From assembly GCA_015061915.1 (NCBI GenBank), contig SUVR01000018.1, forward strand, positions 1 through 38,238: a stretch of DNA of 38,238 nt. The letters run 5' to 3'. The translations under genes were made by a program, and so were the position numbers. Below are positions 1 to 38,238 of the stretch, in pieces; position 1 is the first letter of the stretch; each line of letters starts with the position of its first letter. Origin of the DNA: Lentisphaerota bacterium (GTDB lineage: Bacteria; Verrucomicrobiota; Lentisphaeria; Victivallales; UBA1829). A model generated the notes under the pieces. The model searched no databases. It had not been told where the DNA came from and worked only from the letters and a program-made list of their open reading frames with translations.

Positions 1-3000
1 CGTCCGTCACCAGACCGCCCTTCACGATCATATTGCGGAGGGTCGTCTTCGCCGACACATTGAACACACGGAAGGCGCTGACGGTCTTGGTGTTGTCCGC
101 CAGAGATTCCGCATAAGTCACGGGGACTTTGATGGTGATGATGCCCTGTGCAAATGTGCCGAACATCAGAGAGCCGTCGATCGTGACCGCAGTTGTGAGG
201 CTGAGTTGACCGAGGTAGTTGCCCGCTGCATCTGTTCCATCCAGCGTGATGGTCTTATCCGTGGTGCTCCAGTCGATCTGATCAGAGAAGGTAATGGTAT
301 TGCCGAGAGTCGGATCTGCTTTCTGATAGGCGATCGCTTCCCGGAGGGAGATCAAGCCGTCGAACTCATCCACCACATCCTCCGTTGTATTGACAACGAG
401 GGAAGGAACTTCAAAGAGTTTATCCATTGCGCCGACCAGATACTTGCCGTTTTCACCGGGGGTACGGGTATTGCCCAGCTGGTCCGTTTCCGGATTGGCG
501 GTCGTGGCGATCTGCAGAATATCCCGCGCCGGCAGGTAGAGTTCCACGACGCCGTTTCCGTAGTTCTTATTGAACCGGACCGTGTAATCCGCAGACGCCT
601 TGCCGTTGAAGATCAGACCGTAATCCGTGGAGCCGGAAGCGATCTGCGTGGTGGAGGAATCCACTTTGAAGTTGGTGCTGACAATCGTTGCAGTTCCGAT
701 AACCGAGTTATAAATCGCGCCCTTCAACTGCTTCGGCGTATTATGGACCAATTTTTCATAGTAGTCATCGCTGACTTTACTGCCTTCTTCACCGGAGGTA
801 TTCCCAAGGATCAGAGAATTGTAAACATTCATCTTGTAGGTATAGGAACCATTGCTCACGGAAGAGTAGAAAAGCAGACCGCCACCATATTCGGTTGCCG
901 TGTTTCCGGCAATCGTTACCTGACGGATCGTAACATCCGCATTGTGATACATTCTTGTAGAAAATTCAATAGCACCGCCCCGTGCAGCACTGTTGCCATA
1001 GAATGTGGAAGAATAAACATTCAAACGGGCATCATCACCACCTCCTCTGTAATGGATGGCACCGCCGCCATAATCTGCGCTGTTATTGATAAACACAGAA
1101 TCCTTGACTGTAAGTTTCGCTCTGTTTGCAATGGCACCGCCACTGGCGGCAGACGAGTTACTGTCAAAAAGACTATCTTCCACCGTAACCGTTCCGCCCT
1201 GAATACTGACTGCCCCCCCCTGACCGATGGATGCATGTGCTCCGGTTGCTTTATTTTCTGTGAATGTGCTGTTCAGCAGAGTAACAGTCCCGGACCGGAC
1301 ATTGATCGCACCGCCGCCGCCGCAATAGCCATCACTCGTGGAGATCGTCGCGGACTCGTTTTTCGTAAATGTGGAGTCCTGAATAGTGACCGTACCGCCG
1401 TAGATATAGACAGCACCGCCGCCACTGCCGGAACCGCCGTCAGCCAACACCTTGTTTTCGGTGAATGTGGCATCCGTGATCGTACCGGTACTGGTATAGA
1501 TACCGAGACCGCCACCGCCATTATTGCCCCATGTATCAGCAAGGGTATTTTTGCTGAACAGAACATTTGTGACAGTAAAGTTCGCGTCAATAAAGGTCAC
1601 TGCGCCACTGCTTTTTCCGTTAGACCATGCAGCTGCGGAAGTATTGGCGATAAAATTCGTAGCGGTAATGGTAACCGTACCGCCGTTCACATACAGCGCA
1701 CCGGCTCCGGCCCCCTTGTGGGTCGCTTTGTTCGCTTCAAACACGGTATCTGTGATCACGGTAGTGGAGCCGAACACAGCAACTGCACCGCCATGGGTCA
1801 CATTGGCATTATAATTTCTTGCCTGGTTACCCGTGAAATACATCTTTTCCAGCGTCAGCTCACCGCTCTTCATGTAAACCGCACCGCCGCCCAGTTTATC
1901 GTTGTTCACGTACCCGTACTGCATGGTCATATTCTTCAGCGTGAGGGAAGAATTGCCCGCATGGATAATGCGGTAACGGTCCTTGTCAGAATCAACAGCA
2001 ATGGTGCTGTTCTTTCTGCCGTCAAGGATCACCTTGTTGTTGGTGCCGTCAGCGTCCGTATCCTTGCCGTCGCCGGAGCCGTCGATGGTCACATTGACCT
2101 GACCGGAGAGGGAGTAGCCCTTGCCGGAGGACATATAGATCGTAACATCGCCGTTCTCAAAGAGGTTGACTTCGTTATTGACGCCGTTTGCAAAGACAAT
2201 GTTGTATTTTGTGCCGACCGTTGTGCAGAAGGCGAGCGCTTCCCGCAGGGTGGTGGTCAGCAGGCTGGTATTTGCCGTATCCGTGGCATCGTTGACCACG
2301 AGGGTGATGGTCTCCGGTGAACGGTAGGTACCCGCGAAGAAGGTGGGTTCCGCTTTCGCCTTGAGGGTTTCCACCATCACCGCCTTCATATCGTTATCCA
2401 TATAGACCGTGGCGCCCTCGCCCAGACCGTATCCGGCGGCATCCACGTTGAACGCCGCAGTCACGGAGCTGTCCGCCAGAGAGATCCAGTTTGCAGCATC
2501 GCCGGTGGCGTTTTTGCCGAAGACATAGAACGCGCCCGTGGAATCTTTGCCGACCAGCACGCCGTTTTTCCCGGCGGCGGAGGTGGCGATCACCCGGGGC
2601 AGACCATCGACCACTTCCAGCGTGTCGGCGAAGGTGGCGTTGTTGATGCCGCCCGTCACATTGAAGTTGGCTGTTACGGAGTAGTCCGCATCCGTCACGG
2701 AGTAGTACAGGTTTGCCTTACCGGCGGTGATCTGGATCGCTGCGCCGGTGTTGTCCGTTCCCTTGAGGACCACGGTATTGATGAGGTTCATGACCGCGCT
2801 ATCCTTGGCGACCTTGATCTGGGAATCTGCCGCATCGCCGTTATCTGCCACAATACAGTCGATCAGTGTCACGGTATTGTTGGCTCCGGCGAGTTCAAAC
2901 GCAGGACCGGAGTTGTTTCCGTAGAATACCGAGTTCACAAAGGTCGCTGTACTGCCGCCGTGGCTGCGATAGACCGAAGCATTGCTGCCGGTATTGCCGG

Positions 3001-6000
3001 TGAATACGCTGTTGTAAACATTCAGTGTACCGCTGCCCTGATAGAACACACCGCCGTTGGATGCGGAGTTTCCGGTAAATTCAGAATCATAAATGTTCAG
3101 CGTACCTCTACCGACATAAATCGCTGCGCCGCCGTTTCCGGCTTTGTTCCCCGTGAAGAGAACATTCCGGATCGTGACACCGCCATTGGTGTTCGCCTTG
3201 ACCGCACCGCCGCTGGTACTCAAATTACCGCCGGTAATGATCATATCCTGCAGGGTGATCGTGCCATTATCGAAGACCATAAGCTGATAGGTTCCCGGTC
3301 CGGCAATGGTCACACGGTCCGTGCCGATGGAGCCATCGATCACCAGCGTGATGGAAGCGCTGCTCAGCGTTGTACCGTACACATCGGAGAGAGCGACCCG
3401 GTAGCTGTCCATGACCGTATCGCCGTCCGAGTCGTAGTTGGCAGTGAGGCTCTGGCTGAAGGTGATGGTATAGACGCCATTCACCGCCAGCGACGCGGTC
3501 TTGTTGTTCGCCGCTGCAAAGGCTTCACGGAAGGAGATGACACCGTCCGTATCGTTCACCACATCATCCAGCGTGGTGACGGTGAGGGAGGCTGCTTCTT
3601 TGATGGAGAGGTCTGCCCCTACGAAGGTGAAGTCATAGTTGGCGCTCTTGTCATCGGCGCCGTTGGTGATCGTATAGCCGTCTGCGAGCGTGATCGCATA
3701 AACACCTGCCGCCGTACCTTCCGCACGGACCAGCGTTCCGGTGAAGACATCGCCGTTCTTCAGACCGTCCACCGTGTACGTCAGTTCCGGTTCAGCGCCG
3801 CCGACAGTGATGCTCTTGGCGTCCGCCGTGACCGTGAGGGTGGCTTTGCCGATGACCAGATCGGAGTCTGCGGGCAGAGTCAGTTCAAAGTCATCCGTCA
3901 CATCCACATAATTTTCGCCGTCCTTTTCAAAAACGGCTACGCTGTCGATGGAAATGACATCTTCATACGTGCCGACGTTGAGAGTGCCGTCTTCGGCAAC
4001 CGTGCCGTTTGTCTTCCAGACAAGGTCCAGATAGTAGGTCTTTTCCACGCCGTCAACAGTGACCGTGATCTCTTTCTTGGTCTCGGTCAGCACGAGGGCA
4101 TCGCCGTACGTATTCGTTACCGAGTAGCCGTCCACCGTCAGAGCGATAGGCTGTTTCGGCAGGAAGTTGAAGGCATACGCACCGACCTGGAAGATCTCCT
4201 GCGGTTTTTCCTGCAGTTTCAGCGCATAGAGACGGTCCACACGGTCTCCGTTCTCATCCACATTCTGAGCGTCTTCAAAGATATGATAGGTCTTGAAGGC
4301 AGCATTGGTTGCCGTGTCGAACTTGGCAATATGTTCCTGAACGCCGGTCTGCAAGCCGTAAGAGCCGTCGGTGCTGGTCAGGCTGAAAGGCACGACCACG
4401 GTTGGATCACTGACGCAGATCCAGTTGTCGTTTGCCATATCCAGATAGTAATACTGGGTACGGGTCCCGTGCAAACCGCTGTTTGTCGTTGTCCGGGCGA
4501 TGAGCGTACCGCTCTGGGCTGCCAGACCGCCTCTGTTCAGGGCAAAGACTTCATGATCCACGCCGTTCACGGTCTGAACCGTGGCGACCGCCTTTCCGTC
4601 CGCGACCGTTTCAAAGATATCGGAGAGTGTTTGCGTTGAAGAATCATATTTCTGTCCGCCGGTGACTGTCAGGTTTGCAAAGTCGGCAGGCACCTGAACG
4701 GAGCCATATACGCTGTTGATCAGTGAGATTTTTGTGTTCGCATTACCATTCGCAATATCATTGCTGCTGTTGCCGGCAACGATGGAGTTCAGCACAATGA
4801 TCGTATCAGAAACGCTCCCATCGGAATAACCGATCGCACCGTTGTTGGTCGATACGGTCGTGTTGCCGGTGATCGTGCTGTTGATCAGATAGGCATTTGA
4901 GGTACGCAGCAGGATCGCCCCACCACTGTTTGCACGGTTGTCCGCAATCGTTGAGTTGAGCAGATGCACGTAGCCGCCGTTTGAAAAAATTGCACCGCCA
5001 AGCCCGTTATTCCAGTTCCGGACAAAAGTGGAGTCACTGATATAAGCTGTCCCGCGTGTATAGAACGCTCCGCCCTGTGTGTATGCGCCTGTCCCCACAT
5101 TCTGTTCAAACAAACTGCCGGTGATGTTTGTTGTTCCGCTTCCATTTACAAGCGCTGCACCGCCATTATAGCTGCCGCTGCTGACATTGTAACGGAAGAT
5201 GGAGTTGTTGACATTCAGCGTTCCGGAATCCGCATGAACACCGCCGGCAAAACTTCCAGCCAAGCCGTTCTGCAGAATCAGGTCATTCAGCGTTACTTTG
5301 TTGCTGCCGTGCAGATTCATGATCTGGACGCCGGTTCCCGTGTGGGAAGCATAAGAGCCATCCGCATTGAACGTAACCGTGTTTCCACCGTCCAGGATCA
5401 CTTTGCCGCTTGCGATGGCACCGTTGATGATCAGGCTGTACGTCTTGAACGCATCCGTCGCAACATTCAGCGTGCTGCCGACGGTGATCTTGGTGACGGT
5501 ATCCGCAAAGTTGATCGTGTAAGTCTTCGCCGTGGCATCGAAACCGGAGGTAAAGACGCTTGCCGCACCGCCCTTGACGGCAGCGGCATCATCCGCCGCA
5601 TACTGCAGGGCTTCCCGGAGAGAAGTCAGACCGTCAAAGGGATTGAGGATATCCTGATCGGTGTTCACGGTCAGGCTGGGCGTTTCCGCCGGGAGAGCGT
5701 GCGCACCCGCAGTAAAGACGCCGACTTTCGCTCCATCCAGACGGGAGACCGCGTTGCCTTCCGCATCCACGTTCTGCGCCGTGGTATAGATCGTAGCATC
5801 TGCGCCCAGACCGTAACCGGTGTCTGCATCCAGCGCAAATGCCGCCTTTTCCGTGCCGTCAAGCGCGAACCACTTGCCATTATCCATATAGTAGTACGCG
5901 CCGTCCAGCTGACCGACCAGAGCGCCTGCGTAAGCTGCGGCGCTGTCCGCCTTGATCTCAAGGGTGTTGTCTGCGGTCAGGGTGGTGGAGGTGAAGATGT

Positions 6001-9000
6001 CAGCGGCATCAGCGCCGACCACGCTGTTGATGTTGTTCAGCGTGCCATTGACCGTACCGCAAACGATGGAGTTGATCGCATTGAAGGTACCGCCGGTAAT
6101 TTCCACGGAGGATGTGGTTTCGGTGGAGTACATAGTGGAGTTGACCAGATTGACCGTACCGCCGGTGACCTGGAAGCCGTTGCCCACACGCCCGAGGTTG
6201 TTGTAGAAGGTGGAGTTGATCACATCGACCGTACCGGCGGAAACGTAAATCGCGCCACCGCCGGAATCCGGAGCCTGACCATCGTTCCAGCCGTTGGTTG
6301 CGCCGTTTCCGGAGAACAGGCTGTTTTTGATGATGAGGCTTGTACCGGCAAAGTTGATGGCTCCGCCGTTGGAAGAGCCCCAGCCGCTTGCGCTGTTGTT
6401 GTTGAAGTGCGTGTTTTCGATGGAGATCGTGGTTCCAGTCGCGCCATAGATGGCACCGCCGCCCTGAATTGCGCCGGTATTCGAGTCGAAGACTGCATTT
6501 TTGATCGTACCGGAAGTGTTGGCGGCGAAGTAGATCCCGCCGCCGTGGGTACCGGCAAGGTTCCGCGCGATGGTGGTTTTGGTCTCCGCAGAGGTGGTCG
6601 GATCGATGTACGAATCCACCGTGAGGGTACCGGACTTCACCACGACCCCGCCGCCGTTGTTGTTGCTGAAGCTTCCGTTCGCCTTGTTGTCCGTAATCTG
6701 CACGCCATAAAGGGCGAGTGAGGTACCGTTGGCATAGATGGCACCGATATCCGCCCATTGTGTTGTGGACGTGCTGCCCACGATGGAGCTGTTGGTAATG
6801 ACCATGGCGCCACCAGCCTGATAGATCGTCATACCATGCGCACCGCTGTTGCCTTCGCCTTCGGTTGTACTGCCGAAGATGGAGTTGGAGATTGTGGTAT
6901 CGGCAGCGGTATGGAGCGCACCGCCATCACCCACAGCGGAGTTGCCCTTGAAGGTGGAGCCGGTGATGGATGTTTCACCCGCCGCGATATAAACCGCACC
7001 GCCCTGTGTGGCTGCACTGTTGTCCGTGAAGGTGTTGTCCGCCAGCACATTCGTTCCGGAGGTATTGGAGAGGTAAATCGCGCCGCCGTTACCGGTGGCA
7101 GTGTTGTCCGTGAAGGTGTTGTTCGTGATCGTTGCGGATCCGTTTGCGAGGGCAAGATAAATAGCACCGCCACTGGTCCCGGTGGAATTGCCGGAGAAGG
7201 TGGAGTCCGTAACCGTCATAGAACCGCTCTTGGAGAAGTTTGCATAGATGGCACCGCCGCCGACCGGATTGGTGGCTTTGGTCACCTGATTTCCGGTAAA
7301 TTCAGAACCGCTGATGATGAGCTTACCGGCACCACTGTAATAAACTGCACCACCGGCAGAGTAATCCTTGGTATTACCGGTACTGATGTTGTTTTCAAAG
7401 GTGCTGTCCGTGATCGAAAGTGTACCATTTCCGTTATACTTGACCACACCGCCATAAGTGCCGGTACTGGTATTGCCGGTGAAAGTACAGTCATTCACAG
7501 TGAGCAGACCGGAGATCGATGCCTGAATTGCAGCGGCATATGTGTGACTGTTGTTACTGAAAGTCGTACCCTTGATCGTCTGCGTACCGGAGGAATATGC
7601 CAGATGGACCCCATGCATCGTATTACCGGAGATGGTACTGTCCGTAATGGTCAACCCGGTACCGCTTGTAGACATAACGACACCGCTCTTTGTTCCGGAA
7701 ACATGGTTCTGGAAAGTACTGTTTACAACATTCAGTCCGGCTTTCACAATATGAATTGCAGAACCGCCGTCATAAACAGATTTTGCAGAGGTATTGACAT
7801 AATTTCCGGTAAAGGAGCTGTTTTCCACCGTAACATCTGCAATGGCAAAGATGGCACCGCCACCGAGGTACCATGCGGTCTTGGTTGTATCTTTGTAGCT
7901 GTTGTTCTCGAAGGTGGAGTTCTTCACGGTCAAAGCAGCTTCCGCAAAAATGGCACCACCGCCACCGTAAAGTTGATCGTTCGCATTGGTACGAAGATCA
8001 CCTTCCATATAACCGTTGCGGAAGATGAGACCGTCGATGGTGGTTGCAGCACCAACTTCCATGACGCGGATCGTATTGCCGCCGTTGAGAACGATCTTTG
8101 CGCCGGTGGTGTTGCTGATGGTGACTGCATCCGTGACCAACAGTGTGGTGGCGAGATCGATCACATATTCCGTGGTGGTATCCGTGAACACCGTGCTGTC
8201 AAAGGTGATGGTCTGGGCGCCTTCGGTCTTATTGGCGTAAGCGAGTGCTTCGTGGAGACTGGTCAGACCGTCAAAGGGATTGAGGATATCCTGATCGGTG
8301 TTCACGGTCAGGCTGGGCGTTTCCGCACTCAACGCATACGCACCGGCGTTGAAAATCATGCTGTCTGCGCCGATCAGACGGGAGACTGCATTGCCTTCCG
8401 TATCCTCGTTCTGCGCCGTGGTGTAAACCACCGTGCCGGACGCCGTGCCCAGACCGTAGTTCGTGGCAGCATCCGTGGTGAACGCCACATCAACCATCGT
8501 TCCGGTGCCGTCATCGACCTGATACACAGTGCCATCTGCATTGTGCCAGACGCCGTCCCTGACGAAGTAATAGGCGTTGCCGATCCTGCCGACCAGAACG
8601 CCGGCGGTGGTGGCTGCACCATCCTTGCTGATGGCGAGGGTATGCACACCATTCTCCACATCCAGCACCGGGGTCTGTGCGCCGAACAGTTCGGCATAAG
8701 TTCCGGTAACATTGGAGGCATCGACAGTGACAGTCATGGCATCGCTGTATTTTCCGCCGGTGATATTATGGAAGAGATAAGTTTTGGGTGCGGCGACATC
8801 AATATCGTACGCCGTTCCATAATAGGTCTTACCGGCTTCACCAACGCCATCCATGACGGCATCATTCGCAAAAATATTATTGGCGATAAAGATGCTCTTT
8901 GTCACGGTAGAAGCGCTGTAAACGCTGGCAAATGCCGTATTCGTGCTGACATTTCCTGCAAATGTGTTGTCAAAGACCGCAACCGAAGAGCCCTCATTTG

Positions 9001-12000
9001 CGCCGGTGATATTCACGATCGCAGAAATATTGCCGTAGTTTCCGGCGACCGTACTGTTATAAACAGCCTGGGTAATGCTGGTATTGCCAGTTCCATGATC
9101 GAACTGGAAAACACTGCCCGTAATATTATTGTCGGTCACCGTCATGTTATACAACGATGCTGCACCGTGACAACGGAACACATGGGACTTAAATGTGTTA
9201 TCATAAATCACAAAGTTGGAGGCATAAATCGGTTCGCCGCGGTGTGAAAAGAACACATGGGGGATCGTATTGCCCGTAATCGTAAAGTTCCGGTAAGTTA
9301 CATTTGCACCGTTATCATGGTGTTCGATCAATCCATGATCGTTATCACCTGTGTTACCGGTAAAGGTAATGCCATCAAGCACATGTTTTCCATTACCGCG
9401 AACCTTGACGCTGATACCATAGTTATCCCGGAAGGTGCTGTTTGTGACCGTTGCAACTCCGCTGGTGAGCCACAGGGCGGCTCCGCCATTGTTGTTGTTT
9501 CCATGCATTGAATGGTTGCTACGGGCAAATGTTACATGATCTGCATTCAAATTCCCTGCATCCACACAGATAATACTGCCGGATATGTTGTCATATCTGG
9601 TTGAGGAACCGAGGTCAAGTTCCCCGGTGCTGTCATTACTGCCGCTGCCGTAGAGCGTGATATTCTTCAGGGTAAGCGTACCGCCATTGACGTGGAAGAG
9701 GCGTCTGTTTTTTCCGAGGAGCGAGATATCAATGATCAAACCGGTATCCTGACCGTCGATAGTATAACTGACCCCGGATGCCACAATAAATGCCGTGTTT
9801 GATGAACCTTCATCCAGTGAGGTCACATCAATCCGGATGGAACCATCGGTCAGGGTGCGATAGGCATACTTACCGGTCGCTGCCTTGATGGCATCCAGAT
9901 CAAAGGTAATGACTGTTTCGCCGTTGGCATCCCGGTAACCGTCCTTGAGATACTGGATCGCTTCCCGCAGGGAGATCAGTTCATCGTAGGGGTCCACGAT
10001 ATCCGCAGCGATCGTAACCGTCAGACTGCCGGCTTCTTTCAGAGCGGAGTACGCCCCGGCGACCGCTTTGCCGTCAATCACCACACGGGTATTGCCCAGA
10101 CCGTCCGTCTTGATGATGTATGCGTCATCCACGGTTGCGGCGGAGTCATCGGCAAAGTTCTTCCAGTTGACTTTATCCGTGCTGTAATAAAGGTTGGTTC
10201 CGTTCATGGCGGTGTAAACGCCGTTCACATGGGGAGCGGTACTGTTGGGGGTTGCCTGAAGAGCGGTGAGGATGAGACCATCCCAAACCAGTTCCGTGCC
10301 GAAGACATCATCTGCGCTGACACTGTATGTATTGGTCGCAGCCGTTCCCGTCCCATCGAACACGGAATATTTTGCCGTGTAACCGGAGAGATTTTCCGTA
10401 CCGAAGACAAGGGAGTTGAGGATGTTCAGTTTATCGTTGCCGGTGATGGTGCCGCTGTTGCCGTAAAGGGTGCTGTTCACAATCTGACCGATGCCGTTCG
10501 CGGCGTCGATGGTGATGGTGCCGCCGAAGTTATAGACCGTGCTGTTGAGGATGGTCAGTACGCCGTTGGTGACGGCAAGATCGCCCTCGCCCGTAAGGAG
10601 CGCATTTTCGATCGTCATGCTTCCGGCAGTAAGAGTGGCATCACCGGTGAATTTCATACCATCAACCGTGACCGCATCCGTTGCGCTGTCCAGAATCAGA
10701 TTGATCTTGAGTTCGCTGTCCGGATTGTAGCCGTGCAGGATGAGGGAGCCGTTGACATTGACCGCCACATCCCCGAAGTCCTGCATCGTGGGAGCAAAGA
10801 AGTATTCACCGGACCCGCTTTCCAGCTGGTTCTTGGCATCGGCGATGGTGGACCAGTGGGTAATGGTCCCGTCATCCGCCTTGCTCCACATGAGGGCGGG
10901 CTTGTATTGGGCAGCCCCGGCAGTGGAGTACGGCACACGGGCACCGCCGGTCTGATCCGCCATATAAATATTCAGCAGCTCACCAGTGTACGCAACGCCC
11001 TTGGCATCATTCCAGGAAAGACCACCGTCAACACTGTAACAGATCAACTGTCCGTAAGTCCCGCTCTGATAGGTACCGAGCTGGAATCCATTCCGGTTGA
11101 CGGCGGTATTCAGGGTTTCATCCGTCAGTTCATTCACTTGCAGCAGACCATTGCTGTCCACCACATACTTGTCTGCGACTTTGGGAGCAAAAAGTGCAGA
11201 TGCCAAAGCGGCATAATCTGCATCCACATAATCCATGCCACCGATCTTGGTCACACCGGCACCAACACTGTAAATATTGGCAACGCTGTTTAAGATACCG
11301 TTTCTGCTGTAAATGTCATGTGCAACGATACTGCCGTTGCTCTCAAGAGTGTTGTCCGCAATAATATTGTGGATAAGAAAAACATCCTGACCGGGACCAT
11401 TATTGTTGTCCAAACGATATGCTTGGCCCTTATAAATGCCGGCACCACCGAAGTACGCTGTCTCGGTAGAAGAAGTATCTTCATCACCGATGGTCTTGCC
11501 GGTTGTGGTCAGGCGGTTGCCGACCACGGTTGAATCAGAGAGGTACAGATCCGCCCGTTCGGCAATTGCAATAGCGCCGCCGCTGTAACCGGCAGAGTTG
11601 TTGATAATCGTCAATCCATGGAGATTTGCGGTAAATCCCTGATCGTTATATGTTGCCGTCAGGTGAATCGCACCGCCGGTCTTTGTGGCTGTGTTTCCAT
11701 CAAAGAGCGAATTGGTAAACTCAATATAAGACTTCTTGTCAGCATGAAGCAGGAGCGCGCCCCCGTGCTCAGCAGAGTTATCTTTGAATGTGAGATTTTC
11801 ACCATGGATCAGGAATGTCGTAGAACTGCTACCGAAACTGATGTTACCATTATTGCCACCATTGTGAAAATTTTTGCGGACTGCAATCGCACCACCCGCA
11901 GCAGCTGTTGAGTTCCCGGTAAAGGTATTGTTCAGGATCTGCACCGAGGTCGTTGCAGCAGAATTATCCATACTGGAGATAAAAATTGCACCGCCGCCAT

Positions 12001-13834
12001 GATTATTCCGAACTGTACCATCGGCATGGTTTCCGGTGAAGATGGAGTTGGAAATTGTCACATCGGCCTGATAGCCGCCATGATAAATCGCACCACCGGC
12101 AGCACGGGAACTGTTATCCGTAAAGGTATTGTCATCCAGCAGGGCTGTCATTTTACCGACCAGCGAGAGCGCTCCGCCGGATGCTCCCCGGTTGCCGGTA
12201 AACTGAGAACCGGTGATCGTGATTTCTGCATGAGCAGTTTTACTGGCATTGTAGTAGGCGAAAGCACCGCCGCTGATCCCGGCATCCCCGTTTGCGCCGG
12301 TTCCCTTGTTGTTCTCAAACACGGAATCCGTAATGGTGACTTTTGCATTGGTCACGCCGCTGACAAAAATCGCACCGCCATTCGAGTGGGTCGTAGTGCC
12401 TTTGATAATGTTATTGGAAATCGTGGAACCGGAAACATTCAACTCAAAATCGGCAACGGATGAAACAAAAACAACAGCACCGGTCCAGGTTGAGGTATTG
12501 CCGTTGAATACAGAGTCAATAATATTGACTTCTGCGCCGGTCTTTTCGATAAAGATCGTTGCCCCGTTGCGCGTGTTGGTGCTGTTCTCAATTCTGGAAT
12601 CGATCACATTCAGGGTAATCCCGTTTGCTTTCAGGTTGATCGCACCGCCGTCGGAATCTGCAGTATAGTTGGAATTTGTCAGGATCAAGCCGTTGATCGT
12701 GAATTCCATATCTACCGTGGTCAGGTCGAAGAAGTAGCCCTTCTGGTCGGCATCCACGGTCACATCCGCTGTACCATCGCCGTCGATGTCGCCGTTGATG
12801 ATCATGGACTTGGTGATATTGCCGATCGTGGACGAGAGGGTAATGGTCTCGCCGGAGAGGGATTCCGCAAAGGTGATGGTGTTTTCGCCGTTCAGCGTGC
12901 CGTTCTGGTTCAGGTAGGCGATCGCTTCCCGGAGAGAGGTCAACTCGTCTGCGTCATCCATCACATCCAAAGCCGTTGTTACGACCAGACTTGGCGTTTC
13001 AGACTCAAGACAGTACTGATAGGAAACGGGGTTGATGGTGGCGGCTTCGATGAGACCGGAACGGTATTCCAGATCCCAGTCGCCGTTGGCGCCGGTGGAG
13101 TCAATGGAGGCGGCAACGTCTGCGCCCGTCAGGTTGGCGATGGTCTGGACAAGGGCCTTGCCTTCTTCGGACTTGGCGGTATCGCAGCCGTAAACAAGGA
13201 TGTCGGCGTCATCGGTCAGGTGTTCCCCGATGGCTTTCCAGTCGGCGGGATTGATCGTGGTGGAGTCGATCTTTTCGCCGTTCAGTGTAATGTAACCTTC
13301 GGAACCGTGGGACACGAGGTGGATGGCGGAATATTTGGTGTCTGCGTGTTCGTCAAGGTAGTCGTTGATCGCATCAAGGGCGTCGGTGCCGGAAGTGAGG
13401 CGGAGGACTTCCACGTTGTCGCCCAGGTCGTTTACGATGCTGTCCGCATCGGCAACGGAGGAGTTCAGCACAACAAGGATCCGTTCCGAAGTTTCGGAGG
13501 CGGCGATGGGGGCATCGGTGAAGGCGACTGTCTCAGACTCGGGATCGGCTGCGGCAAAGTCGGCGGCATCCGCGTCTGCGGTGTCGGCGGCGTTGTCGCT
13601 GCCCGACATTTCCGGCGGCACCGGCATTTCTGCCAGATGATCCGGAGTCAGCTCATTAGATGCAGTCTGATTGTTGTCAGACTGCATCTCTGCCGCGGCA
13701 GAACCGTCGCCCGCTGCGTCATTGTTCGCCTGATCTGCTGCTGCCGCTTCGGCTGCCTGTACCACTGCTCCCGCTTCAAAGAGCACACGATCTTCCAGCT
13801 TGAAGATCTCCACCTTGTTCCGCTTCTTACCCAT
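1..13834 (-). CDS. Giant modular surface protein with DUF4347 head and seven beta-helix modules (C-terminus outside window)
   Basis: The minus-strand frame stays open from the ATG at 13834 to the window edge, at least 4611 codons. Seven module landmarks checked along it (SLREA-type motifs) are all in the same frame. The start follows AAAGGTGG at good spacing. There is no classical signal peptide; a LEDRVLFEA motif (residues 13-21) resembles the LEPR-XLL-type N-terminal motif of very large secreted proteins. Residues about 118-265 match DUF4347 (SHG at 175-177, YGCD around 217). Seven modules follow, each opening with a 'SLxVxT-D-...-SLREA' motif near residues 303, 1291, 1862, 2741, 3437, 3865 and 4499. 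Each continues with many short GGAIY/ITxSTFTxNT coils typical of right-handed beta-helix and polymorphic outer-membrane (Pmp-like) proteins. Residues about 3222-3409 look like MBG domains. It is probably exported and surface-bound or released. Substrate and function are unknown, and the C-terminal anchoring or secretion signal is not visible. Confidence 0.9.
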   Translation of the reverse strand, partial: MGKKRNKVEIFKLEDRVLFEAGAVVQAAEAAAADQANNDAAGDGSAAAEMQSDNNQTASNELTPDHLAEMPVPPEMSGSDNAADTADADAADFAAADPESETVAFTDAPIAASETSERILVVLNSSVADADSIVNDLGDNVEVLRLTSGTDALDAINDYLDEHADTKYSAIHLVSHGSEGYITLNGEKIDSTTINPADWKAIGEHLTDDADILVYGCDTAKSEEGKALVQTIANLTGADVAASIDSTGANGDWDLEYRSGLIEAATINPVSYQYCLESETPSLVVTTALDVMDDADELTSLREAIAYLNQNGTLNGENTITFAESLSGETITLSSTIGNITKSMIINGDIDGDGTADVTVDADQKGYFFDLTTVDMEFTINGLILTNSNYTADSDGGAINLKANGITLNVIDSRIENSTNTRNGATIFIEKTGAEVNIIDSVFNGNTSTWTGAVVFVSSVADFELNVSGSTISNNIIKGTTTHSNGGAIFVSGVTNAKVTITDSVFENNKGTGANGDAGISGGAFAYYNASKTAHAEITITGSQFTGNRGASGGALSLVGKMTALLDDNTFTDNSSRAAGGAIYHGGYQADVTISNSIFTGNHADGTVRNNHGGGAIFISSMDNSAATTSVQILNNTFTGNSTAAAGGAIAVRKNFHNGGNNGNISFGSSSTTFLIHGENLTFKDNSAEHGGALLLHADKKSYIEFTNSLFDGNTATKTGGAIHLTATYNDQGFTANLHGLTIINNSAGYSGGAIAIAERADLYLSDSTVVGNRLTTTGKTIGDEDTSSTETAYFGGAGIYKGQAYRLDNNNGPGQDVFLIHNIIADNTLESNGSIVAHDIYSRNGILNSVANIYSVGAGVTKIGGMDYVDADYAALASALFAPKVADKYVVDSNGLLQVNELTDETLNTAVNRNGFQLGTYQSGTYGQLICYSVDGGLSWNDAKGVAYTGELLNIYMADQTGGARVPYSTAGAAQYKPALMWSKADDGTITHWSTIADAKNQLESGSGEYFFAPTMQDFGDVAVNVNGSLILHGYNPDSELKINLILDSATDAVTVDGMKFTGDATLTAGSMTIENALLTGEGDLAVTNGVLTILNSTVYNFGGTITIDAANGIGQIVNSTLYGNSGTITGNDKLNILNSLVFGTENLSGYTAKYSVFDGTGTAATNTYSVSADDVFGTELVWDGLILTALQATPNSTAPHVNGVYTAMNGTNLYYSTDKVNWKNFADDSAATVDDAYIIKTDGLGNTRVVIDGKAVAGAYSALKEAGSLTVTIAADIVDPYDELISLREAIQYLKDGYRDANGETVITFDLDAIKAATGKYAYRTLTDGSIRIDVTSLDEGSSNTAFIVASGVSYTIDGQDTGLIIDISLLGKNRRLFHVNGGTLTLKNITLYGSGSNDSTGELDLGSSTRYDNISGSIICVDAGNLNADHVTFARSNHSMHGNNNNGGAALWLTSGVATVTNSTFRDNYGISVKVRGNGKHVLDGITFTGNTGDNDHGLIEHHDNGANVTYRNFTITGNTIPHVFFSHRGEPIYASNFVIYDNTFKSHVFRCHGAASLYNMTVTDNNITGSVFQFDHGTGNTSITQAVYNSTVAGNYGNISAIVNITGANEGSSVAVFDNTFAGNVSTNTAFASVYSASTVTKSIFIANNIFANDAVMDGVGEAGKTYYGTAYDIDVAAPKTYLFHNITGGKYSDAMTVTVDASNVTGTYAELFGAQTPVLDVENGVHTLAISKDGAATTAGVLVGRIGNAYYFVRDGVWHNADGTVYQVDDGTGTMVDVAFTTDAATNYGLGTASGTVVYTTAQNEDTEGNAVSRLIGADSMIFNAGAYALSAETPSLTVNTDQDILNPFDGLTSLHEALAYANKTEGAQTITFDSTVFTDTTTEYVIDLATTLLVTDAVTISNTTGAKIVLNGGNTIRVMEVGAATTIDGLIFRNGYMEGDLRTNANDQLYGGGGAIFAEAALTVKNSTFENNSYKDTTKTAWYLGGGAIFAIADVTVENSSFTGNYVNTSAKSVYDGGSAIHIVKAGLNVVNSTFQNHVSGTKSGVVMSTSGTGLTITDSTISGNTMHGVHLAYSSGTQTIKGTTFSNNSHTYAAAIQASISGLLTVNDCTFTGNTSTGTYGGVVKYNGNGTLSITDSTFENNISTGNTKDYSAGGAVYYSGAGKLIISGSEFTGNQVTKATNPVGGGAIYANFSKSGSMTVTDSTFSGNSTGTSGGAIYLALANGSATITNNTFTDNTATGNGGAIYLSNTSGTNVLADNTFTDNSAATQGGAVYIAAGETSITGSTFKGNSAVGDGGALHTAADTTISNSIFGSTTEGEGNSGAHGMTIYQAGGAMVITNSSIVGSTSTTQWADIGAIYANGTSLALYGVQITDNKANGSFSNNNGGGVVVKSGTLTVDSYIDPTTSAETKTTIARNLAGTHGGGIYFAANTSGTIKNAVFDSNTGAIQGGGAIYGATGTTISIENTHFNNNSASGWGSSNGGAINFAGTSLIIKNSLFSGNGATNGWNDGQAPDSGGGAIYVSAGTVDVINSTFYNNLGRVGNGFQVTGGTVNLVNSTMYSTETTSSVEITGGTFNAINSIVCGTVNGTLNNINSVVGADAADIFTSTTLTADNTLEIKADSAAAYAGALVGQLDGAYYYMDNGKWFALDGTEKAAFALDADTGYGLGADATIYTTAQNVDAEGNAVSRLDGAKVGVFTAGAHALPAETPSLTVNTDQDILNPFDGLTSLREALQYAADDAAAVKGGAASVFTSGFDATAKTYTINFADTVTKITVGSTLNVATDAFKTYSLIINGAIASGKVILDGGNTVTFNADGSYASHTGTGVQIMNLHGSNKVTLNDLILQNGLAGSFAGGVHADSGTLNVNNSIFRYNVSSGSYNGGAALVNGSGTTNITGSLFEQNVGTGAYTQGGAFYTRGTAYISDSTFVRNWNNGLGGAIFSNGGYVHLLNSTIADNRANSGGAILLRTSNAYLINSTITGNTTVSTNNGAIGYSDGSVSDTIIVLNSIVAGNSSNDIANGNANTKISLINSVYGSVQVPADFANLTVTGGQKYDSSTQTLSDIFETVADGKAVATVQTVNGVDHEVFALNRGGLAAQSGTLIARTTTNSGLHGTRTQYYYLDMANDNWICVSDPTVVVPFSLTSTDGSYGLQTGVQEHIAKFDTATNAAFKTYHIFEDAQNVDENGDRVDRLYALKLQEKPQEIFQVGAYAFNFLPKQPIALTVDGYSVTNTYGDALVLTETKKEITVTVDGVEKTYYLDLVWKTNGTVAEDGTLNVGTYEDVISIDSVAVFEKDGENYVDVTDDFELTLPADSDLVIGKATLTVTADAKSITVGGAEPELTYTVDGLKNGDVFTGTLVRAEGTAAGVYAITLADGYTITNGADDKSANYDFTFVGADLSIKEAASLTVTTLDDVVNDTDGVISFREAFAAANNKTASLAVNGVYTITFSQSLTANYDSDGDTVMDSYRVALSDVYGTTLSSASITLVIDGSIGTDRVTIAGPGTYQLMVFDNGTITLQDMIITGGNLSTSGGAVKANTNGGVTIRNVLFTGNKAGNGGAAIYVGRGTLNIYDSEFTGNSASNGGVFYQGSGTLNVYNSVFTGNTGSNASVYRSHGGSTATFVNSVFYGNNSGPAFELAGANNTVTLIDCIVADNGDAADSQIKVAKDSAVMNLINTVVLKGTDNTGAAIQITAGKANLYYSVTDADYSVTANFNVTGGINNATFADTLEVVDGLPRVIATSAAGKNGVLVGKDSTGAFYVFGKNATGDAANWISLADSSVTAAFNVDAAGYGLGEGATVYMDNDMKAVMVETLKAKAEPTFFAGTYRSPETITLVVNDATDTANTSLLTTTLREALAFCTTVGTKYNIVFANGVNNEVNLFENGDVTIYMSSGKGYSLSGQVNVTIDGSGDGKDTDADGTNNKVILDGRKNSTIAVDSDKDRYRIIHAGNSSLTLKNMTMQYGYVNNDKLGGGAVYMKSGELTLEKMYFTGNQARNYNANVTHGGAVAVFGSTTVITDTVFEANKATHKGAGAGALYVNGGTVTITATNFIANTSAAAWSNGKSSGAVTFIDANFTVTNVLFSKNTLADTWGNNGGGGLGIYTSTGTITDATFTENKVLADGGSGSGGGAVYIYGGTVTIQDSTFTKNESATISTSDGYCGGGGAINVRSGTVTLLNSTFTENKATGAHASIGQGGAVSIQGGTVTVEDSLFDSNSSAASGGAIANRAKLTVKDSVFINNSADYGGGAIHYRGGGDDARLNVYSSTFYGNSAARGGAIEFSTRMYHNADVTIRQVTIAGNTATEYGGGLLFYSSVSNGSYTYKMNVYNSLILGNTSGEEGSKVSDDYYEKLVHNTPKQLKGAIYNSVIGTATIVSTNFKVDSSTTQIASGSTDYGLIFNGKASADYTVRFNKNYGNGVVELYLPARDILQIATTANPETDQLGNTRTPGENGKYLVGAMDKLFEVPSLVVNTTEDVVDEFDGLISLREAIAYQKADPTLGNTITFSDQIDWSTTDKTITLDGTDAAGNYLGQLSLTTAVTIDGSLMFGTFAQGIITIKVPVTYAESLADNTKTVSAFRVFNVSAKTTLRNMIVKGGLVTD
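5625..5689. repeat. 65-bp perfect direct repeat, copy 1 (inside giant gene)
   Basis: This 65-base stretch is identical, base for base, to 8262-8326. It encodes the module-opening segment with SLTVNTDQDILNPFDG. The two copies are 2637 bp apart, which is 879 codons, so recombination between them would keep the reading frame. Confidence 0.95.
8262..8326. repeat. 65-bp perfect direct repeat, copy 2 (inside giant gene)
   Basis: This is the second copy of the stretch at 5625-5689 and lies in the same reading frame. Flanking DNA is similar but not identical: both copies are preceded in the protein by a related 'AQN-D-EGNAVSRL' segment. Confidence 0.95.
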
Positions 13835-13894
13835 GTTTTCCACCTTTCGCCCGCAGGCATTAAGTTATTATAATATTCTTACTTATACTTAAAT

Positions 13895-13923
13895 ATTATA
13901 CTATATACCCAATAGAAAGTCAA
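13895..13923 (-). promoter_or_regulatory. Sigma-70-type promoter of the giant gene
   Basis: On the minus strand TTGACT (13918-13923) and TATAAT (13895-13900) are separated by 17 bases. The expected start near 13888 leaves a leader of about 50 bases before the AAAGGTGG ribosome site. The promoter lies just after the terminator of the upstream RTX gene, so the giant gene appears to be its own unit. Confidence 0.8.
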
Positions 13924-13952
13924 GAATGATTCATAAAAAAATGCGATAAAAA

Positions 13953-14012
13953 AGAAAAAAACGACCGACGCCATCTGTCATAAAAAATCAACAAAAAACG
14001 GCATCAGTCGTT
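13953..14012 (-). terminator. Intrinsic terminator after the RTX beta-helix gene
   Basis: Read on the minus strand, AACGACTGATGCC (14012-14000) pairs with GGCGTCGGTCGTT (13972-13960) through 13 pairs, two of them G-U. The loop is about 27 bases and a run of seven T follows. It starts about 20 bases beyond the stop codon at 14033. Confidence 0.7.
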
Positions 14013-14032
14013 TCCGCTTAAAAGCAAACGGT

Positions 14033-17014
14033 TCAAACGGTTACAAGGATCGAGTCACTGTCCCGCTCTTCAAAAATCTTTTTCGTACTTTCATCCAGAA
14101 ACGCGCCACACTGTTCCAATGCGGAATAAGTTGTGCTGCCGTCATCTCCGAACTTCAGGTTCACCTGAGAGGCTCCGCTGACTTTCACCGTATTTCCGCC
14201 ATCGGAATACATCCTGTTCACTTCATCCCAGTTTTCAACAGAACCGCTTTCAAACCATAGTGTTACAGTTCCACCCGCAAGCTGTTCCACCGTATCGGCG
14301 CCCCAGTTTTCACTGAAGAGAAAAAGATCATCGCCTCCGCCGCCATGCAGGCTGTCATCTCCGCTGCCGCCGGCGATCCAATCGTTTCCGGCAGCCCCGA
14401 TGATCCGGTCATTACCGTCATCTCCGAACAGATGATTTTCGCCGTGATTCGCCCAGATCGTGTCGTTTCCGCTTCCGCCCCGCACGGTCAGATTGTCACC
14501 GGCGTACGCAAAGCGCTGACTGGTCAGGTCCACCAGGTCATCCCCCTCCCCTGCACGGATCTCGTTCAGGTTTGCGAGACGGGAATTTTCCAGTGCATAA
14601 TCCTGAAACGAACCGCCGAAAATGTCGTCCACAAAGAGCGCATCCCCATTTGCCGTATCAGTCAGATAAAGGATCGCCGCATCATTTTCCGCTCCATTGA
14701 AAACATCTTCGATCCTGTTCTTTCCGAACAAGTTGACTTTTTCACCGGTACCGCTCCAACCGTCTTTACATCCCAGATGCTGTGCCGAATAAGAAGCACT
14801 CCACACCTGCTCCGTGTTCCGGACAAAAAAGATGTCGGCGCTGTTGTCATCCGCAGCGGCAATGATCCGTTTTTCTCCACCCTCATCCGTCAGAGTCCCA
14901 CACTCCCCGATCATCTGATCCACCGCATCTTTAGCGGTCTGATACAGCGTTTTCTCCGGCAGACTGCAGGTTGTCAGGGAAGTGACATTCACCGGCTTGA
15001 TCCGGACAGCAAAACTGTCATCTTTTTTAAGTGAATATTCAATATATGCAGTATTTTCCGGAACGGTAAGAGTATGCTGCGCAACAGCAGTTTCCCCGAT
15101 CGTGAGAACCAGAGCGCCGGATTGATCCACGGAAAGCGCATATTTCTTTCCGGCAGACACCGCCGAAACGCTGATCCGATCCAACACCTTTCCGGCTTCA
15201 TCCTGAACGGTGAAAACCACATCCGCAAACGATTCATCAAACGCTCTAGCCACCCGATAAGAACCGTTCGCCTGATCCGCCTTTACCGAAATTGCGTATG
15301 AACCGCTATCTGAAAAGTAAGCAAGATCATTCACCATCGCCTGATCCGCCGCCGTCCGGTCCGTCAGATCAAACAGGACCGTTCCGGTATTTTCCACTGC
15401 AGCGGAGAAGCTGTTTGTGCCGGAAAGGGTCAACTCACCGCTGTTGCAAACGGTATCGGTCACAGTGGTGAATGTGGAATTTTTCAGTGTCATTTTGTAC
15501 TCATTGAAAATGGCACCGCCGCTGACCGTTGCCGTGTTTCCCGTGAAGGTACAGCCGGAAACGGTCATAACTTCGCAGCCGTTGTTATCGTTCCAGATCG
15601 CACCGCCGCTGACCGTCGCCGTATTCCCCATAAAAATGCAGCCGCTGATGGTCACAGCAGGTCCGGACCAGCTGTTGGAGATCGCACCGCCGTATGCCGC
15701 CGAGTTCCTTGTAAAAAGGGTATTTTCCACTTCGCCGCCATTCCAGAGCGCGATTGCTCCGCCGTCGTTGACAGCAGTATTTTCCGTGAATGTGCCGCCG
15801 CTGACAACCAGTTGCCCGAACACGTTGACAACCGCCCCGCCTGCGTACGAGGCAGTGTTTCCGGTAAAGTCGGAATCCGTGATCGTGACCAGATCCGTTG
15901 CTGCACCGGACTGATAGACCGCACCGCCGTTTTCTGCGCTGTTCTGCTCAAATGTCGAACCGGTGATCTCCGCCGTTGCAGATCCGCTTTCCCCGAAATT
16001 GATCCAGTTGGCAATAGCGCCGCCATTCTTTGCCGTATTGCCGGTAAAGGTGCAGTCTGCTACCGCAAGAACGCCTCTGATCGTGTTGGCAACAGCGCCG
16101 CCGAATCCTTTATCAGTGTTCCAGCCTTCCGGCAGATTGACGGTGTTTCCGGTAAAAGTCGAGCCGGAGATCTGCAGTTCCGCATAATTGTAAACCGCCC
16201 CGCCGAGATCCGCTGTGTTCTGTTCAAAAGAGGAATTTTCAATGGTGAGATCCGCCGATGCGCCACCGTAGGTATCGTTATAAACCGCACCGCCGTGAGC
16301 TGCGGTATTTTTGGTAAAGGTGCTGCCTTTTACGGTCGCCGTCACACCGCCGTGCATTTCCAGCGCACCGCCGCCGATCCGTGCGATATTTTCCGTAAAC
16401 TCCGTTCCGGTGATAGAAAGCGTACCGCCCCATTGCTGAAGCGCTCCGCCGTATGCGGCTTCGTTTTTATGGAACAGACCGCCATTCACCGTCACCGACG
16501 CCCCGTTCATGGTACAGATAGCACCACCGGCAGCAGTTTCGCCGCCTGCAGTGTTGGCGTTGAACACACTGTCCGTGATCGAAAGGACGCCGCCGTAAAC
16601 TTCAATGGCACCGCCGAGACCGTTGTAACCGTTCAGCGCTTCAGCTGCATTTTTTTCAAAAAGCGCTTCGGTCAGAGTAATATTTGCGTTTGTTGCGCAG
16701 ATCGCGGCGCCATACCAGCCGGTATTGTTCCGGGCAATGCCGCCCCCTTGATAAACTCCGCCGGTATAATTGGAGGCTGCCGACCCGCCGAGGACCAGAG
16801 CGCCGATCTCTCCTTCTTTATCCACAAGGATCGTTCCGCCACTCTCAATGGTCAACCCGCTGACGGCAGCACCGCCGCCGACTTTCACCGTGTTATACGT
16901 TTCGTTCGGGATCTTCACATTCTCCAGTGTTGTCACCGTACTGACCAGAGTTTCATCCAGCCACAGCGTGATCTTACCGGCTTCAAATTCATTTTCTTCT
17001 TTGACGACTGCCAT
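14033..17014 (-). CDS. Secreted beta-helix protein with C-terminal RTX repeats
   Basis: The 993-residue protein has two parts. Residues about 85-540 are a tandem array of beta-helix coils of the GGAIxN...STFTxNTA type, the same style as the giant protein downstream. Residues about 844-900 carry RTX calcium-binding nonapeptides (GGSGNDTI, GDDGNDRI, GAAGNDWI, GGSGDDSL, GGGGDDLF), and a further 93 residues follow. RTX repeats near the C-terminus usually mark type I secretion substrates, and no N-terminal signal peptide is visible, which agrees. No type I exporter genes are in the window. The ATG at 17014 follows AAGGA at 8 bases. The last residues (DSILVTV) form a hydrophobic tail as in many type I substrates. 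The role, perhaps adhesion or matrix, is inferred only from architecture. Confidence 0.88.
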   Translation of the reverse strand: MAVVKEENEFEAGKITLWLDETLVSTVTTLENVKIPNETYNTVKVGGGAAVSGLTIESGGTILVDKEGEIGALVLGGSAASNYTGGVYQGGGIARNNTGWYGAAICATNANITLTEALFEKNAAEALNGYNGLGGAIEVYGGVLSITDSVFNANTAGGETAAGGAICTMNGASVTVNGGLFHKNEAAYGGALQQWGGTLSITGTEFTENIARIGGGALEMHGGVTATVKGSTFTKNTAAHGGAVYNDTYGGASADLTIENSSFEQNTADLGGAVYNYAELQISGSTFTGNTVNLPEGWNTDKGFGGAVANTIRGVLAVADCTFTGNTAKNGGAIANWINFGESGSATAEITGSTFEQNSAENGGAVYQSGAATDLVTITDSDFTGNTASYAGGAVVNVFGQLVVSGGTFTENTAVNDGGAIALWNGGEVENTLFTRNSAAYGGAISNSWSGPAVTISGCIFMGNTATVSGGAIWNDNNGCEVMTVSGCTFTGNTATVSGGAIFNEYKMTLKNSTFTTVTDTVCNSGELTLSGTNSFSAAVENTGTVLFDLTDRTAADQAMVNDLAYFSDSGSYAISVKADQANGSYRVARAFDESFADVVFTVQDEAGKVLDRISVSAVSAGKKYALSVDQSGALVLTIGETAVAQHTLTVPENTAYIEYSLKKDDSFAVRIKPVNVTSLTTCSLPEKTLYQTAKDAVDQMIGECGTLTDEGGEKRIIAAADDNSADIFFVRNTEQVWSASYSAQHLGCKDGWSGTGEKVNLFGKNRIEDVFNGAENDAAILYLTDTANGDALFVDDIFGGSFQDYALENSRLANLNEIRAGEGDDLVDLTSQRFAYAGDNLTVRGGSGNDTIWANHGENHLFGDDGNDRIIGAAGNDWIAGGSGDDSLHGGGGDDLFLFSENWGADTVEQLAGGTVTLWFESGSVENWDEVNRMYSDGGNTVKVSGASQVNLKFGDDGSTTYSALEQCGAFLDESTKKIFEERDSDSILVTV

Positions 17015-17386
17015 TTTTCTGTTCCTTCATTTGTTCTGTTGATTTTCCCGGAAACAAGAAGGAACTGCGGCACAAAAAAGCACAGCAGCAGAAATGCAGG
17101 CACAAAAAAGCCGGGTAAAATCCCGGCTCGCAACTGCAACAAAGAAATACGGAATACCATAGCGGCATTTCGCTTCTTCCCCATCTTGTGTTACGGGCAC
17201 AATTCCGCATGGCGGAGGGACTTGGATAAAGGGGGGATCTGGCTCGTCATCCGCTGGGATAACACACAGTTGCGCGACAGTCCATGAATCTCACATGGTT
17301 CACCCGGTCTTTATCCGGTTTGTAAATTTGATTTTTCTCCGGTTGCGCTGAATCTCCTTGAATTCCGTTTGCGTTTGATACGGGAT
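17015..17386. other. Non-coding stretch between symporter and RTX genes
   Basis: This 372-base gap holds a terminator hairpin (17104-17128) and a 13-base direct repeat, GGCACAAAAAAGC, at 17069-17081 and 17099-17111. No convincing promoter for the RTX gene is visible in the roughly 90 bases between the hairpin and the RTX start. A small minus-strand frame beginning MGKKRN at 17184 has no ribosome site and reads through the hairpin, so it is not called as a gene. Confidence 0.6.
17104..17128 (-). terminator. Intrinsic terminator downstream of the symporter gene
   Basis: On the minus strand AGCCGGG, ATTTTA and CCCGGCT form a compact GC-rich hairpin followed by TTTTTT. It lies about 260 bases past the symporter stop codon and is the first clear terminator for that transcript. 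Confidence 0.75.
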
Positions 17387-18787
17387 TTATTTCCAGAAAT
17401 CGGTGTCTTCTTTTACGCCGTTTTCCGATGCAATGTAAGTGGGATCTTTCCCTGCTTTCCGCTGTGCCACATAATTCTGCAGTGCACGGTACGCCACACC
17501 GCCGATGATGATACACACCGGGATATTGATAAACGCCAGAATACACTGGGCAATATCCGCGATCCCCCATGCCAGGTCGATCTGCAATGCCGCCCCGAAC
17601 AGGATCAGCAGTGCCCCGATCATCCGGCTGAAGTCAAGCACCGCTTTGCCCGGGCGTCTGCCGAAAATATAGCTCAAACTATTTTCCACATAGTAGAAGT
17701 TCCCCAGCAGCGTGGTGAACGCAAAAAGGATCATCGCCGCCGCGATGAAGTACGGTCCGATCATGCCGAAAGTGGACTGCAGGGCAGCCTGAACATAGGG
17801 CGCTCCAGCCGCGTTTGCCGTGGGAACGATCCCGGAGGAAAGGCACATCAGGGCGGTGGCTGTACAGATCAGGTTCGTATCAATGAACACGGAAAGCATC
17901 TGGACAAGCCCCTGCTTCACAGGGTGGGAGACATCCGCAGCGGCGGCGGCGTTCGGCGCAGAACCGATACCGGCTTCATTGGAGTAGAGTCCCCGCTTCA
18001 TCCCCAGGATCAGCACCGATCCGGCAAAACCGCCGAAGATCGCTTCAAAGTCAAAGGCGGACCGGAAGATCAGCCCGAACATCTCCGGAATATTGCTGTA
18101 ATTGATGCAGAGCGCAATAAGTGCGAACCCGATATAAATCACGCCCATCACCGGCACCAGCGTTCCGGTCGTTTTCACCAGACGCTTGTTGCCGCCCATC
18201 ATAGCAAAGAGAAACAGGATCGCCACCACACCGCCGAAAACCCAGCAGGTCACGCCGGGCTTGTAAAAATCAAACACTTCAAAGGCGCTCTGCAGGTTGT
18301 AGGATGCCAGCATATTGTAACCGACCCCGTAGGTAAAGATCAGGGCAATGGCAAACACAATGGCAAGAAATTTGCTTTTGCAGGCGGTTTCAATGTAGAA
18401 AGAAGGTCCACCGTAGCTGCTGCCGTCCGGATTCTTCCGCTTGTAGATCTGGGCAAGTGTGGATTCCACGAAGGCGGAGGCACCCGTGATCAGTGCAATC
18501 AGCCACATCCAGAACACCGCACCCGGTCCCCCGACACAAATTGCAACCGAAACGCCGATAATATTGCCGGTCCCGACACGGGAGGCAGTAGAGATCATCA
18601 ACGCCCCGAAGGAAGAAATGCTTTCCCGGTTTTTCGGTTTCTCCATGACCACCCGGATAGATTCTTTCAGCAGGCGTCCCTGAACAAATTTCGTCCGGAT
18701 CATAAAGTACAATGCACCGCAGAGCAGCACAATGGCGAGGGGAAGATTGGTCAGAGAGAGGAGAAAGTTGTAAATCGTTTCAAGCAT
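17387..18787 (-). CDS. Sodium:alanine/glycine symporter (AGCS family)
   Basis: This 466-residue inner-membrane protein matches the AGCS (alanine/glycine:cation symporter) family in length and order of segments. It has many hydrophobic helices, the conserved STASRVGTGNIIGVSVAI region (about residues 66-83), GGPGAVFWMW (about 86-95) and GLYSNEAGIGSAPNAAAA in the middle, all typical of the family. It should import alanine, glycine or a related small amino acid with sodium. The exact substrate cannot be told from sequence. The ATG follows AAGGA at 7 bases, and a promoter lies just upstream. It appears to be transcribed alone. Confidence 0.93.
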   Translation of the reverse strand: MLETIYNFLLSLTNLPLAIVLLCGALYFMIRTKFVQGRLLKESIRVVMEKPKNRESISSFGALMISTASRVGTGNIIGVSVAICVGGPGAVFWMWLIALITGASAFVESTLAQIYKRKNPDGSSYGGPSFYIETACKSKFLAIVFAIALIFTYGVGYNMLASYNLQSAFEVFDFYKPGVTCWVFGGVVAILFLFAMMGGNKRLVKTTGTLVPVMGVIYIGFALIALCINYSNIPEMFGLIFRSAFDFEAIFGGFAGSVLILGMKRGLYSNEAGIGSAPNAAAAADVSHPVKQGLVQMLSVFIDTNLICTATALMCLSSGIVPTANAAGAPYVQAALQSTFGMIGPYFIAAAMILFAFTTLLGNFYYVENSLSYIFGRRPGKAVLDFSRMIGALLILFGAALQIDLAWGIADIAQCILAFINIPVCIIIGGVAYRALQNYVAQRKAGKDPTYIASENGVKEDTDFWK

Positions 18788-18827
18788 TTTATTTTCCTTA
18801 TGTTACATTTTATCGTTTCACAGAAAT

Positions 18828-18855
18828 AATATAGCATATTTTGCCGTATTTTCAA
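18828..18855 (-). promoter_or_regulatory. Promoter of the AGCS symporter gene
   Basis: Minus strand: TTGAAA (18850-18855), 16 bases, TATATT (18828-18833). The predicted start near 18821 gives a short leader of about 35 bases that includes the AAGGA ribosome site. Confidence 0.7.
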
Positions 18856-18975
18856 CCTGAACGGACAAGAAACACAGCTCAAATTGCTGGATTTGTTTGT
18901 CTGAAATCGTAATTTTATTTTTCTGAAGCTGCAACACTTTAAAATATTGCAATTCTTTCAGCGTCTTTATTGCAA

Positions 18976-19010
18976 AAATAAAAAAGGCTGTCTCCCGGAG
19001 GAAACAGCCT
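18976..19010 (-). terminator. Intrinsic terminator after rpmE
   Basis: Minus strand: AGGCTGTTTCC and GGGAGACAGCCT form a stem, followed by TTTTTTATTTTT. It starts 25 bases after the rpmE stop codon. Confidence 0.88.
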
Positions 19011-19034
19011 GAATTTGCCAGATTTTGCAGAAGA

Positions 19035-19232
19035 TTACTTCTGGTAGCGGCGGCGGAATTTTTCCACGCGGCCGGCAACGTCAACCAGTTTCTGCTTACC
19101 GGTAATGAACGGGTGGCATTCTGCGCAGATACCGACCTTCTGTTCTTTACGGGTGGAATAGATGTCCCAAACTTTGCCGCAGGCGCAAATGACTTTCGCC
19201 GGGCCGTACTCCGGATGGATTCCGTCTTTCAT
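19035..19232 (-). CDS. rpmE: 50S ribosomal protein L31
   Basis: This 65-residue protein is a component of the large ribosomal subunit. [10 protein letters not shown] at the N-terminus and [10 protein letters not shown] followed by [10 protein letters not shown] at the C-terminus match L31. Four cysteines (16, 18, 36, 39) make it the zinc-binding type, not the zinc-free replacement form. The frame can be extended 15 bases to a TTG, but that extension contains the AGAGG ribosome site that serves the ATG at 19232, so the shorter start was chosen. It is monocistronic with its own terminator. Confidence 0.96.
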
Positions 19233-19261
19233 GTGTTTACCTCTCAATCAAAAAATTAAAT

Positions 19262-19290
19262 TTTGTAATTTGCTTTATCCATGTTTTCAA
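19262..19290 (-). promoter_or_regulatory. Possible rpmE promoter
   Basis: Minus strand: TTGAAA (19285-19290), 17 bases, TACAAA (19262-19267). The -10 matches only four of six bases, so this is tentative. Confidence 0.35.
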
Positions 19291-19415
19291 ACGCAAGATA
19301 TACCACCGCAAAATGAAAACGATACAATATATACCATAATCCCTGATTTTCAAATGAAAACTGAATTTTTTTGCCGATTTTTTTCATTTTTCCGCTTTAC
19401 CACGCCTTTTGCCTG

Positions 19416-19443
19416 TTGAAACTTGTCCCGGATATGGTATATT
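19416..19443 (+). promoter_or_regulatory. Promoter of waaG
   Basis: Plus strand: TTGAAA (19416-19421), 16 bases, TATATT (19438-19443). A start near 19450 leaves a leader of about 20 bases holding AGGAAGGA before the ATG at 19470. Confidence 0.72.
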
Positions 19444-19469
19444 ATCCGGACTTGACAGGAAGGACAGAC

Positions 19470-20600
19470 ATGGATCAGAACACCGGAAAACAGACTTTAC
19501 ACTTTGCTTTCGTGCTGTACCGCTATTTTCCCCACGGCGGACTGCAGAAGGATTTTTTGCGGACTCTGCAGGAAGTCCTGTCCCGCGGTCACCGGGTGAC
19601 GGTGTTTCTGGCGAAACAGGAAGCTCCCCTGCCCGATGCGAAAAATCTGGAGGTCATCCTTCTGCCGGTTTCCGGCTGGTCGAACCACGCAAAAATGCGG
19701 TCTTTTTCCAAAAAAGTTCTGCAGGAACTTGCAAAGAAAAATTTTGATAACACCTTGATGTTCAGCCGGTTGCCCGGTGGTGATTTTTATTTCGCCGCGG
19801 ACAACTGTCTTGCTGCTGACTGGTCGAAGCTGCATCACCCGTTGATCCTGAAACTGCTGCCCCGCTACCGGACTTTTCTGTCGTTGGAAAAAGCGGTTTT
19901 ACAACCGGAGTCAAAAACTCATATTCTGGCACTGGTTGAGCAGCAGAAGCGGGATTATCAATCTTTCTATCATACACAGGATGAACGCTTTACCATCCTT
20001 CCTGCCGGAATTGACCCCACCTGCCGCAGACCGGAGAATGTTCCGGTGATCCGTCGGGAGGTCCGGGAACGATTCCACATCCCGCAGGAGGCAATCCTGT
20101 TGATCCAGGTGGCTGCCCAGTTCGGCGTCAAAGGTGTCGATCGCGCCATAGAAGCGATGGCGGAACAGGCACGGACCGATCTCTTTCTGTTGGTTGCCGG
20201 GGGCGGCGAGATTGAAAAATACAAAGCGATCGCCGAAAAACACGGCGTTGCGGACCGGGTCATTTTTGCCGGAGCCAGCAGCGACATTCCCCATCTGATC
20301 GCGGCGGCGGACCTGATGATCCATCCCGCCCGGAAAGAAGCTACGGGGACCGTGATCGTAGAATCGCTGGCTGTCGGCGTGCCGGTGATCGCTTCCGCAG
20401 CTTGCGGTTATGCGCCTTACGCAGCGGCGATCGACCCGCAGCTGGTCACGCCGGAACCGTTCGTGCAGAATGATCTGAACACATCACTGGCTTATGCGTT
20501 GGACCGTCTGCCCGGTCTGACGGCACAAGTATTGCGTCCCGGCAGGGATTTGGATTTTTACCGTCGCGCCGCCGTTATTGCGGATCTGTTGGAAAAGTAA
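19470..20600 (+). CDS. waaG: Lipopolysaccharide core glycosyltransferase I (WaaG/RfaG-like, GT4)
   Basis: This 376-residue GT-B fold enzyme matches E. coli WaaG along its length as I recall it. Landmarks are YFPHGGLQKDF at residues 19-29, FYFAADNC, RYRTFLSLEKA, ILPAGIDP, FGVKGVDRAIEAM, AADLMIHPARKEATG and CGYA. The GT4 E-x7-E pair is E290/E298. In E. coli the enzyme adds the first glucose to the LPS inner core at the cytoplasmic face of the inner membrane; the sugar used here is not certain. The ATG at 19470 sits 5 bases after AAGGA; a longer in-frame extension upstream has no ribosome site and overlaps the promoter. It is the only LPS gene in the window, so it is not part of a core-assembly cluster here. 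Confidence 0.9.
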   Translation: MDQNTGKQTLHFAFVLYRYFPHGGLQKDFLRTLQEVLSRGHRVTVFLAKQEAPLPDAKNLEVILLPVSGWSNHAKMRSFSKKVLQELAKKNFDNTLMFSRLPGGDFYFAADNCLAADWSKLHHPLILKLLPRYRTFLSLEKAVLQPESKTHILALVEQQKRDYQSFYHTQDERFTILPAGIDPTCRRPENVPVIRREVRERFHIPQEAILLIQVAAQFGVKGVDRAIEAMAEQARTDLFLLVAGGGEIEKYKAIAEKHGVADRVIFAGASSDIPHLIAAADLMIHPARKEATGTVIVESLAVGVPVIASAACGYAPYAAAIDPQLVTPEPFVQNDLNTSLAYALDRLPGLTAQVLRPGRDLDFYRRAAVIADLLEK

Positions 20601-20604
20601 GCGG

Positions 20605-22371
20605 TCAGAAACGGATCTCAAGCAAGCCGGAAGCGGGAAGATCGACCCGGTTCAGCCCCTTCTGAAGCGCAGGCATCCCGACTTTTTCGCCGGTGGTCCT
20701 GAAGGCTGCACAATCAGTTGGCGTTTCCGTCAAATCCAGGATCAATCCGGCTTCACCGGTCCCGTTAATCACAAAACTGGTCTTCTGTTCCGGCGTGATC
20801 CGGACAACCTGCCCTGCCCCGTAAACTGCCGCCACCTGTTTTGCATCATTTTTGGCGATCACAAGGGGATAATTCAGCTCCGGATGATACGGGAACAGCT
20901 CGCCCTTCAACAGAACATCCTTGTTGTCACGGGCAAAATCAAGCCAGAACCGGACCATTTTCCGGTGATCATCCGGCAGATCGGCAAAACGGATCGAGAT
21001 CTGCGGAACGCTGAACAGAATATTCAGGATCTGAAGCGCTGCACTTTCTACGGGCGTTGACATGTTCCATTCCAGCATATCGGAGTGAACAGCAGTATTA
21101 CCGGAAAGCAAACGCAGATCCAGCGTCCGGACCCGATTCAGCAGTACATCCGCCGGACAATCCGCTGCCCGGAACATATTGCCGTACTTCCGGATCGCTG
21201 GTCCGATATAGCTCTGACGGAACTCGATCAGGATCTCCGGTTTCAGTTTGCGGAGACGCGCCATCACGTCCGAAAGCAGCGTATCGACCGCAATCGGCAG
21301 GGAGAGGATGTCACGCCCCGCATAATTTTCTGCGATGGCTGGATCTGCCCCGCGGAACTGGAAAGAGTCGATAAAGTCCAGCTTGAAACCGTCCAGATCC
21401 CACTCCCGGATCGCGGTTTCGTAAGTATTGATCAGAAACTCCCGGACTTCAGGGAATCGGGGGTCCAGCACGGAGGTTTTCAGACCGTCAATATTGAACA
21501 GATACTTCCCGGCGAACCGGCTGTAATTTTTGCTTTCATAACCCATGAACGGCACGGAGTACCAGAGGATGTATTTCATTCCCAGCGCATGGATCTTTGC
21601 CACATGGGCTTTCATATCGGGGAAACGTTTTTTTGTCACTTCCCAGTCGCCGCAGAACGCATAGCCCCGGTTGTTGTCATCGGTCTGCCAGCCGTCATCC
21701 ACGATCACGCCATTGAGTCCGGCTTGCGCAGCAAGGGCACATTCCGCTTCCAGTTCGTGATCAAACAGGTTCTGATGATAGCTGTACCAGGTGGAATAGA
21801 TGGCGTCGAACGCCGCTTCCGGGACGGCGGAAGGCTGGTATTTTTCCATTGCGGCAAACCACGCCGAAACATCCCGGATCGACTCCCCGTAAAAACAGGA
21901 ACGCAGGTCAAGCCGGATCGTTGTTTCGTATTCCGCAAGAGGCGATTCCGGCTGGGAGAACAGTGTAACTTTCATGACAACCGTATTTTCTTCCTCGCTG
22001 TACCCGGCAGCAAGAACGACCGGGCGCATGGCTTCCTCCACGGAAACGGTCATCCGGTTTTCCCCCTTCAGATTGAGAAACGTGACAACCGGTGCGCCCG
22101 TGGCAAGATTCGCCGTAACACCGGCACCCCAGTCCGGCGGGACCGACTTCTGAAAGCCGCTGACCGGCGTCCAACGCACCTGAATATCCTGTTGCGGGAC
22201 ACTCCATACGATCTCGGTTTTCGGCGGAACCTGTGCCAGTTCAGCGGTCAGGCGGAGATGGATCAACCCGATGCCCGGTTCCGGATTTTCCGTCCGGGTA
22301 TCCAGTTTCCAGCCTTCTTCTGCAGCGACAATCTTTGCGGTCAGAATCTTGAAAATATCATTACAGTCCAT
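20605..22371 (-). CDS. GH36-type alpha-galactosidase-like glycoside hydrolase
   Basis: This 588-residue protein carries the clan GH-D (beta/alpha)8 barrel signature. STWYSYHQ starts the barrel, VDDGWQ follows, the nucleophile region is GFKLDF with D332, and the acid/base region is RAADCPAD with D404 as candidate. The N-terminal ~190 residues are a beta-sandwich and the C-terminal ~80 a small beta domain, as in GH36. No signal peptide is present, so it should act in the cytoplasm on imported alpha-galactosides or similar oligosaccharides. Exact specificity cannot be read from the sequence. The ATG follows AAGGA. Its stop is only four bases from the convergent waaG stop, with no hairpin between them. 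Confidence 0.88.
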   Translation of the reverse strand: MDCNDIFKILTAKIVAAEEGWKLDTRTENPEPGIGLIHLRLTAELAQVPPKTEIVWSVPQQDIQVRWTPVSGFQKSVPPDWGAGVTANLATGAPVVTFLNLKGENRMTVSVEEAMRPVVLAAGYSEEENTVVMKVTLFSQPESPLAEYETTIRLDLRSCFYGESIRDVSAWFAAMEKYQPSAVPEAAFDAIYSTWYSYHQNLFDHELEAECALAAQAGLNGVIVDDGWQTDDNNRGYAFCGDWEVTKKRFPDMKAHVAKIHALGMKYILWYSVPFMGYESKNYSRFAGKYLFNIDGLKTSVLDPRFPEVREFLINTYETAIREWDLDGFKLDFIDSFQFRGADPAIAENYAGRDILSLPIAVDTLLSDVMARLRKLKPEILIEFRQSYIGPAIRKYGNMFRAADCPADVLLNRVRTLDLRLLSGNTAVHSDMLEWNMSTPVESAALQILNILFSVPQISIRFADLPDDHRKMVRFWLDFARDNKDVLLKGELFPYHPELNYPLVIAKNDAKQVAAVYGAGQVVRITPEQKTSFVINGTGEAGLILDLTETPTDCAAFRTTGEKVGMPALQKGLNRVDLPASGLLEIRF

Positions 22372-22409
22372 AAAAAATCCTTTTGCTGTTCAACACGGTT
22401 GTTTGCTCC

Positions 22410-22439
22410 ATACAATAGCCCGGTTTTCCGATTTTTCAA
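22410..22439 (-). promoter_or_regulatory. Possible promoter of the GH36 gene
   Basis: Minus strand: TTGAAA (22434-22439), 18 bases, TTGTAT (22410-22415). The -10 is weak and the assignment is tentative. Confidence 0.4.
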
Positions 22440-22489
22440 CGCTCTTCCGCCACATTTTGCCAAAGTCATAAAAAGCGGAAACTTTTTCC

Positions 22490-22517
22490 TTGCAATTTTG
22501 TCGGTTTGTGCTATATT
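22490..22517 (+). promoter_or_regulatory. Promoter of ssrA (tmRNA)
   Basis: Plus strand: TTGCAA (22490-22495), 16 bases, TATATT (22512-22517). Transcription would begin about 8-10 bases before the mature tmRNA end at 22534. Confidence 0.75.
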
Positions 22518-22533
22518 AGATAAACTGCATTAT

Positions 22534-22886
22534 GGGGCCGTTCCGGTTTCGACTGGATGTGCTGAATGCCGGTTGCATGCCGAGGATGATCGTTGGCCTC
22601 GTTAATCATCGGTCAAAAAAATAACAGCGAACGAAGAGTACGCTCTCGCTGCCTAAGTTGCGGCGACGTTTCCTCCCTGACGAACGCTAAGGGAACGAAG
22701 CGCGGACAGCGTTCTGGCTTGAAGGCTCTATCTGGCGGCCCGATAGCGAGATTTCAGCCGGAGCAGTCCCGAAGCCGCCAGTCCGCCGGCCAAGCTGAGA
22801 GACGCAAAACATTCAAGTGCGGAATAAGCATGTAGACACCGTCAGGATGTCATCTCAGGACGGGGGTTCGATTCCCCCCGGCTCCA
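22534..22886 (+). ncRNA. ssrA: Transfer-messenger RNA (tmRNA)
   Basis: The 353-base RNA has a tRNA-like acceptor stem: GGGGCCG (22534-22540) pairs with CGGCTCC (22879-22885), followed by discriminator A. The T arm GGGGGTTCGATTCCCCC is intact. Conserved parts near the 5' end (TTCGACTGGAT, GCATGCCGAGG, TTGGCCTCGT) match known one-piece tmRNAs. The tag frame starts at GCG 22627 and ends at TAA 22654-22656, encoding ANEEYALAA; the AA tail is the usual ClpXP degradation signal. CCA is not encoded and must be added. It rescues ribosomes stalled on broken mRNAs together with SmpB, which is not in the window. Confidence 0.97.
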
Positions 22887-22968
22887 AAAGTTTTTTTATC
22901 CCGGATCAAAAAAAAGACTGTTTTTTTCAAAAATTCTTTCACGCGGACACAAGAAGTCCACTTGCCGA

Positions 22969-22977
22969 TGTTATACT
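22969..22977 (+). promoter_or_regulatory. Possible extended -10 promoter of the orphan cysteine-rich gene
   Basis: TGTTATACT fits an extended -10 element, but no good -35 is present. It would give a leader of about 110 bases. Confidence 0.3.
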
Positions 22978-23093
22978 AAAGCAAAAATGAAGTTAATATC
23001 GCATTCTGACAGGCGAACACGAAACTCGCTGCAAGATTCCAGTTTTTCATTCGCATTTGTTGTAAACATCAGAAACGATCACAGGAGATTATC

Positions 23094-23489
23094 ATGAGAC
23101 ACCATATCAGAAAAAAGAAAGATGGCAGATTTGTTGCAGGTTTCCGGAATCTTGAAGATGCATTGACAGCATTTGAAGAATACGATAAAGACAAGTTTTA
23201 TATCTGTTCACAGGAAACGGTCAAAGAAAAAGACTATATATTTCCAGTTATCAGAGATTTTGACCGGGCTATGGATAAATTGTATTTCTTAAAAGAAAGC
23301 ACGAGATGTTCTCCGATGCAGTATGTAAACTGGTTCTGCTCTTTTTGCTGTCCGCACTTGAAAGCCGGAACAACCGGAATCACGTGCAAAAAAGACACTT
23401 GTATCTTTGGCAGACTGCGGCGTAAGTTCTTTGAGCTGAATCCGGAATATGAACAAAATGCAAAAAACAATACTCCGGATTTTTCGTAA
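23094..23489 (+). CDS. Hypothetical cysteine-rich small protein
   Basis: The 131-residue protein is not recognised. A strong ribosome site, AGGAGA, lies 5 bases before the ATG, which supports expression. The N-terminal half is charged and soluble. The C-terminal half has a cysteine cluster at residues 72, 82, 85, 86, 98 and 103 with H88 nearby, which could bind zinc or an iron-sulphur cluster. There is no signal peptide or membrane segment. It is AT-rich compared with its neighbours and sits just downstream of the tmRNA 3' end, a frequent landing site for integrated DNA. It has no partner gene on its strand; its stop faces the feoB stop, with a shared hairpin between them. Confidence 0.7.
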   Translation: MRHHIRKKKDGRFVAGFRNLEDALTAFEEYDKDKFYICSQETVKEKDYIFPVIRDFDRAMDKLYFLKESTRCSPMQYVNWFCSFCCPHLKAGTTGITCKKDTCIFGRLRRKFFELNPEYEQNAKNNTPDFS

Positions 23490-23490
23490 A

Positions 23491-23527
23491 CAAAAAAACT
23501 GCTGCATTCCCGAAAGTTTGCAGCAGT
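23491..23527 (-). terminator. Strong intrinsic terminator after feoB
   Basis: Minus strand: ACTGCTGCA and TGCAGCAGT form a perfect 9-bp stem around a 12-base loop, followed by TTTTTTT. It lies 30 bases past the feoB stop. The same hairpin may also end the opposing orphan gene, although the T tract on that side is interrupted. Confidence 0.9.
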
Positions 23528-23556
23528 CAAAATTGCTTTTATTTTTGTGATCCGGA

Positions 23557-25860
23557 TCAACCGATAATGGTTGTACCGATCTTCAGGAGCGACCCGACCT
23601 GATAGACGATCGTAGTGATCACCCAAGCCAGCACAAAGAGTCCGGCGCCTTCCATCACAGCCATCTTCCAGGAGTTCAGCTCCCGTTTGATGATCGCCAG
23701 TGTGGCGAGACAGGGGATGGAAAGGAGAGCAAAGAGCATCATACAGAATGCCTGAAGGGGCGTGTACTGCTTGCTCAGAGTGGCACGCAGCCCTTCCGAT
23801 TCTTCATCGGCTTCGCCTTCGGAGTAGAGGATACCCATCTGAGCCACAAAGACTTCCTTTGCAGCCAGCGCACCGATCGTAGCAGTGGAGATCTTCCAGT
23901 CAAAGCCCATAGGAGCAAAGATGGGTTCCAACACCTTGCCGACTCTGCCGGAAACGGTGTATTCCAAAGCTTCGTTCATCTGTGCATTTTCCAGAGCGAC
24001 GATTTCATCGTTCTGTTCCTGAGCGGCATCAACTACAGCCTGCTGGATTTCGCTGAATTCTTTTTCCTCTTCCGCCCAGCCATCCAGAATTTCCTGCGGG
24101 ATCGCTTTTTCTTCCTTCACAGCCTCCAGTTCTTCGCCTTCCAGCAAACCGGTTTCTTCCAGAACTTTGAGCTGCAGATCCGTCAGACTCTTGCTTTCCT
24201 GAACGGCCTCGATCTGCGCGTCATAGTCTTGCGAAAATTCTGTCTTTTCCGGATAGGTGTTGCAGAGATAAAGGATGATACTGGTCGCCAGAATGATCGT
24301 ACCGGCTTTCTGCAGATACATCTTGCTCCGATCCCACATATGGAGCATCATACTCTTGACCGTGGGCATACGGTAGGGCGGCAGTTCCATCAGGTACACT
24401 TCGCCCTCGCCTTTGAACAGAGTGGACTTCATGATCCGGGCGGCGATCAGTGCGATCACGATCCCGATGATGTAAACGATCCACATGGTGAACGCCTGAT
24501 ATTTTTCCGGGAAGAATGCCGGGATCAGCAGCGCGTAGATGGGCAGACGGGCTCCGCAGCTCATCAGCGGCAGGACCATGATCGTGACCGTGCGGTCCCG
24601 TTCGGATTCGATGGTACGGGTCGCCATCACTGCGGGAACCGTACAACCGAAGCCCAGCACCAGCGGCACGAAGGAGCGTCCCTGCAAACCGAACTTCCGC
24701 ATGATCCCATCCATCACAAAGGAAGCACGGGACATATAGCCGGAATCTTCCAGAATGGCAATGGCAAAGAAGAGCAGCAGAATGTTCGGCAGGAACACAA
24801 TCACGCCGCCAACGCCGCCGATGATACCATCCACGATCAGGCTGTTGAAAAATCCTTCCGGCAGAATCCCGCCGACAAATTCGCCCAGCCAGCCGAAGAA
24901 GTTTTCGATCCATTCCATCGGCGGTTCCGCAACAGTAAAGGTAAACCAGAATGTTGCGTACATAATTGCAAGAAAGATGGGGAAACCGAGGAACTTATTG
25001 GTCAGCACGGCATCGATTTTGTCGGAAATTTCTCTGCGGCGTTCCTGCGTAATGGTGATAGTATCCCGGCAGGCACCGGAAAGCATGGCATACCGGCGGT
25101 CCGCCATAAAGGTATCCGCCTCGATTGCGTGCTGATCCAGCAGATGCCGGATCTGGGCTTCCACCTCGTTGTGAACGCTCTGGAACTCATCCAACCGCCA
25201 GACACAGGTATCGTGTTCCAGCAGTTTGATGGCAAAGAAACGGGCGGGGATGTGCTGGTACTTCTCGATTTTCAGCTCATCGATCTTGTCGGCAACCGCC
25301 TTGATTGCATCGTCCACATCGGAGCCGTATGTCAGCATGGGGACGCCGTGATCTTCCAGCTTGGAAAGAGTCCGTGCCAGTTCCTGCAGGAGAGGCTGAA
25401 CCCCGTTGCTGCTGTTGCCGACCGTCTGCACAATGGGAGAACCGAAGTATTTTTCCAGTTTCGGAATATTGTACTTCAGACCTTTTTTCTTGGCATCGTC
25501 CGCCATATTGAAGGTCAGCAGCATGGGGATATGCAGTTCCGCCAACTGGGTGGTAAGGTACAGACTGCGCTGGGGGATCGTGGAGTCGATCACATTGATG
25601 ATCAGGTCGATACCGGGTTTCGTCAGCTCCTGAAACACCACTTCTTCTTCCGGAGAAGAGGAGGAGAGGGAGTACACGCCCGGCAGGTCGATCAGCTCGA
25701 TATTCATACCGTTCAGGGTGAAAGAACCACCCTTGCTTTCCACGGTAACGCCGGGATAGTTGCCAACGTGCTGTCTGGCACCGGTAAGGGCGTTGAAAAT
25801 ACAGGTCTTACCACAGTTCGGATTTCCTGCGAGAGCGATCCGGAATGTTGTTTTATTCAT
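23557..25860 (-). CDS. feoB: Ferrous iron transport protein B
   Basis: This 767-residue inner-membrane protein imports Fe(II). Its cytoplasmic GTPase head has G1 GNPNCGKT (12-19), G2 PGVT (36-39), G3 DLPG (58-61) and G4 NMAD (118-121). The membrane core contains the two conserved gate regions, GFGCTVPAVMATRTIESERDR and LPLMSCGARLPIYALL. A long acidic, helical stretch (about residues 540-637, rich in Glu and Gln) separates membrane segments. The start overlaps the feoA stop by four bases (ATGA), so the two are translationally coupled. The likely control is iron, through the unit that starts near 29570. Confidence 0.97.
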   Translation of the reverse strand: MNKTTFRIALAGNPNCGKTCIFNALTGARQHVGNYPGVTVESKGGSFTLNGMNIELIDLPGVYSLSSSSPEEEVVFQELTKPGIDLIINVIDSTIPQRSLYLTTQLAELHIPMLLTFNMADDAKKKGLKYNIPKLEKYFGSPIVQTVGNSSNGVQPLLQELARTLSKLEDHGVPMLTYGSDVDDAIKAVADKIDELKIEKYQHIPARFFAIKLLEHDTCVWRLDEFQSVHNEVEAQIRHLLDQHAIEADTFMADRRYAMLSGACRDTITITQERRREISDKIDAVLTNKFLGFPIFLAIMYATFWFTFTVAEPPMEWIENFFGWLGEFVGGILPEGFFNSLIVDGIIGGVGGVIVFLPNILLLFFAIAILEDSGYMSRASFVMDGIMRKFGLQGRSFVPLVLGFGCTVPAVMATRTIESERDRTVTIMVLPLMSCGARLPIYALLIPAFFPEKYQAFTMWIVYIIGIVIALIAARIMKSTLFKGEGEVYLMELPPYRMPTVKSMMLHMWDRSKMYLQKAGTIILATSIILYLCNTYPEKTEFSQDYDAQIEAVQESKSLTDLQLKVLEETGLLEGEELEAVKEEKAIPQEILDGWAEEEKEFSEIQQAVVDAAQEQNDEIVALENAQMNEALEYTVSGRVGKVLEPIFAPMGFDWKISTATIGALAAKEVFVAQMGILYSEGEADEESEGLRATLSKQYTPLQAFCMMLFALLSIPCLATLAIIKRELNSWKMAVMEGAGLFVLAWVITTIVYQVGSLLKIGTTIIG

Positions 25861-26141
25861 GCTTCACCTTCTTTCCGGAGGACAATATCCGCCGCTTCAT
25901 TCTTGTGGAGCGCCATACTTGTTTCCATAACCTTCACCCGGATCAGGCCGCCGAACGGGGCGTGCGCTTCGATCACAAGTTCGCTGCCGGGAACGATTCC
26001 CACATCCGCAAATTTCTTCCGTCCGCGGGCTTTCGGGAGGATCTTCACAATGGTCGCTTTGGTGTCGACCGGCAGTTCTGCAAGGGTGCAGGAATCGACT
26101 TCCTGACTGCCGCAGCAGCAGGAACATTTCTTTTCAGACAT
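25857..26141 (-). CDS. feoA: Ferrous iron transport protein A
   Basis: The 94-residue protein is an SH3-like FeoA domain (residues about 18-92; LAELPVDTKATIVKI, FADVGIVPGSELVIEAHAPF) that works with FeoB in Fe(II) uptake. It carries an extra N-terminal CSCCC cluster (residues 6-10) before the domain, which is not part of the basic FeoA fold. The ribosome site is AAAGG before the ATG. Its end overlaps feoB. It starts 58 bases after the upstream secretin-like gene, with only a small GGGGG/CCCCC hairpin (26168-26182) and no T tract between them. Confidence 0.94.
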   Translation of the reverse strand: MSEKKCSCCCGSQEVDSCTLAELPVDTKATIVKILPKARGRKKFADVGIVPGSELVIEAHAPFGGLIRVKVMETSMALHKNEAADIVLRKEGEA

Positions 26142-26199
26142 AAAAAACCTTTCTTGCGGGAGAGCAGAGGGGGTGTCCCCCTGCCCTCCTCCGTTTCAC

Positions 26200-27981
26200 T
26201 CAGCGATCGGAATCAATGAGAAACTGACGATAGCCGAAGGAGTTGTTTTCACCGGCTTTTTCCAGTTTCGCTTCCGCTTTCTTCGCCTTTTCAGCTGCTT
26301 CTTCCGTCATGGAAGTGGCTGCATTGACCGGAATCACTTCCGCAACAACGACCAGCTGGGAACGCTTGGTGGATTCGCTTTCCGTGGAGAAGATCCAGCC
26401 CAGCAGGGGGAGATCTTTCAGGATCGGAATACCGCCGGAAACACTCACAACATCACGCTTTTCCAAACCGCCGATCACAAGTTTCGTGCCTTTGTTGGAG
26501 ATCATGAAGTTGGAGGTGACTTCCGCACCCTGCTGGATACGGGGTTCGCCGTTGGACTTGTAACCGATCAGAGAACTGTTGGAGACCGTCACATCAAGGA
26601 TCGTTGCCTTTTCAGACACGGAGGGCGTCATGCTCAGGTAGAAACCGAACTCACCGAATGCAGCAGTGTTGACCGCATTACCCTTCGCCATGGCAACGTT
26701 GTTGCTTTCAAATTCCAGCGTATTACCGTCTGCATCGCTTACATCTGCATACTTGGCAACTGCTTTTGCTCCGACGTTTTTGCCATCGATCACAAAACTG
26801 CCGCCTTCGATCCGGAGCGTATATCTTTCCTGATCGCCCTTACCCAGTTTGAGAACCGTCAGAGAAACTGCGCCTTCTGCTTCAATTTCGATGGCATTGC
26901 CGTGCATATCCGTGGCAGACAGGGAGAAGTCTTCTTCCGGCATCACATCTTCGATCTTCAGATATTCCTGCGTGTATTCGCCACCTTCAACGGGTTCAAC
27001 ACTGGGAACAAAGACCTGCGTGGTGCGATTCATTTCAGCGGTGGTGCCGCTGCGGATCGCCATTTCACCGGTATGAACAATCTTCGCTTTGCCTTTGCTG
27101 GTCAGGAAGTCAAGGTACTTGGTGTTCCACTTGGGATTGAAATTGAAATAGGTGGTATCGGACCAGCCTGCGCCCTGAACCAGCGCAGAACCATCGGAAG
27201 AAAAGTTCTTCATGAAGCGACCGCCGGTGTTGAAGAGGTCGATTCCGTCGTTGTTCTTCCACGCCTGGAAATCGAAACCGAGTTTGGTATCGTTTTCGGC
27301 GTAGAGTTCGTACACGGTGATCTTGGCGCGGACTTCTGCTGTGGGAATATCATATTCCATCAGGAGTTTTTCGATATTTGCGCGGGAGAAGTTTGTGGTC
27401 TTGAAGAAGATCAGGTTCAGCGCTTCATCGCAACGGATCCGGTCGGAACCGCCGATATTTTCCGTCACATCATCTGCCACATCAGCACCGGCATTACGGA
27501 TCATGGTGCGCAGTTCGGCGGCGGAACGGTATTTCGGCTGATAAACGTACATCGGCTGACCGGTCACAGAAACGACTTTCGGCTTGTCCAGCGTGGCAAT
27601 GATGCTGTCGATGCCCTGCCCGATTTCACTGTCTTCAAAGCGGTAATCTTCCGCAGAGACCATAAGGATGCCGGTGCCGTCGCTGTATTTGATCGCCTGG
27701 ATCCCGGTATCGCTTTCATCCACTCTGCGGGACTGGACGATCTCACGGAGATAGCCGCGCAGTTCGTAGGGATCGGCATATTTCAGAACGTAAGTCTTGG
27801 TCACAACGTCCGGGTCATTGTTGGTCCGGATGAAATGGACGACCTGCGTACCTTTTTCCACTTCCACGTTCAAACGCGCATCAATGGAAGAATCCTTGTA
27901 CCAGGCAGTTGCTTCTCCGGCAAAAAGAGAACCGGCAGTGCAGAACATAGCTGCTGCGGCAATATAAGTAAAACGTTTCAT
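26200..27981 (-). CDS. Secretin-like outer-membrane protein (second of pair)
   Basis: This 593-residue protein has a signal peptide (MKRFTYIAAAAMFCTAGSLFA, about 1-21). N-domain-like segments follow: KTYVLKYADPYELRGYLREIV, then YQPKYRSAAELRTMIRNAG. The secretin core begins around residue 215 with RAKITVYELYAENDTKLGFDF. The C-terminal secretin signature is GGIPILKDLPLLGWIFSTES followed by a beta-strand ending VVVAEVIPV. Secretins form gated outer-membrane rings for type II/III secretion, type IV pili or filamentous phage export; no other such genes are in the window. A charged helical tail follows (EEAAEKAKKAEAKLEKA). It starts 26 bases after its paralogue and leads into feoA. Confidence 0.85.
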   Translation of the reverse strand: MKRFTYIAAAAMFCTAGSLFAGEATAWYKDSSIDARLNVEVEKGTQVVHFIRTNNDPDVVTKTYVLKYADPYELRGYLREIVQSRRVDESDTGIQAIKYSDGTGILMVSAEDYRFEDSEIGQGIDSIIATLDKPKVVSVTGQPMYVYQPKYRSAAELRTMIRNAGADVADDVTENIGGSDRIRCDEALNLIFFKTTNFSRANIEKLLMEYDIPTAEVRAKITVYELYAENDTKLGFDFQAWKNNDGIDLFNTGGRFMKNFSSDGSALVQGAGWSDTTYFNFNPKWNTKYLDFLTSKGKAKIVHTGEMAIRSGTTAEMNRTTQVFVPSVEPVEGGEYTQEYLKIEDVMPEEDFSLSATDMHGNAIEIEAEGAVSLTVLKLGKGDQERYTLRIEGGSFVIDGKNVGAKAVAKYADVSDADGNTLEFESNNVAMAKGNAVNTAAFGEFGFYLSMTPSVSEKATILDVTVSNSSLIGYKSNGEPRIQQGAEVTSNFMISNKGTKLVIGGLEKRDVVSVSGGIPILKDLPLLGWIFSTESESTKRSQLVVVAEVIPVNAATSMTEEAAEKAKKAEAKLEKAGENNSFGYRQFLIDSDR

Positions 27982-28007
27982 CGTTATTTTTCCTTCTCTT
28001 TCAGGGA

Positions 28008-29405
28008 TTACTGTTTTGCGAGTTCATCAAATGCTTTCAGGACACCCTGGGGGATGGAATCATCCGGCGCTACCGGGACCGCACGGGCAGTCACGAAGTA
28101 GTAGGTCTTTTCCTGATTGGAAGTGGTGGTTCCGAAGATATATTTCAGAATGGGCAGTTCACAGAGAACGGGGATCCCGATCGTCTGTTCCACTTCACTG
28201 ACACGTTCCCAGTTCATCAGGAGTTTTTCCTGATTGTAGTTCAGGGAGGTGGAGGCAGAGGCTTCCGTGGTTTCGGTGATCTCCGCACCCATATTGTTGC
28301 GTTCGACAACATTAGAGCCGAAGAGGGTGTAAGTGAAATTCACAACCCCGTCTTTGCCGCCGGTGATGACCGGTTCGGTGATCACAACATCCAGCGTGGC
28401 ATCGCCACCGACATCCACAGACGTCATGTGGTCTTCATCCTTCATAATATTCTGATATTCGGGAGAGAAGGCTGCTCTGAATTCTTTATCTGCCGTGTTG
28501 GTGATGGTCAGCATAGCGCTGCTGTTCACCGTGGCTTTACCGTTCTGCTGAAGGATCCGGATAAAGCTGAAGTCAAACGCCGGAGCCGTGTACATTCCGC
28601 CGAAACCGTAAGTGAAGTTGCCGAAAAGGTCGATCCCTTCCAGGATCGTTTCAGCAGCACGCAGGTTCAGTGCATCATAACCCACATTCAGCAGATTCAT
28701 ACCCGGACCGTTCTTCCATGCGAGGTAATCCAGACCGATATCTTTCAGGTCGCTTTCGCGGACTTCGTAGATCGTCAGTTCAACGCGCGCCTGCGGACCG
28801 GGTTTGTCCAGCCATGCCAGTTTGCGCTTGATGTCTTCCACACGGTACGGGGTATCCTTGAAGTAGAACATCCCGGTCTTCTTGTCCAGACGCACTTTTG
28901 CATCTTCTTTGGAGCTGGCGACCTGACCGCCGACAACGATTTTGCGCATATCGGCGGAGGAACGGAACTGAGGCTTGTAGGTACCGTAAGCGATACCGGT
29001 GCCGGAAACATTGGTGCCGTTCACCATCTTGGCGGGACGGTCAAGTGCTGCCACCATTTCATCCACATACTCGAACATACTTTCAGAGGTGCTGACGATC
29101 AGGAGCTGACGTTTGTTGGCGGCATCCGCCATCGTTGTAACGGTGGAAGAACCGTTGCGGCGGAGGACAGCGCTTCTCACAAAGGGTGCCAGATCTGCAG
29201 CTTTTGTATGTTTCAATTCATAAATCTTGCTTTGGACCACGCTTTGGTCATCATCCTGAACAAAGGTGATCGTCTGAGTCTTTTCTTCTTCTTCAGCGGT
29301 TGCTGCGGGAACATCTGCCTTCACGGCGGGATCCTGCGCATAAACGCCGGTCATTGTCGCTGCCGCAAACAGTGCGAACAGACTGGTTTTTACCATTTTT
29401 GCCAT
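28008..29405 (-). CDS. Secretin-like outer-membrane protein (first of pair)
   Basis: This 465-residue paralogue of the next gene has a signal peptide (MAKMVKTSLFALFAAATMTGVYAQ), an acidic linker and N-domain-like segments (IYELKHTKAADLAPFVRSAV; PQFRSSADMRKIV). The secretin core begins with ARVELTIYEVRESDLKDIGLDY and ends with IGIPVLCELPILKYIFGTTTS plus a terminal strand. The ATG at 29405 was chosen because GGAG lies 8 bases upstream and the signal peptide starts there. The open frame extends 31 codons further upstream, but that stretch lies in the leader and lacks a ribosome site. It is the first gene of the unit that continues into feoAB. Confidence 0.85.
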   Translation of the reverse strand: MAKMVKTSLFALFAAATMTGVYAQDPAVKADVPAATAEEEEKTQTITFVQDDDQSVVQSKIYELKHTKAADLAPFVRSAVLRRNGSSTVTTMADAANKRQLLIVSTSESMFEYVDEMVAALDRPAKMVNGTNVSGTGIAYGTYKPQFRSSADMRKIVVGGQVASSKEDAKVRLDKKTGMFYFKDTPYRVEDIKRKLAWLDKPGPQARVELTIYEVRESDLKDIGLDYLAWKNGPGMNLLNVGYDALNLRAAETILEGIDLFGNFTYGFGGMYTAPAFDFSFIRILQQNGKATVNSSAMLTITNTADKEFRAAFSPEYQNIMKDEDHMTSVDVGGDATLDVVITEPVITGGKDGVVNFTYTLFGSNVVERNNMGAEITETTEASASTSLNYNQEKLLMNWERVSEVEQTIGIPVLCELPILKYIFGTTTSNQEKTYYFVTARAVPVAPDDSIPQGVLKAFDELAKQ

Positions 29406-29506
29406 TTGTTTTCTCCGGAAAAAATTGGTTTTCGTTTGTTGTGTTGTTAAAGAAACGGTGAGCTTATCAGGCTCAATTAAATATTCCTGTCCTTTCATTT
29501 CATCCG

Positions 29507-29529
29507 TTTGTTTAGCCTCAACTAACTAA
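29507..29529 (-). promoter_or_regulatory. Putative DtxR/IdeR-like operator in the secretin-feoAB leader
   Basis: Minus strand TTAGTTAGTTGAGGCTA (29529 down to 29513) continues AAC. It shares 15 of 17 positions with the element at the flavodoxin operon promoter. Against my recalled DtxR/IdeR 19-base consensus (TTAGGTTAGSCTAACCTAA), bases 29525-29507 match at 15 positions. It sits about 45-65 bases downstream of the predicted start. The consensus match is from memory and the regulator is inferred. Confidence 0.5.
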
Positions 29530-29577
29530 TCCGGCAAAAAAATTTTATTTCTTTGCACGGATATGCAAAACAAATTT

Positions 29578-29605
29578 AATATAATTTCAGTTTTGCAAAT
29601 TTCAA
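29578..29605 (-). promoter_or_regulatory. Promoter of the secretin-feoAB unit
   Basis: Minus strand: TTGAAA (29600-29605), 16 bases, TATATT (29578-29583). The leader is about 165 bases long and contains the TTAGTTAG element. A perfect dyad (29604-29621) touches the -35. Confidence 0.7.
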
Positions 29606-29621
29606 TTAGCAGAAACTAATT
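29604..29621. promoter_or_regulatory. Dyad at the -35 of the secretin-feoAB promoter
   Basis: AATTAG, six bases, CTAATT is a perfect inverted repeat overlapping the -35 box by two bases. It resembles the TTAG...CTAA pattern of the downstream element and could be a second repressor site. On the plus strand it is followed by a T run, but no plus-strand gene ends here, so it is unlikely to be a terminator. Confidence 0.4.
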
Positions 29622-29633
29622 TTTTTGATTTTT

Positions 29634-30131
29634 TTAAATCCCTGCCTCCTTTTTTATCTGTTCCACCCATGCGGCGATCCGGTCCGGAGTCTGCTCCGGC
29701 TGATTGTTGTCATCCAGCGCGAGACCGCAAAAGAGATCTCCTTCTGCAGCAGCCGAGCAACAATGGGTATAACCGGCAGAAGATGTTTTCCCGATGATTT
29801 CCGCACCGCGCGCGGCTGCTGTTTTTGCAATGATGCCGACAGCATCGCAATAAGAATCTGCAAATCCCTCCTGATCACCGGTTCCGAACACACCGACTTT
29901 TCTGCCGGCGAGATCAGCATTTTCCAGGAGGGATATCCCGCTCATCCACTCATCCTGCAATTCACCGATCCCCCAGGTGGAACTGCCGAGCAGCAGCAGA
30001 TCTGCCGTAAAATCCTCTTTTGTTGCATCCGCAATATTGATCGCACGCACAGCAAAAGCAGCTGCGATTGCGTTCGCCGCTGCCTCCGTATTCCCCGTCG
30101 TGCTTCCGTAAATCACCTTGACTTCAGCCAT
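29634..30131 (-). CDS. fldA: Flavodoxin
   Basis: This 165-residue FMN electron carrier has the phosphate loop GSTTGNTE (about residues 9-16), the FMN-stacking region LLLLGSSTWGIGELQDEW, and GTGDQEGFADSYCDA further on. Flavodoxin replaces ferredoxin in electron transfer, often when iron is scarce. The ATG at 30131 has AAAGGA 8 bases upstream; the frame extends 30 codons further into the previous gene without a ribosome site. It overlaps the DUF3793 gene by 8 bases, so the two are co-transcribed. Confidence 0.92.
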   Translation of the reverse strand: MAEVKVIYGSTTGNTEAAANAIAAAFAVRAINIADATKEDFTADLLLLGSSTWGIGELQDEWMSGISLLENADLAGRKVGVFGTGDQEGFADSYCDAVGIIAKTAAARGAEIIGKTSSAGYTHCCSAAAEGDLFCGLALDDNNQPEQTPDRIAAWVEQIKKEAGI

Positions 30132-30756
30132 GTTGAATTTCCTTTCTGTTATATTCAATGTTGGTGATAAGGTCAAAAAATGTCTGCAGGTCCTCGCAGA
30201 CATCCAATATTTTTCCGGCAAACGCCTCCGCTTTCCGGTAAAGACTCATTTTTTCCAGCGATTCCGAGGCATCGCCGAAAACGGTCCAGTCGCCACGGTG
30301 GACCGGTGTCCGCGGAAGTTTTTCCATAAACCCCTTTACATCTTTCAGAGGATAGCCGATAAACACGCCGACCTCGTGCGGGATCTTTTCCACGGCAAAC
30401 CGTTCACGCAGAAAAAACAGTAAATCATCCATATCACACCCAGCCGGATACCCCAGGGTGGAAAGGAGAGAAAGATTTTGTGTATCTGAAAGGGTCTTTG
30501 CCATCGTTTCCCGGTGATAAAACAGAATCAGTGAGCTTTCCGGCTCCACACGCAATTCCAGATAATTCAGCTTCAATGTCTGCAGAATGTCCGCACGGTA
30601 TAAACAGAAATTGAACCCCTCGCTGTTCCGGCTCTTGTAACAATGCTGTACCCGGAGCAGTTCTCCCGGTTTTACGCCACTGCGCACAGCTGCTGTCTTC
30701 AGCAGTAAAAACCGCAATAATTCTTTCCGGTGCTTTTCACTGATTTGACAATTCAT
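30124..30756 (-). CDS. DUF3793 family protein
   Basis: This 210-residue soluble protein matches DUF3793 by its HEVGVFIGYPLKDVKGFM motif (about residues 131-146) and by its pairing with flavodoxin, a pairing I recall from gut anaerobes. The molecular role is unknown; the context suggests redox or iron metabolism. It opens the operon and overlaps the flavodoxin start by 8 bases. AGGAGG lies 9 bases before its ATG, inside a TTAGG...CCTAA dyad. Regulation is likely at both the promoter and the leader. Confidence 0.8.
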   Translation of the reverse strand: MNCQISEKHRKELLRFLLLKTAAVRSGVKPGELLRVQHCYKSRNSEGFNFCLYRADILQTLKLNYLELRVEPESSLILFYHRETMAKTLSDTQNLSLLSTLGYPAGCDMDDLLFFLRERFAVEKIPHEVGVFIGYPLKDVKGFMEKLPRTPVHRGDWTVFGDASESLEKMSLYRKAEAFAGKILDVCEDLQTFFDLITNIEYNRKEIQHG

Positions 30757-30759
30757 TTA

Positions 30760-30773
30760 TTAGGTCCTCCTAA
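30760..30773 (-). promoter_or_regulatory. Dyad enclosing the ribosome site of the DUF3793 gene
   Basis: TTAGG AGGA CCTAA is an inverted repeat with the AGGAGG ribosome site inside. A protein bound to the DNA, or the folded RNA, could block expression. It shares the TTAGG half-site with the promoter element of the same operon. Confidence 0.4.
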
Positions 30774-30786
30774 CTGATAAAATTTG

Positions 30787-30820
30787 AAAAAACGCTTTCC
30801 AGCTCCAGTTCCAGAAAGCG
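30787..30820 (-). terminator. Leader terminator (possible attenuator) of the DUF3793-flavodoxin operon
   Basis: Minus strand: CGCTTTC, a 14-base loop, GAAAGCG, then TTTTTT. It lies between the promoter and the first gene, about 15 bases after the predicted start. It would stop transcription before the operon unless it is overcome, which is the layout of an attenuator. Confidence 0.6.
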
Positions 30821-30826
30821 CTTTCT
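30813..30826. promoter_or_regulatory. 14-bp perfect palindrome in the flavodoxin operon leader
   Basis: AGAAAGCGCTTTCT is a perfect palindrome just downstream of the predicted start and overlaps the upstream arm of the leader terminator. It could be a LacI-family operator or an alternative RNA pairing that prevents the terminator. Confidence 0.45.
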
Positions 30827-30842
30827 CAACTCAAGGTGGTAT

Positions 30843-30871
30843 AATATAAACCACAGTTAAACATTTGTCAA
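30843..30871 (-). promoter_or_regulatory. Promoter of the DUF3793-flavodoxin operon
   Basis: Minus strand: TTGACA (30866-30871), a perfect -35, 17 bases, then TATATT (30843-30848). The -35 overlaps the TTAGTTAG-type element. Confidence 0.82.
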
Positions 30872-30889
30872 GTAGCCTTACCTAACTAA
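30867..30889 (-). promoter_or_regulatory. Putative DtxR/IdeR-like operator at the flavodoxin operon promoter
   Basis: Minus strand TTAGTTAGGTAAGGCTA (30889-30873) continues into the -35. It shares 15 of 17 positions with the element in the secretin-feoAB leader. Binding here would block the -35. Its fit to the recalled DtxR/IdeR consensus is partial, at about 12 or 13 of 19. Confidence 0.5.
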
Positions 30890-30924
30890 ATTTAACTTTT
30901 TTTCTGATTTTTTTGTTTTTACAC

Positions 30925-33789
30925 TCAAAAAGTGGCAAGATCGACAATGATCTGTCCTGCAGGATAGACTTTTTCCACGCCATTGCAGCAAACAACCGTT
31001 TGTTCCCGGGTGGCGATCAGATCAAAGACCGATCCGAAAGCACGGATATTTTTCAGTTTGACCGCATTGCAAGGTGCCGGAATACGGGGCTCAGCCCGGA
31101 AGGAATTGAACGAAAGCGGAACAAGTCCGAGTAAACCTTCCGTAATCACACGGCAATAAAGAGCGCTTTCCGCAGAAAGATGCCGTTTGCCGCCTTCGGG
31201 CCATGCTTCGATCGGATACGGCACATGGTCCCCCAGCAGACGATGCCGGGAATAGACAAGCAGTTTCCGGAAAGTCTGCTCCACCTCACCGGCGGCAAAG
31301 GCTCCCCGCAATCCGTAAAGCAGACTGCGATCCCAATAGGTTGTTCCGCCCTCCTCACACAACATACCGTCATGGAACCAGAGATAATCCGAATAGAGCG
31401 CGGCGACCGTATCTTCCGCCCGGTTCAGGATTCCCATACAAAGAGGGATTCCGATCCACGAACGCAGTGTGGTATTTCCGTCATAATAGCGATATGTTTT
31501 GAAACCATGGATCTCTGCGCCGAAATAAGACTCCATATCCAGCGCCAACTGTTCCGCCTGCCGACGGTAAACAGCTGCCTTTTCCGGCAACTGAAATTCT
31601 TCAGCAAGAGCGGCGGCTGAAAGCAATGCGCCATAGTAAAGGGATGAGGTACAGAGATTGGCGCTGCCGCTGGGGAAACGTCCTTCCATCTCATCTTTAT
31701 CGGACATCACCACGCCCTGCGGATTCTTCCGGCGGCGGCAGTATTCCAGACACCATTCGATCCCGCGCCAGAGTTGTTTTGCAATCTCCCGGTCGCCGTA
31801 TGTCAAAGCAAATCGGGATGCACCGTAAGCCCACATGGCACCATCGCCCCGGTCCCCTGCCCCTTCCCAGATATCGAAAGCCTCCGAGATCACGGAACTG
31901 GGGATCGGATAATAGTCCGGTCCCATAAATGGCATATAATGACGGTACGCATTGAAAGAAGCATCCAGAGCCAACGCATCGCCGGTCCACGCGAACCAGG
32001 GACCTGCATATTCCACTTCATCGTTGCACCAGGTGGCGGCATAGTAACTTTCCCCGCCGGGTCCGTGCATAAAACCGCCGCGGGTTCGGAAAATGCTTTC
32101 TCCGGCGCGGATCTTGCAGAAATGGAACATCGTATCCAGTTCAGCGATCCCCGTTCTCAATTGCAGGGGAGACGTGAGTTCGGTCACCCGTTTCCTGCGT
32201 CCGGCAAGTTCTGCAGCAGGGTCGAACGTGCGTGATTCCTGATCGGCAGTCCGGGCCTGGATCACAAGAGCTGTCCCGTTTTCTGATTCAGCCGGAACAG
32301 TGAGAGAATCATCCTGCATATCGCAATCCACCAGATAGACGCCGCGGGCTCCGCGGCTGGCAACCTGCACGTGATTGTTGATGATACGGATCTCAACGGC
32401 TTCTTTCCCTTCATTCACGAAAGTAAAGCGAATCAGATTTACCGGTGCATCATCAGCGGGTGCGATCTCACGGATCACCCGAAGCCCCGGCACATTGGTG
32501 CGGCTGCGGACAGTCAGAACGCCATCAAATGTAAAGTCAACGGGGTATTCTGCCAGCGGCGCTCCGTCAACTTCAAAAGCAGGCAGAACACCGGTGGGGA
32601 TCGTTCCGTGGCTGGCGCTGTTTTTTGCCTCATTGTCCGTTTCGTCATCCCCGGAATTTTTCAGATTGACTTGCAGAGACGCGTGCGTTTTATTCGGGAT
32701 CAATCGCAACATGGGAAATATGCAGTGCAATTCCTGTGTATAGGTTCCATCCGCCTTCACCCCGTAATAAATCACAAGTGCCGTTTCTTTGCCGGAAGTT
32801 TCCACATGGTCCATGTGCGGTATGGCGGCATCAACTGTCCAACGGATGGCTTTTCCCTCATTCACGATTTGCCAATATTGTTTATCATCCGGAACCGGAC
32901 TCCACGGCAGACAGGAATTCACGGACTCTGCATACCACTCATCCGGATGCTTTTTGATCACATACCGGTGGGGACCGGCGGGATCCGGCTGAAACGAGCA
33001 GGAACCATCTGTTTCCGAGGAGGAGGCATAGCCGGTGACGCAGTCGTAGCCGGCTTCAGCAGGATCACCGATCACACACAAAAGCGCCATCATGGGATCC
33101 CAGGAGGAACGTCCCTCCGGACAACCATACTTAATCAACGCCTGCTTCAACGGGTCATCTTCCGGCAAATCGCTTCCCGTGATCACGGGATTTCCGACTT
33201 CCCAGCCGAGGAATGTAATGGGCGCAGTCCAGTTTTTGCAGAGACGATGGGAGCCGCTGACGGACCGGGGCGAAGCGTTGAAGTTGTACTCCCCGTTTCC
33301 AATTCCATCCCAGCGACCGCCCATATCCCAGAGATGTGCCACTTTCTCCCGGACAAGTTCTTTTCCGTTGAGGGGGGAGAGATCGTCCGGTTCACTTTCC
33401 AGCAGATCTGCCATCACCTGTTTGAAACCGATGGCAACGATATGCACTTTTTCCGGCGCAGTGGCAAGCAGTCTGCGATAAAGCCGGACGCCACCTTCCG
33501 CCTCATCCTCGCTTTTGTACTTGGATGGCAGAAGCTGAGTCAGATGGTTCTGATAGCGGGCATCGCTGATAAAATCGACGGCATCCCGGTCGATCCCGAT
33601 TGGCAGATCCAGTCCGGAGTGGAGCAGAAAAGCATCCAGCGACCGAACGGAATCCGGCGTAATGGCATCCAGAACACAGCCGATAAAATTGATTTCGCCG
33701 CGTTTGTGAGCATTGCAAAGCAGACGGACAGCAACAGCGTCATCCACATCGCTGCCCCAATCGGTATCAAGAATCACATATTTTGTCAT
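30925..33789 (-). CDS. Nucleoside-hydrolase-like / (alpha/alpha)6 glycosidase-like fusion protein
   Basis: The 954-residue protein has no signal peptide. Residues 1 to about 260 resemble an inosine-uridine nucleoside hydrolase: the metal-binding motif DTDWGSDVDDA (8-18), then MGG followed by GNGEYNFNASP, then SSWDPMMAL with W230/D231. The usual His-Asp pair thus reads Trp-Asp, and the Asp of the usual 'DP' reads Ser. A beta-rich middle (about 300-510) follows. Residues about 530-950 resemble the (alpha/alpha)6 barrel of GH78-type or related glycosidases (GAMWAYGASRFAL, LSAESALYCRVITEGLLG, then the terminal beta domain). It probably acts on a nucleoside-like or glycosidic substrate in the cytoplasm. 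The ATG at 33789 follows AGGAGG at 7 bases; the frame extends two codons upstream to a TTG. Confidence 0.78.
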   Translation of the reverse strand: MTKYVILDTDWGSDVDDAVAVRLLCNAHKRGEINFIGCVLDAITPDSVRSLDAFLLHSGLDLPIGIDRDAVDFISDARYQNHLTQLLPSKYKSEDEAEGGVRLYRRLLATAPEKVHIVAIGFKQVMADLLESEPDDLSPLNGKELVREKVAHLWDMGGRWDGIGNGEYNFNASPRSVSGSHRLCKNWTAPITFLGWEVGNPVITGSDLPEDDPLKQALIKYGCPEGRSSWDPMMALLCVIGDPAEAGYDCVTGYASSSETDGSCSFQPDPAGPHRYVIKKHPDEWYAESVNSCLPWSPVPDDKQYWQIVNEGKAIRWTVDAAIPHMDHVETSGKETALVIYYGVKADGTYTQELHCIFPMLRLIPNKTHASLQVNLKNSGDDETDNEAKNSASHGTIPTGVLPAFEVDGAPLAEYPVDFTFDGVLTVRSRTNVPGLRVIREIAPADDAPVNLIRFTFVNEGKEAVEIRIINNHVQVASRGARGVYLVDCDMQDDSLTVPAESENGTALVIQARTADQESRTFDPAAELAGRRKRVTELTSPLQLRTGIAELDTMFHFCKIRAGESIFRTRGGFMHGPGGESYYAATWCNDEVEYAGPWFAWTGDALALDASFNAYRHYMPFMGPDYYPIPSSVISEAFDIWEGAGDRGDGAMWAYGASRFALTYGDREIAKQLWRGIEWCLEYCRRRKNPQGVVMSDKDEMEGRFPSGSANLCTSSLYYGALLSAAALAEEFQLPEKAAVYRRQAEQLALDMESYFGAEIHGFKTYRYYDGNTTLRSWIGIPLCMGILNRAEDTVAALYSDYLWFHDGMLCEEGGTTYWDRSLLYGLRGAFAAGEVEQTFRKLLVYSRHRLLGDHVPYPIEAWPEGGKRHLSAESALYCRVITEGLLGLVPLSFNSFRAEPRIPAPCNAVKLKNIRAFGSVFDLIATREQTVVCCNGVEKVYPAGQIIVDLATF

Positions 33790-33818
33790 AAGCAAACCTC
33801 CTGTAATATAGATGATTT

Positions 33819-33847
33819 ACTATAATATCCGCGAGTAGAAATTTCAA
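33819..33847 (-). promoter_or_regulatory. Promoter of the fusion-protein gene
   Basis: Minus strand: TTGAAA (33842-33847), 17 bases, TATAGT (33819-33824). The leader is about 25 bases and contains AGGAGG. Confidence 0.75.
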
Positions 33848-33882
33848 GCATCTTTTGCGAAAATCACTTTATTTACAGCCAC

Positions 33883-33913
33883 AAAAAACCTCCAGTCCGG
33901 AGACGGGAGGTTT
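33883..33913 (-). terminator. Intrinsic terminator after the tandem secreted paralogues
   Basis: Minus strand: AAACCTCC pairs with GGAGGTTT around a 12-base loop, and the T tract carries on to TTTTTT. It lies 27 bases past the stop of the second paralogue. Confidence 0.88.
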
Positions 33914-33939
33914 CAAGGTAAAAATCGTTTCTGAGGATC

Positions 33940-34647
33940 TTACATCTTTGCATCAAAGCAATCATCGGAACGGTAGTAGAAGATGATCGTGACCATCTTA
34001 TCCGCCGTCACCGGGATGACTTGGGAAAGTGTGTTCACGGCCCGGAAACAACGTTTTTCCGGGCATTCGGGATCCGTGATCACTTCTGCTTTGATCGCGC
34101 GGAAGTGCCACCAGGTAGATGTATTCCACGATTTTGCTCTCGTGAACTTGGGATCATTGAATTTTGTATTTTCGCAAGTCAGACCGGCAAAACGTCTGAA
34201 TACCAGATTGGAATATTTGTAGAGAGTTTTATCCGGATAGTGCTTGCGACCACCGCCACCGCCCATGCTGAAACGAACTTTTCCAGTCTTGCGGGGAGTA
34301 AATGTAACCACGATCCGGGTCCATTTGTTCTTGGCAACCCCCACACTGCCATGCAGATTGAAAGCCCGGTTGGCTTCACCGCCATGGAAACCGAGGAAAC
34401 AGTATTTCGTTTCGCAACCGGAGGGATCTGCCTGCAGAAGTTCGCCTTTTTCATCCGGAACCTTCATAGGATTTTTCCCTTTGGCAAGAGAAACACGGTT
34501 GCTGCCGAGTTCACCGGAGATCCAGATCCCGATATGAGTAGAATTTCCATTCGGTGCATAAAGGTCAAACGCATCTTCGAGGCTGGGACCGGCCGTGAGT
34601 GCAAATGCACTGCAGAATAAGGAAAAAATTGTAAGGATTTTTTTCAT
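33940..34647 (-). CDS. Secreted protein of unrecognised family (second tandem paralogue)
   Basis: The 235-residue protein has a signal peptide (residues 1-19, ending ALTAG) and no membrane segment after it. It is a close paralogue of the gene upstream. Shared blocks are EDAxDLYAPxG, KGKNP, GGExNRAFNLH, TFxPRKxGKxR, HYPDK, and the C-terminal FYYRSDD. The predicted beta content and the aromatic and His residues suggest a jelly-roll carbohydrate-binding type fold, but this is inference; the family is not recognised. Probable location is the periplasm or outside. It starts 17 bases after the upstream gene with ribosome site GAAGGAG, so the two form one operon. Confidence 0.8.
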   Translation of the reverse strand: MKKILTIFSLFCSAFALTAGPSLEDAFDLYAPNGNSTHIGIWISGELGSNRVSLAKGKNPMKVPDEKGELLQADPSGCETKYCFLGFHGGEANRAFNLHGSVGVAKNKWTRIVVTFTPRKTGKVRFSMGGGGGRKHYPDKTLYKYSNLVFRRFAGLTCENTKFNDPKFTRAKSWNTSTWWHFRAIKAEVITDPECPEKRCFRAVNTLSQVIPVTADKMVTIIFYYRSDDCFDAKM

Positions 34648-34664
34648 GGTTCACACTCCTTCAA

Positions 34665-35378
34665 TTATTTTTTGGCTTTGAAATAGTCATCGGAACGGTA
34701 GAAGAATGTGATCGTCACCGGCACACCGGCTTTCACCGCAAATTCCTGGGAGATCCGACCGGTGGCGCGCAGACACTTGCCGCCGGGCGCTTCTTCATCC
34801 GTCACAACGGCAGATTTGATTTCTTTGAAGTAGTAATACTTCTGCATACCCCAAGTTTTGGGGTTCTTGAAATCCGGATCCTTGAGCTTTGCATTAACCG
34901 ATTCCAGTTTGGCATAACGGGCATACGCGAGGTCACGATACTGATACATACTCTTGTCCGGATAGTGTTGATGTCCCACATACGGTCCGAATTCGATACG
35001 GATCTTTCCAGCTTTCCGCGGTTTGAAGGTCAGGACATATTTGACCCACTTCCCTTCCGGTGCTTCCACCATGCGATGCAGGTTGAATGCCCGATTGTCT
35101 TCCCCGCCCCAGAAATCAAGCATCACATATCTCGTTTCGTAGTTGGGATCTTTCTCCATCAGGTTGCCGTTTTCATCCCGGACAACGAGAGGATTTTTGC
35201 CTTTTTCAAAGGAAACTCTGCCGCCCTTGGTCTCTCCGGAGACATGGAGCCAGCATTTCGTTGTTTTTCCGCTGGGAGCGTACAGATCGTAGGCATCCTC
35301 AATGGAATCTTTTGCATAGCCGCTTCCGCAAACCGCAAAACCAAACAGTGCAATCAGGATTTTACCAATGTTCTTCAT
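34665..35378 (-). CDS. Secreted protein of unrecognised family (first tandem paralogue)
   Basis: The 237-residue protein has a signal peptide (MKNIGKILIALFGFAVCGSGYA). It shares the blocks EDAYDLYAPSG, GKNP, GGEDNRAFNLH, FKPRKAGKIR, HYPDK and FFYRSDD with its downstream paralogue, over the whole mature length. The ATG at 35378 was chosen for the AAGGAG ribosome site 7-8 bases upstream and the signal peptide; the longer open frame lacks both. No catalytic motif is apparent. The gene has the best promoter of this region, so expression may be high. Confidence 0.82.
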   Translation of the reverse strand: MKNIGKILIALFGFAVCGSGYAKDSIEDAYDLYAPSGKTTKCWLHVSGETKGGRVSFEKGKNPLVVRDENGNLMEKDPNYETRYVMLDFWGGEDNRAFNLHRMVEAPEGKWVKYVLTFKPRKAGKIRIEFGPYVGHQHYPDKSMYQYRDLAYARYAKLESVNAKLKDPDFKNPKTWGMQKYYYFKEIKSAVVTDEEAPGGKCLRATGRISQEFAVKAGVPVTITFFYRSDDYFKAKK

Positions 35379-35421
35379 AATGTTCTCCTTGGTTGTTGTT
35401 TTCTTCCAATAACACAACGCA

Positions 35422-35450
35422 ATTATAGCACAGTTTATTGCTTTTTGCAA
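35422..35450 (-). promoter_or_regulatory. Promoter of the tandem secreted paralogues
   Basis: Minus strand: TTGCAA (35445-35450), 17 bases, TATAAT (35422-35427). A start near 35415 gives a leader of about 37 bases. Confidence 0.8.
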
Positions 35451-35486
35451 TACAAAAAGAAGTTATCTCACCAAAAAACAACCTTT

Positions 35487-37145
35487 TTAACGCTTTTCAA
35501 CGTTTTTTTTGCCGTTTTTCCGGTTCTTTTCCTCATCCGCATAACGCATCAGATTGGAGTGGGTATGACCGTTGACTCCGGATACGATCTTGGAAGCAAG
35601 ACTTGCCGGAACTTCAATGATCGCATTTTTCGGGAAGCAGGAGATCTTGCCAAGCCGTTTGGATGTGATCCGCACCGCATTGAAGATCATCTCCAGCAGG
35701 ACCTGCGGCGTAATACCATCGTTCTTCCCTTTGGTAAACAACAGTTTCACATAGTCATCCCGGTGTTCCGGCGCTTTCCGGCTTTTCTTTTCACCTCTGA
35801 CCTCCCGGCTGTCCCGGTCACGGAACTCCCGACGCTTTGTCCGGATCACAGGATATGCTTTTTCCATGAACCGGTTGCCGAAGCCCACATGAAGCAGTGC
35901 GGCAACGAGCATATCCACATCTTCGGTAGCATCAACCAACTCTGCGGCGAAATCCAGATAGCTTTCATCCAGTTCGCAGCCGGAAAGAGATTTGATAAGA
36001 GCATCCTTGTGCGCTGTCACCAGTTCTTCCGGCGTGGGCAACTCCCGCATTTCCAGTTTGGAGCCAAGTTCCTTTTCGATCTCAGCCAGTTTTTTGCGTT
36101 CTCCGGGGGAGACAAACGTGATCGCCGCCCCTTTGCGCCCGGCTCTGCCGGTTCTGCCGATCCGGTGAATATAGATCTCCGCATTGACGGGAAGCGAGTA
36201 ATTGATCACGTGAGTCAATCCGGCGACGTCGATCCCACGCGCAGCCACATCGGTTGCAACAAGCAGACGGAAAGCACCTTCTTTGAACTGACGGATCACT
36301 TTGGTCCGTTGCGCCTGCGAGATTTCGCCATGGAGTGCCTCCACCCGGATCTTCCGGTTTGCCAGAGCATCGCAGAGTTCATCCACATCGGCACGGGTCC
36401 GGCAGAAGATCAAGCCATACATTTCCGGCTCCATATTGATCAGACGGACCAACGCTTCCACTTTGTCGTCCCGCTTCACTTCGTAACCGAAACGGTCGAT
36501 CTGTTCCAGACTTGCCGGTTCTGCATCCACCCGGATGACTTCGCAATCTTTCATAAACCGTTCGGCGATACTCATAATCTCCGGCGGCATTGTTGCGGAG
36601 AACATCAGCTGTCTGCGGTCTTCCGGCATCAGGGAAAGGATGGATTCAATATCTTCCACGAACCCCATATCCAGCATTTCATCAGCCTCATCCAGCACGG
36701 AGAACATGATTTCATCCAGATTCAATGCTCCCCGATCGATCATATCCTGCACGCGCCCGGGCGTACCCACAACAATATCAACGCCCCGTTTCAGGGAACG
36801 CAGCTGCACCTCGATCGAGGCGCCGCCATAGACAGCCGCAACAAAAAGGCGCCGTTCGCCGGCAAGGCTTTTGATCTCTGCGGCAACCTGCATACAAAGT
36901 TCACGGGTCGGCGTCAGAATCAGTGCCTGCGGGGACTTGGATCCGGGGCGGATACATTCGATGATGGGTATCCCGAACGCAGCAGTCTTTCCGGTTCCGG
37001 TGCGCGCCTGCCCCAGCACATCACATTCGCCGGACATCAGAAGCGGAATCGCAGCTGCCTGAATGGGCGTGGGAACGGAAATATTTTTCGCTGAGAGGGC
37101 ATCCAGCGTTGTCCGGGAAAGTCCGAAATCGGAAAAATTCTGCAT
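35487..37145 (-). CDS. deaD: DEAD-box ATP-dependent RNA helicase (DeaD/CsdA-like)
   Basis: This 552-residue helicase unwinds RNA in the cytoplasm, usually in ribosome assembly and RNA turnover, with cold-shock roles in this subfamily. Motifs: Q region PTPIQ (25-29), Walker A ARTGTGKT (47-54), PTREL (79-83), GG and TPGR (127-131), DEAD (152-155), SAT (183-185), the second-lobe ATDVAARGIDV and HRIGRTGRAG. Residues about 465-530 form a DbpA-type RNA-binding domain (VKLLFTKGKNDGITPQ...IIEVPASLASKIVSGVNG), and a short basic tail follows. The start has GGAG 7 bases upstream. The promoter overlaps the end of the glyoxalase gene, so it can be expressed separately. Confidence 0.94.
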   Translation of the reverse strand: MQNFSDFGLSRTTLDALSAKNISVPTPIQAAAIPLLMSGECDVLGQARTGTGKTAAFGIPIIECIRPGSKSPQALILTPTRELCMQVAAEIKSLAGERRLFVAAVYGGASIEVQLRSLKRGVDIVVGTPGRVQDMIDRGALNLDEIMFSVLDEADEMLDMGFVEDIESILSLMPEDRRQLMFSATMPPEIMSIAERFMKDCEVIRVDAEPASLEQIDRFGYEVKRDDKVEALVRLINMEPEMYGLIFCRTRADVDELCDALANRKIRVEALHGEISQAQRTKVIRQFKEGAFRLLVATDVAARGIDVAGLTHVINYSLPVNAEIYIHRIGRTGRAGRKGAAITFVSPGERKKLAEIEKELGSKLEMRELPTPEELVTAHKDALIKSLSGCELDESYLDFAAELVDATEDVDMLVAALLHVGFGNRFMEKAYPVIRTKRREFRDRDSREVRGEKKSRKAPEHRDDYVKLLFTKGKNDGITPQVLLEMIFNAVRITSKRLGKISCFPKNAIIEVPASLASKIVSGVNGHTHSNLMRYADEEKNRKNGKKNVEKR

Positions 37146-37214
37146 GATCAGTCTCCATGTTCAATGTTATGAAAAGGAGCTGAAGATCCTCTTCGTGAAA
37201 ATTCGTGAGTATAT

Positions 37215-37242
37215 AATATACTGCGTTTTTCTGTTATTTCAA
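37215..37242 (-). promoter_or_regulatory. Promoter of the DEAD-box helicase gene
   Basis: Minus strand: TTGAAA (37237-37242), 16 bases, TATATT (37215-37220). The -35 lies within the last codons of the glyoxalase gene. The leader is about 60 bases with a GAAGA/TCTTC hairpin. Confidence 0.65.
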
Positions 37243-37608
37243 GCGGGCAGGCACAACTTCCAGCCAATAGCCATCCGGGTCAGTGATAAAATAAATCCCC
37301 ATATCCGGATTTTCATATTTGATACAGCCCATTGCTTCATGTTTGGCGTGAGCAGCATCAAAATCATCGGTACGGAATGCCAGATGGAATTCTTCATCAC
37401 CCAGATTATACGGACCTTCATGCTCCCGGAGCCAGGTCAGTTCCAGCTGGAAGGAATGGTTATCATCTTCCAGATACACGATCACAAAACTGTCATCCGG
37501 AGCATTGATCCGGCGTGCTTCGTTCAAACCGAGTGCTTCAGCATAAAACGCAAGGCTTTTCTCAAGATCAGTTACATTGATATTGTAGTGGATCATCGTA
37601 AATTTCAT
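37234..37608 (-). CDS. gloA: Glyoxalase I-like VOC family protein (lactoylglutathione lyase)
   Basis: The 124-residue protein is one VOC fold of two beta-alpha-beta-beta-beta units. Possible metal ligands H7, E56, H75 and E117 line up with the H5/E56/H74/E122 set of E. coli GloA as I recall it. In that family the enzyme isomerises the hemithioacetal of methylglyoxal and glutathione. Other VOC enzymes share the fold, so the substrate is not certain. AAAGG lies 9 bases before the ATG. It starts 12 bases after the receiver-domain gene and is probably co-transcribed with it. Confidence 0.85.
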   Translation of the reverse strand: MKFTMIHYNINVTDLEKSLAFYAEALGLNEARRINAPDDSFVIVYLEDDNHSFQLELTWLREHEGPYNLGDEEFHLAFRTDDFDAAHAKHEAMGCIKYENPDMGIYFITDPDGYWLEVVPARLK

Positions 37609-37620
37609 AATGCAAAACCT

Positions 37621-38019
37621 TTATGCTTGTTTTTCCGGATCGAGGATCCGGCGTAATTCCCGGGCGAGCGTTTTGATCCGGTGGGGTTTTTCCAAAAAGC
37701 CGTCTGCGCCGTTTTTCAGCAGATCTTCCACCGAGGCGGCATCAACATAACCGCTGGAAAGCAGCACATGGATTTTTGGATCAATGGCTTTGATCTGATA
37801 AAATGCAGTATGCCCTCCCATTTTCGGCATAATCATATCCAGCAAAACGAGATCAATACTTCCCGGGGACTCACGGCAGATAGAAACAGCATCTTCGCCA
37901 TTTTCCGCAATGATCACGGTATAACCGAGATTCTGCAAAGCCTCAATCAAAAAATCCCAAACGGTTTCCTGATCGTCCACGATCAGGATCGTTTCGTTTC
38001 CGGTTGGCAGTTTTTCCAT
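37621..38019 (-). CDS. Single-domain response regulator (CheY-like receiver)
   Basis: This 132-residue receiver domain has no output domain. Key residues are the acidic pair D15/D16, the phosphorylation site D61 in LLDMIMPKMGG, S88/S89 and K111 in FLEKPH. It must act by protein contact or as a phospho-relay step. No histidine kinase is in the window. The sequence style is that of receiver domains of hybrid kinases. AGGAG lies 9 bases before the ATG, and an excellent promoter precedes it. Confidence 0.92.
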   Translation of the reverse strand: MEKLPTGNETILIVDDQETVWDFLIEALQNLGYTVIIAENGEDAVSICRESPGSIDLVLLDMIMPKMGGHTAFYQIKAIDPKIHVLLSSGYVDAASVEDLLKNGADGFLEKPHRIKTLARELRRILDPEKQA

Positions 38020-38058
38020 GGTTCTTTTCTCCTGTTTGCTGCTGCGTCTCTGTTGATC

Positions 38059-38087
38059 AATATATCACGGAACAACCGTTTTGTCAA
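38059..38087 (-). promoter_or_regulatory. Promoter of the response regulator-glyoxalase operon
   Basis: Minus strand: TTGACA (38082-38087), 17 bases, TATATT (38059-38064). The -35 is perfect and the leader is about 35 bases. Confidence 0.8.
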
Positions 38088-38113
38088 CAGGACGGACAGA
38101 TTCTTTTTTCTCA

Positions 38114-38217
38114 GAGCCAATTTCAAAACGTTTTGGCTCATCTTGTTAAAAAGTTGATTTTTTCAGCGTCAAACCAATTTTGACGCATCGGCTGTGATTT
38201 TTTCTTGAAAAAGTCAC
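38114..38217. repeat. Three consecutive inverted repeats upstream of the response regulator
   Basis: The three are GAGCCAA...TTGGCTC (38114-38139), GCGTCAAA...TTTGACGC (38166-38186) and GTGATTTTTTC TT GAAAAAGTCAC (38194-38217, one G-U pair). None has a clean T tract after it on the minus strand. No gene is seen in this part; the window ends 21 bases later, so their full context is unknown. Confidence 0.6.
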
Positions 38218-38238
38218 GAAAAATCATGTTTCAGGGCG

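What the first reader, a model, noticed from the sequence alone, without database searches (positions are those of the whole stretch)
1..13834. Giant modular surface protein with seven beta-helix modules, at least 4611 residues
One uninterrupted frame of over 13.8 kb joins a LEDRVLFEA head motif, a DUF4347 domain, seven modules that each open with a SLREA-type motif, and an MBG-like insert. Module lengths vary (about 430-990 residues), which suggests growth by duplication. It is a major investment for the cell and its ligand is unknown.
Basis: partly seen in the sequence, partly recalled or inferred. Interest (0 to 1): 0.75.

Follow-up and report, generated by a model that had tools for sequence, protein, structure and literature searches.

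The report
Giant beta-helix protein with dedicated exporter
A gut bacterium related to Victivallis makes very large rod-like secreted proteins of 4,600 to over 16,000 amino acids; every surveyed relative that carries this kind of protein also carries an export machine with a built-in membrane protease, which gives a testable answer to how such giants leave the cell.

Summary
One minus-strand frame (ATG at 13834, promoter-like and ribosome sites) stays open for 4,611 codons to the contig edge, so the C-terminus is missing. It has a LEDRVLFEA head, a DUF4347 domain, seven SLREA-headed modules (the seventh cut off) and one MBG domain. The modelled module is a right-handed beta-helix. DUF4347 models as a caspase-like (clan CD) cysteine-protease fold with a conserved His/Cys pair; its best structural match is the Pseudomonas effector Tce1.

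The genome (a Victivallales MAG) has four such heads, including a complete 16,206-codon frame and a 6,391-codon one joined across two contigs. Relatives share the head and mostly an acidic-hydrophobic tail (FKDDFDkALxxLL), with a variable middle; the ends are under the strongest purifying selection.

The main new result is the likely exporter. DUF4347 giants on proteobacterial plasmids sit beside TolC, two HlyD-type adaptors and an M50-protease/HlyD fusion, with no ATPase gene. That fusion occurs in 22/22 DUF4347-positive genomes against 5/39 negative ones; classical type I secretion shows no association (12/22 against 22/39). The window's genome has all four parts, unlinked to the giants. Ligand, energy source and cleavage sites are unknown.

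The parts
2..13834 (-). Giant gene, 4,611 codons, runs off the contig at base 1
13895..13923 (-). Promoter-like site TTGACT-17-TATAAT
   Evidence: 11 of 12 matches; consensus match only, and the region as a whole has no excess of such sites over shuffles (3 found, 2.8 expected)
13840..13847 (-). Ribosome-binding site AAAGGTGG
   Evidence: read
13772..13798 (-). Head motif LEDRVLFEA (residues 13-21), no Sec-type hydrophobic core
   Evidence: conserved in all Victivallales giants opened and as LE[PQA]R..FD[AG]A in proteobacterial ones
13478..13771 (-). Ala/Asp-rich variable linker, residues 22-119
   Evidence: fast-evolving between paralogs
13037..13477 (-). DUF4347 domain, residues 120-266, caspase-like fold
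13307..13309 (-). His176, predicted catalytic (SHG motif)
   Evidence: 24 of 27 domains, excluding the degenerate upstream copies
13184..13186 (-). Cys217, predicted catalytic (YGC motif)
   Evidence: 27 of 27 domains
10064..13027 (-). Module 1, residues 270-1257
8351..10063 (-). Module 2, residues 1258-1828
5714..8350 (-). Module 3, residues 1829-2707, densest in GGA[ILV]/FxxN repeats
3626..5713 (-). Module 4, residues 2708-3403
3608..3838 (-). MBG_2 domain, residues 3333-3409
   Evidence: E 3.9e-14
2342..3625 (-). Module 5, residues 3404-3831
440..2341 (-). Module 6, residues 3832-4465; modelled as right-handed beta-helix
2..439 (-). Module 7 (incomplete), residues 4466-4611

Best explanation
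This is a secreted giant rod protein of Victivallales. A short N-terminal LExRxLF[ED]A head and, to judge from complete relatives, a short acidic-hydrophobic C-terminal tail are constant parts; between them sits a variable stack of right-handed beta-helix modules. It is most likely exported by an uncharacterised envelope-spanning system made of a TolC-type outer-membrane channel, two HlyD-type adaptors and an inner-membrane fusion of an M50 intramembrane metalloprotease with an HlyD arm, encoded in this genome at C14:44744-49208 and C9:184858-186456. The M50 part probably handles or clips the head. The DUF4347 domain is a caspase-like cysteine protease that probably cuts its own polypeptide near the N-terminus or a close partner, to mature or release the rod. 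The rod then binds a surface or polysaccharide in the gut. Shown: anatomy, fold predictions, conserved ends, co-occurrence and gene linkage of the exporter. Inferred: direction of export, proteolysis, site of action. My estimates: exporter pairing 0.75; caspase-like fold 0.9; active protease 0.65; self-cleavage 0.35; adhesion or glycan binding 0.5.
For: Anatomy and profiles. DUF4347 fold: AlphaFold core pLDDT 80-95; best PDB match 9qpe_G, Tce1, Z 14.3 over 148 residues, rmsd 2.8, then CHAT, C11, caspases, legumain, MARTX and TcdB cysteine-protease domains; a profile of 24 DUF4347 domains finds 9qpe_G, which the PDB names 'DUF4347 domain-containing protein', at E 0.003 over the His-to-Cys stretch. 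Tce1's His186/Cys240 match the TcdB dyad (PMC13323088). Beta-helix. Constant ends: tail pattern in 10 of 13 complete giants and 0 hits in 64,280 interior residues; dN/dS between sister giants G003 and G011 is 0.14-0.18 at the head, 0.26-0.51 in the middle, 0.065 at the tail. Exporter: TolC, RND-type adaptor, HlyD and M50-HlyD genes beside DUF4347 giants in Kosakonia, Azospirillum, Variovorax, Caballeronia and Tistrella and beside Victivallales giants; M50-HlyD in 22/22 DUF4347-positive against 5/39 negative genomes, Fisher p 3.6e-12, genus level 15/15 against 2/15; it co-varies inside genera g13 and g26; HExxH in all nine proteins read; own copies found.
Against: In the window's own genome the exporter genes are not beside any giant. 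Three of ten plasmid loci opened show no exporter within the flank (Phaeobacter, Qingshengfaniella, Indioceanicola); G054 has the M50 fusion without DUF4347. No ATPase or other energy source was found in the operon. The window protein's own tail is missing. His is replaced in 3 of 27 DUF4347 domains. The Foldseek list also contains Rossmann and flavodoxin folds with long rmsd. Genomes in the survey are related, so the p-values overstate independence, and four of the 22 positives helped build the profile (18/18 without them).
Confidence: 0.55

Rival explanations
1. A classical type I secretion (HlyB/HlyD/TolC) adhesin: the acidic-hydrophobic tail is the C-terminal T1SS signal and the genome's HlyB-like/HlyD pair at C7 exports it.
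For: The genome has a HlyB-like ABC protein and HlyD (C7:289-4393). There is no Sec-like signal. Tails end in acidic then hydrophobic residues.
Against: No association with DUF4347 over 61 genomes (12/22 against 22/39, p 0.66). Ten DUF4347-positive genomes lack the HlyD; the same ten also lack a full-length HlyB-type ABC, among them G011, whose giant is over 80% identical to that of T1SS-positive G003.
Confidence: 0.15
2. A chlamydial Pmp-like autotransporter: GGA[ILV]/FxxN beta-helix passenger moved by its own C-terminal barrel.
For: Chlam_PMP repeats and pertactin/Vag8-like helix.
Against: Complete paralogs and relatives end in the short tail, and Pfam finds no autotransporter barrel at their C-termini. 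No Sec signal.
Confidence: 0.05
3. DUF4347 is not a working protease here but a folded spacer or binding domain, as in the degenerate upstream copies of tandem DUF4347 proteins.
For: All five upstream tandem copies read show loss of the His, the Cys or both. Tce1 activity itself is only putative (PMC13323088).
Against: In the other copies Cys is 27/27 and His 24/27 conserved, with dN/dS 0.10 between the C22 and C23 domains.
Confidence: 0.3
4. The rod is an enzyme array acting on gut glycans, since beta-helices of this shape also occur in epimerases, polysaccharide lyases and tailspikes.
For: AlgE4, AlgG, PL6 lyases and tailspikes score Z 22-26.
Against: No Pfam glycan-active domain in the protein; the beta-helix fold is shared by inert adhesins.
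Confidence: 0.15

Closest known systems
DUF4347 (PF14252) giant repeat proteins of Proteobacteria (Kosakonia, Azospirillum, Variovorax)
   Same: LExR..FD[AG]A head, DUF4347 near the N-terminus, giant repetitive body; TolC/HlyD/M50-HlyD genes next door in most loci opened
   Different: Middle made of Ig-like or cadherin-like domains in those whose domains were read or annotated, rather than beta-helix; different C-terminal tail; exporter linked to the gene
Tce1 (PA0256), T6SS effector of Pseudomonas aeruginosa
   Same: DUF4347 fold and His/Cys dyad (PMC13323088; PMC8262886 for the DUF4347 label)
   Different: 310-residue T6SS cargo, not part of a giant secreted rod
Chlamydial polymorphic membrane proteins (Pmp)
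   Same: GGA[ILV] and FxxN beta-helix repeats
   Different: No autotransporter barrel in complete paralogs, no Sec signal, caspase-like head domain, far larger
Clan CD self-processing domains of MARTX and large clostridial toxins
   Same: Fold class and His/Cys order (Z 6.6-6.9)
   Different: N-terminal position, no toxin domain found, activator unknown
LapA-type T1SS adhesins with LapG protease
   Same: Giant adhesin-like protein without Sec signal, TolC channel, a cysteine protease linked to the N-terminal part (analogy, from general knowledge)
   Different: No ABC transporter in the associated operon; protease domain is part of the protein itself
Giant proteins of PVC bacteria (Omnitrophota, Lentisphaerae; PMC11573180, PMC12057145)
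   Same: Size class and superphylum; Lentisphaerae already listed as rich in huge proteins
   Different: Those reports give no common head, tail or exporter in the passages read

Membership tests
DUF4347 (PF14252) | Match to the Pfam model above its cut-off | tested here: met
   133.5 bits against a cut-off of 24.6
Clan CD (caspase-like) cysteine peptidases | Caspase-like alpha/beta fold | tested here: met
   Predicted model; Z 14.3 to Tce1, 9.5 to SAVED-CHAT, about 7 to caspases, legumain and C11; prediction, not structure
Clan CD (caspase-like) cysteine peptidases | His then Cys dyad at strand ends | tested here: met
   His176 and Cys217; Cys 27/27, His 24/27 in the family
Clan CD (caspase-like) cysteine peptidases | Peptidase activity | not testable with these tools
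   Needs protein
CSLREA / parallel beta-helix module proteins | CSLREA-type module start and right-handed beta-helix | tested here: met
   TIGR04214 26.1 bits against 25; module 6 model
LEPR-8K / LEPR-XLL head (NF012209) | Match to the NCBIfam head model | tested here: inconclusive
   No match, but the model rang in no control either; not matched by the Kosakonia LEPR protein either
Chlamydial Pmp autotransporters | GGA[ILV]/FxxN repeats | tested here: met
   Chlam_PMP E 7.6e-13
Chlamydial Pmp autotransporters | C-terminal autotransporter barrel | tested here: not met
   Absent from complete paralogs and relatives; the window protein's own end is missing
Classical T1SS substrates | Presence of HlyB/HlyD tracks the substrate | tested here: not met
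   12/22 against 22/39; ten positive genomes lack it
Substrates of the TolC/HlyD/M50-HlyD exporter | Exporter present wherever the substrate is | tested here: met
   22/22 genomes; own parts at C14 and C9
Substrates of the TolC/HlyD/M50-HlyD exporter | Exporter genes beside the substrate gene | tested here: inconclusive
   12 of 13 DUF4347-M50 pairs that share a contig in relatives lie within 18 kb, but not so in the window's genome
Substrates of the TolC/HlyD/M50-HlyD exporter | Secretion depends on the exporter | not testable with these tools
   Needs a deletion experiment

The most novel reading that the evidence does not exclude
The TolC/HlyD/M50-HlyD set is a separate envelope-spanning secretion system without an ABC ATPase, dedicated to giant proteins with an LExRxxF[DE]A head and a caspase-like DUF4347 domain, shared by Proteobacteria and Victivallales; an intramembrane metalloprotease takes the place of, or gates, the usual inner-membrane transporter.
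Probability: 0.4. Interest if true: 0.85.

Novelty: new variant of a known kind. Interest (0 to 1): 0.62.

Why it matters
Giant proteins are common in PVC bacteria, but how they leave the cell and what their uncharacterised domains do is open. This links one large class of them to a specific, deletable set of genes, assigns a likely enzyme class to DUF4347, and defines constant ends by which such proteins can be recognised in fragmented genomes. If right, it makes giant-protein export testable in a tractable, non-pathogenic relative such as Azospirillum brasilense.

Tried and rejected
1) Extending the gene: the first 127 bases of the window match no other contig of the assembly, so the C-terminus cannot be recovered here. 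Tails on contigs C11 and C12, identical over 127 bp, and the tail variant on C10 are candidate ends, but none can be assigned. 2) T1SS as exporter: considered first and dropped after the survey. 3) A second ABC plus HlyD-like pair (own C10:159678-162741): present in all ten DUF4347-positive genomes of the window's family and missing from the 13 genomes of genus g6, but not associated outside that family. 4) Window secretin pair (26200-29498): homologs share a contig with a giant's 3' end in G004, but none were found around the other giants opened; treated as unrelated. 5) LEPR-8K model: no match, uninformative. 6) PDB sequence search with the single DUF4347 sequence found nothing; the 24-sequence profile did, together with designed TIM barrels that are chance repeat hits. 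7) Phage records: no DUF4347 match. 8) Literature: no held paper found that describes the M50-HlyD system or characterises DUF4347 giants; subscription journals and preprints are not covered. 9) My first read of the C23 gene as complete was wrong: it runs to the contig end and is completed by C6.

Full report
Observation. The window is one whole contig (C22) of a 31-contig, 2.49 Mb, 97% complete genome. On its minus strand a frame runs from ATG 13834 to base 2 without a stop: 4,611 residues. A promoter-like TTGACT-17-TATAAT at 13923-13895 (11 of 12) and AAAGGTGG 5 bases before the ATG support the start, although promoter-like sites are not in excess over shuffles in that region as a whole. No tandem arrays and no long near-identical repeats lie inside. 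The finding is confirmed; the C-terminus is missing.

Anatomy. Residues 13-21 read LEDRVLFEA, followed by an Ala/Asp-rich linker, DUF4347 at 120-266 (E 8e-39), and seven SLREA-type motifs at 300, 1288, 1859, 2738, 3434, 3862 and 4496. Pfam adds six Beta_helix stretches, chlamydial PMP repeats and one MBG_2 domain at 3333-3409; NCBIfam adds CSLREA and para_beta_helix. Module 6, aligned with its sister modules, gives a right-handed beta-helix (core residues about 125-515, pLDDT up to 97) whose best structural neighbours are Vag8 (Z 27.8), pertactin (26.9) and the AlgE4 epimerase module (26.5). The N-terminus has no Sec-type hydrophobic core by a simple hydropathy test.

Modules. Cores are 25-45% identical to each other; the nearest relatives of modules 1, 3 and 7 are in the C23 giant (39, 42 and 61%). 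Only border DNA is nearly identical (83 bp at 93% between modules 3 and 4). So duplication is old, and exchange between genes is likely.

Family. The genome has four DUF4347 proteins: a complete 16,206-codon frame on C15; a 6,365-codon frame on C23 that is completed by 26 codons on C6 through a 123-base overlap; the window gene; and a C18 gene whose frame ends after 1,154 codons next to a sequence present, inverted, at both ends of C18, probably an insertion element. Relatives are Victivallales; the nearest named hit is an uncultured Victivallis MAG at 57%. DUF4347 occurs in 22 of 61 genomes surveyed, with frames up to 4,550 codons outside the window's genome.

Constant ends. All Victivallales giants opened share the head (LE[DEK]R[VI]LF[DE]). 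Complete ones usually end in a tail such as RAEIFKDDFDKALDRLLALNV: a simple pattern finds it in the last 40 residues of 10 of 13 and never in 64,280 interior residues (the pattern was written from these tails, so this shows placement, not an independent test). Three contig ends (C6, C11, C12) carry this tail, identical at the DNA level over 127 bp, and C10 carries a variant. Between the sister giants of G003 and G011, dN/dS is 0.14-0.18 over the head and DUF4347, 0.26-0.51 in the middle and 0.065 at the tail: the whole frame is under purifying selection, most of all its ends.

DUF4347. The AlphaFold model (five sequences, core pLDDT 80-95) has a strand-helix alternation with His at the end of one central strand and Cys at the end of the next. 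The best PDB match is Tce1, a Pseudomonas effector (9qpe_G, Z 14.3, rmsd 2.8 over 148 residues), followed by CHAT proteases, C11, caspases, legumain and toxin cysteine-protease domains. A 24-sequence profile finds the same chain at E 0.003, and the PDB calls it a DUF4347 domain-containing protein. The Tce1 paper aligns its His186/Cys240 with the TcdB dyad and calls it a putative protease; activity was not shown (PMC13323088). Cys is kept in 27 of 27 domains and His in 24 of 27, while the extra upstream copies in tandem DUF4347 proteins have lost one or both. A caspase-like fold is therefore well supported; activity and target are not.

Export. The first candidate, classical type I secretion, is present in this genome (C7:289-4393), but over 61 genomes it shows no association with DUF4347 (12 of 22 against 22 of 39), and ten positive genomes lack both HlyB-type ABC and HlyD. 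Looking outside the order, DUF4347 giants on plasmids of Kosakonia, Azospirillum, Variovorax, Caballeronia and Tistrella sit beside genes for TolC, an RND-type adaptor, HlyD and a roughly 700-residue fusion of an M50 metalloprotease with an HlyD arm, with no ATPase gene in the operon (TolC was not found in the Tistrella flank, and the A. thermophilum locus is cut before the last two genes). The same genes flank many Victivallales giants, often TolC - giant - TolC. A profile of the M50-HlyD protein finds it in all 22 DUF4347-positive genomes and 5 of 39 negative ones (Fisher p 3.6e-12; genus level 15/15 against 2/15, p 8.8e-7). Four of the five exceptions are 56-80% complete MAGs, and one of them, G001, carries the giant tail. 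Within genera g13 and g26 the two traits come and go together. Four positives were used to build the profile; without them the count is 18/18. The window's genome encodes the adaptor, HlyD and M50-HlyD at C14:44744-49208 and one TolC of this type at C9:184840-186567, away from the giants, so one exporter would serve several. HExxH is kept in all nine M50-HlyD proteins read. Its M50 half is nearest to the daptide intramembrane metalloprotease model, below that model's cut-off.

Mechanism, with status. Shown by sequence: anatomy, fold predictions, constant ends, co-occurrence and linkage. Inferred: the head and/or tail is the export signal; the M50 part recognises or clips the head; the chain leaves through TolC; DUF4347 then cuts itself or a neighbour; the beta-helix rod binds a surface or glycan. 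The energy source is unknown.

Known or new. Huge proteins in Lentisphaerae are known in outline (PMC11573180), and DUF4347 and PMP-like repeats are known families. I found no held paper that joins DUF4347 giants to an M50-HlyD exporter, but the library lacks most subscription journals and preprints. I rate it a new variant of a known kind, with a categorically new secretion system as the most novel reading not excluded.

Noticed in passing
window 14033-17014 (-): Upstream neighbour of 993 residues with PMP repeats and RTX calcium-binding nonapeptides, without the LEDR head; a better candidate for the genome's classical T1SS.
   Followed up: partly
L008-L010 (contig C15:9516-58133): Complete 16,206-codon frame with the same head, DUF4347 and tail; most of its middle matches no Pfam family.
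   Followed up: partly
L005:1-127 and the end of L061 (contig C18 ends): The same 123-bp sequence, inverted, lies at both contig ends and reads like the start of a transposase; the C18 giant's frame ends beside it, so that copy looks interrupted.
   Followed up: partly
window 38112-38238: The contig end shares about 127 bp with the starts of contigs C23 and C15, probably an insertion-element end where the assembly broke.
   Followed up: no
window 26200-29498 (-): Two adjacent secretin-type genes, related to each other; the homologous pair in G004 lies about 2 kb from an HlyB/HlyD pair on a contig that also carries a giant's 3' end.
   Followed up: partly
window 33940-35450 (-): Two adjacent small exported-looking proteins 47% identical to each other, sharing EDA[FY]DLYAP near the start, with no Pfam match.
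   Followed up: no
L092, L093, L095 (ends of contigs C11, C12, C6): Three copies of the giant tail identical over 127 bp of DNA, which suggests gene conversion of 3' ends or recent duplication.
   Followed up: partly
L125-L126 (G052 C9): A DUF4347 giant gene appears as two overlapping long frames (3,400 and 1,782 codons), by frameshift or assembly error.
   Followed up: no
L160 and L140 (Variovorax plasmid CP063167.1:19413-68132): A tandem-95 repeat protein of about 16,240 residues with the same head type and the full TolC/RND-adaptor/HlyD/M50 set behind it.
   Followed up: partly
L137 (Phaeobacter plasmid): A DUF4347 protein that starts directly with the domain, lacks the LExR head and has no exporter genes nearby, consistent with head and exporter going together.
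   Followed up: no
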